Shown here: piece after piece, positions 1 to 64,000 of the stretch
How the letters are laid out: each line of letters starts with the position of its first letter
Numbering within the stretch: the stretch's first letter is position 1
DNA from: Phycisphaerales bacterium
GTDB taxonomy: Bacteria > Planctomycetota > Phycisphaerae > Phycisphaerales > UBA1924
Reading direction: 5' to 3'
DNA: 64,000 nucleotides
Assembly (NCBI GenBank): GCA_029260345.1
Contig: JAJDDK010000003.1
Location: forward strand, 1-64,000
The notes under the pieces: model-generated
Seen by the model: only the letters and a program-made list of their open reading frames with translations
Told to the model about the DNA's origin: nothing
Databases searched by the model: none
Program-made: the position numbers and the translations under genes

Positions 1-196
1 TCGTGTACTGGCCGTTGTCGAAGGGGAAGCTGTACGCCGTGGACGCGATGTCCAACGTCGCCACGAGATTCGTGAAGGACGAAAAGTCCCCCACCGAATA
101 CATCGTCGGATCAAACACCGCAGAGGCCGAGCCGGCGAGCGACACGGAACCTGCAATCGCGGCGGTAGTAAGCAATTGACGCTTCACGGTTTTCAT
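1..196 (-). CDS. Secreted protein of unknown function, 3' part cut off by the window edge
   Basis: The minus strand is open from an ATG at 196 to the window edge, giving 65 residues. The N-terminus MKTVKRQLLTTAAIAGSVSL followed by AGSASA is a textbook signal peptide, so the product is exported. The mature part (starting near VFDPTMYSVGDF) is not recognised; its style resembles the other secreted VPxP-CTERM proteins to the right, and a C-terminal sorting signal may lie beyond the window. A GGAAGG stretch directly abuts the ATG, so translation could instead begin at the in-frame GTG four codons in. Start and family are uncertain; export is well supported. Confidence 0.6.
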   Translation of the reverse strand, partial: MKTVKRQLLTTAAIAGSVSLAGSASAVFDPTMYSVGDFSSFTNLVATLDIASTAYSFPFDNGQYT

Positions 197-297
197 CCTT
201 CCAAACAGTTGGGCCAAGCGCGCCCGAATTCTCTCTCTCTCACTCACGAACCGCTGGTCTCCCCCGACCGTGTGCGGCACGTGTCTATCAGCATCTC

Positions 298-1023
298 TCA
301 GCGACGGCGACGGGCGCCAATGAAGGCGAGCCCGGCAAGGCCGAGGCTGGCAGCGCCAGGCAGCGGCACTACGGACAGGTCCGGCTGACCAGGAATGTCC
401 ACGAGCGCCAACATGTCAAACGTAGTGGCGCCGAAGTTCGTCACTTCAACGGTCGTCGTTCCAATCTGGACGTCGCCAGTTGTCATCACGTACCACGAGA
501 ACGTTTCAGTCGTGCTTGCGCCGCCCAAATTGTTCGCATTGAAGTTGAAGTTGTACGTGTCGTTTGCAGGAAGGGCGGAGTTGTCCACGATCGTCACGCT
601 GTCAACGGTCTGGCCGATCGTGGTCATGTCGCCAATGGAGCCCTGCGTCGCAGCAGCGAGATCGCCAAGGTCAAGAGCGTTGCCGCCGTTCTGGCCAAAC
701 GCGAACTTTTCGATACCCGTCGGACCATTGCCCGTGAACTCGTACACGATGACGACCGTGTTCAAGCCACCACCGGGTGCGCCAACATTGCCAAACACCG
801 TCGCTGAAAGCGTGCCGGAATAGGCGCCGGTCGAAAAGTTTTGCACAAGGCTGTTCGATGTCGTCAGGCCACTCACGACACCGGAGATGTCAAGACCAAC
901 CAAACCACCAGTGACCGCAGACTGCGTGGCCACACTGTTGTTCGTAATCGGAACCGGCGCTGCAGACGCAGACGCAGTCAGCACACCCAAACCGATCAAA
1001 GCTCCAAACTTATGCGCGTTCAT
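298..1023 (-). CDS. VPLP-CTERM (PEP-CTERM-like) secreted protein
   Basis: The start MNAHKFGALIGL is chosen because a purine-rich GGAGAGAGAG lies just upstream and a signal peptide (cleavage after ASASA) follows at once; an ATG 12 codons further upstream lacks both. The 241-residue product has a Ser/Thr/Gly-rich extracellular body and ends in VVPLPG, about 14 hydrophobic residues and ARRRR. That tripartite tail (VP-x-P motif, membrane helix, Arg cluster) is the substrate signal of exosortases. The body function is unknown; such proteins are generally surface or matrix proteins. The exosortase at 16760-17632 is the obvious candidate processing enzyme. It is divergent from rfbD. No clear terminator is visible downstream. 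Confidence 0.8.
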   Translation of the reverse strand: MNAHKFGALIGLGVLTASASAAPVPITNNSVATQSAVTGGLVGLDISGVVSGLTTSNSLVQNFSTGAYSGTLSATVFGNVGAPGGGLNTVVIVYEFTGNGPTGIEKFAFGQNGGNALDLGDLAAATQGSIGDMTTIGQTVDSVTIVDNSALPANDTYNFNFNANNLGGASTTETFSWYVMTTGDVQIGTTTVEVTNFGATTFDMLALVDIPGQPDLSVVPLPGAASLGLAGLAFIGARRRR

Positions 1024-1112
1024 GAACTCTCTCTCCCCAACAGGTTTCTTCGCGGTCACGGCGCATGGTCATACAGACCGGCCATTCCGCGCAATCATTT
1101 CTCTCCGCCCCA

Positions 1113-1140
1113 ATTATGGAGACTCTCCAGCCGGAAGCAA
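1113..1140 (-). promoter_or_regulatory. Possible sigma70-type promoter of the VPLP-CTERM gene
   Basis: Read on the minus strand, TTGCTT (1140-1135) and CATAAT (1118-1113) are separated by 16 bases. Transcription would begin near 1106, leaving an untranslated leader of about 80 bases before the ATG at 1023. The rest of the 1024-1330 intergenic stretch shows no gene; it must also hold the rfbD promoter. This rests on hexamer resemblance alone. Confidence 0.3.
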
Positions 1141-1330
1141 GAGCCTCGAACGATTTTGAATGAGTTCTTCGCCGTATGCACATATAAACGTCCCATAACG
1201 CATCGACGCGCCCTGACGTGTCCTGAACCCACGATTTAACCCCCTCGGCCGGATGACACGCCCGAGAACGCCGATGAATCCGGCCGATCAACTGCCCGTC
1301 TGCCGTCGTATCAGTGCAAACGCCCTCACC

Positions 1331-2218
1331 ATGAGCTCAGAATCAACCATCCAGGCCCGCGGCCCAATCGTCCTTCTGGGGGCCGATGGCATGCTCGGCG
1401 CCTCCTGGAAGGCAAGCCTCGGCCGGGACGCCTCAGCCACGCTCCTGACTCCTGGCTTAGACGACTGCGATTTCACGCGTCCGGAAACCATTGACCACAT
1501 CGTTCGGCCCGGAATCAGTCTCGTGATCAACGCCGCTGCCTACACCGACGTGGATGGCGCCGAGACGCACGAGGAACTTGCAACGCTCATCAACGGAGCG
1601 GCAGTCGGCCACCTCGCCGCTCGCTGCCGCGACGTCGGCGCCACCCTTGTTCACTACAGCACGGATTATGTCTTCAACGGAAGCGCAACCTCGCCGTACC
1701 TTGTTGATCAGCCGCGCGACCCGATCAATGCGTACGGGCGAAGCAAGGCCGCCGGCGAAGTCATGCTCGAAGAATCCGGCGCTGAATACCTGCTGCTTCG
1801 CACGAGCTGGCTGTACGCCGCTCACGGGAAGAACTTTGTACGCACCATCGCGGCCGCAAGTGCAGTGCGCCCAACACTACGTGTCGTCAACGATCAGCGC
1901 GGCCGACCGACGTCAGCCGATCAGCTCGTTGAGACCACACGCCGCCTGCTCGCTGCGTCACAGCGCGGCGTCTTTCACGCGTGCGACGCCGACGAGTGCA
2001 CCTGGTTCGAATTTGCGACCGCAATTGCAGCGCACGTCAATCCTGATTGTTGTGTCGAACCGTGCTCGAGCGATGAATACCCGCGCCCCGCAAAGCGCCC
2101 CCACTACAGTGTTCTTGACCTGACCAAGACCACAACGGCCATCGGCCCGGTCACGTCATGGCGCGACGCTCTGGCGTCCACACTCGAACGAATCACGCGC
2201 GAAAAATCCGCGGCATAA
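1331..2218 (+). CDS. rfbD: dTDP-4-dehydrorhamnose reductase
   Basis: This is the final enzyme of dTDP-L-rhamnose synthesis, the NADPH-dependent reduction of dTDP-4-keto-rhamnose in the cytoplasm. The N-terminal Rossmann motif reads VLLGADGMLG. The extended-SDR signature STDYVFNG and the catalytic YGRSK (YxxxK) follow, then RTSWLY, all typical of RmlD. From the ATG at 1331 the protein has 295 residues, the normal family length. In-frame ATGs at 1253 and 1274 would add a non-conserved extension, and none of the starts has a convincing ribosome-binding site. rfbB begins 37 bases downstream, so the two probably form an operon. They point away from the large polysaccharide operon. Confidence 0.92.
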   Translation: MSSESTIQARGPIVLLGADGMLGASWKASLGRDASATLLTPGLDDCDFTRPETIDHIVRPGISLVINAAAYTDVDGAETHEELATLINGAAVGHLAARCRDVGATLVHYSTDYVFNGSATSPYLVDQPRDPINAYGRSKAAGEVMLEESGAEYLLLRTSWLYAAHGKNFVRTIAAASAVRPTLRVVNDQRGRPTSADQLVETTRRLLAASQRGVFHACDADECTWFEFATAIAAHVNPDCCVEPCSSDEYPRPAKRPHYSVLDLTKTTTAIGPVTSWRDALASTLERITREKSAA

Positions 2219-2255
2219 CCAACCAACGACCCGACGCACAACGAAGGAATCACGC

Positions 2256-3281
2256 ATGTCTCGCACACTTCTGGTCACCGGCGGCGCCGGATTCATTGGA
2301 TCGAACTTCGTGCGCCTGATTCGCCGCGACCGACCCGACTGGACCGTCACCAACCTTGATGCGCTGACGTACTCCGGCAATCTCGAGAATCTCGCCGATC
2401 TGGAGGGCGACGCCAAACACCGGTTCGTGCGCGGCGACATTTGCGATGCCGACGTTGTGCGCCATCTCATGAGTGAGTGCGACGTCGTCGTTCACTTCGC
2501 CGCCGAGAGCCATGTCGATCGCTCCATCCAGGACTCCGGACCGTTTATCCAATCAAATGTTCTTGGCACGCAGATCCTTCTCGATGTCGCCCGCGCAGCG
2601 AACATCGATCGTTTCGTCCATGTCAGCACAGACGAGGTGTACGGCAGCCTGCCGCTTGATCAGCCGGAGCTGAAGTTCACCGAAGAATCGATGCTTGCGC
2701 CGAACAGTCCGTACGCCGCAAGTAAGGCCGCAAGTGATTTGCTGGTGCGCGCCGCGCATCACACCTTCGGTATGCCGACGATCATCACCCGCTGTTCAAA
2801 CAACTTCGGGCCGTTCCAATTCCCCGAAAAAGTGATCCCGCTTTTCGTCAGCAACCTGATCGAAGATAAACCGGTGCCGCTCTATGGCGACGGCCTCAAC
2901 GTGCGCGACTGGCTGCACGTGGAAGACCATTGCGAAGCGATCTTGACGGTTCTAGAGCGCGGCGCCCCCGGCGAGGTCTACAACGTCGGCGGTGATAACG
3001 AACGCTCCAACCTCGAACTCACGCATGAAATCCTGCGGCTCATGGGCAAGGGCGACGACATGATCCGGCGCGTGCAGGATCGGCTGGGGCATGACCGGCG
3101 CTACGCGATCGATTCGTCCAAATTGCAATCGGAGCTCGGCTGGAAGCCAACGCGCAGCGCCTGGCCTGATGCCCTGGAGCAAACGGTCCGTTGGTACTGC
3201 GACCACGAACAATGGTGGCGGCGCGTGAAGAGCGGCGCTTATCGCGAGTATTACGAGAACCAGTATCAGGGGCTTGTGTAA
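2256..3281 (+). CDS. rfbB: dTDP-glucose 4,6-dehydratase
   Basis: It converts dTDP-glucose to dTDP-4-keto-6-deoxyglucose, the second step to dTDP-rhamnose. The 341-residue length is normal. Visible motifs are TGGAGFIGSNFVR (NAD-binding Rossmann loop, residues 7-19), FAAESHVDRS, STDEVYG and the catalytic YAASK (YxxxK), followed by RCSNNFGPFQFPEK and the C-terminal NVGGDNE region. AAGGA lies about seven bases before the ATG. It follows rfbD in the same direction. rfbA sits at the far end of the leftward operon and an rmlC-like gene is inside that operon, so the four rhamnose genes are split over three places. Confidence 0.95.
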   Translation: MSRTLLVTGGAGFIGSNFVRLIRRDRPDWTVTNLDALTYSGNLENLADLEGDAKHRFVRGDICDADVVRHLMSECDVVVHFAAESHVDRSIQDSGPFIQSNVLGTQILLDVARAANIDRFVHVSTDEVYGSLPLDQPELKFTEESMLAPNSPYAASKAASDLLVRAAHHTFGMPTIITRCSNNFGPFQFPEKVIPLFVSNLIEDKPVPLYGDGLNVRDWLHVEDHCEAILTVLERGAPGEVYNVGGDNERSNLELTHEILRLMGKGDDMIRRVQDRLGHDRRYAIDSSKLQSELGWKPTRSAWPDALEQTVRWYCDHEQWWRRVKSGAYREYYENQYQGLV

Positions 3282-3331
3282 TCCCTGACGGCGTTCGCAT
3301 TCGCTCTCTTCGTATTCGAAACTGCAAGCGC

Positions 3332-3369
3332 AAAAAAACCGCCGAGCGCAGCCCCGCTGCCTCGGCGGT
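3332..3369 (-). terminator. Intrinsic terminator after the 3404-4117 gene
   Basis: On the minus strand ACCGCCGAG (3369-3361) pairs with CTCGGCGGT (3346-3338) across a 14-base GC-rich loop and is followed by seven T residues. It lies 35 bases past the stop of the leftward gene. The same stem could also weakly end the rightward rfbDB transcript, but that side has no clean T run. Confidence 0.85.
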
Positions 3370-3403
3370 GATTTCTCTTCAGTTGTTCGCAACGCGCGAC
3401 CGA

Positions 3404-4117
3404 TCAGCGGCGACGACGCAGCAGTGAAACGCCCAGCAGGCCAGTCGCTGAAAGCGCCAGCGGCGTGGGCAGCGGAACAATCTGCGTGCCGATGAACAGG
3501 AAGTCCTGCGTGCCCGCGACACCCTGACCCTGCACGAACGTGTGCCAGCCGCGACCAACCCAGAAGCCTTGGCCCCCTTCAGGCTGATTCTGGAGGCGAT
3601 GGTCATCCTGCAGGAACTTGAACGGGTTGCCGGTGTTCGGTTCCTCAAAGAGATTGAACTGGAAATTGGCTTCGTCGCCATTCACATCAATGGCGTTAAA
3701 CGTGCCGCCGTTTTCCATGTGCTGCGGATCCACGCGCCAACCGGTGCCTTCAGTCACGACGTTGTACGCGTAGGTGTAATTCAACTCGTACTTGCCGGTG
3801 CCGGCATGCGCCAGGTCATATGCGGTGCCGACATCACGGCCGCCATAGACCACGCCCGAAATATTGATGACGATCGAACCGTTTCCGGCTTCCATGACGC
3901 GCATGGTCACGCCTTCAGCCGTATCAAAGCTGAACGTCGTGGTGGTGCTGTCACCAAACAATCCGTCGAGGCGGATGCCATACGGCGGCGGATTATCAGA
4001 GCCATCCGGATGATCGAACAGCTTAAACGTCTTCACAGAACCAGCGGTCGCGCTTGAAGCAAAAACAGCGCCCACTGCGATCGCGGCGATACCACCAAGC
4101 AGAAAACTCGTCTTCAT
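3404..4117 (-). CDS. VPLP-CTERM (PEP-CTERM-like) secreted protein
   Basis: The start MKTSFLLGGIAAIAVGAVFA is preceded by an AGGGAA ribosome-binding site and opens a clear signal peptide (cleavage near SSATAG). The 237-residue product ends in IVPLPTPLAL, a short hydrophobic segment and LLRRRR, so it carries an exosortase-type sorting tail. The body includes acidic stretches such as HPDGSDNPPP and DVNGDEANFQF and is not assigned to a named family. An upstream ATG 46 codons earlier would add a non-conserved extension and was rejected. The gene has its own strong terminator, so it is probably monocistronic. Confidence 0.8.
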   Translation of the reverse strand: MKTSFLLGGIAAIAVGAVFASSATAGSVKTFKLFDHPDGSDNPPPYGIRLDGLFGDSTTTTFSFDTAEGVTMRVMEAGNGSIVINISGVVYGGRDVGTAYDLAHAGTGKYELNYTYAYNVVTEGTGWRVDPQHMENGGTFNAIDVNGDEANFQFNLFEEPNTGNPFKFLQDDHRLQNQPEGGQGFWVGRGWHTFVQGQGVAGTQDFLFIGTQIVPLPTPLALSATGLLGVSLLRRRR

Positions 4118-4307
4118 GATGTTCCCTAATCTCTCCGAGGGACAAACAGTCCCGTTCCTCCGAAGTCCTGTTGCGGCGGCACACTCACACCACACGCACT
4201 TCCATCTCTCAAGTGCGATCCTACTGATCGGGACATGTGAAAACAACCCCGACAATTACGGATTTTGTTATGGGAACTGCACATTTCATTTCGCATTTCT
4301 ACGTATG

Positions 4308-4342
4308 AAAAAACACGAGTGCAGCATGTGCTGCACCCGTGT
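4308..4342 (-). terminator. Intrinsic terminator after the 4376-5017 gene
   Basis: On the minus strand a 14-bp stem (4342-4329 pairing with 4326-4313, one G-T pair, two-base loop) is followed by six T residues. It begins 33 bases after the stop codon. The very long, nearly perfect stem makes this a strong call. Confidence 0.9.
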
Positions 4343-4375
4343 CAAAGTGAGTCTCGGATTGGCGAATGGCTGGAA

Positions 4376-5017
4376 TCAGGCGCGTCGGCGACGAAGCGTC
4401 GCAAGACCACCGAGGCCGACGAAGGCCATTGCCGCAGGAGCGGGCATGGGAACCACGGCGAAGATGTCAACATCCGCATCCGTGTCGATGCCCTGCGCGT
4501 TCGGTCCGAATTTGAATTCGAGGAACGAGCCGCGGATGGCGCCGGGGATATCCCACGTGCTGACGTCAACACCGGCGAAGTCGGTGCCGTTCATCAGGTT
4601 GGCGAAGCCACCGGCAAACGTCAGGCCATCGATCGTGAAGGGACCGGTCTGGCCCGCTGCCGTGCCGACGTTGCCGCTCAGCGCCACGATCGACGCGCTG
4701 TACACGGCGCCGTTGATGTCCGTGATCGAGAACGAGCCGCCGGTGACGGTTCCGCCCATGATCGTGATCGTGCCGGAGAAGTCGGCAAGCTGACCAGCAG
4801 CAATATTCTGCGCGCTGCCGTCAATCAGCATGTCCGTCAACGTTGAATTCGCATCGTCCGAAAGCGTGACCGTGCCGGTGAAGCCGGTGCCGAACGGGCC
4901 GCTGGCCGTCGCCGTCAGACTGTTCACATCAAACTGGAGCACCTGCTCCGCGTTCGCGGCGTTGGTTGCTCCGAAGCCCACCAGGGCGGCGGCCGCAAGC
5001 ATGCAGACCTTGTTCAT
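4376..5017 (-). CDS. VPMP-CTERM (PEP-CTERM-like) secreted protein, paralogue of 6160-6792
   Basis: The start MNKVCMLAAAALVGFGATNA follows a GGAG ribosome-binding site and opens a signal peptide. The 213-residue product ends in VVPMPAPAAM, a hydrophobic helix and RRRRA. The mature part matches the 6160-6792 product almost throughout: shared blocks include SGPFGTGFTGT, SDDANSTL, DFSGTIT, TGPFTIDGLTF, GTDFAGVDV and RGSFLEFKFGPNA, then DTDADVDIFAVVP. These are recent paralogues with diverged signal peptides. Function is unknown. They are likely surface or matrix proteins handled by the exosortase at 16760-17632. Confidence 0.82.
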   Translation of the reverse strand: MNKVCMLAAAALVGFGATNAANAEQVLQFDVNSLTATASGPFGTGFTGTVTLSDDANSTLTDMLIDGSAQNIAAGQLADFSGTITIMGGTVTGGSFSITDINGAVYSASIVALSGNVGTAAGQTGPFTIDGLTFAGGFANLMNGTDFAGVDVSTWDIPGAIRGSFLEFKFGPNAQGIDTDADVDIFAVVPMPAPAAMAFVGLGGLATLRRRRA

Positions 5018-5276
5018 CTCTAATCTCCTCTTCCGATTTTCCGTCAGGTGCATTCGCCTGCCTGACTCGCTCTGTTTTGTCTGTCCCAGGTGGTGGTAGA
5101 ACCACTCCCCATCGCCCGGAGACCAACTCCGGGCACGACGAACAAACGGATACCTCATGAGCGTCGGAAGTCCTGCTCTGCGGCGGATTTCCTGAAATTT
5201 TCCATTATCTGACGTGACCAAAACAACGGGGACAACTCAGGAACGTTGTTCCCGGACCCTGCCCCGATTCAGGCAC

Positions 5277-5306
5277 AAAAAACCGCCGGCCCTATCGGAC
5301 CAGCGG
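5277..5306 (-). terminator. Intrinsic terminator after the 5347-6051 gene
   Basis: On the minus strand CCGCTGGTCC (5306-5297) and GGGCCGGCGG (5292-5283) form a 10-bp stem with two G-T pairs around a GATA loop, followed by six T residues. It lies 40 bases beyond the stop codon. Confidence 0.88.
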
Positions 5307-5346
5307 CTTTCAACCGTCCTGGATTCCCAGTGATTCGTGTCGCGTC

Positions 5347-6051
5347 TTAGCGACGGCGACGCATGGAGGCGCCGGCGCCAAGGACGCCGAAACCAATCAA
5401 GCCAAAGCTCGCGGCGTTCGGCAGCGGGACGATTTGCCCGTTTCCGCCGAACAGATCGAAGCCGAGGCTGTCGCCATCAATGTTGTCTGTGAAGACTTCC
5501 GGCGTCGCGCCCCATAACCCAATGGCGAAACCATTGTTCGGGTCGAAGCGATTCGCCAGCGCGTTGTAGCTGTTCGCATTGAACTGAATGTCAATGTCGC
5601 GGTCCGCTTCGCCATCAAGCGAAAGCGTCAGCTTCAGAATGCCCTCGACAAACTGCGAGCCGAGGTGCGTGTTGGCGTCAGTGCCAGCCTGAAGATTCAG
5701 CACGCTGTTCTCGCGCAGCGTAATCGTGCCTTCCATCGCACCGACATTATTCGGATTGAAGTTGCTCTCCTGGAAGAGCTGTGCGGAAAGTTCCGTCACC
5801 GTGACTTTGCCGGCGCCATCGCCGTCATCCGTGTTGTCCCACACGATGGTGAATGACGAAAACATGCGGTAAAGCAGCGAACCGGCGCCCGCATCATTCG
5901 TCGGCGTATGCACGAGCGAGAAGCCGAAGCCGTTCTCAGTGCCTTGCGCGATTTCGTTGTATTTGATTTTCACCGTGTCAGCGCTGGCAGCGCTCGTCAC
6001 GAGCAGTGCCGCGGCAGACAGGATTGCTGTCCGAACGTATCCCATCCTCAT
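5347..6051 (-). CDS. VPLP-CTERM (PEP-CTERM-like) secreted protein
   Basis: The 234-residue product starts MRMGYVRTAILSAAALLVTS with a signal peptide cleaved near SAASA. Two in-frame ATGs six bases apart both sit within reach of an AAGGGG ribosome-binding site. The second (6045) has the better spacing, so the start is uncertain by two codons. The tail is IVPLPNAASFG, a hydrophobic helix and SMRRRR, a variant of the exosortase sorting signal. The body contains a beta-rich stretch (FTIVWDNTDDGDGAGKVTVT) and is otherwise unrecognised. Only 54 bases separate its start from the terminator of the upstream gene, leaving little room for an independent promoter. Confidence 0.8.
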   Translation of the reverse strand: MRMGYVRTAILSAAALLVTSAASADTVKIKYNEIAQGTENGFGFSLVHTPTNDAGAGSLLYRMFSSFTIVWDNTDDGDGAGKVTVTELSAQLFQESNFNPNNVGAMEGTITLRENSVLNLQAGTDANTHLGSQFVEGILKLTLSLDGEADRDIDIQFNANSYNALANRFDPNNGFAIGLWGATPEVFTDNIDGDSLGFDLFGGNGQIVPLPNAASFGLIGFGVLGAGASMRRRR

Positions 6052-6105
6052 TCCCCTTTACGAGAAGAACAGAGCAAATATGGAGGCCGCATCCGTTTTG
6101 CGCAG

Positions 6106-6137
6106 AAAAAGAGCGGGCCAAACTCCGTGCCCGCTCT
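6106..6137 (-). terminator. Intrinsic terminator after the 6160-6792 gene
   Basis: On the minus strand AGAGCGGGC (6137-6129) pairs with GCCCGCTCT (6118-6110) around a 10-base loop and is followed by a five-base T run broken after it. It begins 22 bases past the stop. Because the next gene starts 54 bases beyond, it may act as a partial terminator or attenuator. Confidence 0.85.
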
Positions 6138-6159
6138 TGGTGATTCCGACTGCTCTTGA

Positions 6160-6792
6160 TTAGCGGCGGCGACGAGTCGACGCGAGGCCAACCAGACCGG
6201 CAGCCGCGAGAGCGGCAGGCGCCGGAACAGGAACGACTGCGAAGATATCGACGTCAGCGTCGGTGTCGACGCCAGAGGCGTTCGGACCGAACTTGAACTC
6301 AAGGAATGAGCCACGAACCGCGCCGCCAGCCCACGGGGTGACGTCAACGCCAGCGAAGTCAGTGCCGCCCGTGAGGCCCGAGAAGGCGCCCATGAACGTC
6401 AAGCCATCGATGGTGAACGGTCCAGTCGAGCCGGCCGATGTGCCGACAGTGCCGCTGCCGGCAACGATCGACGCCATGTACGTTTCACTTCCGTTGGCCT
6501 CAAGCGTAAATGATCCGCCCGTCACGACACCGCCGACAAGCGTGATCGTGCCAGAGAAATCACTCAACTGACCAGATGCAATGCCCTGATCAGAGCCATT
6601 GATCAGAATGGCGCTCAACGTGCTGTTGGCATCGTCACTAAGTGTGATGGTGCCCGTGAACCCAGTGCCGAAAGGCCCGCTCGCGACGGCCGTCACACTG
6701 TTCACGTCGAACTGGATCTCATTGCCGGCCATCGCACTTGTCGCGATAAGTCCTGCGGCGGCAATGACACCGAAAGTCCTCAAAGATCTCAT
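6160..6792 (-). CDS. VPVP-CTERM (PEP-CTERM-like) secreted protein, paralogue of 4376-5017
   Basis: The start MRSLRTFGVIAAAGLIATSA is preceded by AAGGA eight bases away and encodes a signal peptide (AMA cleavage). The 210-residue product ends in VVPVPAPAALAAAGLVGLAS and RRRR. The mature part is a close paralogue of the 4376-5017 product, with the unrelated 5347-6051 gene lying between them. The shared segment just before the sorting tail (DTDADVDIFAVVP) is strictly kept. No catalytic motif is visible. Upstream of the ATG the next 520 bases have no gene, so its promoter must lie there. Confidence 0.82.
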   Translation of the reverse strand: MRSLRTFGVIAAAGLIATSAMAGNEIQFDVNSVTAVASGPFGTGFTGTITLSDDANSTLSAILINGSDQGIASGQLSDFSGTITLVGGVVTGGSFTLEANGSETYMASIVAGSGTVGTSAGSTGPFTIDGLTFMGAFSGLTGGTDFAGVDVTPWAGGAVRGSFLEFKFGPNASGVDTDADVDIFAVVPVPAPAALAAAGLVGLASTRRRR

Positions 6793-7313
6793 GATTGGAA
6801 TCCTTCTCCCTCGCCTCCGCGTACGGAAGCGCATCTCTCGCCCTACGACTGTGGGTTGATGCAGTTCAGGACGGGCTTCCTGACCGCTTTTCTCACTCTC
6901 CGGCCCACAGGTCCCCAAGGTACCGGGAACGCCCCGGCGAAGTCAAGGCCTCAACGATGCTCCAATGCGAAAAAGTATGAGGCTTGGCAGAACCTAAACA
7001 CATGGATCAAAAGACTTAGCGCCAAAGGCGTCCTTTACCGGCGCACGTCTCATAATCAATTTTGCCCCTGCCATAACTCATGCTCTCTCGCCCGAAGCGC
7101 CAGCCTTGGCGCCGAATGCCCTTGAGGGCACATACGTCGACATCAAATCTAGTGATTAGGCCCGCATTGTCAAGCCTTTCACCCCCAAATCAAATCCGAT
7201 AACACAAGAGTGACATTCCTCTCACAATTTTCGATTGCGTGCCTAAGCATTGAAAAAATGAGACTTACACACTTTTCTTGGACTCGTGATCTAACCCGAA
7301 ACTCCACGCACCC
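6793..7313. other. Intergenic stretch without a gene
   Basis: About 520 bases between the start of the leftward VPVP-CTERM gene and the terminator of the polysaccharide operon. It is more AT-rich towards 7200-7310. I see no tRNA fold, no convincing ORF with a ribosome-binding site and no clear promoter hexamers. It presumably carries the promoter of the 6160-6792 gene. Confidence 0.5.
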
Positions 7314-7347
7314 AAAAAAAGGGCGACCGCCCCAAAGGACGGTCGCC
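7314..7347 (-). terminator. Strong intrinsic terminator at the end of the polysaccharide operon
   Basis: On the minus strand GGCGACCG (7347-7340) pairs perfectly with CGGTCGCC (7329-7322) across a 10-base loop, followed by C and seven T residues. It is 30 bases past the rfbA stop. It is the first intrinsic terminator seen downstream of the one at 40343-40376, which supports a single transcript for the genes between. Confidence 0.92.
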
Positions 7348-7377
7348 AAGAGTGTTACGGATTAAATTTCGATCGGA

Positions 7378-8145
7378 TCAGTGAGGCGCCACGCGCTCCC
7401 GTGTCATGTGTTCAGTCCCGACGTGATTCGCGCCCCCTTCGGCCACCAGTTTCGCGGCGCGATAGAGACTTTCAAACGTCCCCGCGTCCGTCCACCAGCC
7501 ATCCAGCGAATCCGCCGTCAGATCGCCGCGCTCGATGTAGGCGTTGTTCACATCCGTGATCTCGAGCTCGCCGCGACCGCTCGGTTTCAGCGTGCGGCAG
7601 ATATCAAACACATCGTTGTCGTACATGTAGATGCCGATGACCGCATGATTCGTCGGCGGATCCTTTGGCTTCTCAAGGATCTCCACCACCCGATCACCGT
7701 CCATGCGCGCCACGCCGAACCGGTGCGGGTCCGGGACGTCCTTGAGCATGATCTTGCCGCCGGTGGGCTGCGTGAAGAAGTCCGCCACGGCCCGCTTGAT
7801 GTTCTTCTCGATGATGTTGTCGCCGAGCACGACCACGACCTTGCCGCCGTCGACAAAGTCTTCAGCAAGCTTCAAGGCGTCCGCGATGCCGCCCTCACCC
7901 TCCTGGTAGGTGTAATGAAGGTCCTTCAGACCAAGCGCCTTCCCATTGCCGAGCAGCTTGAGAAAGTCGCCGGCATGTTCTCCGCCCGTCACGAGGAGGA
8001 TCTCATTGATGCCCGCGTTGAGCAGCGTCTGCATCGGGTAATAGATCATCGGCCGGTCATAGACCGGCAACAGATGCTTGTTCGTGACCAGTGTCAGCGG
8101 CCGCAATCTCGATCCGAGACCGCCCGCGAGAATGACGCCTTTCAT
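7378..8145 (-). CDS. rfbA: Glucose-1-phosphate thymidylyltransferase (short form)
   Basis: It makes dTDP-glucose from dTTP and glucose-1-phosphate, the first step to dTDP-rhamnose. The product begins MKGVILAGGLGSRLRPLT, the nucleotidyltransferase signature GGxGxRLxPLT, and continues with NKHLLPVYDRPMIYYPMQTL, typical of RmlA. EKP and a C-terminal WTDAGT segment are also present. At 255 residues it is shorter than the roughly 290-residue enterobacterial enzyme and matches the short RmlA type, which lacks the C-terminal helical extension. A GGAGG ribosome-binding site precedes the ATG. It is the last gene of the leftward operon, 29 bases after the TPR gene. Confidence 0.93.
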   Translation of the reverse strand: MKGVILAGGLGSRLRPLTLVTNKHLLPVYDRPMIYYPMQTLLNAGINEILLVTGGEHAGDFLKLLGNGKALGLKDLHYTYQEGEGGIADALKLAEDFVDGGKVVVVLGDNIIEKNIKRAVADFFTQPTGGKIMLKDVPDPHRFGVARMDGDRVVEILEKPKDPPTNHAVIGIYMYDNDVFDICRTLKPSGRGELEITDVNNAYIERGDLTADSLDGWWTDAGTFESLYRAAKLVAEGGANHVGTEHMTRERVAPH

Positions 8146-8174
8146 AGTGATCGCCTCCAGTGCTCGAATCGAAG

Positions 8175-11100
8175 TTATTGGGCGCCTGATTGTTCGAGAA
8201 TCTGCGCGAGTCGCTGCTGCTGACCTTCGTCCGATATGCGGCCACGATCACGCAGCAGCAGAAGCCGCGACACGGCGTCCTGAGCCGCCTGACGATTGCC
8301 CTCTCCCAGTCGCGACTCTGCCAGACCGAGAAGAGCTCCAACGTTGTCCGGCGTGATCTGAAGAGCCCGGTCATACGCCTGTGCCGCCTCATCAAACCGC
8401 TCAGCGTAAATCAGCGCCGACCCCAGCGTGTCCAGATAATTCACGCGAAGTGACGCCGCCGCATTCTGCTGCTCCGCCAACTGCACGCCCTGACGAGCCA
8501 GCGTCACCGCTTCTTCGCTCGAACCATTGGTTCGAACCAGCAGGTACGCAAGGTTATTGAGCACAACCGCTTCTTCCCGGCTTTCGCCAAGCGCGATGCG
8601 ATAGTGCTTCTCGGCCTCATCCAGATCGCCAAGCTGCTCGTACGCGCCCGCCAGCATGATGGCCGCGAGTAATCGGTAGTTGGACTCTTCGAGCGCACGT
8701 CGCAATGGGGGCAAGGCGCGCTGGAGAAGCTCCACATCACCAAGTCGAGTCGCAACGCTGTACCACGCCTGCCCGAGCGCCGCGGCCGCATCGGCGGTGT
8801 CTGGAAGCGAAGACTCCCACGCCTCGATCCACGCCTTCGCATTCGCCGGTTGCGCATCCAGCCAGGTGACAATGCTCAATCGGCGCACCGCCCATTCCGG
8901 ATCACTCGCGACGAGCGAATCGAAAATGGCGCCCGCCTCGTCGCGGCGTCCTTGCTCAGCAAGCAAACCGGCGTACATCACGACAATCGACGGCGCCTGA
9001 TTCGCCTCAAGAATGATGCGATCCCGCCACGGCTCGAGCCGCGCCAGCGCCTGCGCATTCTGGCCCAACTCGCGGCGAATCACTGCGATAAAGAGCTGCG
9101 CGGGGTATGGATCGTCATTCAGTCGCGAACTCCATTCCTCCGCCATCGGCAGCGCTTCGTCGTACCGCTTGGCAATCGCGAGCGCCCTCGTGGCAAGCTC
9201 CGCGGCGTTGGCAGCATTCGGCAACCTATAGGCCGCCTCGCGCGCCACCTGCGCCGCTTCCTGATGGCGCCCCGCCGCACTCAGCGTTTCTGCCAGTTCC
9301 TGCCACGCCGGATAGAACCCGGGATATTCCTCAACCACGCGCCGAAGCTGATCCGTCGCAAACGCGACATCATTCGGTCGCCCGTCAATCGCTTTCCGCG
9401 CCGCGAGGTATCGCTCCAGCGGTTCACGCTTGACGTCGCCCGGCTCGAGCGACTCCACCATCTTCAGAAGTGCCTGAGTGGACGTCGCGTTGTTTCCCGG
9501 CTCAAGGGCGTACACCAACAACTCCAGCGATCGATTATTCGGATGCGCTGCGATGCCTTGTTTGGCCGCATTCAGGGCACCCGTCGCGTCGCCGCGCGCC
9601 GCGCGCAGCCTTGCCAGCGCAATCCACGCTTCCGCATCGCCCGTCTGTGCCGCAATCGCCGCATACATGCGATCCGCCATCACCACATCACCGTGGCGCT
9701 GATGAAATGCCGCGATCAGGAGATCACGATCGTTGTCCGCCAGCGTGTCCGGCAGTTGAGTCATCGCTTGCAGCCCGCGTTCGATTCCTTCGAATCGTGC
9801 GTAAAAGTCCGCCGCAGCGACAACCGCGTCCACCGTTCGATCAGGGCGATTCAGGATTGCGTCAAACTTTGACTTGGCCGTCGCTGTGTCTCCGGAGCGC
9901 ACCGCAGCCTGCGCCGAGAGCGACACATACGTCACGTCGCCCGAATCCGCGAGCGCATCGAGATCACGCCGCGCCAGCTCAACCATGTTCTGCCGAAGCA
10001 GGAGTTGAGCGCGGCGAGCCCGCTGTTCGCGGCTCAAACCATCAAGGCTCGCAAACGCACGAAGTCGCGTCTCCGCCTGATCCGTCTCACCGGCCAACTG
10101 AAGCAGTTCGATCAGGCGAGCATTCAGAACCGCGCTGGAAGCCTGCGCATCAACCGCACGCCCCAGCATGCGCGCCGCCTGGTCGTAGTCCTTGAGAATC
10201 GAGTAGGCCTCACCGAGGAACGTGAGCGCCCCAACATTGTCCGGTTCACGCCGCACCACGTCCTGAAGCAACGTCACCACTTGCGCCGCCGTCTTCTCGG
10301 TCGGTTCGAATGTGAGCACTTCACGCGCTTCAAAAACCTTCCACGCAGCGCTGCTTTCACCCGATGAGTTGCGCAACGCCGTGATCGCGGACCGAACCGC
10401 CGATCGCTCCGTCCATGCCGCCTGCGAATTTAGGAGCGCCAGTTGTGCTTCCGGATTCGCACGATCGGACTCTGCCACCTCTTTGAGCGCATCAAGCGCT
10501 CGCGAATCACCCGTGCGATCAAAATAAATCGCACGAATGCGCTTCAGCGCCAACTGATGCGTTGAGTCAGTCGTTTCCGCCTTGATTGCATTGTCGATCA
10601 GCGACTCGCCTTCGCGCGATCGACCATTGGCGTGTGCGACCATCGCGGCGGCCAAAATGAGGCCCGGGTCGGCGATTCCATTGGTTGACGCCTTCTCGAC
10701 CAGGTCGGCCACGCCGAATATTTCAGCCTGACGACACGCTTCGATCAGCGGGATCAAATCCTCATTGGGAGGAAGTGAATCTTCCGCCAACAGACGTCCC
10801 AGTGTTTCTCGCGCCATCGCGATGTCACCGGCCGCCGCGTGCGCCCGCGTGAGAAGCGCCAGGCCAACCACGGGATCATTCGCCTGCCGTTCAATCTCGG
10901 TGAGCACATTGAGCAGTTGCGTGCGCTCCACCGGCGTCGCCTGTCCTCGCTCCATCAACGAGACGCCCGAGCGCCCAAGCGCCTGCGCCACAATCAGCCG
11001 ATCCGGCCACTCACGAAACGTCTGAATCGCTTCAGTGTACGCCTCACGCGTCTGCCCCGCATTCAAGAGCGCGGAAACAATGTCGAGGCGAAGCGTCAAC

Positions 11101-12353
11101 CAGCGTGGCTCAACGATTCGCAAAGCGCGCCATCGATCAATCGCGCTGCGCCAATCGCCCACGGCGCGCTCGGTCTCACCCAGCAGAAACATCGCCATCT
11201 CATTGCGCGGATCGAGTTCGCCGGCGCGCCGAGCATCGTTGGCAGCCTCTGTCCAGTCCTTCGCACGAATCCGCTCACGCGCATCGAGGGTCGCCACCCA
11301 CGCGCGTGCCTCATCGGTGTCACGCGTCCGCAATGCAGCCGTTGCCGCCGCCGCTTGATCCTCATCAAGAATGATGGCTTTCCATGCCAGCAGCTCCGAG
11401 GACGAATCCTCAAGCGATCGCTCGGACGCATTCAGACGGCGCACCGCATCAATAAGTCGAGCGTCCTTCCAGGCGCGTGACGCGGCCACAACCGTCGCCA
11501 TGTCACTCTCGCTCGGATTCTCAGATTCTCGTTGCAGGAGCTCGTCAACCGTCGCCGTCTCACCAAGCACATCGAGAAGCTGAATCGTCGCCGCAAGCGT
11601 CGCGGCGTCATTTTGCTCCATGCCGGCGGCGTGCAGCGCTGTCGCACGAGCCTCTTCAATTCGTCCATACGCGCCGTACACGCGTGCTTTGAGCTGCTGA
11701 ATTCGCACCACGTCCGGCGCCGTCGCCGAAGCCTCTTCCACAAACGCAATGACGTCCTCTTCATCGCGATTCGTCGCAATCATCAAGTCGACAACCGCTC
11801 GCGATGCATCGGGATCGGTCGGAAACATCTCGTGAAATTGCAGCGCCCGGTCAAACGCTTCCTGCCGGCGTCCCAGCAAGCGAAGCGAATCAATCTCAAC
11901 CCAGATCGCATCGCGGTTGCCGGGGTCGATGCGCTGCACTTCGAGAGACGCCGAGAGACGCTCCGTCAACTGGCCCATCTCGCTGTAGATGGACATCAGC
12001 AATTGTTGCGTTTCGAGGTTGTCAGGTTCGATCTCGACCGCCCGGCGCGCAAACTGCATGGCCTGCGACAAGTGCCGATTGTTCAGCATCGGCACTGCGC
12101 GCCGGCTTTCGGCCAGCGCCAGCGCCACTTCACCATCCGTCCGGTCCTTCCGGTGGACGTATTGCAAGTCGCGGAACGCTGCCTCGTGATCCCCCGCTTC
12201 GTGCGCGGCAAGTCCGGCGGCGCGTTTCTGCGTCACCATCTTGGCCTCTTGCATCTTCTTGAATTGCCACGCGCCCACGCCGACCACGGCGAGGACGGCG
12301 ACCAATCCAATGAGCAGAAGAATCTTTTTCTTTTGTCGTTCGCGTCGGGCCAT
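8175..12353 (-). CDS. Giant membrane-anchored TPR protein of the polysaccharide/exosortase system
   Basis: The 1392-residue product starts with a basic stretch (MARRERQKKK) and one membrane helix at about residues 11-27, then becomes almost entirely helical tetratricopeptide repeats. Repeat signatures such as AVEIEPDNLETQQLL, ALQITPDNVGALLGLAES and AYEQLGDLDEAEKHY are visible. The topology predicts an anchor in the cytoplasmic membrane with the repeats outside it. TPR proteins are regular members of exosortase/EPS loci (PrsT in PEP-CTERM loci) and of export scaffolds such as AlgK and PelB. A scaffold role in assembly or export is therefore inferred, not shown. It is longer than PrsT (roughly 900 residues) and has no lipobox. 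Six bases separate it from the upstream sugar-transferase gene. Confidence 0.8.
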   Translation of the reverse strand: MARRERQKKKILLLIGLVAVLAVVGVGAWQFKKMQEAKMVTQKRAAGLAAHEAGDHEAAFRDLQYVHRKDRTDGEVALALAESRRAVPMLNNRHLSQAMQFARRAVEIEPDNLETQQLLMSIYSEMGQLTERLSASLEVQRIDPGNRDAIWVEIDSLRLLGRRQEAFDRALQFHEMFPTDPDASRAVVDLMIATNRDEEDVIAFVEEASATAPDVVRIQQLKARVYGAYGRIEEARATALHAAGMEQNDAATLAATIQLLDVLGETATVDELLQRESENPSESDMATVVAASRAWKDARLIDAVRRLNASERSLEDSSSELLAWKAIILDEDQAAAATAALRTRDTDEARAWVATLDARERIRAKDWTEAANDARRAGELDPRNEMAMFLLGETERAVGDWRSAIDRWRALRIVEPRWLTLRLDIVSALLNAGQTREAYTEAIQTFREWPDRLIVAQALGRSGVSLMERGQATPVERTQLLNVLTEIERQANDPVVGLALLTRAHAAAGDIAMARETLGRLLAEDSLPPNEDLIPLIEACRQAEIFGVADLVEKASTNGIADPGLILAAAMVAHANGRSREGESLIDNAIKAETTDSTHQLALKRIRAIYFDRTGDSRALDALKEVAESDRANPEAQLALLNSQAAWTERSAVRSAITALRNSSGESSAAWKVFEAREVLTFEPTEKTAAQVVTLLQDVVRREPDNVGALTFLGEAYSILKDYDQAARMLGRAVDAQASSAVLNARLIELLQLAGETDQAETRLRAFASLDGLSREQRARRAQLLLRQNMVELARRDLDALADSGDVTYVSLSAQAAVRSGDTATAKSKFDAILNRPDRTVDAVVAAADFYARFEGIERGLQAMTQLPDTLADNDRDLLIAAFHQRHGDVVMADRMYAAIAAQTGDAEAWIALARLRAARGDATGALNAAKQGIAAHPNNRSLELLVYALEPGNNATSTQALLKMVESLEPGDVKREPLERYLAARKAIDGRPNDVAFATDQLRRVVEEYPGFYPAWQELAETLSAAGRHQEAAQVAREAAYRLPNAANAAELATRALAIAKRYDEALPMAEEWSSRLNDDPYPAQLFIAVIRRELGQNAQALARLEPWRDRIILEANQAPSIVVMYAGLLAEQGRRDEAGAIFDSLVASDPEWAVRRLSIVTWLDAQPANAKAWIEAWESSLPDTADAAAALGQAWYSVATRLGDVELLQRALPPLRRALEESNYRLLAAIMLAGAYEQLGDLDEAEKHYRIALGESREEAVVLNNLAYLLVRTNGSSEEAVTLARQGVQLAEQQNAAASLRVNYLDTLGSALIYAERFDEAAQAYDRALQITPDNVGALLGLAESRLGEGNRQAAQDAVSRLLLLRDRGRISDEGQQQRLAQILEQSGAQ

Positions 12354-12359
12354 GTCCGC

Positions 12360-13790
12360 TCAGCCTCCGAACACTTTCTTGATCGTTTGTAAAATGATGA
12401 CGAAGTCAAGTCGCCAACTTCGATGCTGCACGTATTCCAGGTCGTACTTGATCCACTCCTGGAAATCAGTCTGTGGTTCACGCGTCCGGCGCACCTGCCA
12501 CAGCCCGGTCACACCGGGCCGCACACTCAATCGCGCTTCGCGCCAAGCCGGACAATACTGATTTTCCTTGTCGGGGCTTGGGCGCGGCCCGACCACACTC
12601 ATGTGTCCGAGCAACACATTGATGAATTGCGGAATCTCATCAAGCTGTGTTTTGCGCAAAAATTTCCCGACTTTGAGCATGCGCGGGTCGTCTTCAATGA
12701 AGAACTGCGGCCCGTCAGCCTGATTCATGGCCGTGAGCCGCTCCTTCATTTCCTCCGCATTCTTTCTCATCGTGCGGAATTTCAAACACGGGAAATTGCG
12801 CCCGCGCACCGTTTGTCGAGGATGCGCAAAGAATGGCGGCCACCCGTCTTCGATGAAAATCGCCAGCATAATCAGCGGGAACAGCGGCGCCGTGCAAGCA
12901 AGCACCGCCAGACTGAACACAACGTCAAACGCCCGCTTCCCGAAGAGCCGGCGGGCCGTGATCGGCCGCGCTGTCAAACGCCACGTCGTGCGTCCCAGAT
13001 CATCCCAGTTCACCGGAGCATGTTTTGGAAGCACGCGTTCATCGGCCACGATCTTCGGGCCAACCACAAGGTCGCCCGCCTTGAGCCGCACACCCGCGCC
13101 TATCCAGAGCGGCCCAATGAGCCGCACGTCGGGCGCCATTTCGACGCTTTCGTGCAGCCAGACGCCCGGCTGAAACGCGTAAACACCATCGAGCACGCCA
13201 TCGGGGCGACGCCAGGATTTCTGGATCATCCGGAGGTACGACTCGACCTGCTTCGGCTGATCCACACGGAACGACTTTCCGGTCACTGAGATCGCCGCGA
13301 CTTTCTCGCGGCCGCACGCCTTGATCAGCGCCCGTCGGCACTCGCGACCGCCGTCATTCTCCGCCCACTGACGGGCGAGCCGAGGGTCGGCCGTGAGCAG
13401 CGCCTGCGACGTTGACCGCGTGCGCGCCCCATAGTCCCGTTGCACCGTGAGCAATCGACCATCAGGTCCGGATTCAACCCGCTCGACATACGCCGAACGG
13501 TCAACTTCCGTGATGCGAATGCGCGCGACTCGAGGCTTGAGCCAATTCAGCCGGCGCAGGATCGGCGCCAGTTCGAACTGCACCATCGCCGGACCGTCAA
13601 GCAGCAGATAGAACGCCGGGCCGCCCGCATCGACGACATCCGCGCCGGAGTGCGCGCGCACGACCTGCACTCGGCGTGACGCCCAGTAACTGTCGTGCAG
13701 CCGAAGCGGATCAAGGCCCCACACCTTTGGTGAGACGCTCGCCCCCGGATCAACCGGCACGTTTGGACTGGCTATGCGGAGCGTTGACAC
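12360..13790 (-). CDS. Initiating sugar-phosphate transferase with an extra N-terminal hexapeptide-repeat region
   Basis: The C-terminal half (about residues 285-476) is a polyprenyl-phosphate sugar-1-phosphate transferase (PF02397). It has a membrane helix at 289-313, KFRTM (337-341), LDEIPQ (383-388), VVGPRP (399-404) and RPGVTGLWQV (424-433). It should start the repeat unit by placing the first sugar on undecaprenyl phosphate. The N-terminal 280 residues are unusual: instead of the several membrane helices of WbaP/WcaJ proteins there is a soluble region whose residues 207-255 look like left-handed beta-helix hexapeptides (VWLHESVEMAPDVRLIGP, WIGAGVRLKAGD). Translation starts at GTG, three codons before any other option, two bases after the Wzc stop. 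Confidence 0.88.
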   Translation of the reverse strand: MSTLRIASPNVPVDPGASVSPKVWGLDPLRLHDSYWASRRVQVVRAHSGADVVDAGGPAFYLLLDGPAMVQFELAPILRRLNWLKPRVARIRITEVDRSAYVERVESGPDGRLLTVQRDYGARTRSTSQALLTADPRLARQWAENDGGRECRRALIKACGREKVAAISVTGKSFRVDQPKQVESYLRMIQKSWRRPDGVLDGVYAFQPGVWLHESVEMAPDVRLIGPLWIGAGVRLKAGDLVVGPKIVADERVLPKHAPVNWDDLGRTTWRLTARPITARRLFGKRAFDVVFSLAVLACTAPLFPLIMLAIFIEDGWPPFFAHPRQTVRGRNFPCLKFRTMRKNAEEMKERLTAMNQADGPQFFIEDDPRMLKVGKFLRKTQLDEIPQFINVLLGHMSVVGPRPSPDKENQYCPAWREARLSVRPGVTGLWQVRRTREPQTDFQEWIKYDLEYVQHRSWRLDFVIILQTIKKVFGG

Positions 13791-13792
13791 GC

Positions 13793-16066
13793 TCAGTCGC
13801 GTTCCTCTTCTTGCGGCGCCACACCGGCGACCGCTTGCACGAGCGCTCGCGTTCCAACCAGCGCGCCATCCATCGTCGTCGGCTGACGCGAACTGCGCAC
13901 CGACGCCACGTGGAATGACGCATGACTGACGCTGCGGCTGTAGTCATCCGCCGCAGCACGATTGAACACCGTGCCGGCGCACTGCCCGCCGATGTTGTTG
14001 ATTCGCGCCAATGCCGCTTGCACAAATTTCGATCGCTGACCGCGCGTCACAACGAGAATCGTCGCATCGCTCAGCGCACACACGAGGTTGCCCTCAAGGC
14101 TTCCCATGATCGGGCCGGTATCGATCAGAACAACGTCATAGAGTTCGCGAAGTTTCGCGATCGCTTGCGTCGCCCTGTCGCGCGAAAGATTCTTCGGCTC
14201 AAAACCCTTGACCGATCCCGTCGGCATCGCGAACAGATTCGCCACCGGCGTCGCATGGACGCACTCGTCAATGGGCTCGTTGTCCAGCATCTCGCGCATG
14301 CCGGGGCGATCGCTCAGACGAAGCTGCTTCGTGATGCCGCGACCAATCAGATCCGAATCGACAATCAGTGTGCGCTGGCCCGCCGCGGCAAACGACATGC
14401 CCAGCGCCATCGTCAGGCTGGTCTTGCCTTCGCCGGCCGTCGCGCTGGTCGTCGTAAAGATGCGCCCGCCTTTGATCCGCGAATGCTGCAATTCCAGCAC
14501 ATTTCGGATCTGGTGGACACTGAGCGCGGCCATTTCATCCTGTTCGGGGTCGTCTGTATTGAGGTTTGGAAGCGTTCCCAGCAAGGGCGCCCGGCGCGCC
14601 GGACGCTCCAGATCGTCCACATACCGGCACGACGGATTCAGGAGTCCAAGCAGCGCCACCAGTCCGACACCGATCCCGACACCGCCGGCGAACCCTGCGG
14701 CTGCAGCGGGAAGACGCTTGTCATCGGATGACCGATTCGGAAGGTCGCCCCAAGCCGCGATCGCAACGCGACCGGTGGCCTCGTCCTGCTGACGACTTTC
14801 AATGCGAGTCGCTTCGAGTCGATCGCGCGCATCCTTCAACTGACGCTCTTTTTCGAAGACTTCATCCTGAAGCCCGCTGATCACGCGCCGGCGCGTCGCC
14901 AGAAAGTCCGCCTGAGAAACGGCGTCCTGACGGAGCCGGTCGTAGCGGGCGCGGAGCGTGCGAAGCTGCTCAATAGAAGCGCCACCGCCCGCAACACCGG
15001 AATCCGGCGTGAGCTCGCCAAGCTGATCCTGCAACATGATCACGCGCTCATCAATCTGAACGCGCAACGCCGCAATTCGATTTCGGATGTCGCGCACGGC
15101 GCGATGCTGCTCGCCAAACCCGGATGTGAGCATGCTCGCCAGTTCACGACGCAACAACCGTTCCTGACCAAGATAATTTGCCAGGTCTCGATCCTGAGCC
15201 GCATACGTATTCTCAATCGCTTCGCGCTCCAGCACATTATTCGCGCCGGGAGCAAAGGCGCCGGCGCCCTGATCCGCATTGGCGGTTGCCGAGTTGGCCT
15301 GACCGCGCCGCGCTTCCGCTTCGGCGATCGCCATTTCAACTTCGCGAATCTTGGCGTCCAGTTGCGTTATTTCGTCCACGCGCGCCGCGTGCAATCGTTG
15401 CAGGTTGTCGGCGCCGAACTCTTCAGCAAGATCGCCGATGCGTTCCCGCAAAGTCCGCAGCTCCGCCTGCAGTGTGTTCTGGAATTGTTCCAAAATCTCC
15501 TGCCGCTGCGTCTTGGCGCGACCGGATTCATCAATGTACAACCGCTTGTAGGAGCGCAGCAGCGCATTGACGGCCTCTTGCGCGAGCCGCGGATCTTCAT
15601 CCTCGACGCGCACATGAATCACCTGCTCGCCTTTGCCACGGCGCACACTGAGTTGCTTCTCCAGTTTGATGGCGCCCGAGATATCGCTCGGCCAGCCGGC
15701 GTTCAAGAGTTGTGCATCCTGAACGGCGTAGTCACGCACGCGCGACCCTTGCACAAACACCTGCTGCGCCGCGACCCACGAATCAAAGTTCGGCGGGACT
15801 TCATTCTCAGGAATGTCATACAACACCGAAGGGCTGGTCGGCACGACCTGAATCAGACCTTCGCTCTGAAACATCGGCTTCATCGCGAAGAAACCCGCGC
15901 ACGCGCCGCTCACACCGAGCACCGCCGCCAGGCCAATCGCCCACGGATACCGCCCGCGCAGCAAACGATGCGCAAACAGCAGCGGATTCTCCGCCTGCGG
16001 CTGGTCCCCGCCGAGCTCGCGCTCGAGCGAAGGATCCATGTCGGGATACCTGGATTGCTCAACCAC
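13793..16066 (-). CDS. Wzc-like polysaccharide copolymerase / BY-kinase-type ATPase
   Basis: The 757-residue product has the Wzz/Wzc layout. A first membrane helix lies near residues 38-58 (YPWAIGLAAVLGVSGACAGF), then a long coiled-coil periplasmic part (about 60-420), a second helix near 445-465 and a cytoplasmic ATPase. Walker A is TSATAGEGKTS (540-550), A' is LIVDSD (567-572) and Walker B is VVLIDT (645-650). Such proteins set chain length and couple Wzy polymerisation to export. The C-terminus lacks the tyrosine cluster of classical BY-kinases; only one Tyr (DDYSRS) is visible there. Its start overlaps the EpsI stop by eight bases. Confidence 0.9.
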   Translation of the reverse strand: MVEQSRYPDMDPSLERELGGDQPQAENPLLFAHRLLRGRYPWAIGLAAVLGVSGACAGFFAMKPMFQSEGLIQVVPTSPSVLYDIPENEVPPNFDSWVAAQQVFVQGSRVRDYAVQDAQLLNAGWPSDISGAIKLEKQLSVRRGKGEQVIHVRVEDEDPRLAQEAVNALLRSYKRLYIDESGRAKTQRQEILEQFQNTLQAELRTLRERIGDLAEEFGADNLQRLHAARVDEITQLDAKIREVEMAIAEAEARRGQANSATANADQGAGAFAPGANNVLEREAIENTYAAQDRDLANYLGQERLLRRELASMLTSGFGEQHRAVRDIRNRIAALRVQIDERVIMLQDQLGELTPDSGVAGGGASIEQLRTLRARYDRLRQDAVSQADFLATRRRVISGLQDEVFEKERQLKDARDRLEATRIESRQQDEATGRVAIAAWGDLPNRSSDDKRLPAAAAGFAGGVGIGVGLVALLGLLNPSCRYVDDLERPARRAPLLGTLPNLNTDDPEQDEMAALSVHQIRNVLELQHSRIKGGRIFTTTSATAGEGKTSLTMALGMSFAAAGQRTLIVDSDLIGRGITKQLRLSDRPGMREMLDNEPIDECVHATPVANLFAMPTGSVKGFEPKNLSRDRATQAIAKLRELYDVVLIDTGPIMGSLEGNLVCALSDATILVVTRGQRSKFVQAALARINNIGGQCAGTVFNRAAADDYSRSVSHASFHVASVRSSRQPTTMDGALVGTRALVQAVAGVAPQEEERD

Positions 16067-16760
16067 CGCGAACTCCTCCGGCGATTTCCCGGATCAAGGG
16101 CTCCATCGCCTGAACAAACTCCTGCACGATCTCACGCCGCTCCGCCGCGCTCAGATCGCTCCCTCCCACCAGTTGAATTTGGGCGGCGCCGAGACCGGCA
16201 CGAGACCTCCGCCTCCCCGCCGCCTTCAACCCCTCGTAGTTCGACACAATCTCTGCGCTTCCGTTCGGTACGACGAAGAACCCGATGACGTTCATCTGCT
16301 GTTCAAAACCGTCCACCACGCGCCGGAAGTGATATTCACTCGCCGGAACCAGCGCATCACCCACTTGAAGCGCCGTTTCCTTTTCAGAATTCTTGACCCA
16401 GCCATGTGCCGGATAACAAATTGGGGGCCAATGCCCCTCCATGTCGCCGACATCTCCGCAGTGCACCACAAGGAGCGAGAACGTGCGGCCCGTCGCCGGG
16501 TCCACGAACCGCCGCTGCAACAGCGCGTTTGGTTTCAGAAGTTTCACCGCCGGGGGCGGGGCTTCAACATCGGTCCCGATCCAGGGACCGATGCGGTACG
16601 GAATGTCGTCCACGAGCTGCCGCACTTCCGCGTGATACGCCTCGGTCTGATCAGTCGAGATCGCCTCGACCCCGCCCGAAGCCATGAGACCGATAAGCAG
16701 CGCGGCCGTCGCGACCGGCGCCAGCGTTGACAATCCTCGTTTTGGTCGCCCGCCTCGCAT
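16059..16760 (-). CDS. epsI: EpsI-type exosortase-associated protein
   Basis: The 233-residue product has one N-terminal membrane helix (TLAPVATAALLIGLMASGG), then the EpsI/DUF3485 domain. The segment GRTFSLLVVHCGDVGDMEGH followed by WPPICYPAHGW is the hallmark with its conserved CYP. EpsI proteins are encoded beside, or fused to, exosortases; the mechanism is not settled, though a role in the same sorting or EPS export process is accepted. The ATG at 16760 overlaps the exosortase stop as TGATG and has GGAGGA upstream. This outranks a start 25 codons earlier inside the exosortase gene. It overlaps Wzc by eight bases, so exosortase, EpsI and Wzc should be translated together. Confidence 0.88.
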   Translation of the reverse strand: MRGGRPKRGLSTLAPVATAALLIGLMASGGVEAISTDQTEAYHAEVRQLVDDIPYRIGPWIGTDVEAPPPAVKLLKPNALLQRRFVDPATGRTFSLLVVHCGDVGDMEGHWPPICYPAHGWVKNSEKETALQVGDALVPASEYHFRRVVDGFEQQMNVIGFFVVPNGSAEIVSNYEGLKAAGRRRSRAGLGAAQIQLVGGSDLSAAERREIVQEFVQAMEPLIREIAGGVRGG

Positions 16761-17632
16761 CACGCACTCTCCTCCGCGATTGCATACGGCGCAATCGGGA
16801 CCTCCAGCCATCGAAGCAGGCTCAGCGTCGCCCACAGGAATCCCAGCGCGACGAACAGCATCGCCCAGCCGCTGAGATCATGGAACAACCCCGCCGTGTC
16901 TTCGTCGGCATAGCCATAGAACAGAACTGTCGGCGTCAAACGCAACACATTGCAGACGATTGCGACAACAGGACTCAGCGCCAGCAGCAGAATCCGCACA
17001 CTCTGCCGCATTGGGACCGAGAACACGAAGGCGTAGGTCACAATCGCCAGCGCCGCGACCATGCGCATGCCGTTGCACGCTTCCGCCACGGCGACTTCAT
17101 GGTCATTGATCACCAGCACGTTTCCGGTCCTTGCCACCGGCACGCCAAAGAGCTCAAGCCCAAAGTGCGTGATCGCCGCGGTGACGCCCTGAAGCGGCCG
17201 CGCGATCTCCTGCCGAATAAACGCCGGCACCGGCATGAGGAAAATCAGCGCTCCAAACGCCGGAAGAAATCGAATCACAAACGGAATGCCCAGTACGGTC
17301 ACCGCGGCGCCCACCAGGGCCAGCAGCGCCGAAAGATGCTCAAAGATCAGATATCCCCGCGCATAGCCAATCTGCCCAAGCGCCCAACCAATTCCGACAA
17401 TCGCCGGACCCGCCCAGCTCCAGGTCGGACGAGAAAATCGCAATCGCTCGCGACGAATCCAGAAAAGCCACGCCGCGACCAGAGGCGCCAGAAACACATG
17501 GGATTGCTCTTCGTCATTGAAGGCGCGCGTGAAAATGGCCGTCCAGATCGGCCACGTCGCCGCAACGGCCAACGCGGTCAATCCGACCAGCAGCACCCCG
17601 TCGATGAAACGCCATGAGCGGCGATCACTCAT
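16760..17632 (-). CDS. Exosortase (transmembrane cysteine transpeptidase/protease)
   Basis: This polytopic protein of 290 residues carries the exosortase/archaeosortase catalytic triad. Cys186 is in VAEACNGMR, Arg231 in CNVLRLTPT and His251 in AGLFHDLSGW, each at a membrane-helix edge. About eight hydrophobic segments are visible. Exosortases cleave C-terminal VP-x-P/PEP-type signals and probably attach the substrate to a surface molecule. Five proteins with such tails are encoded at 298-6792. The ATG at 17632 is chosen because it overlaps the previous stop as ATGA and has GGGAGAG upstream; an ATG five codons earlier is possible. The exact exosortase class cannot be named from sequence by eye. 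Confidence 0.93.
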   Translation of the reverse strand: MSDRRSWRFIDGVLLVGLTALAVAATWPIWTAIFTRAFNDEEQSHVFLAPLVAAWLFWIRRERLRFSRPTWSWAGPAIVGIGWALGQIGYARGYLIFEHLSALLALVGAAVTVLGIPFVIRFLPAFGALIFLMPVPAFIRQEIARPLQGVTAAITHFGLELFGVPVARTGNVLVINDHEVAVAEACNGMRMVAALAIVTYAFVFSVPMRQSVRILLLALSPVVAIVCNVLRLTPTVLFYGYADEDTAGLFHDLSGWAMLFVALGFLWATLSLLRWLEVPIAPYAIAEESA

Positions 17633-18603
17633 CGATTGCTCTCCCATACCGACGCTGACATCGTAGACGCGACCATCGCGTCACCTCGCACAATCTGATC
17701 AACAACTTCGCTATTCGCTTCGACCACAGCGCCCGGCGGCACGACGGATCGAACCACAACCGCATTCTCGCGTATCACAGCGCCCGGCATCACGATCGAT
17801 CCAAAGACCTTCGCTGATCCATGCACCGCGGAGCGTTCCGACATCACGTTCCATCGCTCTGCAGCCGTCACGTTTGCGGCGCTCACGATGGACGGGTTCA
17901 GCGCGATGGAATCGCCATCCGTCAAATGATGACCGAGTTCAAGCAAATCCTCACGTGTGCGAAGTGGAATCGAACCGCTTCCATCGATCGTATGCACGAA
18001 AACATCCAGCCCTGCCTTGGTGAGCGTCGCCAGCCATTGTTCCTTGAGATCAATGAATCCCTTCGGCGCCACACGCGACACCGCGCTTTTTCGCGCGACA
18101 TACATGCCCGCCGGCGCTCCATCAGCATGCCGCGCGATGGTGACGTCTGCTCCACGCTCAATATGCGCTTCAATCAGCGGCGCAAGACTCGAATGCAGCC
18201 AGCGATTCGCTTCCGCGATCAACACCGTTGAATCTTCGGGGAATCGCTCCGCAACGTCCCGCGCGACACCAGCGGGGCCGCGATATGCCGCGGACTCACT
18301 CTCGAACACGAGATCAACGCCGCCGCGCTCCGCCGGCGCTTCCAGCGCATCACGCGAATTATCAAAGACGATGCGCACTTCAATGCGATCCTTCGGATCC
18401 ACCTGCAGTTCATTTAGTGCGCCGATGCGCTCAATCCAGTTGTTCAGCAGCGATCGTTCGCCATCGGGAAATAGACGCAGCGCCGGCATCCCAGCGCCGG
18501 CGGCGACCGGCGTCGGCTTGAGTCCGCCCGCAAGCAAAATGCAGCGCAGCCCACCGCGCAATCGGCGATCCGGTGGCGCCATCATGACGGACGGTTCATC
18601 CAT
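17629..18603 (-). CDS. Degenerate nucleotidyltransferase-like protein with C-terminal hexapeptide repeats
   Basis: The product of about 324 residues begins like a sugar nucleotidyltransferase (RCILLAGGL), but the following residues do not form the GTRLxPLT active loop. Later elements such as STVLIAEANRWLHSSLAPL resemble the fold, while metal-binding Asp positions are not evident. The C-terminal 90 residues are left-handed beta-helix style (SAVHGSAKVFGSIVMPGAV, ENAVVVRSVVPPGAVV). The pattern suggests a GlmU/GDP-mannose-pyrophosphorylase relative that has lost catalysis, perhaps a regulatory or scaffolding partner. It sits between the RmlC-like and exosortase genes, overlapping the first by 8 and the second by 4 bases. 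The start at 18603 is tentative; ATGs at 18627, 18585 and 18582 also exist. Confidence 0.6.
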   Translation of the reverse strand: MDEPSVMMAPPDRRLRGGLRCILLAGGLKPTPVAAGAGMPALRLFPDGERSLLNNWIERIGALNELQVDPKDRIEVRIVFDNSRDALEAPAERGGVDLVFESESAAYRGPAGVARDVAERFPEDSTVLIAEANRWLHSSLAPLIEAHIERGADVTIARHADGAPAGMYVARKSAVSRVAPKGFIDLKEQWLATLTKAGLDVFVHTIDGSGSIPLRTREDLLELGHHLTDGDSIALNPSIVSAANVTAAERWNVMSERSAVHGSAKVFGSIVMPGAVIRENAVVVRSVVPPGAVVEANSEVVDQIVRGDAMVASTMSASVWESNR

Positions 18604-19093
18604 GCCGCACGGCCCACGGGAACCCAATCACACTGTCAAACGCGCGGCGGTCCTCATCCGGATGCTTCGGGTCGTACGCATGCGTGACGTAATACAGCAG
18701 CCCGGCAGGCACATGACCGACCGTCGTGGCGCCATGCCACAGCCCCGGCGGAATCACCAGGACCGACGGCGACTTCTCACCCATCACCGCCATCCACGCC
18801 CACGATTCACCTTCGCGCCACACGCCCGCCTTGATATGCCCCTGCACGCACATCCAGAAATCAGTCTGCTTCGCGTGGCGATGCCATCCCTTCACGACGC
18901 CGGGATATTGGCACGAAAAGTTCACCTGTCCCTGTTCCGTCATCACGCTTTGAAGCTGATTCATCATGGACCAGCCGCGATCGTCTGCATACAGAGCGAT
19001 CGGACAGAGCACGGGCTCGCCGCGCTCCAGCGCCATCTCATGCGCGCGGGCGGCGCCCTCCGTGCAGACCATTGGCTTGCGAACTTCCATCAT
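18596..19093 (-). CDS. RmlC-like dTDP-4-dehydrorhamnose 3,5-epimerase family protein
   Basis: This is a cupin protein of 165 residues. It shows the RmlC landmarks: a DDRGW segment, YPGVVKGWHRHAKQTDFWMC (the pocket with the active-site His), VQGHIKAGVWREGE, VIPPGLWHG and a late YDPKHPDEDRR. It should epimerise a dTDP-4-keto-6-deoxyhexose, which would complete the rhamnose pathway with rfbA, rfbB and rfbD. The Leu-His of the usual GLHYQ is replaced by GWHRH, so the substrate could differ from the classical one. The start at 19093 has AGGAAG seven bases upstream; an ATG at 19156 overlapping the previous gene is an alternative. Confidence 0.78.
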   Translation of the reverse strand: MMEVRKPMVCTEGAARAHEMALERGEPVLCPIALYADDRGWSMMNQLQSVMTEQGQVNFSCQYPGVVKGWHRHAKQTDFWMCVQGHIKAGVWREGESWAWMAVMGEKSPSVLVIPPGLWHGATTVGHVPAGLLYYVTHAYDPKHPDEDRRAFDSVIGFPWAVRHG

Positions 19094-19139
19094 CACGTCG
19101 CTTCCTTCGTCACGAATCAGCGATCCGCGCCCGTTGGCG

Positions 19140-20399
19140 TCACTGTGCTTGATCATCGAACTCGCTTCCTGTGCGTGAATCATTGTCGATCATCAGCCCC
19201 AAAGACGCCAATTCAGCCACCACCGAGTCTGCCTTGGCGTCCCATGTTTCCTGCTCCACACGATCCCGCAGACGCGACGCATCCGTCTCTGATGCGAGTG
19301 CCTCACGGATCGAAGCCGCAAATGCTTCTGGCGTGTCCGCAATGCGAACCAGGCCTTCGTACCGCTTGAGTTCATGAAATGGTGTGGTCACAACCGGACG
19401 GCCGACCGCGAGATACTCCTTGAGCTTCACCGGATTGCACGCCTCGATCCATTCATTTCGATTCCACGGCATGATCAGCACATCGCACGACGCCATGTAG
19501 TGCGCGACTTCGTCATACGGCTTCTGACCGAGCATGGTCACGTTCGGAAGCGGGCACCACCCCTCGGGAAGCGAGCACGCCCCGACGAGCACGAACTGCG
19601 CTTCACTGACTTCACGCGCCACTTCGACGAAGAACGCAGGATCAAACGTGTGCGAATCGATGCCGCCGATGAACCCGACGCGCGGCCGCGCAATCGGATT
19701 CACATCATCCGGCTCACGGGTGCCCTCACCCGCCGATGCAAACCGATCGTAATCCACACCGTGATCGGCGTAGAACGAGCGGTTGCACTCGTCACGTTCC
19801 TGCTCAAAGAGCAGCGTCGAACAAAAGACGGTCATGTCCGCCGCGTCTTTGAGTTCGCGATCGAAACCGCCAATCAAATCCGGATCGACACCGCTGAACT
19901 CTTCGTAACGGTCCGTGCGCTGATACACCATGCCCACGCCGCCCAGCTTCGGCGCCACCGGCGCGCCTGGCGGACATGCGACCCAGATCAAGGGCTTGCG
20001 AATGCCCAGCTTTCGCGCCGCTCGTTTGATCTGCAATGGAAGCAGCGCCGGATTCAGCGTTTTGCCGATGCGCCCCGGCCCCGCAAATGGGCTGTACACC
20101 GTAAAGCCTGGCTCAACGCGCACCAATCCACGCCGCAAGCTCTTGAGCTTTCGCTTCACGCGCGTAAAGAACATCGCGCCCTCGCCCAAACGCGGCGTGC
20201 GCATCCCAATCGAATTGATGTACAGCACCGGCACGCGCTTCCCCAGCCGGCGCATCATCTGCATGTCATAGTGACCGCGATTGTGATACCACCAGTCCTC
20301 GCCGCCAAAGCAAATGACGCCGTCAAAGCTGCGAACGGATTGAGGCATTTCGGTGCGCATTGGCTCTGTTCGCGGTGCGTTGTCCATCAATGTCGTCAT
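19140..20399 (-). CDS. GT-B (family 4-like) glycosyltransferase
   Basis: The product of about 419 residues begins near MTTLMDNAPRTEP; the body starts DGVICFGGEDWWYHNRGHYD, typical of a glycosyltransferase group with a tryptophan-rich opening. The C-terminal half shows RPRVGFIGGIDSHTFDP, FVLVGACSLP, NVTMLGQKPYDEVAHYMASC and IEACNPVKLKEYLAVGRPVV, the nucleotide-sugar binding pattern of GT4 enzymes. It should add a sugar to the lipid-linked repeat unit in the cytoplasm; donor and acceptor cannot be read. The ATG at 20399 overlaps the previous stop as ATGA. A gap of 46 bases follows before the RmlC-like gene, one of the larger gaps in the operon. Confidence 0.85.
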   Translation of the reverse strand: MTTLMDNAPRTEPMRTEMPQSVRSFDGVICFGGEDWWYHNRGHYDMQMMRRLGKRVPVLYINSIGMRTPRLGEGAMFFTRVKRKLKSLRRGLVRVEPGFTVYSPFAGPGRIGKTLNPALLPLQIKRAARKLGIRKPLIWVACPPGAPVAPKLGGVGMVYQRTDRYEEFSGVDPDLIGGFDRELKDAADMTVFCSTLLFEQERDECNRSFYADHGVDYDRFASAGEGTREPDDVNPIARPRVGFIGGIDSHTFDPAFFVEVAREVSEAQFVLVGACSLPEGWCPLPNVTMLGQKPYDEVAHYMASCDVLIMPWNRNEWIEACNPVKLKEYLAVGRPVVTTPFHELKRYEGLVRIADTPEAFAASIREALASETDASRLRDRVEQETWDAKADSVVAELASLGLMIDNDSRTGSEFDDQAQ

Positions 20400-21394
20400 G
20401 GCGCCGGCGCCTCCTCGCGCGGAAGCGATGTCGGCGGATTCATGGATCGCACGCGCAACAGCATGCGGCTTGCAACGCCAATTCCCATGTTGATGCCGAA
20501 CGCTGCGATGTACGACGCCACGATGCAAAGCGCGGCGAAGGCGGCGGGAGAAATGTTCAGATTCACGCCGCGCGCCAGCACGAGGATGATGAGCGGATGC
20601 GCCAGATAGACCGTCATCGTCAAGGCGCCCAAAGCCACGCCGACGCGCGAGCCTTTCACCAACGGTATCCAGGCGACAATCGCAAGCGCGCCCATGGCGT
20701 GTTTCAGCAGATAATCCGTGTGCGTGGACATCGTCAGCGCCGCAACGCCAAGGGCCACCGTATTCACGATCAGGATCAAACCGACGCGCTTCCAGACGCC
20801 TTCAGCGCCTGGTCGAATGCCGCGCATCAGGATGCCAATGCCAACCGCCGTCACCACCGCCGACCATTGGTGAAATGGTTTGCCGAGATCCATCAGTTCG
20901 AACTGCACCCAGATGGGCGAGCCCGCGACCAGCATCCAGCCGAACGGCTCAACCAGCCGCTTTCTGGTTTTCGCCTCCGACACATCGAGCAGCAGCACCA
21001 CCACGGTGACGAAGAAGAGCATCGGCAGGAACCACAGGTGAACCCATGTTCCGTAAAGCCACATGCTCGGCTCCCACCAGTTCAGCAGCGGTTCGCCGTT
21101 GCGGTACGCCTCAAAGCAGCGCAAAGCGCCATAGATGACGGACCAGACCAGCCAAGGCAGCAAAAGTCGTTCCGCTCGCGACCTCAGCGCTGTGCCAAAC
21201 TGCGCCGCCGACTCCGTTCGCTTGATGAACGCGCAGCCAAAGATGACAAACGCGATCATCGCCGCCGGCGAAAGAAACCGGTACGGGCCGTCCGCGTGAA
21301 ACCACACGACGCCCATAATCGCGATGACGCGCGTCCACTCGATCCAGGCGGATCGTTTCTTCTCACGCTGAATTGTTGCCGCGGCGTCGGTCAT
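20396..21394 (-). CDS. Acyltransferase-3 family membrane protein (O-acetylation of polysaccharide)
   Basis: A polytopic 332-residue protein with about ten hydrophobic segments. The N-terminal helix carries EWTRVIAIMGVVWFHADG, with the conserved Arg and His of the acyltransferase-3/OafA family, and RSRAERLLLPWLVWS matches the family's RxxR region. These enzymes transfer acyl groups, usually acetyl, to sugars across the cytoplasmic membrane. Its location between a glycosyltransferase and a nucleotide-sugar dehydrogenase fits decoration of the exopolysaccharide. Both ends overlap neighbours by four bases (ATGA). The acyl group and target sugar are unknown. Confidence 0.87.
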   Translation of the reverse strand: MTDAAATIQREKKRSAWIEWTRVIAIMGVVWFHADGPYRFLSPAAMIAFVIFGCAFIKRTESAAQFGTALRSRAERLLLPWLVWSVIYGALRCFEAYRNGEPLLNWWEPSMWLYGTWVHLWFLPMLFFVTVVVLLLDVSEAKTRKRLVEPFGWMLVAGSPIWVQFELMDLGKPFHQWSAVVTAVGIGILMRGIRPGAEGVWKRVGLILIVNTVALGVAALTMSTHTDYLLKHAMGALAIVAWIPLVKGSRVGVALGALTMTVYLAHPLIILVLARGVNLNISPAAFAALCIVASYIAAFGINMGIGVASRMLLRVRSMNPPTSLPREEAPAP

Positions 21395-22785
21395 GCCCGA
21401 ACCAGCGTTCCCTTCATCCGATCCGCAAACGATCGCATCGCATCCCGCGTATCCACGATCAGCGATGCATGTTCGGCGAGCATGCCGTAGTCAAACGCCT
21501 TGTGGGCCGTTGAGATCAGAATGCAGTCGTAGCTCTTCACGCTCTCGGTCGTCAGTGCGACGCTCTTCATGCCGAGGTCGTGCTTGCGCACCGGCTCGGA
21601 TTGCGGCACATGCGGATCCGAATAATCCACATGGGCGCCAAGCTCGCGCAGCTTTTCAATCAGCTCAAAGCTCGGGCTTTCACGCGTGTCGTCAATGTTC
21701 GCCTTGTACGCAAGACCGAGCACGAGCACGCGCGACCCCTTCACGGCTTTGCCCTTGTCATTGAGCGCAAGCATCGTCTGCTCAACGACGTACTCCGGCA
21801 TCGCCGTGTTCACATCACCGGCCAGTTCAATGAATCGCGTCGGCCGCCCCACTTCTTTCGCTTTCCACGAGAGATAGAACGGATCAATCGGAATGCAGTG
21901 GCCGCCGAGACCTGGCCCGGGATAGAACGGCATGAACCCAAACGGTTTCGTGGATGCCGCCCGCACCACATCCCAAACGTCGATGCCCATCTCCGAGAGC
22001 ACGACTTTCATCTCATTCACCAGCGCGATATTCACCGCGCGGAAAATGTTCTCAAGCAGTTTCGACGATTCCGCGACTTCAGCGCTGGACACCGGCACAA
22101 CGGTCTCAACGCCGATCTCATACACACTGGCCGCGAGCTTCGTCGCTGTTTCATCAAGCCCGCCGACCACTTTCGGAATCGTTCGCGTCGTGTGCGTCGG
22201 GTTGCCCGGATCTTCACGCTCAGGTGAAAACGCAAGAAAAAAGTCCCGTCCGCATTTCAATTCGTGCGCCCGTGGTCCGGCGGCTTCAAGAATAGCGCTC
22301 AGGAACTCGCCGCGCGTCGTGCCGGGGTAGGTCGTTGATTCCAGAATCGCGAGCTGCCCCGCGCGAAGCGTGCGACCGATCGCCTTTCCGCTCTCCGTCA
22401 CATAAATGAGATCCGGCTCGCGGTGCGATCCAACCGGCGTCGGCACGCACACCAGAATGATGTCCGCCTCGCCGAGTCGACTCATATCAGTCGTGGCGCT
22501 AAACCGACCGCTGCCGGTCAGGTCATCCACCATCTTCTGACCGAGATGTTCGAGGTAACAACGCCCCTCTTCCAGGGCCTTGATCTTTCGCGGGTCAATA
22601 TCAAACCCGATCACACCGAGACCGCCCTGATGCAGCGCATGCGCCGCCGGCAGCCCGACGTACCCAAGACCAATCACACCGACCACCGCCGTGCGTTGCG
22701 CGATCTTGTCCGCAAGCTGGCTCGCGGCGTCCATCGATCCCGCCTTCGGTCCCGTCATGACCGCGCTCCCCGTGCTGTTCGTCAT
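21391..22785 (-). CDS. Nucleotide-sugar dehydrogenase (UDP-HexNAc/UDP-glucose type)
   Basis: This 464-residue enzyme makes a UDP-uronic acid by a two-step NAD-dependent oxidation. It shows VIGLGYVGLP (Rossmann loop, about 38-47), VCVPTPV, ESTTYPGTT and the catalytic Cys297 in GPGLGGHCIPIDPFYLSWKA, then ELAGDVN and the C-terminal VLGLAYKANIDDTRESPSFE. The wording around the Cys resembles UDP-N-acetylglucosamine/UDP-N-acetylmannosamine dehydrogenases (WbpA/WecC) more than UDP-glucose dehydrogenases, so an amino-uronate is the better guess. Substrate identity is an inference. Both ends overlap neighbours by four bases. Confidence 0.92.
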   Translation of the reverse strand: MTNSTGSAVMTGPKAGSMDAASQLADKIAQRTAVVGVIGLGYVGLPAAHALHQGGLGVIGFDIDPRKIKALEEGRCYLEHLGQKMVDDLTGSGRFSATTDMSRLGEADIILVCVPTPVGSHREPDLIYVTESGKAIGRTLRAGQLAILESTTYPGTTRGEFLSAILEAAGPRAHELKCGRDFFLAFSPEREDPGNPTHTTRTIPKVVGGLDETATKLAASVYEIGVETVVPVSSAEVAESSKLLENIFRAVNIALVNEMKVVLSEMGIDVWDVVRAASTKPFGFMPFYPGPGLGGHCIPIDPFYLSWKAKEVGRPTRFIELAGDVNTAMPEYVVEQTMLALNDKGKAVKGSRVLVLGLAYKANIDDTRESPSFELIEKLRELGAHVDYSDPHVPQSEPVRKHDLGMKSVALTTESVKSYDCILISTAHKAFDYGMLAEHASLIVDTRDAMRSFADRMKGTLVRA

Positions 22786-23270
22786 CTCGTTTCGCCCTCG
22801 TGAATGAACGCGCGAACCGCGTCCAATAACTCGTCGGATGCGTGCGCCCGGATGGCCCCGGTCGCCGCTACTTCATCGATCCGATCCAGCAGGTCCATCA
22901 ACTCGTTCTCGTCGAACGCCGCGTGAACCCGACCCAATTCCACCAATTGCTTCGCCGTCGCGACCTGATGATCGTTTCGCGTCTCGCGCAAATCACCGCG
23001 GCGCGGCATCACCACGATCGGCTTGCCCAGTTCCAGCGCCGTGATGATCGACCCCATTCCCGCATGCGCGACAATCGCCGTCGCCTCCGTCACGCGCCGC
23101 CGAAACTCCGGCGGATCCAGAAACGGCGTAAATCCGATGTGCGCCGGCTTCCAGTCCGTCGGGCCGATCTGCGCGAACACGTCGCCACGTGACTGCTTGC
23201 CCGCCCAGTCGTCGACCGCGCGCACCATGCGATCAAATGGCATCTGCGCTCCAACCGTGACGAAAATCAC
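22782..23270 (-). CDS. Alg13/PssE-type glycosyltransferase catalytic half
   Basis: The 162-residue protein begins MIFVTVGAQMPFDRMVRAVD, the N-terminal signature of the GT28 C-terminal domain seen alone in Alg13, EpsE and PssE. AHAGMGSIITALELGKPIVV followed by MPR is the donor-sugar binding loop. Such proteins work only with a membrane partner of the Alg14 type, which is the next gene upstream. The start is GTG at 23270, overlapping the Alg14-like stop as GTGA. Together the pair should transfer one sugar on the cytoplasmic face; donor unknown. Confidence 0.9.
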   Translation of the reverse strand: MIFVTVGAQMPFDRMVRAVDDWAGKQSRGDVFAQIGPTDWKPAHIGFTPFLDPPEFRRRVTEATAIVAHAGMGSIITALELGKPIVVMPRRGDLRETRNDHQVATAKQLVELGRVHAAFDENELMDLLDRIDEVAATGAIRAHASDELLDAVRAFIHEGETR

Positions 23271-23740
23271 AGCACACTCCCGTGATAGCTCGGCCCGTCA
23301 GCCCCAGCCTTTGCCAGGTGCGGCCACTGCGTCAGCCACAAATCCGCATGCGCCCCAACGCGCTCGCCTGACAGCGACAACTGCTCAACATTCGCCACGC
23401 TGTCCAGCCACATCGCTCGCGCGCCGAGCAGCTTCCCGATTCGAATCGCGAAATATCCCGGCGCCGCGCCCGTTGTGATCACCACATCAGGTCGCTTGCG
23501 CAGAATGATCCACGCGATCTTCGCCGCCATCTTGAGCAAACCAAACTTGTTCCACCGCGTCGCATCATTGATCACAATGAATGGCGCGCCGTCCACATCA
23601 CTTTTATACGCCGGGTTCACCGTCACGTACGTCACATCGCACTCTTTAAACGCCGGTCGCAGGCGCAGGAGCTGCACCCAGTGCCCGCCGCCCGAGGCGA
23701 TGGCAAGAACACGCTTCTTTCTATCTGACTTCCCAGTCAT
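23267..23740 (-). CDS. Alg14/PssD-type glycosyltransferase membrane partner
   Basis: The 157-residue product has the Alg14 opening ALIASGGGHWVQLLRL in the form VLAIASGGGHWVQLLRLRPA, then FGLLKMAAKIAWIILRKRPD (membrane-associated helix) and VITTGAAPGYFAIRIGKLLG. Alg14-type proteins recruit the soluble Alg13-type half to the membrane and bind the acceptor. The partner gene follows directly with a 4-bp overlap. The split pair occurs in several bacterial exopolysaccharide clusters, where it replaces a single GT-B enzyme. Start ATG at 23740 overlaps the deacetylase stop. Confidence 0.88.
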   Translation of the reverse strand: MTGKSDRKKRVLAIASGGGHWVQLLRLRPAFKECDVTYVTVNPAYKSDVDGAPFIVINDATRWNKFGLLKMAAKIAWIILRKRPDVVITTGAAPGYFAIRIGKLLGARAMWLDSVANVEQLSLSGERVGAHADLWLTQWPHLAKAGADGPSYHGSVL

Positions 23741-24474
23741 CCCTGCTCGCGCTCCATCTCATCCATGATCTCGCCCAGCGTCGCCGTGCGCCATGATTCT
23801 TTCTGCGCCAGTTCCAACAATGCGTTCGTCACTTCAATTACAAACTCAGCCCGCTCCGCCGCATCATCATCCTCACGATCGAAGTCGTGCATCAGAACGA
23901 CTCCGCCGCCCGCGGCTTCGACTCGCTGAATAACGGACCGCGCTTCGGGAAGCTTTTCCCACGTATCGCCCGAATCAATCGTCCACCAGCCAAGCGGTGA
24001 CCCGCGCCGCACAGCTTCGCGGCGCGACAGCGCCGTCGACTTGCCATACGGCGGCCGAAACAAACACCCGCGTTGAATCCAGCGATCAAGACTCTCGTAT
24101 CCATGCGCCGCATCTTTCGCGCTCGCCCACGGCGCCGACTTCCACGCATGCACATGCTCATGCGCGTGACAGCCAATTTCATGCCCGGCGCGGCTCACTT
24201 CATCAGCCACCGACGGATTCACCTCAGCCCGTCGTCCGAGCAGGAAAAACGTCCCCTTGGCGCTTCCGGCGTGCAACGCGCTCATCACACGCGGCGTCAA
24301 ATCCTTCCCCGGACCATCGTCGTACGTCAGACACAGCGTCTTTGTGCGTGTGCAATACTCCGCCAGGCGCGCCGTCTCCGCCCGGCGCAGCGCCATCGGC
24401 GCCCCGTACAGCCACGCGACTCCGGCAATCATCGCCGCCCCGACAGCGCCCGGTATGACGATCGCTTCGATCAA
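23737..24474 (-). CDS. Polysaccharide deacetylase (NodB-like), probably TTG-started
   Basis: The NodB homology domain is complete: CLTYDDGPG (catalytic/metal Asp pair), GHEIGCHAHEH (HxxxH metal site), FRPPYGK and VLMHDF. An N-terminal hydrophobic stretch (IVIPGAVGAAMIAGVAWLY) anchors it in or exports it across the membrane. It would remove N- or O-acetyl groups from the nascent polymer. TTG at 24474 is proposed as start because it overlaps the previous stop as TTGA, the junction style used all along this operon, giving 245 residues. An ATG 40 codons upstream would read through the neighbouring gene into non-conserved sequence. Confidence 0.85.
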   Translation of the reverse strand: MIEAIVIPGAVGAAMIAGVAWLYGAPMALRRAETARLAEYCTRTKTLCLTYDDGPGKDLTPRVMSALHAGSAKGTFFLLGRRAEVNPSVADEVSRAGHEIGCHAHEHVHAWKSAPWASAKDAAHGYESLDRWIQRGCLFRPPYGKSTALSRREAVRRGSPLGWWTIDSGDTWEKLPEARSVIQRVEAAGGGVVLMHDFDREDDDAAERAEFVIEVTNALLELAQKESWRTATLGEIMDEMEREQG

Positions 24475-25535
24475 GCCCGTCCCATCGCCAGCCGCATCCG
24501 CCGCCAGATGTACTGCGGAATGTTGCCCATGCGATCCTTGTTCGCCATCGTGGCGCGCATCGTCGCAAACGGAAGTTTGATCCACTCCCACCACACGACA
24601 GGCGCCGCGACACGATCCGGCTCCAGTTCATATCCCGCCTCGCGCATCACACGACCACAGCAGGATTGAATCACGGCGATCTCGCGCCGACTGAGCTTCT
24701 TCCGCCAGCGCTTCATCGGTTCGGTGGACACGCCGCTCTTTTCTTCGAACTGCGAGAATGAGCTGTTGTGCATCGGCACTTCAAGCATGGACGGCGTGAA
24801 TTCCAAACCCAGCCACGCCGCAACTTCGCGTGCCGCGGCTTCCGGGTCCGTCACCATCTGTTCGTACTGCTGAAGGTATACACGATCCGCGCCAAACCGC
24901 TGTCGCGCCGACACCGCCGCATTGACGGTGCTGCGCCAAATCAGGCTCATCAGCAGCAGATTGTACGACTTCTTCGCACGTTCCTCTTCAACCGCGAGCG
25001 CCTCCGCGTGCGTCGGATCATGCTCAAGATCAAACCCGCCCTGATTACGCCAATCGCGGTAGGACGCCACCACTGCGCGCGCGTCGCGCACCATGCACAC
25101 GACCTTCGCATTCGGATAGCGCTCCAGAATCTCTGGAATCCGGAAAATATGGCGCGGCGTCTTGTCGCCCCAAATCCCTTTGCCCTCACGATTCGCGCGC
25201 ACAATGCAAAACGCCTCGAAATACGCATCCGCGCCCTGACCGCGCTCGTCCGCAATACGGCGCAAATCCTCGCGATTCGTGTCCGACTTCTCGGGATCGC
25301 CGCCGTGCCCATATGGTCGATGGTCCAGCGCCAGGAAATAATCTTCGCACTCCTGGCGCTGCTCATCGTCGAGCTTCGACGTCACATGATCCGCCATGCG
25401 CACGCGAAGATCATCGAAGTAGTGCGATTCGCCGGAGATCAACACGTCCGGATGATTGTTCAGCACTGAGCGCATCATCGCCGTACCCGAACGCGAAGCG
25501 CCCACAATGAAGATTGGTGATTCGTGCGTCGTCAT
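24471..25535 (-). CDS. PAPS-dependent sulfotransferase family protein
   Basis: The 354-residue product starts MTTHESPIFIVGASRSGTAM; the IVGASRSGTAMMRSVL stretch is the 5'-phosphosulfate-binding loop and AKVVCMVRDARAVVASY the 3'-phosphate-binding segment of sulfotransferases. WGDKTPRH is typical of the bacterial carbohydrate sulfotransferase group. It should transfer sulfate from PAPS to a sugar hydroxyl or amine of the polymer. No membrane helix is evident, so it acts in the cytoplasm on lipid-linked intermediates. It overlaps both neighbours by four bases. The sugar position is unknown. Confidence 0.88.
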   Translation of the reverse strand: MTTHESPIFIVGASRSGTAMMRSVLNNHPDVLISGESHYFDDLRVRMADHVTSKLDDEQRQECEDYFLALDHRPYGHGGDPEKSDTNREDLRRIADERGQGADAYFEAFCIVRANREGKGIWGDKTPRHIFRIPEILERYPNAKVVCMVRDARAVVASYRDWRNQGGFDLEHDPTHAEALAVEEERAKKSYNLLLMSLIWRSTVNAAVSARQRFGADRVYLQQYEQMVTDPEAAAREVAAWLGLEFTPSMLEVPMHNSSFSQFEEKSGVSTEPMKRWRKKLSRREIAVIQSCCGRVMREAGYELEPDRVAAPVVWWEWIKLPFATMRATMANKDRMGNIPQYIWRRMRLAMGRA

Positions 25536-26644
25536 GACTCCCCTCCCGTCGCGGCGCCATTCTTCGCCGCTGCCCCGTTGCGTCTTCCCTTCGACGCCCG
25601 GCGCATCGCTCGATACGCGCGCTCCGCATGATCGGCGACCGCCGCGCGAAGACCGCTCGGCTTGCGCTCCATCGGCCCCGCGCCGGTCAGATCATCGCCG
25701 CGCGTGCCGCGCTTGAAGTCGAACCCACCCGGGTTGTCCTCAGGATCAATGCCGCCCATGTCGTAGCGCGCCATGCCGCGCGAATGCGCCAGCTCCATCG
25801 CGCCCCATTCCAGCAGATACGCGGCATACCTCTTGGCGCCTTCGTACGTCGTCGCGCCGATGATGCCGACGAGCGTGTCGCCCAGCGCGCTGACAACGTT
25901 CATGCCACACACTTCGCCTTCGCATTCCGCCAGAATCACGGTGAATCGTTCATCCGTGGCCATGCGCTCGTTGGCCTGCGCATAAAAGTCTGCGTCCAGT
26001 TCGACATCAAACCCCTTGCGGTCCAGCAGTTCCTGATACAGATCGCGCACGGGGCCGAACATCGACGGGTCCTGCCCAATGCGGAGTGTCACGCCGCGCT
26101 GCTCGCCACGCCGCAGGTTCTTCCGCCAGTTCTTTGAGAACGCGTCGCGAATGTCATCCAGCGAACGTCGCGTATTCACCGCGATGGTTCGATACGCCTT
26201 CGGCCACTTTGCGGGTTCAAAGCCGAGCGTAGCCAGCGCTTCCGTCGCCGCGGCGTTCCAGGCTTCGCTGCCCAGCGGGCACATGAGACGCAACGTGAAT
26301 CCGCGCGATTCCACATACTCATCCACGAGCGCCGTGACTGAATCCGAAAACGCTTGCACGTTGTCCGAATCGTCACGCCGCGTCAGCGGACCGCCACCCA
26401 CATAGGCCACGCCCCCGCCCACAATCGGGATCGATTTGAGGCGCACGTCCGCCAAACCGATCACGTCGCCGTCGCGTGAAATCGCCACATGCTCGCTCAC
26501 AGCGCCATTGCGGCCGGCGATGTACTCACCGTACTCCCACACCTGACGATAATTGTGATCCGCAAACGTTGGCGCCAGCGTTTGCCACACAGCGCGCTCG
26601 ATCCGCTCAACATGCGTACCGGTTTTTGCGAGAGTTGGTGTCAC
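25532..26644 (-). CDS. FemAB/GNAT-fold aminoacyl- or acyl-transferase-like protein
   Basis: The 370-residue product belongs to the FemAB-like, twin-GNAT superfamily. Landmarks are a NWRKNLRRGEQRGVTLR segment, VRDLYQELLDRKGFDV, GDTLVGIIGATTYEGAKRYA and a late GMARYDMGGIDPEDNPGG, matching the substrate- and tRNA-facing regions of FemX-type proteins. Members occur in exosortase loci and may attach an amino acid or acyl group to a sugar amine. GTG at 26644 is chosen as start (GTGA overlap); an upstream ATG gives a 30-residue extension inside the neighbour. The C-terminus is basic and Ala-rich, ending in GAATGGES. Substrate unknown. Confidence 0.78.
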   Translation of the reverse strand: MTPTLAKTGTHVERIERAVWQTLAPTFADHNYRQVWEYGEYIAGRNGAVSEHVAISRDGDVIGLADVRLKSIPIVGGGVAYVGGGPLTRRDDSDNVQAFSDSVTALVDEYVESRGFTLRLMCPLGSEAWNAAATEALATLGFEPAKWPKAYRTIAVNTRRSLDDIRDAFSKNWRKNLRRGEQRGVTLRIGQDPSMFGPVRDLYQELLDRKGFDVELDADFYAQANERMATDERFTVILAECEGEVCGMNVVSALGDTLVGIIGATTYEGAKRYAAYLLEWGAMELAHSRGMARYDMGGIDPEDNPGGFDFKRGTRGDDLTGAGPMERKPSGLRAAVADHAERAYRAMRRASKGRRNGAAAKNGAATGGES

Positions 26645-27519
26645 GCGGCTGCCTCCGCCGGTGTGTTTGTGCGAGCTGAACTCGCCTTGCCGCCGCGCCG
26701 GCCATTCACCAGACGCCGAAATGCGCCAAGCCATCCATAGGCGCCGTCAATTGTCAGGCGAAACTCCAGCATCGACATCTCCGGTGAAGCGCTGAATCGT
26801 CCGATGACGCCATCTTCCAAGCCGCTTGGCTCGAGCACATGCTCGAGTGTCAGAATGCGTTGGTACCCGGCAAGCTTTGCGGCTCGAATCACACCGCTGT
26901 TATATGCACCGTGCGGCAACGCCAAATCCACCATCTCGTGACCAAGCAGTGCGGCAAGCCGCTCGCGCGATTCAACGAGTTCGCGTTCCAATTGATCTCG
27001 CGGGATCGAATCCAGCCGCGGATGCGTCATGGTGTGCGATCCGATTGTCACACCTGCATGCCCCTGAACCGCTTTCAATTCCTCTTCCGACATCACCATT
27101 TGAAAGCGATCCGGATACCCCTCCGGCATGCTCCATCGGGGTCGATCGCCAAGGTTGTTCGAAACCGCAAAAATCATCGCCGGAACGGAATGTCGCTCAA
27201 GCGCCGGCAATGCGTTTGCAATCAGATTCGCGAACGCGTCATCGAAGGTGACGATGACTTCAGGTCGACCGCGCCCTGTCGGTGGCGTATCGAGCGCATT
27301 CATCGTCACGGTGCGCCCCGAGAGCCGCTTCATCTGGCGCTCGAATCGCGTTCGCTGATCACTCGTCACGCCGTGATAGCACAACACCACGCGGCGCCGG
27401 CGGCGCAGGCGACCGCCAAGCGTCGCAATCCATACGACGATCGCGATGGTTGCATACACGATGCGCAGCGCCATGCGTCGCATGTTTCCATCACCGTGAT
27501 GCTTGGCAGACTCAGTCAT
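26641..27519 (-). CDS. Polysaccharide deacetylase family protein
   Basis: The 292-residue product has an N-terminal membrane anchor (IVYATIAIVVWIATLGG) and a NodB-like domain: VVLCYHGV, VIVTFDDAFANL, VTIGSHTMTHPRLDS and VDLALPHGAYN. The CYHGV opening is that of PgaB/IcaB-like and related deacetylases. It probably acts outside the cytoplasmic membrane on N-acetylated sugars. It is the second deacetylase of the operon and is only distantly similar to 23737-24474, so two different positions may be deacetylated. ATG at 27519 overlaps the previous stop as ATGA. The C-terminus is basic and extended. Confidence 0.86.
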   Translation of the reverse strand: MTESAKHHGDGNMRRMALRIVYATIAIVVWIATLGGRLRRRRRVVLCYHGVTSDQRTRFERQMKRLSGRTVTMNALDTPPTGRGRPEVIVTFDDAFANLIANALPALERHSVPAMIFAVSNNLGDRPRWSMPEGYPDRFQMVMSEEELKAVQGHAGVTIGSHTMTHPRLDSIPRDQLERELVESRERLAALLGHEMVDLALPHGAYNSGVIRAAKLAGYQRILTLEHVLEPSGLEDGVIGRFSASPEMSMLEFRLTIDGAYGWLGAFRRLVNGRRGGKASSARTNTPAEAAA

Positions 27520-28496
27520 GATGCAGCCGCTATGCGAGCGGTTCGCATTCCTGATTGTTGACCTGACCACAGTTCGCACGCCGCATGAAGTTGGCCTTCC
27601 AGCATCTCGGACAGCGGGCGCGATGCAGGCCGTGCGAACTCAGCCGGCAATTCATCGCGATCCTCCAACACCACCGAGTGTGATCGGAAGAAGGATTGAA
27701 TCGTGCCCACTACTGATTCCGGTTGATCGCAGAGTTGTTCGTATTCGACCACCAAATGCCGTGCGGCGCCGAGCCCCGCCGCATCCTGCGCAATCGCTGC
27801 GCGCGTCAGCATGACCTGCGCCACCGCTTGTTCGCCTGGCGAGCGTTCAGCGTACAAGTCCCAGCCCGGCGGCTGGACCGACAGCCACTTCTCGAGCCCG
27901 CCCTCGCCGAATTCATCTGTTCGAGCGCGCAGTATTGAGCGCCCCGTCGTCATTGGATCGCGCCGACACTCAACAAAAAGACATTCTGGGAAGATTGCAT
28001 CCAGCAGTCGCATGTGCACACTGTGCATCACGTTCTTGTTGAGGAACGGCGCTTCCAGCAATCCCGCGATCGCGGCGACGGTGCGTGACATCACGTCAAC
28101 CGGTCGTCCCGCGACATCGGTTTCGTTAAGCGCATGCTCTTCGGGAATCCAGCGCTTCCAGATCCAGCCGCCCTCGTTCGGCGAACCCCAACCGGGGATA
28201 TGACCGTAGCGGCTTTGGAAATCACCTTTCCATCGATGAATCGCGCCAGCGCCAAGCTTCGTCGCTGCGGCGGGCGTGCGATGAAGCCGGTGCGCGATGT
28301 TTGAGAAATAAGAAAACCGAAAACGCGTCACCATCGCTTCGTAGAGCAGCGTCGTCCCCGAGCGCGGCGGCCCCACGATAAACACGGGCGGATGCGCAAG
28401 CTCCGGCGCCTTCGCCAAGAGCGATCGCTCCAGTGGCGCCAGCGCCGTCATCGCCGCCAAGCGCGGCGCCGCCAGAATGGCTCGCTTCACATTCAC
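27516..28496 (-). CDS. Sulfotransferase family protein
   Basis: The 326-residue product carries the PAPS loop PVFIVGPPRSGTTLLYEAMV near residues 37-56 and a 3'-phosphate segment ECLFVECRRDPMTTGRSIL. NKNVMHSVHMRLLD and the C-terminal YEQLCDQPESVV are consistent with bacterial sulfotransferases acting on carbohydrates. GTG at 28496 overlaps the GT2 stop as GTGA, and no in-frame ATG lies nearby. It has no signal peptide. It is one of six sulfotransferase genes between 24471 and 38108. Which sugar position it modifies cannot be told. Confidence 0.87.
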   Translation of the reverse strand: MNVKRAILAAPRLAAMTALAPLERSLLAKAPELAHPPVFIVGPPRSGTTLLYEAMVTRFRFSYFSNIAHRLHRTPAAATKLGAGAIHRWKGDFQSRYGHIPGWGSPNEGGWIWKRWIPEEHALNETDVAGRPVDVMSRTVAAIAGLLEAPFLNKNVMHSVHMRLLDAIFPECLFVECRRDPMTTGRSILRARTDEFGEGGLEKWLSVQPPGWDLYAERSPGEQAVAQVMLTRAAIAQDAAGLGAARHLVVEYEQLCDQPESVVGTIQSFFRSHSVVLEDRDELPAEFARPASRPLSEMLEGQLHAACELWSGQQSGMRTARIAAAS

Positions 28497-29473
28497 GTGG
28501 ACCAGTCAGTTCGCAAGAGACCCGCGAGATGCACACGGAAGCGCCCTGAGGCGCGCTTCAACGAGTGCAATACGCCTTGTGACGCATCACCTGCAAACGG
28601 TTTGCACACGAGCCACGCCGCCGCCCGCGGCAAATCGCGAATCAGCATGAACAGGTTCGCGAGATACGCGCTGAATCGGCCGCGCGTTTTTTGCACGAGC
28701 AGCAAGTTGCTCTTGGCCATCGCGAGATTCATCTGCGCTTGCGAGCGGTCCGTACTCACGCCGCCGTAATGCAGAATTTTCGCGCCGGGGTAGTACCGCA
28801 CTTTCCAACCGTGTGTGCGGAAACGATGGCACCACTCCGCTTCTTCGCCGTACATGAAGAACTGCTCGTCCATGCCGCCGACCTTCTCGTACGCTTCGCG
28901 CGGCACAAACATGAAGCAGCCCGCGACGATCTCAACATCGTGCTCCAGCTCCAGATCAATGCCGATGTAGCGCGATCGTCCCAGCACTCGGCTCTTGCGC
29001 ATCAACCGATTCGGAACGAATGCATTGATAAACACATCCAGCACGCGCTTCGTGCGAAAAAGCGTCGATTGCTGATCCCCATCAGCGCCGTATGAACGCA
29101 CACCAACGACGCCCACCTCCGGATTTGCTTCCGCAAAACGAAGCGTTTTCTCCAGCGTGTCGTCGTAGACCTCAGTGTCCGGGTTCAGCAGCAACAAGTA
29201 TCGCCCCTTGGCGACGGCAAGCCCCTGGTTATTCGCCGCGGCGAATCCCTTGTTGTCCTTGTTGGCAAACAGCGTGACGTGCGGAAATTCGTTGGCGATC
29301 GCTTCAGCCGAGCCATCCGGTGAATTGTTGTCCACCACGATGATTTCGTAGGTGCAACCTGTGGCGCGCTGCTCGATCGAGCGCAAGCACGCCAGCGTCA
29401 CGTCGCTCGTGTTGTACGACACGATGACGATGGAGACGTCGATGACGCCAGTCGCAGGTTGCGGGCTGTTCAC
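28493..29473 (-). CDS. GT2 family glycosyltransferase (rhamnosyltransferase-like)
   Basis: A GT-A fold enzyme of about 326 residues: VSIVIVSYNTSDVTLACL at the N-terminus, IIVVDNNSPDGSAE, NKGFAAANNQGL, LLLLNPDTEV (metal/nucleotide DxD-like site), AGCFMFVPREAYEKVGGMDE with FFMYGEEAEWCHR, and KILHYGGVST. This arrangement is typical of WbbL-like enzymes that use dTDP-rhamnose, which the rml genes here would provide. A C-terminal hydrophobic region suggests membrane association. The GTG at 29473 (GTGA overlap with the preceding gene) is preferred over an ATG at 29515, which would overlap that gene by 46 bases; neither has a strong ribosome-binding site. Confidence 0.9.
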   Translation of the reverse strand: MNSPQPATGVIDVSIVIVSYNTSDVTLACLRSIEQRATGCTYEIIVVDNNSPDGSAEAIANEFPHVTLFANKDNKGFAAANNQGLAVAKGRYLLLLNPDTEVYDDTLEKTLRFAEANPEVGVVGVRSYGADGDQQSTLFRTKRVLDVFINAFVPNRLMRKSRVLGRSRYIGIDLELEHDVEIVAGCFMFVPREAYEKVGGMDEQFFMYGEEAEWCHRFRTHGWKVRYYPGAKILHYGGVSTDRSQAQMNLAMAKSNLLLVQKTRGRFSAYLANLFMLIRDLPRAAAWLVCKPFAGDASQGVLHSLKRASGRFRVHLAGLLRTDWST

Positions 29474-30672
29474 GCCGCCGACTGCTGTCGAGCTTTGCGG
29501 ATGCGTCGTTTCCATTGGCGATACTTCCCCCGAATGCGATCAAACTTGCCAAGCGACCACGCCGCGCGATACACGGTCAGCGCTATGCGTCCGCGCGCGC
29601 CGCATCCGGCGAACACGCGATCCACGTGATGCTCCTCGTTGCCCCAGTATTCCTTGTAGACGCCCTCGCCGGGGCCGAAATCAAAGAGCCTCTCGCCGTC
29701 ATTGCATGCGTCCGTCATCACGTCGATCAGTAACGCCTGGCCGATGGACATGGTCGACTTGAACTTTTCCTTGAACGCCGGCCACTCGTAATAGTGAACG
29801 CCATGCGCAACACCGGACACCACGAACGCGGCGTCCTCACCATCGAGTGACATGATCCATGCCTTCATCAATCCGACATCGGCGGCTGCGCGGATGAGCT
29901 TCTGAAAGAACGGATCGCACAGATACGCCCCGCCGCGCCGCTTCATCCAACTCGCGGCGTGAATCTCCGCACACCGATCGATCACCGCATCATCGAGCTG
30001 CGGACCGTAGAAATGCTCCACCTTGACTTCGTGCGCGTCATGCAGCGTCCGAAGCTTGCGCCGGAGCGACTGTCGCGACTTCGACGACTTGCGCTCATTC
30101 ATGAACTCTTCGAACGTCGCCGCCATCGCCGAGCATCGAACGATGTCCTTGTGCTCCCGGTGCATCGCCCAGCCGTTGGCGTCGAGCGTTTCGTAGAAGC
30201 GAGCCGTCGGCCCGTCCTGCGAGGACACATCGTTGTTCACAAAAAGACTGATGCGCCGGCTGCGCGACAGTTCCTGCGCCAGCGCTTCGGCGGCGCCAGG
30301 CGCATCATCGCGCTCCAGCACGCCGAGATAGGCGCCGCGACCAGCCCCGGCAGGAATGGCGTAACGCACACCGGCGATATTCCGCACCCGCAGCGGCAAC
30401 ATGCCGACGAGTTCGCCCGACCGGCGCAACGCCAGAATCTCCATCGAACCCTTGGCGCTCGGTGAAGCGCACCAACCTTCGCACCACACCCGCGCCATGT
30501 GAAAGGCGCTGTGCGAGGATTGCTCAAAGAGCGCATCCCACTCAGGTGCGAACCGTTCAAGCGCATCGCGTCCCACGATCCATTCGAAGGAATCAGACGC
30601 TGAATGTTTCACTCGTCGGTTCACGGTTTGGACGCTCTCGTTGACCTGTTCAGCCACGTCGATCGCCATCAC
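29470..30672 (-). CDS. GNAT_6/FemAB-like acyltransferase
   Basis: The 400-residue product has the two-lobed GNAT organisation of BioF2/CelD-like acetyltransferases. The first lobe includes EWDALFEQSSHSAFH and VGMLPLRVRNIAGVRY. The second includes SKSRQSLRRKLRTLHD, CAEIHAASWMKRRGG and GVHYYEWPAFKEKFKSTMSI, with DFGPGEGVYKEYWGNE near the end. Such proteins lie in many exopolysaccharide loci and are thought to acylate polymer precursors. The C-terminus is strongly basic (RQWKRRIRKARQQ). ATG at 30672 overlaps the sulfotransferase stop. Acyl donor and target are unknown. Confidence 0.78.
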   Translation of the reverse strand: MMAIDVAEQVNESVQTVNRRVKHSASDSFEWIVGRDALERFAPEWDALFEQSSHSAFHMARVWCEGWCASPSAKGSMEILALRRSGELVGMLPLRVRNIAGVRYAIPAGAGRGAYLGVLERDDAPGAAEALAQELSRSRRISLFVNNDVSSQDGPTARFYETLDANGWAMHREHKDIVRCSAMAATFEEFMNERKSSKSRQSLRRKLRTLHDAHEVKVEHFYGPQLDDAVIDRCAEIHAASWMKRRGGAYLCDPFFQKLIRAAADVGLMKAWIMSLDGEDAAFVVSGVAHGVHYYEWPAFKEKFKSTMSIGQALLIDVMTDACNDGERLFDFGPGEGVYKEYWGNEEHHVDRVFAGCGARGRIALTVYRAAWSLGKFDRIRGKYRQWKRRIRKARQQSAA

Positions 30673-31661
30673 GCGGCCTCCTGTCCGGCCATCTCACTCA
30701 GACGCCCGGATGGCGCGATGGCGGATGCGCCTTGCGGCGAATTCAATTCCTGATCCCAGCGACGCAGCGCACGCTTTACGCGACGCTTTCGGACCGCTCG
30801 ATATGCCACTCGTTCCGGCGCACTGCACACCAGAGATTGCGCTGCAAATCCAAATCGTGATGACGAACTCGCGCCAGCGCCATCGTTTTCAAGTGCGCGA
30901 ACCCAATCGCTCACGCGCCCGTCCAGTAATCCATCAAGCTCCTGCATCGGTGCGATCCACTGGCGCGACAGGTTTGCCCGCAAACCCAACGGCATCGAAA
31001 CCGCCGATGCGACAAGCTGCGCATTGGAATGCACTTTGCCATTGAGTATTGAATCCGAAGGTGACCACGATGCGTCCGCCCCGATGTGCCGCAAGATGCG
31101 CTTCAGAAGCGATGCTGGCTCGTCGCGAACGGACTCAAATTTCTCGACCAGCAAGGCGTCCTCGCCGAACACGTCAGTCCAGTTTCGGATCATCGGCGCA
31201 TAGTCGCTGAAGACGGTGGTTCGCGGGCTGAGGCAATACTGCAGAAGCCGCCATGACGGAATGCGCTTCGCCTCTTCACCTCGGCGAAACCCAAGTTCAT
31301 GCATCGCATTGGACCAGATTCGATCAACGGGCTGACGAATCAGCAGCACGAGCTTCGCATCCGGCGCCGTCTGCTTTACTTTTTCGATCAGTTCAACCGG
31401 CAACGCCGCATTGCGCGGGCTGATCTCGCCTCGGACCGGTTTCGCTTGTTCGCCCGCCGGCGGATCGAAGTGCGACAGATACCACGCGCGATCGTGTTTC
31501 ACGACGTTTTTGTCAAAGAAATCCAGTTGTTTCGGCGTGCTCATCTGAATCTCGGGATGTTCCGAGAGCACACGATGCAGCCATGTCGTGCCGCAGCGAG
31601 CCGAGCCAATGCCAAGAAACGTAGGAAGCATGATTCGTGTGAGTGCGCCGAGGCGCCTCAC
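30669..31661 (-). CDS. Sulfotransferase domain protein (heparan-sulfotransferase-like)
   Basis: Residues from MLPTFLGIGSARCGTTWLHR give the PAPS-binding loop, followed by SEHPEIQMSTPKQLDFFDKN, a sequence style shared with animal heparan sulfate N-/O-sulfotransferases. KLVLLIRQPVDRIWSNAMHE is the 3'-phosphate-binding helix. The 330-residue reading uses GTG at 31661 in a GTGA overlap; the ATG at 31631, ten codons later and right before the loop, is a realistic alternative. No export signal. It differs in subfamily from the 24471 and 27516 genes and groups by eye with the 34311-35270 product. Confidence 0.88.
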   Translation of the reverse strand: MRRLGALTRIMLPTFLGIGSARCGTTWLHRVLSEHPEIQMSTPKQLDFFDKNVVKHDRAWYLSHFDPPAGEQAKPVRGEISPRNAALPVELIEKVKQTAPDAKLVLLIRQPVDRIWSNAMHELGFRRGEEAKRIPSWRLLQYCLSPRTTVFSDYAPMIRNWTDVFGEDALLVEKFESVRDEPASLLKRILRHIGADASWSPSDSILNGKVHSNAQLVASAVSMPLGLRANLSRQWIAPMQELDGLLDGRVSDWVRALENDGAGASSSSRFGFAAQSLVCSAPERVAYRAVRKRRVKRALRRWDQELNSPQGASAIAPSGRLSEMAGQEAA

Positions 31662-32899
31662 TCACTCCCGTCCTGCGCTGTGGCGACGCTCTTCGCCGCC
31701 CGTTGGCGCCAGCCGCGACGAATGCGATTCGTCAATTCGCCACCGGCAAGCCGCTTTGCGGTCACGGCGCAAGCAACCGAAGCCCGATCCAGCGCACGAG
31801 CAACTTGCGCCCGCCATCCGGCGCCATAGATGTGCAGCGATGATTCATCCCACGACCGCGTGCCGTAGAGCCGCTTGTATTCGGCATCGCCGAAACCCCA
31901 GTCGATGCAGTGTGCGCCCTGATCGCACAAATCCTGCATGACGCGCATCATGAGCACCGTTCCCGGGCGCAGCGATTGATGTTCAGGAAGATATGCCGTG
32001 CCCTCGGCGTAGTACACGCCGCGATGCAGCGCGCCGGTCTGATATGCAATCGGCTCACCGCCGGCCATCAGCAAATACGCGCGCAGCTCACCATGCTCGG
32101 CGCGGCTCACCAGCGCCTTTCGCCAATCCACGTTTTCCATCTGCCCGCGTGCGATGCCCGCTTTGTACGTCTTCTCAAAAATGTCGTTCATCGCCTGGGC
32201 AAACGACTCTGCCTCCGCGGCCGTCGTCACGATGCGAAGTTCAACGTCATCATTGAAATGTGCGCACAGTTTGCGATCCAAACGGCGCAGATTGCTGCGA
32301 TGTTTGCTCGAATGCCCGCTCATCGTCTTGTCGTACGAGTGCGGCGTCAGATCCGTCACCCAGTGCGGACGCACTTCGCGGCGCACTGATCGTGCATCAG
32401 CGTCAAGCCGCTCCATCAACGCCCGGTCCAAATTGAGCTTGTTCGTGAAGACGCATTCAAATAGGCGTTCGTCAAGCAGCGACCGTAATTCATCAGCGAT
32501 CCGCGATTCAGCAGCGCCGTCGCCGTCAGTCACGACACCGCCGTAGATGAGCCGCAAGGTGCGCAGGCGAGGCGTGCGAATCCGGATATATCCAAGTTTG
32601 CATTGAATCCCGGCGCGCTCCGTTCGCCCGATCACAACCGCCCGCCCCAATTCGCCATCCTTGAAGAGAAGCACAAACGGTGACGCCGACCGCTGGATGG
32701 CCTCGAGCGTGTCGAGGAAACGAGACGGCTCAGCTCCCGGATGGGCGCCGCACGAACGATCAAGCACGGCGCGCCATTCCGACTCGATGCGCTGAATCGA
32801 GTCCACATCCTCACAACGAATGACGCGCCACTCACCGGTGGCGGAAGTCGTTGAAGGCCGTTCTGCATGCACAGCGCTCATGGGCGTCGCCTGCGTCAC
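31658..32899 (-). CDS. GNAT_6/FemAB-like acyltransferase
   Basis: The 413-residue product is the third twin-GNAT protein of the operon. Recognisable parts are RIESEWRAVLDRSCG, HSSKHRSNLRRLDRKLCAHF, MNDIFEKTYKAGIARGQ, PIAYQTGALHRGVYYAEGTA and HCIDWGFGDAEYKRLYGTRS, matching the BioF2/CelD-like pattern in which the acceptor helix bears SKxRxxLRR. It probably acylates a sugar amine. GTG at 32899 overlaps the Wzy-like stop as GTGA, six codons before an in-frame ATG (MSAVHAERP). Its pairing with adjacent sulfotransferase genes on one side mirrors the 29470 gene. Confidence 0.77.
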   Translation of the reverse strand: MTQATPMSAVHAERPSTTSATGEWRVIRCEDVDSIQRIESEWRAVLDRSCGAHPGAEPSRFLDTLEAIQRSASPFVLLFKDGELGRAVVIGRTERAGIQCKLGYIRIRTPRLRTLRLIYGGVVTDGDGAAESRIADELRSLLDERLFECVFTNKLNLDRALMERLDADARSVRREVRPHWVTDLTPHSYDKTMSGHSSKHRSNLRRLDRKLCAHFNDDVELRIVTTAAEAESFAQAMNDIFEKTYKAGIARGQMENVDWRKALVSRAEHGELRAYLLMAGGEPIAYQTGALHRGVYYAEGTAYLPEHQSLRPGTVLMMRVMQDLCDQGAHCIDWGFGDAEYKRLYGTRSWDESSLHIYGAGWRAQVARALDRASVACAVTAKRLAGGELTNRIRRGWRQRAAKSVATAQDGSE

Positions 32900-34314
32900 G
32901 CCGCCCCTCCATCACGGGCAAAGGTCGGCGCGCCCGGTTGACCCGTCCATTGCGATTCCGCGCGCTTGGCCACAACGCGCCGTCGACCGGCAATGGTCGC
33001 AGCCCGCTGCTGTTTGAGAAATGCCCTTTTGCCAGGCGCCAGGCTGGCGATCATCGCGACGTGAATGCCAAAGAGCGTCACGATTTGCCCGAAGTACGCC
33101 ACGGCGAGGAACGACGTCAGGTGGGCAAACATGCACGCGCCCAGCGCCCAGGCCATCGCGACCTGTGCTTTGTTCGGTTCGGCCAGTCGCCACAGTCGGC
33201 CCACGCCGCCAAACGCCATGACCATGATCCAGATTGCGAGCACGAGCGTCAGGAATCCGCCGCGGACACCTTCAAGGACGAAGTGATTCGTGATGTCAGT
33301 GAATCCCCAATTCGCCGTTGACGGCGTCCCGAACATCGCCCACTGGCTGAAGTTCTTGATCGCCTTGTCGATCACGTTGTAGCGATGCCACCCGGTGGAA
33401 CCGCCAATGAGGTCGGCGTACACGAACATGTGCCAAACCGGCTTGGTCTTGACGATCTGCAAGAAAATCAGCACCCCGAGGATGCCCCATCGCACGGTGC
33501 GCATTCGGTCGCGGAAGAAGAACATCCCACCGGCAAACGTCGCCGCCATGACGGCGACAAGCGGCGTGCTGGAAGCGCAAGCCCACGAAATAAAGAGCGC
33601 GACAAAGACCCCGATGATTGCAAGCCAGGTGTCAATCCCTTTCTTCCACCACAATGCGGCAAAGAGGGGCGCCATCGAGGCCCAGAACGCCCCGGCCAAA
33701 ATGGGATGTGCAAATCCGCCCTGTGCTCGAATTTCACCATTGCGAATCTGCGTGAGCGGTGGAATCCCGCCGAACGACGCGAAGTAATTTCGCGCCGTGA
33801 ATTTTTCGATCATAAACATGGCGCATACGGGAATGCCAATGATCACGGCGCCACGCACAAAAGTGAACACATCATCCCATGTTCTGACCAGCTGGCGGAA
33901 GAGAAAATACCCGCCTGCAATAGTCAGGAGCTGTCCCAACTGGACTGTAATGATGCTGGTTGTCTTGAAGAGAATGATCGGCGCTACAAATCCGGCGATG
34001 CACCATCCTGCAAAGACCGTGTCGGCGCCTTTCCATTTGAATCCGCGCGTTTCCAGTCGTGAGAACACACGCAGCCAGCCGAACACCACCAGCAGACGGA
34101 TAAAATCGAAATCCAGCGAGGCGATCACCACGCGCTGACGGGCGGCAAAGCATGCGAGGATGAAGAACGGAAGCACCGCAAACCGGCGCGGCGCCGCCAT
34201 GATCACGATGATCATCATCAGCAGCAGCGCAATGCCGATCGGCTGGGCGGTCGTCTGGTTCGCCCACCCGTCCGAACGCATCTTGATGTCTTCAAGTGCG
34301 AGCAGAAAACTCAT
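32896..34314 (-). CDS. Wzy-like O-antigen/exopolysaccharide polymerase
   Basis: A 472-residue polytopic protein with roughly ten to twelve membrane segments, for example IGIALLLMMIIVIMAAPRRF, TIAGGYFLFRQLV and FLTLVLAIWIMVMAFGGVG. The large loop with RNGEIRAQGGFAHPILAGAF is characteristic of the O-antigen ligase/polymerase (PF04932-like) family, and a later periplasmic loop holds NHFVLEGVRGG. It would polymerise the flipped repeat units. Polymerases share little sequence, so the role relies on topology, the GFAHP motif and the neighbouring wzx and wzc-like genes. A basic, disordered tail follows. The ATG at 34314 overlaps the preceding stop. Confidence 0.83.
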   Translation of the reverse strand: MSFLLALEDIKMRSDGWANQTTAQPIGIALLLMMIIVIMAAPRRFAVLPFFILACFAARQRVVIASLDFDFIRLLVVFGWLRVFSRLETRGFKWKGADTVFAGWCIAGFVAPIILFKTTSIITVQLGQLLTIAGGYFLFRQLVRTWDDVFTFVRGAVIIGIPVCAMFMIEKFTARNYFASFGGIPPLTQIRNGEIRAQGGFAHPILAGAFWASMAPLFAALWWKKGIDTWLAIIGVFVALFISWACASSTPLVAVMAATFAGGMFFFRDRMRTVRWGILGVLIFLQIVKTKPVWHMFVYADLIGGSTGWHRYNVIDKAIKNFSQWAMFGTPSTANWGFTDITNHFVLEGVRGGFLTLVLAIWIMVMAFGGVGRLWRLAEPNKAQVAMAWALGACMFAHLTSFLAVAYFGQIVTLFGIHVAMIASLAPGKRAFLKQQRAATIAGRRRVVAKRAESQWTGQPGAPTFARDGGAA

Positions 34315-35270
34315 TTTGACCACATCGACAAATCACGGCCGAGAAACTCGGCCAGGCGGCGATTCGGCTCCTCGAACTCACGAAGAAGCCGCGCCCTCGT
34401 TTCAGGCGTCAGTGGGCTGGGCTGATAACCACGCTTCAGGCGCTTGCCGAACGGAGAGTTCGTCAAGGCGCCGAGAGCGCGATCCTTGATCCCGTCCGGA
34501 ATCAGATGCTTGATCTTGTGATACCCCGGCGCCAGCCGCTTGATTTTGCGCAAGCGCTGACGGGCGAAGTCATCGCCGGCTTCGCCGATCGTGTTTGAGG
34601 CGATGGCGCCATCAGATGAGAGTTCGCGCACATCAACACCGATATGACGCTGCACCTGCTCCATCGCCGCGGCGGGGTCGCGTTTGAGATCGTCGAGAAG
34701 CACACAAAGGAGCGATTCGCGGGGGTAGCTCTCGAGATACTTCTCGATTTGCGTCATGTAGAGGCTGGTGTCGATGAACATCGGGTCCGCTTCAAGTGCT
34801 TCCTCAAACGTCCAGCGCGGCACATCGAGCCGCATGCGATGGCGGTAGTTCGAGTACGTGCGATCGACGGGATGCCGCATGATGTAAATCAGCTTTGCAT
34901 CGGGCACGATCTCGGCCATGCGCGCCGGCACATCGCCGAAATGCGGCCAGCGCGTGTATGTGGTCGATGCCTCACCGCATCGTTGATTCGCACTGGCCGG
35001 TGCGAAGAGCGCCTTGTAACTGTCCACGCCAAGCGCGTACCGATCATCCTTGCTGAAGAACTCCGGCTCTTTCGGCTCCGCCATAAACACGTCGGGATGA
35101 CGGCGCAAGTACTGCCACAGGGTCGTCGTGCCGCTCTTGCTGGCGCCGATGATGATGAAGTCCGGCAGTCGACCGGCGCCGGCGGTTTTCGCGGCGCGCA
35201 TGCCGCTGAAACGCATCGGCGTGTCGTGCGTCGCGGCGGGCGATTCAAGATGTGAATCCGGAGCCGTCAT
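34311..35270 (-). CDS. Sulfotransferase domain protein (heparan-sulfotransferase-like)
   Basis: The 319-residue product has the PAPS loop DFIIIGASKSGTTTLWQYLR followed by RHPDVFMAEPKEPEFFSKDD, and the 3'-phosphate segment KLIYIMRHPVDRTYSNYRHR. This order and wording match the Sulfotransfer_1/heparan sulfate sulfotransferase type. The C-terminal PLTPETRARLLREFEEPNRR is also typical, with a terminal LGRDLSMW. The protein should be cytoplasmic and sulfate a sugar of the repeat unit. It begins two bases after the previous stop and overlaps the Wzy gene by four. Confidence 0.92.
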   Translation of the reverse strand: MTAPDSHLESPAATHDTPMRFSGMRAAKTAGAGRLPDFIIIGASKSGTTTLWQYLRRHPDVFMAEPKEPEFFSKDDRYALGVDSYKALFAPASANQRCGEASTTYTRWPHFGDVPARMAEIVPDAKLIYIMRHPVDRTYSNYRHRMRLDVPRWTFEEALEADPMFIDTSLYMTQIEKYLESYPRESLLCVLLDDLKRDPAAAMEQVQRHIGVDVRELSSDGAIASNTIGEAGDDFARQRLRKIKRLAPGYHKIKHLIPDGIKDRALGALTNSPFGKRLKRGYQPSPLTPETRARLLREFEEPNRRLAEFLGRDLSMWSK

Positions 35271-35272
35271 AC

Positions 35273-36199
35273 TCAGACCGCTTGCTTCATGGGAGCTGGC
35301 GCCGGCGCGGCGTTCGTTGCGTCAGGCGCTTCATCGAGATATCCGAAAGCTTCAAGCAAATGACCGACGCGTTCGAGGCACAATGCCTGCTCGTCCTCAC
35401 TGAGATCACGCTTCCAGCGCGCCACGGCCGACCCGTACAGCGGCTGACGCACTTCGGGATTGACGATCTCCATGTCCTTGCGCTGTTGCTGGCGCGACTC
35501 GCGATCAAGAATCTCAGGCGACCAGTCAACACGGCAGTGCGCGCAGATGCGTTTGGTCGTCGATTCATAGTCTGCGATCAGGTCTTCATAGCGCACTTCC
35601 ATGTAGCGCTCATCGCCGCGGTGCGCGATGCCTGCTTCGACGTAGCGCTTCCATTGATTGATGCACTGGCTGATCGGGCGGTTGATGTTGGTGGGCACAT
35701 ACTCATCGCCGACGCGCTTGCGTTTGGGATGGTGGCGCAGCGAGCAGGCGACATCGCGGCCGTCGCGCACAATGTGAATCACTCTGGCTTTCGGGAAGCG
35801 CTGCCAGATCCAGTCCAGGCGCAGGATGTTCCGCGGGCTTTTTTCGCACCAGATCGGGCGATTCTCTCGAATCCGGTAGGCGTCCATGAATCGATCGATA
35901 AATTGTGCGAGTGACTTTGAGTCACGCATCAAGTCGCGGACGAACGATGGCTCAAAGCCGTATTCCTCGGCGAGCCAGTCCGGCTTGACTTTATAGACAA
36001 AGACCCACGATTCAGGGCCCGCGGCGATCTCCGGGTGGCTGTCGAGTGTGGCGCGCAGCAGCGTGGTGCCGCTTCGATCGCATCCGCCGACGATGATGGG
36101 TGATTCGTCGGAGGTGTACGGCGCGCGCACCCAGGGCGTGGCGTAGTAGAGCCGCAATCCCGGCTCGAAGCGCTTACGAAATCGCTTGAGCGGATTCAT
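35273..36199 (-). CDS. Sulfotransferase family protein
   Basis: The PAPS loop reads [20 protein letters not shown], then [15 protein letters not shown]; the 3'-phosphate helix is [40 protein letters not shown] is a hallmark of this bacterial sulfotransferase group. The 308-residue reading starts at [14 protein letters not shown] (36199), which has AAAGGA five bases upstream; it overlaps the acyltransferase gene by 26 bases. Longer versions from 36223 or 36304 lack similarity. It is a tandem neighbour of the 34311 sulfotransferase but belongs to a different subgroup, suggesting a distinct acceptor position. Confidence 0.9.
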
Positions 36200-36989
36200 C
36201 AGTGTCCTTTGCGGATTCGACATTGGAATGATCGGAACACGTGGAGTCTGCCGGCATCGTGCACGCCTCGCGAAGCAGCGGATGCCAGCTTGGTGAATCG
36301 TCAATCTCGCGCATCATCTCTGGGAGACATTCAATTACCTCGGGAAGCGAACGCTCCCACCATCGCGATTTCTTAATGATCTCGATGGCGCTTTCCGGAT
36401 ATCGCGAGCGAATGACCCGAGCCGGATTGCCGCCAACGATGGCGAAATCAGGAACATCCTTGGTCACCACAGCGCCCGCGCCAATCACGGCGCCATCACC
36501 GATGTAACGGCAGCGCGGCAGGATCATCGCGTGGTCGCCGATGTACACATCACTGCCAATCCGCAGTCCGTCCTTTGGCTCTGCGAGCCGCGCATCGCGG
36601 CCGACCGGACCGACGCGAGGGTTGTAAAAGAACGGATGCTGCGAGAGCCATCCAAACGGGTGATTCTCGCTGTAGAAGTGGCTGTAAAGCGAGATTGTTG
36701 TGTATCGACCGACCGTTGTGCCTCTCGGCAAGACGCCCGGCCGCAGGCAACCGGCGTAGCTGTACTCGCCGACGGTGACGCCGTGAAACTTTCGCTGGAT
36801 CTCGCGGCGGGTGTGTGAAAAATACTCACCGCCCTCAAGTCGGCGGGCCCACTTTCGAATCAGGCGCCGAAGCGGGTGAATCTTGTACAGCTTCAAAAGC
36901 GCGGGCGACAGCGCACTGCGCGAGCTCGCCACTTTCTGTCGGGCCCACTCCACGTGCTTTGCTCTTGATTGGTCGCTGGAATCCTGCAC
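36174..36989 (-). CDS. Hexapeptide-repeat (LbH) O/N-acyltransferase
   Basis: The 271-residue product is a CatB/NodL-like trimeric acyltransferase. A helical N-terminus ([20 protein letters not shown]) precedes left-handed beta-helix turns ([59 protein letters not shown] and [11 protein letters not shown]). NHPF provides the usual active-site His. It would transfer acetyl from acetyl-CoA to a sugar. It is clearly paralogous to 38133-38825, with a longer C-terminal tail ending in AQAIS. It starts at GTG (36989), three bases after the previous stop, with GGAG upstream. Confidence 0.88.
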
Positions 36990-36992
36990 GAT

Positions 36993-38108
36993 TCAATTGA
37001 CTCCTGCGGTGGCTCGCTCCGGTTCAGCGGGCGCTGCTGACTCGGCGCTGTATGTCCATTGCATCGGCATCGACGCTGCCGGCGATTCAAATCGGCGCGT
37101 GCGCTTCAGAATTCGCTTCGCCGTGCGGCGAGCCCACTGCCTGAGCGATCCCCCAACGGCGGACAAGGACGCGATCTGCACCGCGGTGCGGCGCCACAGA
37201 CCCGGCGATGGATCTTCAAGCGCGTAATCAAATCGACGCATCAGGGTCTTCGTGCGCTGCTCGACCAGCGCAATCGTGGTGCGGCTGAGCCCCGTCTTGT
37301 ATTTGGCCGTGTTGTCCGACTGCACGGGCTTGGCGAGATTGCCCCAGTACGACGGGTGCCGATCCGCAGCGTCTTTCGCAGCCTTCTGTTCATTAAACGC
37401 CAGCATTGCCCCGTCGAAATCCACACCGAGAAATCCGCACAGGCTCGTCAGCACTCGTTCAGTGGATGTCACCAGATCCTCGTAGCGCTGGAGATGAACC
37501 CGTTCAGGGCCGAGCGCCGAGGCAAGATTCAGCGCGCCATGCTGATCATCCGTCCAGACATCGAGCGCGGCCGGCACGCTTCCGTAATGAGTGAAATAAC
37601 GCCCCGCCTTGATGCAGGAAAGCGCGTAATCGCGCGGATCGCGCACCTGAACGACAAAGCGAGCGTTCGGATAGCAGGCCAGGTAGAAACCGAGATCCTT
37701 GTGCAGATGCGTTTCCTTCAGCGCCAACACTGGCTTGCTGCACTGCTGAAGCGATCGGTCGTACACATAGCGATACAGCGCCTCAAACGTTCGTTCGCGA
37801 GGCCCTTCGCGCAACTCTTCTTCAGTGAACAGAACGTCGAGCGCGCCTTTGGTGCTCTCCATCTGCTTGATCGCATCACCCACGAGCGCGGCCCATGCTT
37901 CATCCCGCTGCAAGTCGCCATAGCGGTGCAAGCGCTTCGCAAGCGTTCCGCCGAGATGAACCGGCATTGGCGCATGAATCTGCGGGTGCGCGTCGAGCAT
38001 GGCGCGCAAGAGATTCGAGCCGGATCGCTCTGAGCACACAAGAAAGACAACTTCAGTGCCGGATTGCCGCTCGCCTTGGTGCATCGCTGATTTGGGGGAA
38101 ACCATCAT
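36993..38108 (-). CDS. Sulfotransferase family protein
   Basis: The PAPS loop is VVFLVCSERSGSNLLRAMLD, followed by AHPQIHAPMPVHLG; ARFVVQVRDPRDYALSCIKA is the 3'-phosphate-binding segment. LKETHLHKDLGFYLACYP and the C-terminal KPVQSDNTAKYKTGLS are typical of bacterial Sulfotransfer_3-like proteins. The protein has 371 residues and no export signal. Translation may start at 38108 or the adjacent ATG at 38105. It is the most 5' sulfotransferase of the operon and lies between two paralogous hexapeptide acyltransferases. Acceptor unknown. Confidence 0.88.
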   Translation of the reverse strand: MMVSPKSAMHQGERQSGTEVVFLVCSERSGSNLLRAMLDAHPQIHAPMPVHLGGTLAKRLHRYGDLQRDEAWAALVGDAIKQMESTKGALDVLFTEEELREGPRERTFEALYRYVYDRSLQQCSKPVLALKETHLHKDLGFYLACYPNARFVVQVRDPRDYALSCIKAGRYFTHYGSVPAALDVWTDDQHGALNLASALGPERVHLQRYEDLVTSTERVLTSLCGFLGVDFDGAMLAFNEQKAAKDAADRHPSYWGNLAKPVQSDNTAKYKTGLSRTTIALVEQRTKTLMRRFDYALEDPSPGLWRRTAVQIASLSAVGGSLRQWARRTAKRILKRTRRFESPAASMPMQWTYSAESAAPAEPERATAGVN

Positions 38109-38132
38109 CGAGTCAGTGATTGAATAGGGCCG

Positions 38133-38825
38133 TTATGCCGCACATCGCTGGATTGACTGAAGAGGAAGGCGCGTGAGCGGCTGTTCGATGACATCGCCAT
38201 ACTGGCGAAGCTCTTCCATGGAGAGCTCCCACCATTTTGATTGGAGCACGGCATGCTGAATGTCCGGATGAAATCGGAAGCGAATGAACTTGGCCGGGGC
38301 GCCGGCGACAATCGCGAAGTCCGGCACATCTTTGGTCACCACTGATCCTGCCCCGACCACAGCCCCGATGCCGATGCGGTGGCAGCCGGCGGTGATGATC
38401 ACGTTCTCTCCAACCCACGCGTCGTGCTCAATGCGCAATGTTGATTCCTCAACCTTGTCGCTTTGCACGACGCCTAGATTTCGATTGAAGAAAAACGGAT
38501 GCGTGGAGAGATGATCGAGCGGGTGGTCGCGCAGGAAGACGCGGACGCCTTGCGCGATTGAGACGTAACGACCAATGGACACGCCGCGCGGCATCGCGCC
38601 GGGACGCATGCACCGACCGCCGTAGCTGTACGCCCCCACTTCCACACCGTGGTAGTGATTGAGAATTCGGCGCACGGTCTTGGAATGAAATCGATTGCCT
38701 TCCGTTCGCAGTGCCCAGCGCAGTGCAAAATTGCGCAGCGCGTGAATGCGATACAGGCGAAACATGAGTCGGCCCATGGTCGATTCACGCGCCCCGTGCA
38801 GTGCTTTTTCATCAAACGTATTCAT
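38133..38825 (-). CDS. Hexapeptide-repeat (LbH) O/N-acyltransferase
   Basis: A 230-residue CatB/serine-acetyltransferase-like protein. The helical lead RLYRIHALRNFALRWALRTE and the beta-helix blocks GVEVGAYSYGGRC, RGVSIGRYVSIAQG, HDAWVGENVIITAGCHRI and [20 protein letters not shown] are shared with the 36174-36989 product, so these are paralogues separated by one sulfotransferase gene. DHPLDHLSTHPFFF carries the probable catalytic His. It should acetylate a hydroxyl or amine of the repeat unit. ATG at 38825 overlaps the flippase stop as ATGA. Confidence 0.88.
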   Translation of the reverse strand: MNTFDEKALHGARESTMGRLMFRLYRIHALRNFALRWALRTEGNRFHSKTVRRILNHYHGVEVGAYSYGGRCMRPGAMPRGVSIGRYVSIAQGVRVFLRDHPLDHLSTHPFFFNRNLGVVQSDKVEESTLRIEHDAWVGENVIITAGCHRIGIGAVVGAGSVVTKDVPDFAIVAGAPAKFIRFRFHPDIQHAVLQSKWWELSMEELRQYGDVIEQPLTRLPLQSIQRCAA

Positions 38826-40318
38826 AGCGATGGCGCCGCCGGCATGTTGCGTTTGGCGCCGCGCATGGAGCGGAGCCGCTCCATGACATGGCCGCCGTCG
38901 TTGATGAGCAGTTCGCGAAGTTCACGGAAGGGAAGAATCGAAATCGCTGCAGCGATCACCGACGCCAGCAGCGTGGCGCCGATAATGAGCAGGACGCCAT
39001 GGTCGGCGGATCCGAAGTAGAAGAAGGCGCCGGCAATGGCGAGCGCCGCGCACGCCGCGAGCGTCGGCCCGGCGGTCCCCCACCAATTGAGTTTGTGCTT
39101 GAAGTGCATGATCGCTGTGGCCACGCTCAGCGCGATCAGTTCGCCCACGAAGCCAGCCGAAGCGATCCAAGCAAGCGACATACCCTGCCACGCCACCACC
39201 ACCAGAATGAGGAGCGACACGGTGCGCGCCAGATTGGTGTACATGAGCTGGCGGCTGTCCGCCCATGCAAAGCCGGCGATCGCAGGCATCGTTCGGATGA
39301 TGCGGAGCGTCTGCATCGCGCTGAGCCATCCGATGAAGAGTGCGACGCCGGCGTACTTTTCACCGTAGAGCGTCGTCACGATAAGCGTTCCCGCCGTGAT
39401 GAAGATGACGCCAATCACCGCGGCAATGGCGCCGGAGATCTGGGCGCATAACCGATAGCGCGAGTTGAACAGCGCCTTGTCATCCTGCGCCGCGGAAAGG
39501 ATCGGCAGCAGCAGAGATGAACTGACGCGCGTCAGCATCTGTCGCGGCGTCGTGATTAGCGTCAGCGCCACTGAATACACACCCAGATCCGCCAGTGTAT
39601 ACGGCGAAAACTTCGACCCGATCACCAACCGATCACCCTGCATGATGATGAACATGAGGAATCCGTTGATCATCAGCGGCCAGCCAAAGCCGAGCAGTCG
39701 TCGCAAATACGACTGGTCGTACGCGATGCTCCAGCGCCGTTCCGCCAGCACATGCGTGAATGACGTATAGACGAACGTCTGAATGATCAGAATCCAAAGC
39801 GCAGCGCGGTAGTCACCGAGCCACAAACCGATCGGTACGGCAATCGCCACAGCGACCGCTTGTGAAACGAGGTCAACCACGACGAATGGCTTGAAGTTCA
39901 TGCGTCGCTGCACACGGCGCATGTCGAGGTGAGCGAGGCCGCGCAGGAGTGGAATGAGCGCCAGCCACTGGAAGGCCCAGGCTGCTTCCGGAGCGCCAAA
40001 CAGACCGGCGATCGGCTGCGCAAAGACGATCAGGATCACGGCGCCAAACACGCCTCGCATCAACTGGAACAGGTGCATGACCTGTTGCAGGCGTTCGTCG
40101 TCGCCGTCCTTGGCCTGCACTTGCAGCTTGTCGGCGGCGACTTCGCTGACGGACTGCAGCAGCGTCAGTGTGATGATGAACGTCGCCGCGACGCCGAAGT
40201 CTTCGGGCGAAAGGATGCGCGCAATGATGATGTTGCGGACCAGCGCCAGCACTTTGCCGACGGCCGACCCGGCGCTCAACAGCGCGCCGCCCTTCAAGAC
40301 TTTCTTCTTCAGTCCCAC
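38822..40318 (-). CDS. Wzx-like lipid-linked oligosaccharide flippase
   Basis: A 498-residue MOP-superfamily protein with about 12-14 membrane helices. The N-terminus MGLKKKVLKGGALLSAGSAV and LALVRNIIIARILSPEDFGV is characteristic of polysaccharide-synthase/flippase proteins (PF13440/PF01943), followed by DMRRVQRRMNFKPFVVVDLV and RLLGFGWPLMINGFLMFIIM. It would move the undecaprenyl-linked repeat unit across the cytoplasmic membrane for the Wzy polymerase. It is the first gene of the 29-gene train; 117 bases with a terminator separate it from the beta-helix gene upstream. Confidence 0.92.
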   Translation of the reverse strand: MGLKKKVLKGGALLSAGSAVGKVLALVRNIIIARILSPEDFGVAATFIITLTLLQSVSEVAADKLQVQAKDGDDERLQQVMHLFQLMRGVFGAVILIVFAQPIAGLFGAPEAAWAFQWLALIPLLRGLAHLDMRRVQRRMNFKPFVVVDLVSQAVAVAIAVPIGLWLGDYRAALWILIIQTFVYTSFTHVLAERRWSIAYDQSYLRRLLGFGWPLMINGFLMFIIMQGDRLVIGSKFSPYTLADLGVYSVALTLITTPRQMLTRVSSSLLLPILSAAQDDKALFNSRYRLCAQISGAIAAVIGVIFITAGTLIVTTLYGEKYAGVALFIGWLSAMQTLRIIRTMPAIAGFAWADSRQLMYTNLARTVSLLILVVVAWQGMSLAWIASAGFVGELIALSVATAIMHFKHKLNWWGTAGPTLAACAALAIAGAFFYFGSADHGVLLIIGATLLASVIAAAISILPFRELRELLINDGGHVMERLRSMRGAKRNMPAAPSL

Positions 40319-40342
40319 GATTTGAGATCGGTTGCCAATGCG

Positions 40343-40376
40343 AAAACGGATCCATCCCCGAACAGGGATGGATCCG
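40343..40376 (-). terminator. Intrinsic terminator between the beta-helix gene and the polysaccharide operon
   Basis: On the minus strand CGGATCCATCCC (40376-40365) pairs with its exact complement at 40358-40347 around a six-base loop, followed by TTTTC. The stem is 12 bp and perfect, but the T run is only four long. It lies 59 bases after the beta-helix stop and 25 before the flippase start. Unless a promoter is hidden in those bases, transcripts must read through it to reach the operon. Confidence 0.78.
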
Positions 40377-40435
40377 CGAGATCGTTCATCGTTTGGTGCG
40401 TTTCATGAGCGGAGCGATCGCTCTCTCGTTCCGAA

Positions 40436-43400
40436 TCAGTTCTCAGCCGAAGCGAGCGCGCCGATCGCGGCGGATTCGCCCACCGGCTGATTCTCGGCAT
40501 CCGCCGGCGCCAGCGGAGTCTGGACGCGATTCGTCAGGATGGAGCCCGGCTTGGGCTTGAAGTTGTGGCTCGCCGGATTCACGAAGAGCGTCTGATACGT
40601 GCCGCCGGTCGTGGCGCCTTGGCCAGCGGCCTGCGAACCGAATGAATCCATGTCGATGTAGTGGTTGTTCATCGCCCAGCTCTGGTCCGACATCGTCGGC
40701 GCCACACCGGAGTGATTGATCTTGAGCGAATTGACCACACTGTTGCGAAGGCTGAAGTTGGTGATCCACGTCGCTTCTTCCGCCTGGCCGCCGTCACGAA
40801 TGACGAACGACTGGTTGAGCACCGTGTAGTTCCAGAAGAGGACGTGGTCGGCCGGGTCGCCCCATTGTGCGCCGCCGCCGCCCGTCGAATTGCTGATGTA
40901 GTTCACGACGGCAAAGTCGCGATGCATCGGGGCGCCGGTCGCAATGAAGAAGCTCTGTCCGGCCACATTGTCCACTGCCTTCAGGCCATAGATGATGATG
41001 TTCTCAAACGGGTCACTGCCCTGCGGGCCGTAGAACTGCATGAGGTCATTGTGCGTGCCGTCAACATTGACGAGGTCGCGCACTTCGGTGTTGATGGCGA
41101 GGCCGCGCATTTCGCGGAACGCGTCGCCGCCGCAATTCGTAATCAGAGCGCCACGAGTGAATTCGCCCTCGCGGACGGCGCGGCGGAGATTGTCATAGTG
41201 AACGTCCGTCGAGAAGAGGCCACCCGTCCACTGCGAACCTCGGATCGAGGCGGATCCATCAGTCGGATCAGCTCCCTGAAGAACAATGTTGTCGATCCAC
41301 AGCCGGTTGTACTGACTGGACGTGCCGCCAGGAACCGTGGTGCTGTACACCGTGAGATTGCGCAGGTGCACAAGGCTCGCCCGGATGCCGCTGCCCGGCG
41401 AAGACGTGATGCGAGCCGCGGATTTCGGCTGGCCCGGGGCGCCCGCGATCGTGATCCAGCGATTCGTCGTCGTCACGCCGGAACCGAAGCTCGTTTGCTC
41501 GTACGCATAATCGCCGGGCTTCAGGTAAATCGTTGCGCCATCACACGCGCCTTCGCTGGCCTGCACCTGCTCAACGGCGTGCTTGATCGTCTTGAACGGG
41601 TTGCCTTGCGTTCCCGTGCCCGATTCATCGTTGCCATTTGCGGCCACCCAGCGAATCGGTTCATTGAGCGTCCCGCCTGCGTTTGCATTCAGGAACATTG
41701 AGAACTGGCCGCGGATGCGCGCATCGTTCAGGCCCATGTTGATCGGACCCGCAAGCACGCGCGGCAGGCCGGTGTTCGGATACGCGATCGCGCGCACTTC
41801 GACCAAGCCGTCATCGTCGAATTCATCGGCGTCGAGCTTGACGACGTATTCCCACACACCAGTGCGCTCGTTCAATGTCATTTCATAGACGGACGCCCAC
41901 GGTCCGCCGTCCACACTGAATTCAACGCGGTCAATGCCGTTGATATGGAAGGCGACTACACCGATCGGGAACTCGTCGTCGAACGTCTGGAATGGAACGA
42001 CGTCCCAGCGCGCAATTGCTTTCGCGTCGGCGCCCGGTCCCGAACCGATCGGCGCCGGTTGCGGCGTCGCTGTTGCAAAGCCAGCGCCAGGAATCAGCAA
42101 TGGCGCCGGGCCATTGATGTTCGGCTGGTTGTTGCCGGAGCCTTCATCAGGCTGGTCATCCACCGGCGGATCAGGTTGTTCGTCATCGCCGCCGCCGTCG
42201 TCGGAACCTCCGGGCGGCGGGTTTTGACCGCCACCGGGATTCGTCACGGGGTCATCGTCGTCGTCATCCTCCGGCGGGGGCGGCGGCGTGTTGTCGTCAT
42301 CGTCGTCGTCGGACGCCGGTGGATCAGGCAGATCATCGTCCGGCGCATCAATCGGCGGATCGGGCTCGAGGTCCGGCTCGCCATTGTTGTCCGAACCGAA
42401 GTTCTGATCGATCGGATCGTCCGGCGTGTCGTCGACCGGCGGATTCGCAGGCGGCGTCTCCGGTTCGATCACCACTGGGGGCGGCGTTGGCGCCGGATTA
42501 TTGTTTTGATCGTTTCCAGACGGACCCGAATTATCGCTCGGCGTCGAAGGCGTTGAGGGAGCGGGTTCGCTCGACCAATCAGTGTCGCCGGATTCCGCGC
42601 CTTCCGAAATCATTTCAGGCAGCGGCTCGTCATCAATGGCGGTCCAGGCGCCGTTCTGCTCGACCAACACCCACATGTTGTCGGGAGCGCCGGCGATCTT
42701 GAAGACCCGATCCACATCCATGGTCGGAGATTGATTCGTGTTCGCTCGCGAGCGGCGGCTCAAGCCAGTCGCGCTGGCCGTCGACTGACCGATCACGCTT
42801 GGCATCTGCATCACGACAAAATCAAGCTCTGCCATCAGGTCGCGATAGGACCCTGCTCGCGCGCCAAAAGACTCCGGCGGCACAAAGTTTTCAATCGTCA
42901 ACATGGCGCCGGGGCGTTCGGCGCGAATGCGATCCAAGATATCCACGAGCGCATCTTCAATATCACGCTCGTAATTAAGACGACCGAGGCGCGCCTTGTT
43001 TCGATCAATCGCGGCGCCATTCATATCAAGCAGCGCGCCGGTGGTGTTGGGCGACGTGGTTGAACGTCGTCGCGCGCTGTTGGAGGAATCGGACTGCACG
43101 GTGACGGACGCAAAGTCCGCCGCGAGCGGTCGCCATGCGGCGGGAAGCTGGCGCAACTGAATGATGTAAGGCGTCGTCGGATCGTCCATTTCCGCGATGA
43201 CCTGATTTGCAATGGCTTGCCGCGCCGCACTGGTGTGATTGGACCAGGCGAGGTCGTATGCAAGGAGGTCTGTGGAGAGCTGGACCTTCACGGTGACCGG
43301 GGACTTGACCTGTGCGGTCTCCATACCGGACGCCGCATGCGCGGAAGCGGCAAGGCCTGCGGCGCCGGCGATGGCTAGAGCCGCACTAAGAGCGCCTGCT

Positions 43401-43462
43401 TGAAGTCCGAGTCGAAGTCGTGGTGTTGAGTTCATTGTGGGGCGGGCGTTGCGATTGAGCAT
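40436..43462 (-). CDS. Large secreted right-handed beta-helix protein with an acidic Asp/Pro linker
   Basis: The start MLNRNARPTMNSTPRLRLGL has a GAGGTG ribosome-binding site six bases upstream and leads into a signal peptide (cleavage near SAHAAS). The product has 1008 residues. Residues about 300-450 are a Pro/Asp/Gly-rich linker with runs of four to six aspartates. About 470-590 looks Ig-like (GIDRVEFSVDGGPWASVYEM). From about 605 on, RWVAANGNDESGTGTQGNPF, KTIKHAVEQV and ATIYLKPGDY open a parallel beta-helix of the pectate-lyase/DUF1565 type. No VPxP tail is present. Acting on the matrix polymer as a lyase, epimerase or binding protein is plausible but unproven. It lies between the NusG-like gene and the operon. 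Confidence 0.82.
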   Translation of the reverse strand: MLNRNARPTMNSTPRLRLGLQAGALSAALAIAGAAGLAASAHAASGMETAQVKSPVTVKVQLSTDLLAYDLAWSNHTSAARQAIANQVIAEMDDPTTPYIIQLRQLPAAWRPLAADFASVTVQSDSSNSARRRSTTSPNTTGALLDMNGAAIDRNKARLGRLNYERDIEDALVDILDRIRAERPGAMLTIENFVPPESFGARAGSYRDLMAELDFVVMQMPSVIGQSTASATGLSRRSRANTNQSPTMDVDRVFKIAGAPDNMWVLVEQNGAWTAIDDEPLPEMISEGAESGDTDWSSEPAPSTPSTPSDNSGPSGNDQNNNPAPTPPPVVIEPETPPANPPVDDTPDDPIDQNFGSDNNGEPDLEPDPPIDAPDDDLPDPPASDDDDDDNTPPPPPEDDDDDDPVTNPGGGQNPPPGGSDDGGGDDEQPDPPVDDQPDEGSGNNQPNINGPAPLLIPGAGFATATPQPAPIGSGPGADAKAIARWDVVPFQTFDDEFPIGVVAFHINGIDRVEFSVDGGPWASVYEMTLNERTGVWEYVVKLDADEFDDDGLVEVRAIAYPNTGLPRVLAGPINMGLNDARIRGQFSMFLNANAGGTLNEPIRWVAANGNDESGTGTQGNPFKTIKHAVEQVQASEGACDGATIYLKPGDYAYEQTSFGSGVTTTNRWITIAGAPGQPKSAARITSSPGSGIRASLVHLRNLTVYSTTVPGGTSSQYNRLWIDNIVLQGADPTDGSASIRGSQWTGGLFSTDVHYDNLRRAVREGEFTRGALITNCGGDAFREMRGLAINTEVRDLVNVDGTHNDLMQFYGPQGSDPFENIIIYGLKAVDNVAGQSFFIATGAPMHRDFAVVNYISNSTGGGGAQWGDPADHVLFWNYTVLNQSFVIRDGGQAEEATWITNFSLRNSVVNSLKINHSGVAPTMSDQSWAMNNHYIDMDSFGSQAAGQGATTGGTYQTLFVNPASHNFKPKPGSILTNRVQTPLAPADAENQPVGESAAIGALASAEN
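42115..42570 (-). repeat. Low-complexity acidic coding segment (Asp/Pro/Gly/Asn-rich linker)
   Basis: Inside the beta-helix gene, about 150 codons encode mostly D, P, G, N, E and S, with runs such as ASDDDDDDNTPPPPPEDDDD. At DNA level it is a degenerate GAC/GAT/CCG triplet repeat. Acidic linkers of this type bind calcium in some secreted proteins; here that is only a guess. Length variation between strains would be expected. Confidence 0.8.
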
Positions 43463-43784
43463 GGGAAGCACCTCGCGAGCGTTCGATCGAGCATGCGACA
43501 CGGACCGGAGGACGTTCCGGTAGCGGCGCACACAAGCTGCGATCGACCATTGGGAGGCCCCCTTGAATCGCGACGTCTGAATGTCGTTAACTCCTTTACC
43601 AACCATCTCTTCTATCCGTTCTTGTTTCTCTGATCGCTGATCCAGGCACAGTCGTTGAGGCTGCACCAGGCAGTGATGAATCCACCGATCTCAAGTTGCA
43701 AAGAGGACAAAACGCCACAACGCATCAGGGTCGCCGTTTGACTGAGTTCGTATGGTAGAGAAAGCGGTTCGCTCGTTCCGATAA

Positions 43785-43801
43785 CCTGATTTCAAATCAG
43801 G
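43785..43801. promoter_or_regulatory. Perfect inverted repeat upstream of the beta-helix gene
   Basis: CCTGATTT and AAATCAGG form 8-bp arms around a single central base. The short centre disfavours a hairpin and favours a dimeric protein-binding site. It lies 110 bases downstream of the NusG-like gene stop and about 320 bases before the beta-helix start. The surrounding 43463-43910 stretch (448 bases) holds no convincing gene; a small GGGGC/GCCCC stem at 43893-43909 has no T run. No ops or JUMPstart match is visible by eye. Confidence 0.4.
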
Positions 43802-43910
43802 GGAAACCATCCGCGACAGGCAGACTTCGTCCCCGTCGCGCGCACGCCGAGAATCGGCGGCCGGCTCAGAAACAACTCATACGGCTGGGTCAGGGGCCGG
43901 AAACGCCCCG

Positions 43911-44495
43911 TCAATCAACCGGTTCGAGCAGGCTGGCGTCGATTTCGAGGCCGACCGCTCTGCCGAGCGCATCAACCTTCAAAATGAGCCGATCCTGCCG
44001 CGTTCGAACATCGACCACTCCCTCGACCCCCTTAAAAGGGCCGCCGGAAACGCGTACGTGTTTCCCGCATTGAAGGAATGGATATGGGTCCAGCACGGCG
44101 CTGCCTTTGAGGGCGCACCGAATCTGCTCGAGTTCATGGACCAAACAATCCTGGTCTGGCGCCTCGATTACCTGGGCGACTCGCTTGGTGCCGACCGCGA
44201 ACCATGCCTCTTCCCGAGCCCCCTGAATGAACACATAGGAAGGGAAGAGCGGCCGCTCGACAATCCTCTTGCGGTGACCGTAAATCTTTGTTTCACGGAT
44301 AGTAGGGAGAAAATGCCGGATTCCGGCGGCGCCGAGCACATCCCGCACCGCTTTCTCCTGCCGAGGGCGCGTGTGCAGGACACGCCAAGGCCGAGCGGCG
44401 TCCGCGGTAATCGGACCGCCAAAGCCATCACAGGAATCGCCCTCCCCGGGCTCTGCCGAGGGTCGGTTCGTCTCAATAAGGATGGGCTGGCCCAT
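43911..44495 (-). CDS. NusG-paralogue antitermination factor (RfaH/UpxY/LoaP type)
   Basis: The 194-residue product has a NusG N-terminal domain (WRVLHTRPRQEKAVRDVL, then HFLPTIRE, RPLFPSYVFIQG, VAQVIEAPD) and a C-terminal KOW domain (CGKHVRVSGGPFKGVEGVVD). RFLPTI-like and PLFPSYVF patterns are the RNA-polymerase-clamp-binding part. A dispersed location beside a long exopolysaccharide operon, instead of next to secE and ribosomal genes, marks it as a specialised paralogue. Such factors suppress pausing and termination in long surface-polysaccharide operons. AGGAG lies just before the ATG. It is the nearest regulator upstream of the 33-kb operon and is transcribed in the same direction. Confidence 0.9.
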   Translation of the reverse strand: MGQPILIETNRPSAEPGEGDSCDGFGGPITADAARPWRVLHTRPRQEKAVRDVLGAAGIRHFLPTIRETKIYGHRKRIVERPLFPSYVFIQGAREEAWFAVGTKRVAQVIEAPDQDCLVHELEQIRCALKGSAVLDPYPFLQCGKHVRVSGGPFKGVEGVVDVRTRQDRLILKVDALGRAVGLEIDASLLEPVD

Positions 44496-44702
44496 CTTTC
44501 TCCTGCCCTCAAGCCTGCTGGCGGCGTAACGAACGACTCATCACGCACCGGAGGCGTCCAGACTCCCTGCCACGCGGACGATCCGTACAGAATGATCGGA
44601 CCATCCCGCGTCTCCCATGAGGGTACGCAGCAAATCAGAGCGGCGTTCGGTGTGAACGCACTGGAGATGACGAATGTTTTCGGGCCTTCGACCGAATTTG
44701 GC

Positions 44703-45311
44703 TCAGCGCGAAATCGGGCTGTAGGCGCGCGGCTGGATGAACGTTGCCGGCGCCGTGCCATATGGCCTACTCGTCCCCAACCCGCCCGGAGGCGCCATCA
44801 AACCTGCTCCCGGAGCTGGCGGACGCACGTCGACAAACGACCCCGACCCGCGGCGAACCGAATCCACCGCTCCATAGCGCGGCTGCCGGAAAGCGGCCGT
44901 CGAGTCAAAGCTCACACCACCGGCACGATTCGCCCGGTACGGATTTCCGCGACCGTACCCGCCCGTTGGACGTCGATAGGCAAGCCCGGTGGAATTTGCG
45001 ATTCCGGTGTAACTGCGCGTCACCGGCGCCGTCGAAGCGACCTGCGGATTCCTTCCGTACATGCGCTGCCAGGATGAATACATCGGAGCATTAAATGCCG
45101 CGGCCTGGTTGTATCGCATTCCACCAGTCCGGCGATTCACCTGATAGACATCACGCTGAATGGAAACAGACTGTTGCCGAGAGTTGTAGCCCCCTGAACC
45201 CGCCATCAAATTGGAATCCAGCGCGCGGCCACTTCCGTAGCGCACTTGCGCCGCGGCTCCCCAAACCAGCAACACCGCAAGCCCGAGAGCGAGCGTCTTG
45301 GCACATGTCAT
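44703..45311 (-). CDS. Small secreted Gly/Arg/Tyr-rich protein of unknown function
   Basis: The 202-residue product has a signal peptide (MTCAKTLALGLAVLLVWGAA) and a mature part rich in Gly, Arg, Tyr, Ser and Pro, with short recurring pieces such as TGGYGRGNPYRANRAGG, NSTGLAYRRPTGG and APGAGLMAPPGGLG. No known domain, lipobox or sorting tail is seen. Composition suggests a disordered, basic envelope or matrix protein. GGAG lies eight bases before the ATG. It starts 18 bases after the FKBP stop, so the two may share a transcript. Confidence 0.6.
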   Translation of the reverse strand: MTCAKTLALGLAVLLVWGAAAQVRYGSGRALDSNLMAGSGGYNSRQQSVSIQRDVYQVNRRTGGMRYNQAAAFNAPMYSSWQRMYGRNPQVASTAPVTRSYTGIANSTGLAYRRPTGGYGRGNPYRANRAGGVSFDSTAAFRQPRYGAVDSVRRGSGSFVDVRPPAPGAGLMAPPGGLGTSRPYGTAPATFIQPRAYSPISR

Positions 45312-45329
45312 TCGTGACGCTCCAATGGA

Positions 45330-46070
45330 TCAGTCAGATTTCACGGAGAGCAGTTCAACTTCGATCAGCAGCGCTTCATTCGGGCCCACGAGCGGCGGAC
45401 GACCCGCCGCGCCGAATCCCAGCGCCGGCGGAATCGCCACAACCCACTTCTCGCCAACCTTCATCTTGGTGATGACGCTTTGCGGGCCTTCCAGCATGGT
45501 CGCAACGGGAATCTCGGCGTTGTACCCACTGGCGAATTCCGAGCCATCCCGCAGCATGCCGCGGAAATTCACGAAGACCGTGTCGTTGGCTGAAGGCATC
45601 TGGCCGTTCGCCGCGCGCTCCACAATGTACATCACTCCATTGTCAAGCTTCTTGGCGCCTTCCTGCTGCGAGAAGCGGCGCATCACATCTTGGCTCTTCG
45701 CATGATTGTCATCATGCATCGCCTTGAAGACCGGGTCTTTCTCAAGCAGATCTTCAACTTCAGCAAGCGAAATCTGCTCATGGAATCGGCGCAACACGCC
45801 TTCCACTTCGACTTTCGTCAGCAGGCCTTCGCGCTCCATAATCGCATCAGTAAATCCGCGGATCAGCATCGCCTTGTCGGCGTCGACTTTGTCCAGGCGG
45901 AGACCTTCAAGAGCCTGCGTCGCAAGATCATGGCCAATGGCGTAGGAAACGCGTCCCATCCACGGAAGTTCGCCGCCTCGCTCCTGCTCGGTCGTCGCCG
46001 TAAGACCGGTCGCAACAAACAGGATTCCCACCGCCACCAACGGCGCCGCAATTCGATTCTTCCGATTCAT
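45330..46070 (-). CDS. FKBP-type peptidyl-prolyl cis-trans isomerase, exported
   Basis: The 246-residue product has an N-terminal signal/anchor (IAAPLVAVGILFVATGLTAT). A helical FKBP_N dimerisation region (YAIGHDLATQALEGLRLDKV, residues about 40-130) and a C-terminal FKBP domain follow. Visible domain elements are TVFVNFRGMLRDGSEFASGY, KMKVGEKWVVAIPPALGFGA and LIEVELLSV. This is the Mip/FkpA layout; such proteins assist folding of extracytoplasmic proteins. The GGGGAG ribosome-binding site supports the start. The GYGxxG-like loop reads GFGAAG, which is common. Confidence 0.92.
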   Translation of the reverse strand: MNRKNRIAAPLVAVGILFVATGLTATTEQERGGELPWMGRVSYAIGHDLATQALEGLRLDKVDADKAMLIRGFTDAIMEREGLLTKVEVEGVLRRFHEQISLAEVEDLLEKDPVFKAMHDDNHAKSQDVMRRFSQQEGAKKLDNGVMYIVERAANGQMPSANDTVFVNFRGMLRDGSEFASGYNAEIPVATMLEGPQSVITKMKVGEKWVVAIPPALGFGAAGRPPLVGPNEALLIEVELLSVKSD

Positions 46071-46196
46071 TCTCTGACTCCCCTTCTGGCAGTCGAATAT
46101 CTCTAGGTCTGCACTGATCCAAAACGATAGCCGATTCGCACTGCAAGAACCACACCGTCAACCCGATCTGACGCTCGCTTCCGAACCTTTTCGGAC

Positions 46197-47003
46197 TCAT
46201 ATGCGCTTCAGAAAAGTCCTGATCGCCTGAACGGTTTCTCGCGCATTCTCGACCGGCGGTACATGCCCTGACTCGGGGAAGACCTCAAGACGGGCACGCC
46301 GCATCGACGCTTTCATTTCGATCCCAAGCTCCGGCGGTGTCGCCTTGTCGAATCCTCCGAAGAGGAGAAGCGAAGGGTTTGGATGCGCGCGAAGAGTCTC
46401 CCACTGATCCGGCCTGTCCGACAACGCCCGAGCCGACCCAACCAGGCCCGCCACGCTGATGTTGGCCATGCGCTCAAACCATCGGACACCGTTTTCCTGG
46501 GCGAATGATGGTCCAAACACGAACGGGCGAAACGCTTCGACGACTGGCGCCGGCCCGGAATCCATGGCGATCTCAATAAGCTCGTGCCACCGAGCTTTTC
46601 CGGCTTCTGTTTCTGCGTTCGGTCGGGCGCCGCAAAGGATGAGCCCGCGCGCCACGTTCGGGGATTGGCGCACCAGCTCCATCGCAACGATGCCCCCCAT
46701 CGAGTGACCGCCAACGATCACTCGCTCCTGCCGCGCGACGGCACGAATCACGCACGCATGGTCGTTCGCCAGAAGTGACATCGTGACATCGTCCGACTTC
46801 GCATCACTCAGGCCGTGCCCCCGAAGATCCGGCAGAATCACACGCCACTCGCCCGCCAGTTCGGCGCCAACGTCGAGCCACATCGTGTGGTCTAGCAGAA
46901 AACCGTGGGTGAGAACCAAAGGCGGCGCATTGTGCTTCCCAAGCACGGCGACATGGAGCCGCGCGCCGTCATTCGCCCGGAGAAAGAATTGTTGCGGCTT
47001 CAT
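46197..47003 (-). CDS. Alpha/beta-hydrolase fold protein
   Basis: The 268-residue product starts MKPQQFFLRANDG (AGGTGA just upstream; an ATG nine codons earlier is less likely). It shows the fold's HGFLLDHTMW oxyanion segment, the DLRGHGLSD stretch, the nucleophile elbow VGGHSMGG, an acidic residue in FGGFDKATPP and the His of ESGHVPPVENA. All three catalytic residues are present. The wording resembles 3-oxoadipate enol-lactonase-like hydrolases, but these names are not reliable for substrates. It is divergent from the copper ATPase. Confidence 0.85.
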   Translation of the reverse strand: MKPQQFFLRANDGARLHVAVLGKHNAPPLVLTHGFLLDHTMWLDVGAELAGEWRVILPDLRGHGLSDAKSDDVTMSLLANDHACVIRAVARQERVIVGGHSMGGIVAMELVRQSPNVARGLILCGARPNAETEAGKARWHELIEIAMDSGPAPVVEAFRPFVFGPSFAQENGVRWFERMANISVAGLVGSARALSDRPDQWETLRAHPNPSLLLFGGFDKATPPELGIEMKASMRRARLEVFPESGHVPPVENARETVQAIRTFLKRI

Positions 47004-47065
47004 TTCACCTGAGGCTCTCAGTATCAACAACGCCCAGCAACTTTACGAACAATCCCGCACCTGAT

Positions 47066-49423
47066 ATGCCATTTCGCATGGAACACTCGATGCCCGAGAC
47101 CCCGTCGTCCGGCCACGCGCACATCGATCCCGTCTGCGGCATGACCGTTTCCCCCGAATCCGCCGCGGCGACGATCGCGCACCAAGGCGAATCGTTCTAT
47201 TTCTGCAGCAAAGGCTGCGCTGAAAAGTTTCGCAGCGATCCGGACAAGTACCTGTCAAACGACAACGCCGGCGAATCGAACGACCACGCAGCGCCCGGAG
47301 CCATCTACACCTGCCCGATGCACCCTGAGGTCGAGCAGGTCGGCCCAGGCTCTTGCCCCAAGTGCGGCATGGCGCTCGAACCCAAACACCCCTCCGGTGA
47401 ACAGGACGATTCCGAACTGCGCGACATGCGCCGGCGCTTCTGGATCTCCGCGGCGCTGACGGCGCCGGTCCTGATCTACACGATGTCCAACATGTTCGCC
47501 GGCGCGCCGCTGCGCGAAATGCTCGGCGCCGATCTCGGGCGCTGGCTCGAATTCGGATTCACGACGCCGGTTGTCTTCTACGGCGCTTGGCCGTTCTTCG
47601 TGCGCGCCGTGGCGTCCGTCAAAAAGCTCAGCCCGAATATGTTCACACTGATCGGGATCGGTGTCGCCGTTGCCTACCTCTATAGCGTCATCGCGACACT
47701 CTTCCCCCACATCTTCCCGGAGACGTTCCGCGACGACAGCGGCATGGTCGAGGTCTACTTCGAATCCGCCGCGGTGATTACGACGCTCGTACTACTCGGA
47801 CAAGTGCTGGAATTGCGCGCCCGAGGCCGCGCCGGCGCCGCCATCCGTGAACTTCTGGAACTCGCGCCGCCAACGGCGCTGCGCATCAGCGACGATGGCA
47901 GTGAAAAGGAAATCCCACTTGATGAAGTCCGCGAAGGCGACAAACTGCGCGTCCGTCCCGGTGACAAAGTCCCGATCGACGGCGAAATCGTCGATGGCGA
48001 ATCGCGCCTCGATGAATCCATGATCACCGGCGAATCCATGCCAGTTGCGAAGACCAAAGGCGACGACGTCACCGGCGGCACGGTGAATCAATCTGGCTCG
48101 TTCATCATGCGCGTCACCAAAACCGGACAGGACACCACACTCTCGCAAATCGTGAACATGGTCGCCGAGGCGCAGCGCTCCCGAGCGCCCATTCAAGGCG
48201 TCGCCGACAAAGTCGCGGCGTGGTTCGTTCCCGCCGTCGTCAGCGTTGCGCTCATTGCATTCGTGGTCTGGCTCCTCGTCGGACCAGCGCCTGCGCTGAG
48301 TTATGCCATCGTCGCGGCGGTCTCCGTCCTCATCATCGCCTGCCCTTGTGCGCTTGGTCTCGCCACGCCCATGTCCATCATGGTCGCCACGGGTCGCGGC
48401 GCCTCCGCCGGCGTCCTCTTCAAAAACGCCGACGCCATCGAACGCATTGAAAAGATCGACACCATCGTTGTCGACAAGACTGGAACACTCACCAAAGGCG
48501 AGCCGGACGTCGTCAACATCGTTCGCGCTGATGGCAGCCCGGCGGCGACTGACGAAGAACTCCTCACACTCGTTGCAGCGGTCGAGCGCGCCAGTGAACA
48601 CCCGCTCGGCGCCGCCATTTTGCGCGCTGCGGAAAGCCGCGAGCTTGAACGCCCAAACGCCACGGCTTTCGAATCTTTCAGCGGCGAAGGCGTGTACGCG
48701 TTCGTGAACGGCAAGCGCATCGCCATCGGCAACGCCGCGCTCATGAAGCGTCTCAACATCGACGCAACTTCAATACAAAAAGCCGCCGAAGACGCCCGCA
48801 GCGGCGGCGCCACCGCACTGCTCGTCGCTATCGACGACAAGCCCGCCGGCATGATCGCCGTCGCCGACCCAATCAAAGACACAACACACGACGCCATTCA
48901 ATCGCTGCATAAAGAAGGCCTGCGTATCGTCATGCTCACCGGCGATCATCAGGCCACCGCCGACGCCATCGCGAAGAAACTCGGCATCGACGAAGTGCGC
49001 GCCGGTGTGATGCCCGACCAGAAAGCCGCGCACATCAAAGAGCTTCAGCAAAGCGGCGCCCGCGTCCTCATGGCTGGCGACGGTGTCAATGATGCGCCCG
49101 CACTTGCCCAAGCAGATGTCGGCGTCGCGATGGGAACCGGCGCCGGTGTCGCCATCGAAAGCGCCGCCGTCACACTCGTGGGCGGCGATCTCACCGGCCT
49201 TGTGCGCTCATTCAAACTCAGCGAAGCGACAATGCGCAACATTCGCGAGAACCTGATCTTCGCCTTCGGCTACAACGCGCTGGGCGTCCCGATCGCGGCG
49301 GGCGTTCTCTACCCGATCTTCGGCACACTCCTCAGCCCGATGATCGCCGCCGCAGCAATGAGCTTCAGCTCCGTCTCCGTCATCGGCAACGCACTGCGGC
49401 TTCGAGCCGTGAAGCTCGAATAA
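47066..49423 (+). CDS. copA: Copper-translocating P1B-type ATPase with YHS and heavy-metal-binding N-terminal domains
   Basis: The 785-residue product has two N-terminal metal modules. A YHS domain (HIDPVCGMTVSPESAAATIA, then FYFCSKGCAEKF) is followed by a heavy-metal-binding domain (IYTCPMHPEVEQVGPGSCPK with CGMALEP). The pump core follows: the TGES actuator loop, the CPC transport motif at residues 426-428 (IIACPCALGLATP), phosphorylated Asp470 in DKTGTLTKG, SEHPLG and the hinge GDGVNDAPALAQADVGVAMG. It should expel Cu(I) or Ag(I) from the cytoplasm. The usual HMA (GMxCxxC) domain is replaced by YHS plus the CPMHP module, as in CopB-like and many environmental CopA proteins. The start is uncertain among ATGs at 47066, 47078 and 47090. 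Confidence 0.93.
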   Translation: MPFRMEHSMPETPSSGHAHIDPVCGMTVSPESAAATIAHQGESFYFCSKGCAEKFRSDPDKYLSNDNAGESNDHAAPGAIYTCPMHPEVEQVGPGSCPKCGMALEPKHPSGEQDDSELRDMRRRFWISAALTAPVLIYTMSNMFAGAPLREMLGADLGRWLEFGFTTPVVFYGAWPFFVRAVASVKKLSPNMFTLIGIGVAVAYLYSVIATLFPHIFPETFRDDSGMVEVYFESAAVITTLVLLGQVLELRARGRAGAAIRELLELAPPTALRISDDGSEKEIPLDEVREGDKLRVRPGDKVPIDGEIVDGESRLDESMITGESMPVAKTKGDDVTGGTVNQSGSFIMRVTKTGQDTTLSQIVNMVAEAQRSRAPIQGVADKVAAWFVPAVVSVALIAFVVWLLVGPAPALSYAIVAAVSVLIIACPCALGLATPMSIMVATGRGASAGVLFKNADAIERIEKIDTIVVDKTGTLTKGEPDVVNIVRADGSPAATDEELLTLVAAVERASEHPLGAAILRAAESRELERPNATAFESFSGEGVYAFVNGKRIAIGNAALMKRLNIDATSIQKAAEDARSGGATALLVAIDDKPAGMIAVADPIKDTTHDAIQSLHKEGLRIVMLTGDHQATADAIAKKLGIDEVRAGVMPDQKAAHIKELQQSGARVLMAGDGVNDAPALAQADVGVAMGTGAGVAIESAAVTLVGGDLTGLVRSFKLSEATMRNIRENLIFAFGYNALGVPIAAGVLYPIFGTLLSPMIAAAAMSFSSVSVIGNALRLRAVKLE

Positions 49424-49429
49424 GTCGAC

Positions 49430-50296
49430 CTACACCGCCCCCGTCTCCGCCTTCTTGAGTTCAATCACCACCAACGGATCATCTGGCTCCAGCACGGCTG
49501 CGTCCGGGCGCTCGCCGTATTCCGACTTCGCCGGGCCGAACGGCGACGTCATCATGCCGCGCAGCGTTTCGATGTCGCGCGCTTCGTAGCCATCCAGTCC
49601 AATCTCCACCGTCTCGGCGCGCTTGCGGCTGCGGAATGTTCCAAAGATGCGGTCCCACACCGAGAACACACTCGAATAATTGCTGTTCGTCTCCGGCTGC
49701 CAGCGCGAGTGGTGCAGCCAGTGCATGCGCGGCGTCACGATAAACAGTCGCAGTACACGATCCACACGCGGGCTGAGCCGCACGTTGGAATGATGGAACA
49801 GTGACACCGGCAGCAGGATGAGGTTGTACGCCGCGACTTCCTGAATGCCGATGCCAAACAGCACCGCGACCGGGATCGTCAGGAGTCCGAGAAACGCGAT
49901 CTCGAAGCAGTGGAAGCGCATCGCGACGGTCGCTTCGAGCTTGTCCGCGTTGTGATGCACGGCGTGGAATCGCCACAGCAGCGGGATCTGGTGCGCCAGC
50001 ACGTGGCACGCGTAATGCCAGACATCAAGAATGGCCAGCGCGAGTAAGAACTCAAGCCACCACGGCATTTCCGCCGCACGAAACAGGCCGAATCCGTGAC
50101 CCCGCGCCCACATATCCGCAAGCAGGAGCAAACCCGCCACCACGGCGCTCACGGCGGCGTTCATCAGCCCAAGCGCCAAATGACACATTCGCTGCCGCAT
50201 ACCCGCGGCCGGCCCAGCCAGCCCAGGCAAGAACGCCTCGAACGACCAAAGCACCACGAGCGTGATCGCCGCAATCGGCCCGCTCAGCAGCTCCAT
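49430..50296 (-). CDS. Sterol desaturase / fatty acid hydroxylase family membrane protein
   Basis: The protein has several N-terminal membrane helices and the histidine boxes of the di-iron hydroxylase family: DVWHYACHVLAH (HxxxH), FHAVHH, LFHHSNV and PRMHWLHHS. These enzymes hydroxylate or desaturate lipids at the membrane. The MELLSGPIAAITLVVLWSFE start (50296) has GGAGG eleven bases upstream; an ATG at 50350 would extend it by 18 residues. It is convergent with the copper ATPase gene, ending only six bases from it. The C-terminal 80 residues are hydrophilic and not recognised. Confidence 0.87.
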   Translation of the reverse strand: MELLSGPIAAITLVVLWSFEAFLPGLAGPAAGMRQRMCHLALGLMNAAVSAVVAGLLLLADMWARGHGFGLFRAAEMPWWLEFLLALAILDVWHYACHVLAHQIPLLWRFHAVHHNADKLEATVAMRFHCFEIAFLGLLTIPVAVLFGIGIQEVAAYNLILLPVSLFHHSNVRLSPRVDRVLRLFIVTPRMHWLHHSRWQPETNSNYSSVFSVWDRIFGTFRSRKRAETVEIGLDGYEARDIETLRGMMTSPFGPAKSEYGERPDAAVLEPDDPLVVIELKKAETGAV

Positions 50297-50364
50297 GACT
50301 TTCGAGACCTCCCCACTCAGTCCCCGGCCAACCAGCGCCCCGTCGGGCATTCATACCGTTTCGT

Positions 50365-50829
50365 TCAATCGCTCGGCGCCGGCGCGCTCGGCGTTCGCAC
50401 GTGTCGCGACGAACGACCCTGATGCAGTATGGCCCACGTCCCCGCGGCGCCCGAAAGCGCCAGCAGCGGAATCACCACGGCTAAGTTCAGTTCGGTCCTC
50501 AGACCGATCATCACGCCGCTGAACGCAATCGCGATCCACATCGCCGCCAGCGCCACAATCTGCGCCCGCAGCGGCATCGGCGTGTCCCGATCGAGATACA
50601 CCAGAAACGGCTTGAAGAATCGATTGCGGATGAGCACCGCTTCAAGACGCGGGCAACTGCGCGTGAAGCACCACGCGCCGACAATCAGAAAGACCGCCGT
50701 CGGCATGACCGGCAACACAGCGCCAATAGCGCCGAGCGCCACACACACCACGCCCGCCACAACCAGCGTCCATCGCTTGAGCGATTCACGAGTCATCAGG
50801 AATATTGAATTCGCGGCGATGCGGCTCAT
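50365..50829 (-). CDS. DUF454 (YbaN-like) inner-membrane protein
   Basis: The 154-residue product shows the YbaN hallmark LGAIGAVLPVMPTAVFLIVG followed by AWCFTRSCPRLEAVLIRNRF, with further membrane helices at IVALAAMWIAIAFSGVMIG and AVVIPLLALSGAAGTWAIL. The family role is unknown. A short tail (RSSRHVRTPSAPAPSD) is basic and proline-rich. It lies between the hydroxylase and catalase genes on the same strand, with 77 bases to catalase. A start at 50796 is possible. Confidence 0.85.
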   Translation of the reverse strand: MSRIAANSIFLMTRESLKRWTLVVAGVVCVALGAIGAVLPVMPTAVFLIVGAWCFTRSCPRLEAVLIRNRFFKPFLVYLDRDTPMPLRAQIVALAAMWIAIAFSGVMIGLRTELNLAVVIPLLALSGAAGTWAILHQGRSSRHVRTPSAPAPSD

Positions 50830-50835
50830 GGGGTG

Positions 50836-50893
50836 AATTCCATTTCATTCTGAGGAAAACGTCCGTGCCTCTTTCAAGACACGGTCGTGGCTT
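50836..50893 (-). terminator. Possible weak terminator after catalase
   Basis: On the minus strand a short CCGTG/CACGG stem with a 12-base loop is followed by ACGTTTTCC just after the catalase stop. The stem is only five bp, so this is a weak candidate. Confidence 0.3.
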
Positions 50894-50906
50894 CAAATTT
50901 AGCGGG

Positions 50907-52400
50907 TCAGGCCATCGCGTGCGCGGCGCCGGATTCCTTCATCGCGGCGTCCACATCAATGCCCAGTTTCTCCGCGACTCGCCGGCCGTAGTCCTCGTCC
51001 ACGCGGAAGAAATGGCAGAGCTGACGAATCTGCACTTCCTTACGAGCCTGCCCCAGCACGCCCGCAATGCGCGTCGTGAGCCGATCTCGATGCGCCTCGT
51101 CAAACAGCGCGTAGAGGTTGCCGACCTGCGTGTAGTCGTCGTGGTCAACCGTGGAGTCGAACCGATCAACCACCGTCTGACCCAGCTCCCACGCCGGATC
51201 CTTGTACTTCTCATCCGGCATCGGGGCGCCTTCACGCGAGTTCGGCCAGTAGTTGGGCTTGCCGCCGTAATCCTTCGCCGTCGCCATGGCGCCGTCGCGC
51301 TCGTAATTCATCACCGGGCAGCGCGGCTTGTTCACCGGAAGCTCACGGTAATTCACTCCCACGCGATACAGGTGCGTGTCCGCATAGCTCATGAGCCGTG
51401 CCTGGAGCATTTTGTCCGGACTGGCGCCGATGCCTGGGACGAGCGCGCTCGGGTTAAACGCCGCCTGCTCAACTTCCGCGTGATAATTCTCGGGATTGCG
51501 ATTCAGCTCCATCGTGCCGACCTCGATGAGCGGGAACTCCGCGTGCGGCCAGACCTTGGTCAGATCAAAAGGATTCCAGCGGAACTCGTCCGCCTGCTTC
51601 TGCGTCATCACCTGGATGCACACGCGCCACTGCGGATAGTCGCCCTTCTCGATGGATTCGAAAAGATCGCGCTGGTGCGATTCACGATCGCTGCCGATCA
51701 GGTTCGCCGATTCATCGTCCATCAGGTTCTTCACGCCTTGCTTGGACTTGAAGTGGAACTTGCACCACACGCGCTCGCCCTTGTCATTGATCAGCGAATA
51801 CGTATGGCTGCCGAACCCGTGCTGATGTCGATAGCTGGCAGGGATGCCGCGATCGGAGAAGAGAATCGTCACCTGATGCAGCGACTCCGGGCACAGCGAC
51901 CAGAAATCCCACTGCATATCCATGTCGCGCAGGTTCGTTTTCGGATCACGTTTCTGCGTGTGGATGAAGTTCTGGAACTTGTATGGATCGCGCACAAAGA
52001 AGACCGGCGTGTTGTTGCCGACGAGATCCCAGTTGCCCTCTTCGGTGTAGAACTTCACCGCAAAGCCGCGCACGTCGCGTTCCGCGTCGGCGGCGCCGCG
52101 CTCGCCGGCGACGGTGCTGAAGCGCATGAACACGTCCGTCTTCTTCCCGACCTTGTTGAAGAGCGCGGCCTTCGAGTACATGGAAATATCGTTCGTCACG
52201 GTAAACGTGCCGTACGCGCCGGAGCCTTTGGCGTGAACCACGCGCTCGGGGATGCGCTCGCGATTGAAGTGCTGCATCTGCTCGAGCAGTTGCACGTCCT
52301 GCATCAACACCGGGCCGCGCGGCCCCGCCGTCAGCGCCTGCTGCACACCAATCGGCGCGCCGTCGGCGGTGGTCAGAACCGGACATTTCTTCTCGCTCAT
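50907..52400 (-). CDS. katA: Monofunctional haem catalase
   Basis: It dismutates hydrogen peroxide. The 497-residue product has the catalytic His in RERIPERVVHAKGSGAYG, the distal Asn in VGNNTPVFFVRDP and the haem-ligand Tyr in RLMSYADTHLYRVG. Its length fits small-subunit clade 3 catalases. The start MSEKKCPVLTTADGAPIGV is preceded by GAGGAG; a longer reading from 52490 crosses the intergenic region. It is divergent from the oxyR gene, 144 bases apart, so it is likely induced by OxyR. No signal peptide. Confidence 0.96.
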   Translation of the reverse strand: MSEKKCPVLTTADGAPIGVQQALTAGPRGPVLMQDVQLLEQMQHFNRERIPERVVHAKGSGAYGTFTVTNDISMYSKAALFNKVGKKTDVFMRFSTVAGERGAADAERDVRGFAVKFYTEEGNWDLVGNNTPVFFVRDPYKFQNFIHTQKRDPKTNLRDMDMQWDFWSLCPESLHQVTILFSDRGIPASYRHQHGFGSHTYSLINDKGERVWCKFHFKSKQGVKNLMDDESANLIGSDRESHQRDLFESIEKGDYPQWRVCIQVMTQKQADEFRWNPFDLTKVWPHAEFPLIEVGTMELNRNPENYHAEVEQAAFNPSALVPGIGASPDKMLQARLMSYADTHLYRVGVNYRELPVNKPRCPVMNYERDGAMATAKDYGGKPNYWPNSREGAPMPDEKYKDPAWELGQTVVDRFDSTVDHDDYTQVGNLYALFDEAHRDRLTTRIAGVLGQARKEVQIRQLCHFFRVDEDYGRRVAEKLGIDVDAAMKESGAAHAMA

Positions 52401-52529
52401 GTCGTCTCCTCGGATGAAACAGCCCCGCGCGCGGCGGAGGCGCGCTCTCGAATTTGAATTGCAGAACAGATCGTCCGGAAACCATACCACCGCAGCTCAT
52501 AGCTGTCCAAGATATGAAGAGAATATATA

Positions 52530-52548
52530 CCATAGGATATGCCTATGG
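52530..52548. promoter_or_regulatory. OxyR-type binding half-site overlapping the oxyR ribosome-binding site and start
   Basis: The dyad CCATAGG-N5-CCTATGG contains ATAG-N7-CTAT (52532-52546), exactly the OxyR half-site pattern. It spans the AGGA ribosome-binding site (52534-52537) and the oxyR ATG (52545). The expected second half-site one turn upstream is only partly present (AGAT at 52510, GAAT at 52521). Position implies self-repression and perhaps control of the divergent catalase. Confidence 0.6.
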
Positions 52549-53432
52549 AATTACACCAGCTTCGATATTTCGTCGCCGCCGCCGAAGCGGAATCCATCAG
52601 CCGCGCTGCGGACCGCTGCGGCATCGCGCAACCCTCGCTCAGCCAACAGATTCGGAAACTGGAAACGACGCTCGGCGTGACGCTGTTCGACCGCCTCGGG
52701 CGCGGTGTTGCCCTCACGGACGCGGGCCGCGCCCTGCTCCCTCGGGCCCGGCGCATCCTCGGCGCCGTCGAAGAAGCCGAATCAAATCTCCAAAGCGATC
52801 TCGATGAAGGCGCGGGCCGCCTCGCCGTCGGCGCGATTCCCACCATGGCGCCCTACCTCCTGCCCGCCGCGCTGAATCAACTGCGCACTGACTTCCCGCG
52901 CTGCGAAATCGTCGTGCGCGAAGACTTCACCGAAAACCTCATCGAAGCCATCGTCGACAACCGCATCGACGTCGCCGTGATCAGCACACCAATTGAACAT
53001 GACCTCATTGACCTTGACGTCATCGGCGTTGATCCACTGCTCGTGTGCCTGCCCACAAAGCACCCCCTGCTTTCGCGCGGTGGCATCACCCTTCGCGACT
53101 TGCGCGACCAACCAACGGTCACACTGCACGAGATGCATTGCCTCGGTCAGCAGATCTCGGGGTTCTGCGCAGCGAAGCGACTAGCGCAAAACGTCGTGTG
53201 CCGCACGACGCAGCTTTCCACAGTGCTTGAGTTTGTGCGACTCGGCCTCGGCGTTTCGCTCATTCCGGAAATGGCGGCGAAGCACGACCACAACCCGGAG
53301 CGCGGCTACGTGAAACTGTCGCGCCAGGCCCCAAGCCGCGATATAGCGCTTGCGTGGCGCAAAGGGCGCACGAGGCCGCGGCTGGGCCTTCGATTCTTTG
53401 AAATCATTGCGAATAATGTGAATCCAAATTGA
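52545..53432 (+). CDS. oxyR: OxyR-like LysR-family peroxide sensor
   Basis: The product of 295 residues has the LysR helix-turn-helix (ISRAADRCGIAQPSLSQQIR) and an effector domain with PTMAPYLLPAAL. The peroxide-sensing pair is kept in HCLGQQISGFC, at Cys199 and Cys208 when the start MELHQLRYF is used, the same numbers as in Escherichia coli OxyR. That start has AGGA seven bases upstream and is better than the ATG two codons earlier. Oxidation would form a disulfide and activate transcription. The divergent catalase is the obvious target. Confidence 0.92.
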   Translation: MELHQLRYFVAAAEAESISRAADRCGIAQPSLSQQIRKLETTLGVTLFDRLGRGVALTDAGRALLPRARRILGAVEEAESNLQSDLDEGAGRLAVGAIPTMAPYLLPAALNQLRTDFPRCEIVVREDFTENLIEAIVDNRIDVAVISTPIEHDLIDLDVIGVDPLLVCLPTKHPLLSRGGITLRDLRDQPTVTLHEMHCLGQQISGFCAAKRLAQNVVCRTTQLSTVLEFVRLGLGVSLIPEMAAKHDHNPERGYVKLSRQAPSRDIALAWRKGRTRPRLGLRFFEIIANNVNPN

Positions 53433-53459
53433 CCTTGTCACTGTTACTATCAAAGCACG

Positions 53460-54332
53460 ATGGACTCGACAGCCCCTCAGTCATCTGAGATCACGGTCAA
53501 ATCACTCGACCACGATCTTGCGTGTGTGGACTGCGCTTATGCACTGCGAGGACAGCCCATCGTTCGCGAGAGCGTCTACGGCATTCTTATTGTTCGCTGT
53601 CCAGAATGTGGCCGCGTGCATCCGGCGGGCGCCGGATTGGATTTCGTCCAGACGCGAAAGCGATCGGGTGTCAAAGTTCTGACGTGGTGGCTCTTTTTTC
53701 TCATCCTGATCACCGGTACGGGAGGCGCCTTCGCCGGGCTTGCGCAGTCAACTGGGTTTCTCGCTTCGCGGACCTATGCGCTTGCCATCGCCGACGCGCA
53801 AAGAAATGAATTGGCGCCGACGCGAAGCTACTCGCACGTCTTCGATCAGATCAATTTCCAGTGGTGGAGTACGTCTCCAGATCGGCAATCTCAGATTTGG
53901 ACAAGTCTTGGCGAGTGGCGTGCAGCGCCAAACTGGATCGCTGTAGCGGATATCGCGTATGTCATCCCAATTGCTTTTGTGTTCGCCATCACTTGGGCGA
54001 TCGCACTACCGCACGTCAACCGACGCCAACTGCAAGTATTAGGTGCGATCTCGATAGTCATCGGGTCGATCATTCTTGCGATGTATTACGCTGAGTCGAT
54101 GGTCGCACTTGGTTTGAACTGGGAATACGCGATGACACTTGCGGAATGGCGAATCGGAATCTGGTTTGCCATCGCGACCATGTTTGCTGCTCTGGTCGTT
54201 TTCGAGTGCGCGCTATTAGTGAGCAGACCGATTGCCAGGTTTGTCATTGCCACACTGGCGCCGCGAACCGTTCAGAATTCGCTGCAGGAGCTCTGGTCCG
54301 ACACTGAGAAATCAAGTTCAGACGCTCGTTGA
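53460..54332 (+). CDS. Zinc-ribbon membrane protein of unknown function
   Basis: The 290-residue product begins with a two-CxxC zinc ribbon (LACVDCAYALRGQP at about 21-34 and VRCPECGRVHPAG at about 45-57). Four to five membrane segments follow (for example WWLFFLILITGTGGAFAGLA and AISIVIGSIILAMYYAESM). Proteins with a CxxC-Y-x-LRG ribbon followed by helices are common in planctomycetes and have no assigned role. No ribosome-binding site is evident. Codon use is less GC-rich than that of its neighbours. It starts 27 bases after oxyR on the same strand, but a functional tie is not implied. Confidence 0.7.
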   Translation: MDSTAPQSSEITVKSLDHDLACVDCAYALRGQPIVRESVYGILIVRCPECGRVHPAGAGLDFVQTRKRSGVKVLTWWLFFLILITGTGGAFAGLAQSTGFLASRTYALAIADAQRNELAPTRSYSHVFDQINFQWWSTSPDRQSQIWTSLGEWRAAPNWIAVADIAYVIPIAFVFAITWAIALPHVNRRQLQVLGAISIVIGSIILAMYYAESMVALGLNWEYAMTLAEWRIGIWFAIATMFAALVVFECALLVSRPIARFVIATLAPRTVQNSLQELWSDTEKSSSDAR

Positions 54333-54368
54333 CCACAGCAAATCCAATTCACGCAAAAACAGCCAGCC

Positions 54369-55592
54369 TTACTTTTGGGAGCGCTTCACCTGCTCCACAT
54401 CCAGCACATAGTCCGGCGGCAGCTTGTCCCAGGCGTATCCGTTCTTCGCTTTCTCATACCCAAGGTCAAAGAGCGCTTGCATGTAGACCGGATCAAACTC
54501 CTGGTCGTATTTCTTGTCAAAGGAGTCCGGAATGATCGCCAGGTTGAAGTCCATCTCGTCGCGGACGCACCCGAGATAAATCTGGTAGAGGTCGCCTACA
54601 CCCTGCGTCCCAATGAGTGACGACATCGCCCGTGACGCAATCGGCAACAAGCGCGGCTCGGTCGCCGTCCACTGGGGCAGCAGACGCGAGTTTCGAATGA
54701 CATACACCTTCGGGTCGTCGAGCGGCTGCCCGAGCACGCCTTCGATGAGCGCCTGAATATCGACCGTCAACGGATAGACAAAGACCTGATTGGCCACGCC
54801 GCCATCAACATGCATCTCGTCGTACGTCTTGCCGCCGGCCTCAACTTCGAAATACACCGGCGGGAAACCAACCGGAATCGACGCCGACGCGAGCAGTATC
54901 ATTCGAATGAGTTCAACACGATTCGGCACATCGGTGGAGGCGATGCCGCTGATGCACCAGTACGTCGGTTCATTGGCGTCGAGGTTTGTTGTGCCGACCC
55001 AGAGCCGGCGCCCGTCGCGATGCGCCTGCCCAAGCGATGCGACCAGTTCGTCAGTGACGTATTCGTGAATGACCGACGTCAGCCCCTTGACGCGCAGCAT
55101 CGAATCACTCGTCAAAGCGCCGAGGAGGCCCTTTTTCTGAACGAAATCTTTGGTGTCATAGGTGGTGTAAACACGTTTCAGGACATCGTCGTAATCGGAG
55201 CCGAGGAAGGCGAAAGGCGCTGTGAGCGCGCCGGTGCTGATCCCGGTGACAAACTGAAAACTGGGCCGCGTGCCCGATGCGCTCCAGCCCGCAAGAACGC
55301 CAGCCCCGTACGCGCCATTTTGCCCGCCTCCTGAAATGGAAAGGATGCGGATGGGCTTCTTCCATTCATCAAACGACACCACGCTTGATTTTGCTTGGTT
55401 GAGCCGCGCCAGTGTCGCCCGCATGTCTCGCACGATGCCGTCTTCGCCGATGAACCGGTATTCCTCCAGACCCGACACGTGCGCCTGATACACCAAATCC
55501 TGCGGCACCGGATTGCGATGCACCGATGGCCCGCACCCATAGGCAAACAGCACCCCGAACACCATCGCCATCGACGCAAAAATCCGATTCAT
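54369..55592 (-). CDS. Patatin-like phospholipase lipoprotein
   Basis: The 407-residue product has a lipoprotein signal peptide (VFGVLFAYGC, acylated Cys20). A patatin domain follows: oxyanion loop SISGGGQNGAYGAG (86-99), nucleophile Ser119 in GISTG, and the dyad Asp in MHVDGGVANQ. Both catalytic residues are in place, so lipid acyl-hydrolase activity is likely at the periplasmic side of a membrane. Substrate unknown. It is convergent with the zinc-ribbon gene (36 bases) and lies 33 bases after the TPR lipoprotein gene, with which it may be transcribed. Confidence 0.86.
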   Translation of the reverse strand: MNRIFASMAMVFGVLFAYGCGPSVHRNPVPQDLVYQAHVSGLEEYRFIGEDGIVRDMRATLARLNQAKSSVVSFDEWKKPIRILSISGGGQNGAYGAGVLAGWSASGTRPSFQFVTGISTGALTAPFAFLGSDYDDVLKRVYTTYDTKDFVQKKGLLGALTSDSMLRVKGLTSVIHEYVTDELVASLGQAHRDGRRLWVGTTNLDANEPTYWCISGIASTDVPNRVELIRMILLASASIPVGFPPVYFEVEAGGKTYDEMHVDGGVANQVFVYPLTVDIQALIEGVLGQPLDDPKVYVIRNSRLLPQWTATEPRLLPIASRAMSSLIGTQGVGDLYQIYLGCVRDEMDFNLAIIPDSFDKKYDQEFDPVYMQALFDLGYEKAKNGYAWDKLPPDYVLDVEQVKRSQK

Positions 55593-55625
55593 AATGCAGA
55601 CTCCTGGAGCAGCGCCACTGTTCGA

Positions 55626-57293
55626 TCATGTCGAAGGAATGCACATGCAGCTTGTCGTCGTGGGCGCATCAGCATGCGCCCAGGCACGCTCGTACTGATG
55701 AAACACATCTTGTGCTTCGCGCGTGCGGCCTTGTTCGGCCAGCGCGCGGCTCAGTCCATACAACGACCAGCCATTGTTGGGCCACTTCTTGAGATCATCG
55801 CGGTACACCCGTTCTGCTTTCTTGTATTGGCCGCTGCTCATGTAGACAGCGCCAAGCGTGTGGCGCACCGGCTGGAGCCATTGTGGCGGCTCGCCGTAGG
55901 AAAGGGTGTCTTCAATCACGGCCGCTTCTTCGAGCAAGACGGCGGCGGCGTCCCATTGCTCCTGCTGCAATGCGATCTCAGCCTGGATGAATAGATCACT
56001 CACGGCAAGAATGCGATGCGCCGGATCAAATCCAAAGACGTACTCCTCTGGAAGAGCATCCTTGGCTTCTCGAAACAGTTCAAGTTCCAGCTCCGCGCTT
56101 TCAAAATCGTCGAGCGCGGCGAACGCGATCGCTCGGTGCGCCCGCCAGACGGCGACGGTCACCGGATAGCACGCCGGCGGAGCTTCCTCCGCCAAGAGCG
56201 CGTCCCAGCGGCCGAACCGCTTCTGCACGTCGTACACGGAACACATCCAGAGATCGATGTATGGCGCCACCATCTCCTGCATGTCAGTCGGGATGTCCTC
56301 CCACATCGATCGCGCCGCTGCCATGGCATCCTCTTCGCGCCCGCTCATCATTGCGGCGTATGCGAGCATGTGCGCATTGTGAACCATGTACATGTGTTGA
56401 ATCGTCTGTTCGGGTGAGCGCTGGCGATACACATCGTCGGACCGCATCGCCTTGACGTTCTGCGCGATCGCTTCGTCCCAATGGCCAGTCTTCACATAAA
56501 TGTGCGACGGCATGTGCAGCAGATGCCCGCTCGCCGGCGCCATGTCATTAAGGCGGCGGGCGGCGACGAGGCCGCGGTCCGGATCGGCGCTTGGTTCAAC
56601 GGCGTGAATGTAAAGATGGTTGGCGCCGGGGTTGTCCGGGTCGAGCGCCATCACACGCTCCAGCGTGATGACGATGTCAGGAGTGTTCTCTGCCGGTGTC
56701 TGGTCTTGTGAGTACAGCATCCACGGCGTCAACACCATCAAAGACTCCGCGTAGAGCGAGCCCACATCCGAATCCGTCGGATGCGTTGCCCACACGTACT
56801 CCATCGCATCGGCGTACGCCTCATTCAGCTCCGCACGATCGGAATTGAACTGCTTCACGTACCGAACCTCTAAAGCCTCGATCAGATCGCGCTCGACGGG
56901 CGTCGTGTTGTCAATTCGTGCAATCGCCTCTTGCAGCGCCGTCCACGCTGCTTTGTTGCGCTCTTCCGTCATGATCGGGTCGTTGTAATTCGGACCGTGG
57001 CACACCGAAACTCCCCACCACACCATGGCGCAATCGGGGTCGAGCTCCGCGGCGCGCAGGAAGCACCGGATCGCCTCGTCATGGTTGAAGGCGTACATCC
57101 AGTTGAGGCCCTGGTCGAAGAACTCCTGCGCTTCAGCGGAATCCGTCGTCACCGTGCGCGTGTGCGAACTCAGTCCGTTGAAGTGTTGGGCGCGAGCCGC
57201 GGAATGCATCTCGGATGGCTTGTAGTGATGCGAGCATGCGCTCACGGCCAGCGAGACCGTCAGAGTCGAAGCGATCTTGAAGAAACCCCTCAT
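55626..57293 (-). CDS. TPR-repeat lipoprotein with conserved His motifs
   Basis: The 555-residue product starts MRGFFKIASTLTVSLAVSAC, a lipoprotein signal (Cys20), with GGAGAG before the ATG. TPR units follow (GLNWMYAFNHDEAIRCFLRA and AYADAMEYVWATHPTDSDVG, then AERVYRDDLKKWPNNGWSLY). Between them is the block NHLYIHAVEPSADPDRG and SGHLLHMPSHIYVKTGHWDE, characteristic of a widespread uncharacterised TPR family; its His and Glu residues could bind metal. The longer reading from 57368 adds unlikely sequence. No enzyme role is established. Confidence 0.8.
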   Translation of the reverse strand: MRGFFKIASTLTVSLAVSACSHHYKPSEMHSAARAQHFNGLSSHTRTVTTDSAEAQEFFDQGLNWMYAFNHDEAIRCFLRAAELDPDCAMVWWGVSVCHGPNYNDPIMTEERNKAAWTALQEAIARIDNTTPVERDLIEALEVRYVKQFNSDRAELNEAYADAMEYVWATHPTDSDVGSLYAESLMVLTPWMLYSQDQTPAENTPDIVITLERVMALDPDNPGANHLYIHAVEPSADPDRGLVAARRLNDMAPASGHLLHMPSHIYVKTGHWDEAIAQNVKAMRSDDVYRQRSPEQTIQHMYMVHNAHMLAYAAMMSGREEDAMAAARSMWEDIPTDMQEMVAPYIDLWMCSVYDVQKRFGRWDALLAEEAPPACYPVTVAVWRAHRAIAFAALDDFESAELELELFREAKDALPEEYVFGFDPAHRILAVSDLFIQAEIALQQEQWDAAAVLLEEAAVIEDTLSYGEPPQWLQPVRHTLGAVYMSSGQYKKAERVYRDDLKKWPNNGWSLYGLSRALAEQGRTREAQDVFHQYERAWAHADAPTTTSCMCIPST

Positions 57294-57492
57294 CGTTACT
57301 CTCCATTTCGTGCAATGAACGTGCGAGCCAACTGCACTCCCCAGCAGCGAAGTCAGCTTTCGGATCAAGAATATCCGCTGGGAGCGGCCTCACAAGTGAC
57401 CGCCGCCCACGCCGCGCATGAGGGTGACATGGGCCGTAAAATTTTGAAGAAGTGTATGGCGTCGCCATAGCAGTTCTGATACGACGACATCC

Positions 57493-57512
57493 GGGAAAGG
57501 ATATAATTTCCC
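57493..57512 (+). promoter_or_regulatory. Candidate -10 element inside an inverted repeat, upstream of the DUF3300 gene
   Basis: GGGAAA and TTTCCC (6-bp arms, 8-base centre) flank a consensus TATAAT at 57502-57507. Transcription would begin near 57514, just before the ribosome-binding site GGAG of the gene at 57544. No good -35 hexamer is seen at the right distance, so an activator may be needed. Confidence 0.4.
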
Positions 57513-57543
57513 ACATTCCAGCAAACTCCAATGGAGACAGACC

Positions 57544-58482
57544 ATGCTTCGTTTCTTGCCTGTTCTGATCGTGTCGACAGTGTTCATCGTGTGCATCCAA
57601 GCCGCCAGTGCAGATACGTTGACGCCGGATCAACTTGAAAATCTGGTGGCCCCGGTGGCGCTGTACCCCGATCCGCTCCTGGATCAGATTCTGGACGCGA
57701 GCCAGTATCCGAAGCAGCTCGTGCAGGCCGGTGATTACATCAGCGATCATCAGCAAGGTCAGCAGCCGAATTCTTCATGGGCGGCGAGCGTCACGGCGCT
57801 CCTTGATTATCCCACTGTATTAACGAAACTCGACGACGACCTTGGCTGGACAACGCGTCTTGGCATTGCGGTCGCATCACAGAACGCCGCCGTGCAAACA
57901 GCGATTCAGGCTTGCCGCGCCAAGTCCCAGCAGGCGGGGAATCTGACCAACAACGCGCAGCAAACGGTGCAGGTGCAGAACAACACGATCAACATCGTTC
58001 CCACGGATCCGAACACAATCTACGTGCCCGACTACGACCCGAGTTTGATCTACACGCCGCAACCGCCAACCCATCCGCTCGTCGCGTTCGGCGCTGGCGT
58101 CGCCGTCGGAACCATGCTCGAGCACAACAACAACTGGTATTACGGCTGGTACCACCATCACTATTACGATCACATCAACGTCGCGGGCGGCCACGCGGGT
58201 TATGTCGGCCCGCACGGCGCCGGCACGGTCACGCACATCACCGGCCAGTACGCCAACTACACGCACGCCAATCACGTCGGCCCATGGGGCGCGACGACCG
58301 GCACGCATATTGGCGGGCCGAACTACGGCTACACCGGCGGCGCCCATGTCGGTCCTTATGGAACGACCCATGTCCAACATGTCTATGGCCCCAATGGCGG
58401 CATGACGCATGTCGGTCACACCGGCTTCTACGGCCATACGAGCTTCAACACTGGGCACTACAACCGCGTGTACCGGCGCTGA
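57544..58482 (+). CDS. DUF3300 secreted protein with a His/Gly-rich repeat tail
   Basis: The 312-residue product has a signal peptide (LPVLIVSTVFIVCIQAASA). The DUF3300 domain follows: LTPDQLENLVAPVALYPDPL with LDQILDASQYP, the SWAASVTALLDYPTVLTKLD stretch and TIYVPDYDPSLIYTP. After a glycine-rich hydrophobic segment (HPLVAFGAGVAVGTML) comes a C-terminal tail dominated by His, Gly, Tyr and Thr. It is built of imperfect units around HVGPxGxTTxTHIxG. The family role is unknown. GGAG precedes the ATG. The FGE gene starts 23 bases after its stop, so co-transcription is likely. Confidence 0.85.
   Translation: MLRFLPVLIVSTVFIVCIQAASADTLTPDQLENLVAPVALYPDPLLDQILDASQYPKQLVQAGDYISDHQQGQQPNSSWAASVTALLDYPTVLTKLDDDLGWTTRLGIAVASQNAAVQTAIQACRAKSQQAGNLTNNAQQTVQVQNNTINIVPTDPNTIYVPDYDPSLIYTPQPPTHPLVAFGAGVAVGTMLEHNNNWYYGWYHHHYYDHINVAGGHAGYVGPHGAGTVTHITGQYANYTHANHVGPWGATTGTHIGGPNYGYTGGAHVGPYGTTHVQHVYGPNGGMTHVGHTGFYGHTSFNTGHYNRVYRR
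58180..58445 (+). repeat. Imperfect His/Gly tandem repeats within the DUF3300 gene
   Basis: About four copies of a 15-20-residue unit are visible: HAGYVGPHGAGTVTHITG, HVGPWGATTGTHIGG, HVGPYGTTHVQH and YGPNGGMTHVGH. The regular His spacing hints at metal binding or a structural beta repeat. Copies are diverged at DNA level. Confidence 0.6.
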
Positions 58483-58505
58483 TATTCAGAATGCAAAGAA
58501 GGCCA

Positions 58506-59543
58506 ATGCATATTTCATTCGTGACTTCAATGGCCGCTATGGCGCTGGCGTCGAGCGTGCTGGCGCAGGCGCCCCAAGCGGTGGACGGCATGGTCTGGGT
58601 TCCCGGGGGTGAGTTCACCATGGGCTGGGACGGCCCCGAAGGACGCTATGACGAACGACCGGCGCATCGCGTTGAGGTTGATGGCTTCTGGATAGACGAA
58701 ACCGAAGTCACCAATGCGCAATTTCGCAAATTCGTCGAGGCCACCGGCTATGTGACGACGGCAGAGCAATTGGTGGACTGGGAGGAACTGAAGAAGCAGC
58801 TTCCGCCTGGCACACCGAAGCCTTCGGATGAAGACCTCGCGCCGGGATCATTGGTCTTTACGCCTCCGGCGCACGCCGTGGACCTGCGCAATTACACGCA
58901 GTGGTGGACCTGGACGACCGGCGCCAACTGGCGCCATCCCGAGGGACCAGGAAGTTCCATCGAAGGGAAGGACAACTATCCCGTCGTGCATGTGTCGTGG
59001 GATGACGCCGTCGCCTATGCCAACTGGGCGGGCAAGCGACTGCCGACTGAAGCGGAGTGGGAGCATGCCGCGCGATTTGGTCACGATGAAGAGCGTTTCC
59101 TGTGGGGCGACGCGCTGATGCCGGATGGCGCGCATATGGCGAACATCTGGCAAGGTGAATTCCCACACCGAAACCTCGTCGAAGACGGATTCGCCGGCGC
59201 CTCACCGGTGAAGTCGTTCCCGCCGAGCGAACTCGGCCTTTACGACATGGCGGGCAACGTGTGGGAATGGACGGCCGACCAGTTCCGTCCCGATACGTAC
59301 TCAACACGGGTGGCCGAGCTTGAACCGGGAATGTGCTGCTCCAACCCACAGGGTCCAACATCCAGCGTTGATCCGCGCAATCCATACGCGCGCGACTCGC
59401 GCGTGCAAAAGGGCGGATCCTTCTTGTGCCATGCGAGCTACTGCGAGAGCTACCGCCCCAGCGCCAAGATGGCGGCGCCGCCCGACTCCGGACTCATGCA
59501 TCTCGGCTTCCGGTGCGCATCAGATGCACCCGCTCCTGAGTGA
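58506..59543 (+). CDS. Formylglycine-generating enzyme (sulfatase-maturing), exported
   Basis: The 345-residue product has a signal peptide (MHISFVTSMAAMALASSVLA). An FGE-sulfatase domain follows: MVWVPGGEFTMGWDGPEGRY, ETEVTNAQFRKFVEATGY, YPVVHVSWDDAVAYANWAGK with RLPTEAEWEHAAR, and MAGNVWEWTAD. The two redox cysteines of genuine FGEs are present as Cys308 and Cys313 in GGSFLCHASYCESYRP, followed by LGFRCA. It would oxidise the sulfatase Cys to formylglycine. The likely client is the sulfatase at 60744-63122 with its CSPSR motif. The ATG at 58506 has AAGG upstream; an ATG five codons earlier is possible. Reading further upstream in this frame only shadows the DUF3300 gene. Confidence 0.92.
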   Translation: MHISFVTSMAAMALASSVLAQAPQAVDGMVWVPGGEFTMGWDGPEGRYDERPAHRVEVDGFWIDETEVTNAQFRKFVEATGYVTTAEQLVDWEELKKQLPPGTPKPSDEDLAPGSLVFTPPAHAVDLRNYTQWWTWTTGANWRHPEGPGSSIEGKDNYPVVHVSWDDAVAYANWAGKRLPTEAEWEHAARFGHDEERFLWGDALMPDGAHMANIWQGEFPHRNLVEDGFAGASPVKSFPPSELGLYDMAGNVWEWTADQFRPDTYSTRVAELEPGMCCSNPQGPTSSVDPRNPYARDSRVQKGGSFLCHASYCESYRPSAKMAAPPDSGLMHLGFRCASDAPAPE

Positions 59544-59656
59544 GGTCGCCCAGCGCCTCACGTCTTCAATGGATTCTGATTCGCAATTGATGCCCGAATT
59601 GTGGACACTACGCGCCGCTGGCGCACCTCTCCCCAGCCGGTCGGGAGTCACTCACA

Positions 59657-60445
59657 TTGGACATCATCTTTCTTGCGCAGATCATCATCCCGCTCACGCT
59701 CGTTGCCTTCTTGCTCCTCTCGGTGGAAATGGGCTACCGGCTGGGCGCTCGTCGCGTGCGCGGCTCTGACGCCGGCAAAGCCATGGAAACCGGCGCTATT
59801 CAGGGCGCCATGCTCGGCCTGCTCGGCCTGCTTCTGGGCTTCAGTTTCGCCGGCGCCTCAGGCCGGTACATGGAGCGACAGGACCTCATCAGCCAAGAGG
59901 CCAACGTCATCGGCACGACGTACCTTCGCGCCGACTTGCTGGACGATCCTCACTCGACAGCGCTGAAAAATGAACTGATTGCATATGTCGATCATCGCGT
60001 CGAAGCGTCACAGTCGCTGCAGCGCGGCATGACCAATGACACGGCGCAAATAGTTGAGGATGCGCATCGGCAGATCTGGGCCACGACGCTGGCGGGTGTT
60101 CAGGCGAAGCCGCACGTGTTGGTCGCTGTGGTCGCGCCAGTGAATGAATTGATCGATCTCCACGATTCCCGTATCGCCGCCGCCCGTAAGCATTTGCCAG
60201 GGCTCGTCCTCGGATTGCTCATCACCTGCTCGGCGCTGACGCTTGGCGTGATTGGTTACGCCTGCGCGCTGGCGCGGCGGCGCAACACGATCATGACGTC
60301 AGTCATTGCGATATTGATCGGCGCCGCGCTGTGGACCACGATCGATCTCGATCGCGCCCGCATTGGACTCATCCGTGTGACGGATGTCGCGCTATCTGAT
60401 TTGCAGAAACAGTTGCAAAGATGGTCTGAGCGTGAGGCCAATTGA
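59657..60445 (+). CDS. DUF4239/bestrophin-like membrane protein
   Basis: The 262-residue product has two N-terminal membrane helices (IIIPLTLVAFLLLSVEMGYR and AIQGAMLGLLGLLLGFSFAG). A cytoplasmic helical region (SQEANVIGTTYLRADLLDDP) comes next, and two C-terminal helices (LVLGLLITCSALTLGVIGYA, IAILIGAALWTTIDLD) end the protein. The layout and GLLLGFSFAGAS resemble DUF4239/bestrophin-like proteins of unknown role. The reading starts at TTG (59657) without a strong ribosome-binding site; the next ATG would cut off the first helix. It lies between the FGE and sulfatase genes. Confidence 0.65.
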   Translation: MDIIFLAQIIIPLTLVAFLLLSVEMGYRLGARRVRGSDAGKAMETGAIQGAMLGLLGLLLGFSFAGASGRYMERQDLISQEANVIGTTYLRADLLDDPHSTALKNELIAYVDHRVEASQSLQRGMTNDTAQIVEDAHRQIWATTLAGVQAKPHVLVAVVAPVNELIDLHDSRIAAARKHLPGLVLGLLITCSALTLGVIGYACALARRRNTIMTSVIAILIGAALWTTIDLDRARIGLIRVTDVALSDLQKQLQRWSEREAN

Positions 60446-60743
60446 ATGCGTCGTCACGGCAAGGACGCCGAACGGAACGACGCCAAAGTTGTCAAATTGT
60501 GACAGCGATGACGTGTCTCGGGATACACATGTCCTGGCAATTTCATCCTAAATTTCGATTCGCCATTGCTTTGTGACGCCGGGTAGGCCGTAGCGAGACC
60601 CTTCGACCTCTGATGGTCACAACGTTTTTGTCGAATTGCGATTTCTTTGACGGCGATGCGATTACATTGAGCGCATTAAAATGAGCGCTTTTGGTCGCCG
60701 TGGGGCGGGCCCGAAAGCGGTGGACACGGTGAGGGGACCCAAG
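60446..60743 (+). other. Intergenic stretch upstream of the sulfatase
   Basis: About 300 bases, more AT-rich than the neighbours near 60600-60680. No gene is seen. It probably contains the sulfatase promoter, although no hexamer pair with normal spacing is obvious. A short GTCACAA-rich segment is visible but not a clear operator. Confidence 0.4.
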
Positions 60744-63122
60744 ATGCGAAGCAATATGGTGATGTGGAGTGCGCTGTTTGGCGCTTTGGCGATCGGCGCC
60801 GCGACTCAAACGACGTTGGCGCAGGACGCCGCGGTGGACCGGCGCGAACTGCCGATCAAGACGCCATGGATTCCGCCAATCACCACACTGGATGCGCGCG
60901 ATGCGAAGGCGCCGCCCGTGTTCCAGGTCGAAGCGCCGGAAGGCGCGCCAAACGTCGTCATTGTTCTGATTGACGATCTTGGTTTCGGCGGCACAAGCAC
61001 CTTCGGCGGCGTCATCCCGACGCCAACGTTTGATCGGCTCGCCTCCGGCGGTCTCAAGTACAACCAGATGCATTCGACGGCGCTGTGTTCGCCATCGCGC
61101 GCCGCACTGCTGACCGGACGCAATCATCACTCAGTCAACATGGGCTCCATCACTGAGCTAGCGACCTCGTTCCCCGGAAACACGGGAATGATTCCATCAG
61201 ACAGCGCCATGCTCCCTGAAACGCTGCGCCTCAATGGTTACAGCACAGCGCATTTCGGCAAAGATCACATGACGGCAACGTGGGAGACGAGCCCATCCGG
61301 GCCGATGACGCGCTGGCCAACCTTCCGCGGCTTTGACCGGTTCTACGGCTTCCTCGGCGGCGAAACGAATCAGTGGTCGCCCATGATTTATGACGACCTC
61401 GCACCCGTCGATGACCCGGCCAAGGGCGATCCTAATTACCACTTCATGAATGACATGACCGAGAAAGCGATCGAATGGATTGAGATCCAGCAGTCGCTGA
61501 CGCCGAACAAGCCGTTCTTCGTGTATTACGCGCCCGGCGCCACGCACGCGCCTCACCATGTGCCGCAGTCGTACATCGACAAGTACAAAGGGAAGTTTGA
61601 TGACGGGTGGGATGTTATTCGCGAACGCATCTTCAACCAGCAGAAAAAGATGGGCGTGATTCCTGCGGACACAAAGCTCGCCGACAAGCCTGAAGCCATT
61701 CAGGACTGGAAGAGCCTGAGCGCCAAAGAGAAGAAACTCTTCGCTCGCCAAGCCGAAGTTTTCGCGGCGTTCGTCGATATGACCGACCACGAGATCGGCC
61801 GTCTCGTGGATGCGATTGATGAGATCGGCGAACTCGACAATACGCTGATCATCTACATCGCAGGCGACAACGGCACGAGCGCCGAGGGCGGCATGCACGG
61901 CCTCTACAGCGAAATGACGTACTTCAATGCGGTCCCCGAAACCGTGGACGACATGCTGAAGTACTACGACGTCTGGGGCGGACCCGAGACGTACCCGCAC
62001 ATGGCCGCGGGTTGGGCCGTCTGCTTCGATTCCCCGTTCATGTGGACGAAGCAGGTTCCGGCGAATTACGGCGGCACGCGTCAGGGCACGGTCATGCACT
62101 GGCCGAACCGCATTAAAGCGAACGGTGAACTTCGCACGCAATGGCACCACTTCATCGATGTGGCGCCGACTGTGCTTGAGGCCATCGGATTGCCGCAGCC
62201 TCGAATTGTCAACGGCATCGGCCAGCGACCGATTGAGGGCGTGAGCATGGCCTATACATGGGACGACGCCAGCGCGGCGGACCGTCACCTTGTGCAGTAC
62301 TTCGAAATCCTTGGCAACCGAGGTTTGTACAACGAAGGCTGGTTCGCGGGCACCGTGCATAAGGCGCCATGGGAGGCAAAGCCTCGGCATCCCCTGACAG
62401 AAGACGTGTGGGAGCTCTACCACGTCGCCGAAGATTTCAGCATGACCGAGGATGTCTCGAAGAAGTATCCCGACAAACTGAAGGAGCTTCAGGAGCTCTT
62501 CCTCGCTGAAGCGGTGAAGTATCAGGTGCTTCCAATTGATGATCGATTCCTGGCGCGACTCGACCCCAAGTCGGCTGGCCGCCCGGACCTCATGGGTGAT
62601 CGAACATCAATCACCCTCCACGAAGGCGCCGGGTTCCTGATGGAGAACAGCTTCATCGACACCAAGAACAAGTCCTTCACGATTACGGCGAAATTCGCAA
62701 GTGATGGAGCGAAGACGAACGGCGTCCTCGTCAGTCAGGGCGGGCGCTTCGGCGGCTGGAGTTTCTACGTCAAGAACGGCAAGCCGGTCTACATGTACAA
62801 CTTCCTGGGCCTCGAACAGTTCAGCGTGACGTCCAACACGACGCTGCCCAGAGGCGATGTGACCGTGACGCTTGAGTTCGACTACGACGGCGGCACAAGC
62901 GCGCAGCCGAAGCAAGGCGCCGGCGGGACGGCGACACTGAAGATCAACGGAAAACAAGCTGGCTCCGCAAAGATCGACAAGACGCAATGCTGCGTCTGGT
63001 CCGCCGATGAGTCAGCGAATGTGGGCATCGATCGTGAAACGCCGGTCTCGCCGGACTACCACGACGAGCACAGCAGCCGGTTCAACGGGCGCATTCACGA
63101 GGTCACGATCGATTTGAAGTAA
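60744..63122 (+). CDS. Type I (formylglycine) sulfatase, exported
   Basis: The 792-residue product has a signal peptide (MRSNMVMWSALFGALAIGAA, TLAQ cleavage). The sulfatase domain opens with NVVIVLIDDLGFGG (metal Asp pair) and carries the activation motif CSPSRAALLTGR with Cys115. FGKDHM, YYAPGATHAPHHVP and YIAGDNGTSAEGG complete the Ca/active site. The roughly 200 C-terminal residues form a beta-rich domain (GWSFYVKNGKPVYMYNFLG) seen in AtsA-like arylsulfatases. It would hydrolyse sulfate esters outside the cytoplasm after conversion of Cys115 by the FGE encoded upstream. AGGGG precedes the chosen ATG; an ATG 21 codons earlier is possible. Natural substrate unknown. Confidence 0.94.
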   Translation: MRSNMVMWSALFGALAIGAATQTTLAQDAAVDRRELPIKTPWIPPITTLDARDAKAPPVFQVEAPEGAPNVVIVLIDDLGFGGTSTFGGVIPTPTFDRLASGGLKYNQMHSTALCSPSRAALLTGRNHHSVNMGSITELATSFPGNTGMIPSDSAMLPETLRLNGYSTAHFGKDHMTATWETSPSGPMTRWPTFRGFDRFYGFLGGETNQWSPMIYDDLAPVDDPAKGDPNYHFMNDMTEKAIEWIEIQQSLTPNKPFFVYYAPGATHAPHHVPQSYIDKYKGKFDDGWDVIRERIFNQQKKMGVIPADTKLADKPEAIQDWKSLSAKEKKLFARQAEVFAAFVDMTDHEIGRLVDAIDEIGELDNTLIIYIAGDNGTSAEGGMHGLYSEMTYFNAVPETVDDMLKYYDVWGGPETYPHMAAGWAVCFDSPFMWTKQVPANYGGTRQGTVMHWPNRIKANGELRTQWHHFIDVAPTVLEAIGLPQPRIVNGIGQRPIEGVSMAYTWDDASAADRHLVQYFEILGNRGLYNEGWFAGTVHKAPWEAKPRHPLTEDVWELYHVAEDFSMTEDVSKKYPDKLKELQELFLAEAVKYQVLPIDDRFLARLDPKSAGRPDLMGDRTSITLHEGAGFLMENSFIDTKNKSFTITAKFASDGAKTNGVLVSQGGRFGGWSFYVKNGKPVYMYNFLGLEQFSVTSNTTLPRGDVTVTLEFDYDGGTSAQPKQGAGGTATLKINGKQAGSAKIDKTQCCVWSADESANVGIDRETPVSPDYHDEHSSRFNGRIHEVTIDLK

Positions 63123-63167
63123 CACCATGCCGATCGCTTGCGGTCGGAGGCCCGTCGTAATGAAGTT

Positions 63168-63210
63168 TGGCCCAAGGCCCTTTTTTCGAAATAGGTCTTG
63201 GGCCATTTTT
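63168..63210 (+). terminator. Intrinsic terminator after the sulfatase gene
   Basis: TGGCCCAAG (63168-63176) pairs with CTTGGGCCA (63197-63205) across a 20-base loop, followed by five T residues. It lies 46 bases after the stop codon. Confidence 0.85.
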
Positions 63211-63341
63211 ATGCTCCGACTATTCTTGCAAAGTCGCCAACGCCTGACGCTGTATAGGTCCGGGAATCGTTGACATAATCCGGCATCAGATTTTCTGACG
63301 CATTCGGGGATTGAGTACAGCCCTGACAAAGGAGTATTTCC

Positions 63342-64000
63342 ATGCGATTTCGCAGACTTATGCTTCTTCTCGTTTACAGCGTCAGTTGTTCCCATGCGCT
63401 TGGCGGGGGACCAGAGCGATTCTGGGCCGGTGGCGATGGCGTATTCCAACTTGATATGAACTGGATCGGTGGCATGGCTCCGAACGCCAGCGACACGGCC
63501 GTCTTTGATCTTGACGATCTCGTTCCGAAGCCTCCCGCCGATCCAATCATCATTGAATTCGATGGCGCCGCCGCCACGAGCGGATTGCGCGTCGATAGTG
63601 GCGACGTCACGCTGCTCACTGAGGGATACAGCCTCGGCGCCAACGGCTTGCGCGTGGACGGCGCCTTGACCATCGTGGGGAACGTCACGCAATCGCCGTC
63701 ACAATCCGGGTCCACTGGCAATTGGTTCGTTGGGCCGACGGGATTCTTGCAATACAGCGGCGCAATTGAGCTCGTGCAAAGCAGTCTTGCCATTTCCGGA
63801 ACCATGATCGGTGGCTCTGTTCAGTCCGAATCCGACGAGAACGCCAGCGTGAGCGTCAGCGGTGTTTGGACTGGAGGATCAGCCAACCTGCTCAGGAGTT
63901 TTTCCTCAAGAGGTGAATTGCACAACGTGAACGTCAACACTGTGTTCAGTTCGTTGAGCGGCGCCATCACGAACACGTCAATTGACGTGTTCGATTCACT
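63342..64000 (+). CDS. Secreted beta-rich protein, 3' part cut off by the window edge
   Basis: An ATG at 63342 with AAAGGAG eight bases upstream opens a frame that stays open to the window end (219 codons). The N-terminus MRFRRLMLLLVYSVSCSHAL is a signal peptide. The mature part (GGGPERFWAGGDGVFQLDMN, then WIGGMAPNASDTAVFDLDD) begins like planctomycete and autotransporter-type proteins that open with a W-x-G-G-D-G-x-F motif. It continues as short Val/Ser/Gly/Thr-rich strands suggestive of a beta-helix. A sorting tail may be encoded beyond the window. Function unknown. Confidence 0.75.
   Translation, partial: MRFRRLMLLLVYSVSCSHALGGGPERFWAGGDGVFQLDMNWIGGMAPNASDTAVFDLDDLVPKPPADPIIIEFDGAAATSGLRVDSGDVTLLTEGYSLGANGLRVDGALTIVGNVTQSPSQSGSTGNWFVGPTGFLQYSGAIELVQSSLAISGTMIGGSVQSESDENASVSVSGVWTGGSANLLRSFSSRGELHNVNVNTVFSSLSGAITNTSIDVFDS

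Follow-up and report, generated by a model that had tools for sequence, protein, structure and literature searches.

This locus raises the question of how RNA polymerase gets through a 33-kb exopolysaccharide operon that lies behind a terminator-like hairpin, and whether the NusG-like gene coded directly upstream is involved. The window, meaning the whole stretch of 64,000 nucleotides analyzed here from the contig JAJDDK010000003.1 of a Phycisphaerales bacterium, had been read in an earlier note as carrying a factor that lets the enzyme pass this terminator and finish the operon, with the terminator acting as a switch. That note proposed a search for a conserved element in positions 43463 to 43910, and such an element is found there on the minus strand, at 43818 to 43845. 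This candidate loading site, which the note itself had missed, is our main result (Table 1).

Table 1. Features of the locus, ordered by position in the window.
Feature	Position	Strand	Basis or remark
Exopolysaccharide/exosortase operon, 29 genes, 32.9 kb, flippase first	7378..40318	-	ORFs, gaps, Pfam
Terminator-like hairpin with TTTT tail	40343..40376	-	Arms 40347-40358 and 40365-40376
Large secreted-type protein gene, first after the element	40436..43462	-	Probable start codon
Remaining untranslated leader, from the element to the next gene	43463..43817	-	Without T-tailed hairpin or Rfam match
Candidate loading element, 28 nt, GTGCGCGCGACGGGGACGAAGTCTGCCT	43818..43845	-	Leaders, orthologue loci
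12-nt hairpin core GGACGAAGTCTG, layout like E. coli ops	43821..43832	-	Stem covariation, ops comparison
Upstream block TGCGCGCGAC, possible upstream-duplex contact	43835..43844	-	Columns over 57 elements
NusG paralogue, NGN and KOW, nearest to UpxY	43911..44495	-	Pfam, NCBIfam, AlphaFold2, Foldseek

The 194-residue product of the minus-strand ORF 43911-44495 is a specialized paralogue of the NusG/Spt5 family, coded in addition to a separate housekeeping NusG. The genome has two NusG-family genes, and the copy on contig 5 scores higher (78.5 bits) than the one in the window (50.8 bits). The Pfam NusG model matches the paralogue with 49.3 bits (cut-off, 22.2), while the KOW model reaches 20.3 bits, slightly below its cut-off of 22.3; however, KOW is clear in the AlphaFold2 model (mean pLDDT, 88.2), where it is predicted as a beta-barrel (block pLDDT, 88 to 96). 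Fold switching is compatible with this prediction, and the top Foldseek matches of the model are NusG and RfaH. Among the curated NCBIfam families, UpxY (NF033644) scores best, with 90.5 bits against a cut-off of 100, followed by RfaH (TIGR01955; 59.7 against 144.5), NusG (42.4 against 135.7), and LoaP (NF033641; 35.4 against 125). The UpxY model also matches 65 of 65 aligned orthologues at an E value of ≤0.001.

All 29 genes of the operon are on the minus strand, no more than 132 nt apart (with starts as called), the flippase starting with a GTG at 40318, and a gap of 645 nt lies beyond them. The large gene between element and operon probably starts at the ATG at 43462, which is preceded by GAGGTG, rather than at the GTG at 43666. 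Its product has no match in Pfam or NCBIfam. Several relatives have a homologue after the paralogue, and the order of factor, element, first gene, and polysaccharide genes is conserved. As for the hairpin at 40347 to 40376, its 12-bp arms are 100% complementary around a loop of 6 nt. The other ten inverted repeats between 39800 and 46500 (arms no more than 40 nt apart) are 9-nt palindromes, the motif has an expectation of 0 in the shuffled window, and the fold of the intergenic RNA (117 nt) beats that of 197 out of 200 shuffles. Several descriptions in the earlier note hold up here, namely, the NusG-like gene with NGN and KOW domains, the 33-kb operon, and the 12-bp stem between the first large gene and the flippase. 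The distance from stem to flippase, given there as 25 bases, measures 28 nt, and "beta-helix," used there for the large protein, is a name only.

Judged against the G+C-rich stem and T tract of an intrinsic terminator, the hairpin has a 12-bp stem and a short T tract, as its minus-strand tail reads TTTTCGCATT and so contains only four T. It does not appear in the list of a standard terminator scan (at least five T out of eight), which returned 10 terminator-like sites versus 11.0 in shuffles, i.e., no excess. Nevertheless, a terminator class of hairpin plus four T looks real in these organisms, as judged from related loci, where 13 of 15 such sites lie within 120 nt past a same-strand stop codon and 0 lie inside called genes. 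After the first large gene, a hairpin was present in 7 of the 16 loci examined and a T-tailed one in 3, counting the window; L033 and L045 re-use the slot with differing sequences.

The element came out of an alignment of nine leaders that are otherwise poorly alignable, and it is present in all nine. In the window it lies 67 nt past the paralogue stop and consists of a conserved block, YGC...YGAC, followed by a mini-hairpin, GG-RC-GRA-GY-CY-G. Of 53 orthologue loci fetched afterwards, 13 contained a 22-mer derived from the nine leaders at up to two mismatches, always 58 to 81 nt past the paralogue stop. With a weight matrix trained on 35 hits, whose seeds were picked for pairing, each of the best 48 windows in 1.5 Mb searched on both strands came from a different locus and lay on the strand of the paralogue. 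Altogether, the element is on this strand in 49 of 69 orthologue loci (including L038, at 12.4 bits, counted for its place), lying 19 to 214 nt past the stop in 42 of them, and it occurs in 19 of 38 further named loci. It was missing at the matrix threshold in 20 of the 69, which comprise 12 loci of one clade, 4 of another (L039, L042, L043, and L112), L119, L125, L133, and the cut-off L044. Neither matrix found it in 14 loci that include other phyla (L230 to L243). A single-protein scan of the named genomes gave no match; the alignment-based scan of them yielded matches. A strict pattern gave 81 matches in 400 genomes, 29 of them near one of the 69 orthologues and every one of these on the orthologue's strand. 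The remaining 52 exceed the 21 of a reversed control, which means that the control is not stringent enough or that part of these other matches are real; distant ones in G101, G130, and G348, overlapping called genes, were taken as chance. In its own genome, the element is unique at 0 to 1 mismatches, and a site with 2 mismatches (C6:405298) was dropped, being within an apparent coding gene. Rfam gave no match at gathering scores in the window, and no T-tailed hairpin with a score of ≥8 was found in 43463 to 43817.

The first set of elements gives a biased view of covariation, because pairing had been a criterion in choosing the 35 seeds. We therefore repeated the matrix search without the pairing columns, omitting all six outer stem columns; this pairing-blind set replaces the first for the covariation claim. 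Within 260 nt past the stop, 42 of 68 orthologue loci scored above 10, as did 18 of the 38 further named ones; the opposite strand of the 69 loci gave 7.9 at best. Over whole loci the reduced matrix is unspecific (79 windows above 10 on the plus strand and 34 on the minus strand), and only the post-stop concentration was used. Among these 60 elements, pair 3:9 is G-C in 44, A-T in 14, C-G in 1, and G-T in 1, and pair 2:10 is G-C in 52 and A-T in 8. Watson-Crick pairing at 3:9 (59/60) compares with a mean of 36.5 and a maximum of 48 in 10,000 shuffles, which ignore kinship, and this pair changed at least nine times on the tree (51 of the 60 rows). In a loose hairpin scan with the true register, 31 of 64 plus-strand matches were within 260 nt past the stop (33 matches on the minus strand), compared to 0 or 1 with each of five shifted registers. 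The loop, tabulated over 57 elements, is GGA in 34, GAA in 21, and AAC in 2.

One clade lacks the element near its paralogue, and in 4 of its genomes it appears in front of a different gene. Of the 11 genomes of this clade, 4 have the gene that lies behind the element in G380, and in all four (G380 being the query) the element is located some 570 to 605 nt ahead of the matched stretch. That gene is of polysaccharide type, and the paralogue gene is elsewhere; the genes that follow were examined in G380. The first gene is weakly similar to that of the window (E value of 0.72 over the whole protein and 1e-4 over a 31-residue piece). The 27-mer query derives from G380 and G399 themselves, while the element of G314 escaped the 27-mer and was found with the matrix on a 7-kb stretch; the seven genomes without a G380-type gene were covered by the 27-mer search at up to 3 mismatches. 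The genes, the element with its strand, position, and covariation, the link to polysaccharide genes, and the hairpin class are all drawn from such comparisons between loci.

UpxY genes of Bacteroides stand at the start of capsular polysaccharide operons, with a terminator in the leader before upxY. The paralogue gene likewise adjoins its presumed surface-polysaccharide operon, but element and terminator are both 3' of it. UpxY reportedly reads exposed non-template DNA and the upstream duplex. The differences are the family score below the cut-off, the other phylum, and the position of the element, which here comes after the factor gene in most loci and not before it. RfaH is also an NGN and KOW paralogue that acts on long surface-polymer operons, but its KOW is an alpha-hairpin in the free protein, as opposed to the beta-barrel predicted here, and the present paralogue is mostly coded beside its target. 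Like E. coli ops, the core is a 12-nt element with a hairpin within a pause-type sequence, and both have G1, G2, G5, A7, G8, Y11, and G12 (PMC5995543), Y11 being found in 57 of 57 elements and G12 in 39. The GRA loop is closed by C4:G8, in contrast to G4-A7 closed by C3:G8 in ops, and the stem is longer, covaries, and is accompanied by an extra conserved upstream block. The RfaH residues that read ops include K10, H20, R23, Q24, and R73 (PMC5995543). LoaP (Bacillus dfn and mln) shares the features of a specialized NusG paralogue, a leader hairpin, intrinsic terminators, and a long operon. Its RNA hairpin, worked out after Wang 2020, is of the UNCG type and binds LoaP in the dfn leader, as described in PMC12691694, while the conserved hairpin here has a GRA triloop and falls outside the UNCG type. 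JUMPstart, which includes ops, offers another parallel. It is described as a conserved 5' element of polysaccharide operons (RF01707; PMC2864571), but no Rfam family was found in 43400 to 44900 at E values up to 5.

We regard processive antitermination on this operon as well supported by comparison, since the element is conserved, covarying, strand specific, and situated between paralogue and operon, and since one clade has it before a polysaccharide-type gene with the paralogue elsewhere. The earlier reading is partly supported. It is likely that a factor of the UpxY/RfaH type loads at the element and takes RNA polymerase through terminator and operon. The paralogue would be produced right beside its target, from the adjoining upstream gene, and the polymerase would slow down in the leader at the element, where the non-template strand exposed in the bubble could form a small hairpin with the stem GG-RC/GY-CY and the loop GRA, while the block just upstream would be duplex again beside the enzyme. 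The paralogue may read the loop and this block, bind the polymerase, exclude the housekeeping NusG, and remain bound. From there on, through leader, first gene, hairpin, and 33-kb operon, the modified enzyme would pause and terminate less, whether termination is intrinsic or Rho dependent, and more transcripts would end after the first gene if the factor were missing. Binding, pausing, a hairpin of DNA rather than RNA, NusG exclusion, and readthrough are what we infer from the comparisons.

The nature of the hairpin can be argued both ways. A C-G closing pair with a GNA loop is typical of very stable DNA mini-hairpins, and Y11 and G12 set the stem in a pause-type register like that of ops. The single G-T at pair 3:9 in the pairing-blind set also speaks against a nascent RNA hairpin that binds the paralogue outside the polymerase, with the complex joining the enzyme afterwards. 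We find this alternative rather unlikely. Yet 20 of 57 elements have G-T, a wobble that suits RNA, at pair 1:11, and seven 12-mers that were tried all fold better under RNA than DNA parameters, as hairpins in general tend to do; the core in the window makes a weak hairpin (-0.2 kcal/mol with DNA parameters). LoaP also provides a precedent, and deletion of the 10 nt immediately before its hairpin leads to loss of activity (PMC12691694). Far less credible is that the element is a terminator, stability, or autoregulatory site of the paralogue mRNA with no role in the operon. Its usual place shortly past the paralogue stop would fit, as would an opposite-strand gene between it and the operon in 4 loci (L092, L101, L103, and L104) and a TTTT within 12 nt beyond it in 5 of 57 elements. 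However, the other 52 lack this TTTT, the element precedes the paralogue in L040, L046, L093, L100, and L116, and the four genomes of the other clade carry it away from the paralogue.

As for the hairpin before the flippase, the genome codes for Rho, which factors of the RfaH type oppose as well. It is quite possible, if short of probable, that the hairpin is only a partial terminator that balances the first gene against the exopolysaccharide enzymes, with the factor mainly opposing Rho and pausing along the operon. The four-T tail, the 13 of 16 loci without a T-tailed hairpin, and the presence of Rho fit such a role, and a review rates RfaH as a rather inefficient opponent of intrinsic terminators (PMC7819879), but LoaP does promote readthrough of hairpin terminators, and the clustering of hairpin-plus-T4 sites just past stop codons and the re-used slot speak against it. 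The terminator as the switch goes beyond the data, given the short tract, the loci without a T-tailed hairpin, and Rho. An operon promoter after or around the hairpin, which would then simply end the transcript of the first gene, seems improbable. Start sites may exist in 40318 to 40436, but the conserved gene order argues against it, and a scan of the minus strand from 38000 to 50000 found no sigma-70-like site. The latter is weak evidence, since shuffles gave more sites than the scan of the real sequence and promoters of planctomycetes may look different.

In the open-access papers searched, we found no description of a recruitment element of this kind for planctomycetes. 

A planctomycete counterpart of the ops system, in which a shared, covarying non-template C(GNA)G mini-hairpin is combined with an upstream block that separates the paralogues of a genome, is conceivable, with chances we put slightly under even. 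If true, reading folded non-template DNA would be a general property of specialized NusG proteins, and the hairpin-in-bubble code would stand in a phylum far from RfaH. A 28-nt sequence and a single small protein would suffice to test how such proteins choose their operons, and large polysaccharide operons of planctomycetes may be recognized by the element. The upstream block varies by element subclass, and a reading of TTGAC in the second subclass as a -35 promoter box was set aside in view of the CGAC of the first subclass and the covarying stem. As with UpxY, several factors can be coded in one genome, and in G271 and G394 each factor has its own subclass, YGCGCKCGAC versus CGCAGTTGAC.

In the 3.40-Mb genome, of which the window takes positions 1-64000 of contig 3 (134.6 kb), the minus strand reads alpha/beta hydrolase, FKBP protein, short unknown protein, NusG paralogue, leader, large gene, terminator-like hairpin and a run of 29 genes. 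The paralogue is a specialised NusG protein, and its named relatives are mostly from Planctomycetota, many titled Phycisphaerae or Phycisphaerales. UpxY is the closest curated family, yet the score is below the UpxY cut-off, and the RfaH, LoaP and NusG models score farther below theirs; the full set of 65 aligned orthologues is recognised by each of the UpxY, RfaH and LoaP models (E<=0.001). A PDB search with a profile of these 65 recovered NusG (7e-16) and RfaH (1.7e-10). AlphaFold2 (mean pLDDT 88.2) predicts two domains, an NGN and a KOW that folds as a five-stranded beta-barrel, and the top Foldseek matches were structures of NusG and of RfaH with polymerase, with whole-chain TM-scores of 0.26-0.45 among the first 20, low values that are expected for two mobile domains. 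Unlike free RfaH, the predicted KOW domain has no alpha-hairpin, which fits the RfaH homologues with a beta KOW, encoded beside long operons, that are described in a 2026 preprint (PMC13015549).

According to Pfam, the operon contains glycosyltransferases, six sulfotransferase-type genes, three GNAT/FemAB-type genes and two deacetylases, together with an exosortase, a DUF3485 (EpsI-type) gene, an AAA/ParA-type gene that we read as Wzc-like and a sugar transferase. As the sulfotransferase, GNAT/FemAB and deacetylase genes are mixed within the operon, its content suggests a sulfated, N-modified polymer. The first large protein had no family match.

Features of the window and of loci carrying orthologues of the paralogue (L-handles)
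Feature	Locus	Position	Strand	Remark
NusG paralogue	window	43911-44495	-	followed by leader of ~450 nt
Candidate element	window	43818-43845	-	in leader
Large first gene	window	probable ATG at 43462	-	after leader; beta-helix protein of the earlier note
Terminator-like hairpin	window	40347-40376	-	between large first gene and flippase
29 co-directional genes	window	flippase (40318) to nucleotidyltransferase (7378)	-	after hairpin
Sulfotransferase-type, GNAT/FemAB-type and deacetylase genes	window	23737-38108	-	intermixed within operon
Exosortase and DUF3485 genes	window	16059-17647	-	inside operon
Element upstream of paralogue	L040, L046, L093, L100, L116
Element farther downstream	L041	12.5 kb		248 nt ahead of a gene
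Element farther downstream	L130	3.7 kb
Duplicated leader stretch	L033	5457-6456

The earlier note had suggested a search for a conserved element in the leader between the paralogue and the first gene, and one is present there. Among 61 genomes, its own included, 16 had a close orthologue (E below 1e-27), and in nine of these 16 loci the paralogue is followed by a leader of ~450-1000 nt and then by a large first gene. Overall, the nine leaders align poorly; all nine contain TGCGCGCGAC-RKGG-C-GAAG-YC with 0-4 differences, 65-140 nt past the paralogue stop. This pattern occurs once in its own genome at 0-1 mismatches, and at <=1 mismatch the 61 genomes hold six matches, five of them adjoining a paralogue, against none for the reversed control, the pattern being derived from the same loci in which it was counted.

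A wider sample of 400 genomes of the order gave 69 orthologues (E<=1e-20) in 65 genomes. The 22-mer of the nine loci was found at <=2 mismatches in 13 of 53 newly fetched stretches, each time 58-81 nt past the stop. A 28-column weight matrix trained on 35 matches gave 48 windows of >=15.8 bits, every one on the paralogue's strand, the top minus-strand window reaching 15.6 bits. The element is thereby counted in 49 of the 69 loci, including L038, which was kept for its place and stem despite 12.4 bits (below four minus-strand windows); the low-scoring candidates in L119 and L125 were left out, and the L044 stretch ends at the gene, where the element cannot be judged. It lies 19-214 nt past the stop in 42 loci, upstream in five and farther downstream in two. 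A simple gene caller places every element between genes except that of L081, which overlaps a long called ORF at the start region. Among 38 further named loci that are not copies, some of them near relatives of one another, the full matrix found the element in 11, always on the same strand. One paralogue clade (L039, L041, L042, L043, L112) has no element beside the gene, and in the first four of these the paralogue is followed by a UDP-glucose dehydrogenase homologue.

The 12-nt core of the element can fold into a hairpin whose third pair covaries. In a first set of 57 elements, pair 3:9 was G-C in 41, A-T in 14, C-G in one and G-T in one, with no fewer than 10 changes along the tree, a count that leans to pairing because the 35 matrix seeds were chosen for it. 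For this reason the six outer stem columns (1-3, 9-11) were omitted from a repeat search, which found 60 of 106 loci above 10 bits within 260 nt past the stop (42/68 and 18/38), the opposite strand of the same stretch peaking at 7.9 bits; an upstream element in L213 brings the named loci to 19 of 38. In these 60, pair 3:9 was G-C in 44, A-T in 14, C-G in one and G-T in one, so that 59 are Watson-Crick (10,000 shuffles: mean 36.5, maximum 48), with at least nine changes among the 51 rows present in the tree. Pair 2:10 was G-C in 52 and A-T in eight; an element subclass with A-T at this pair (TAGC-GGA-GCTT; L177, L194, L207, L208, L211, L217, L220 and L221) is visible only with the stem columns omitted. 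Across the 57 elements, mutual information was highest for 3:9 (0.83 bits), followed by two adjacent upstream-block columns (0.81 bits) that mark an element subclass. Pair 4:8 was C-G in all 57, pair 1:11 was G-C in 28, G-T in 20, A-T in one and unpaired in eight, and the loops were GGA (34), GAA (21) and AAC (2).

Away from the factor gene, the element appears to be linked to polysaccharide loci rather than to the gene itself. A strict pattern gave 81 matches in the 400 genomes, 29 of them near one of the 69 orthologues and all 29 on its strand. The others occur at the same rate in genomes with an orthologue (9 in 65) and without one (43 in 335), so that nothing points to a large regulon; at 52, they outnumber the 21 matches of the reversed control (our count from the table). 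Two far matches fall in a clade of 11 genomes that carry the paralogue without an element nearby. In one of these (G380), the element precedes a 1074-aa gene, behind which lie homologues of operon genes (32896, 17629, exosortase, DUF3485, AAA-type and sugar-transferase); in G399 the same large gene follows the element at the edge of the fetched stretch. The large gene resembles the window's first gene only weakly. Its N-terminal part is found in four of the 11 genomes, namely, G380 (the query source), G399, G291 (element copy with one mismatch) and G314 (weaker copy, 20.7 bits), where it is preceded in every case by the element, at 570-605 nt and on the same strand. Elsewhere, G090 has a second element ahead of another large gene and a flippase, and G271 and G394 each have two paralogues, one by a TGCGCKCGAC element and one by a CGCAGTTGAC element.

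The simplest account is that the paralogue would be recruited at the candidate element and that the modified polymerase would then traverse the leader, the hairpin and the operon. The element could be recognised as RNA, which would agree with its stronger folding as RNA and with the G-T allowed at the outer pair, or as non-template DNA, which the pause-like register of the core and the near absence of G-T at 3:9 would favour. A 2024 study by Saba reportedly shows that Bacteroides UpxY reads non-template DNA together with upstream duplex; if so, the planctomycete element would be a variant of that. For the register, the comparison is with E. coli ops, the RfaH loading site, given in PMC5995543 as G1 G2 C3 G4 G5 T6 A7 G8 ... 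T11 G12, where changes at G4, G5, A7 and G8 prevent RfaH from being recruited in vitro and the pause is brought about by TG at 11-12. The core matches by letter or class at 1, 2, 5, 7, 8, 11 and 12, keeping G5, A7 and G8 and differing by C at 4 and R at 6, a resemblance that is suggestive, as the register was picked by eye.

Recruitment at the element in this simple form is opposed by the loci that have no element and by four (L092, L101, L103, L104) in which an opposite-strand gene, a sulfotransferase, lies between element and operon, so that an element-loaded polymerase would need to cross ~1 kb antisense. As to what would be overcome, the earlier note had proposed a terminator ahead of the operon. 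Hairpins with a score of >=11 and at least four T after them number 15 over the 69 loci; 13 lie within 120 nt past a same-strand stop, a class covering 34.6 of 1510 kb, although several are one site in near relatives, and none of the 15 is inside a called gene, a placement suggesting that such sites behave as terminators in this group. Of 17 loci examined whose first gene is large, 16 were judgeable, and in seven of them (the window, L033, L045, L047, L084, L096 and L109) a hairpin of score >=9 follows that gene, with sequences unrelated to each other and a T tail in three (the window, L033 and L045). The internal terminator is therefore plausible, but the system does not always include one. 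The window's leader itself yielded no T-tailed hairpin scoring >=8. Since Rho is encoded in the genome, Rho-dependent termination in this long untranslated leader is possible as a second target.

Other features of the leaders vary between loci. In the final 100 nt ahead of the first large gene of L034-L037, an upstream CACTCCTC or CACTCTTC can pair with GAGGAGTG at the ribosome-binding site, possibly a translation switch; pairing of this type was not seen in the window. In L033, a leader stretch is present twice, the copies separated by other sequence.
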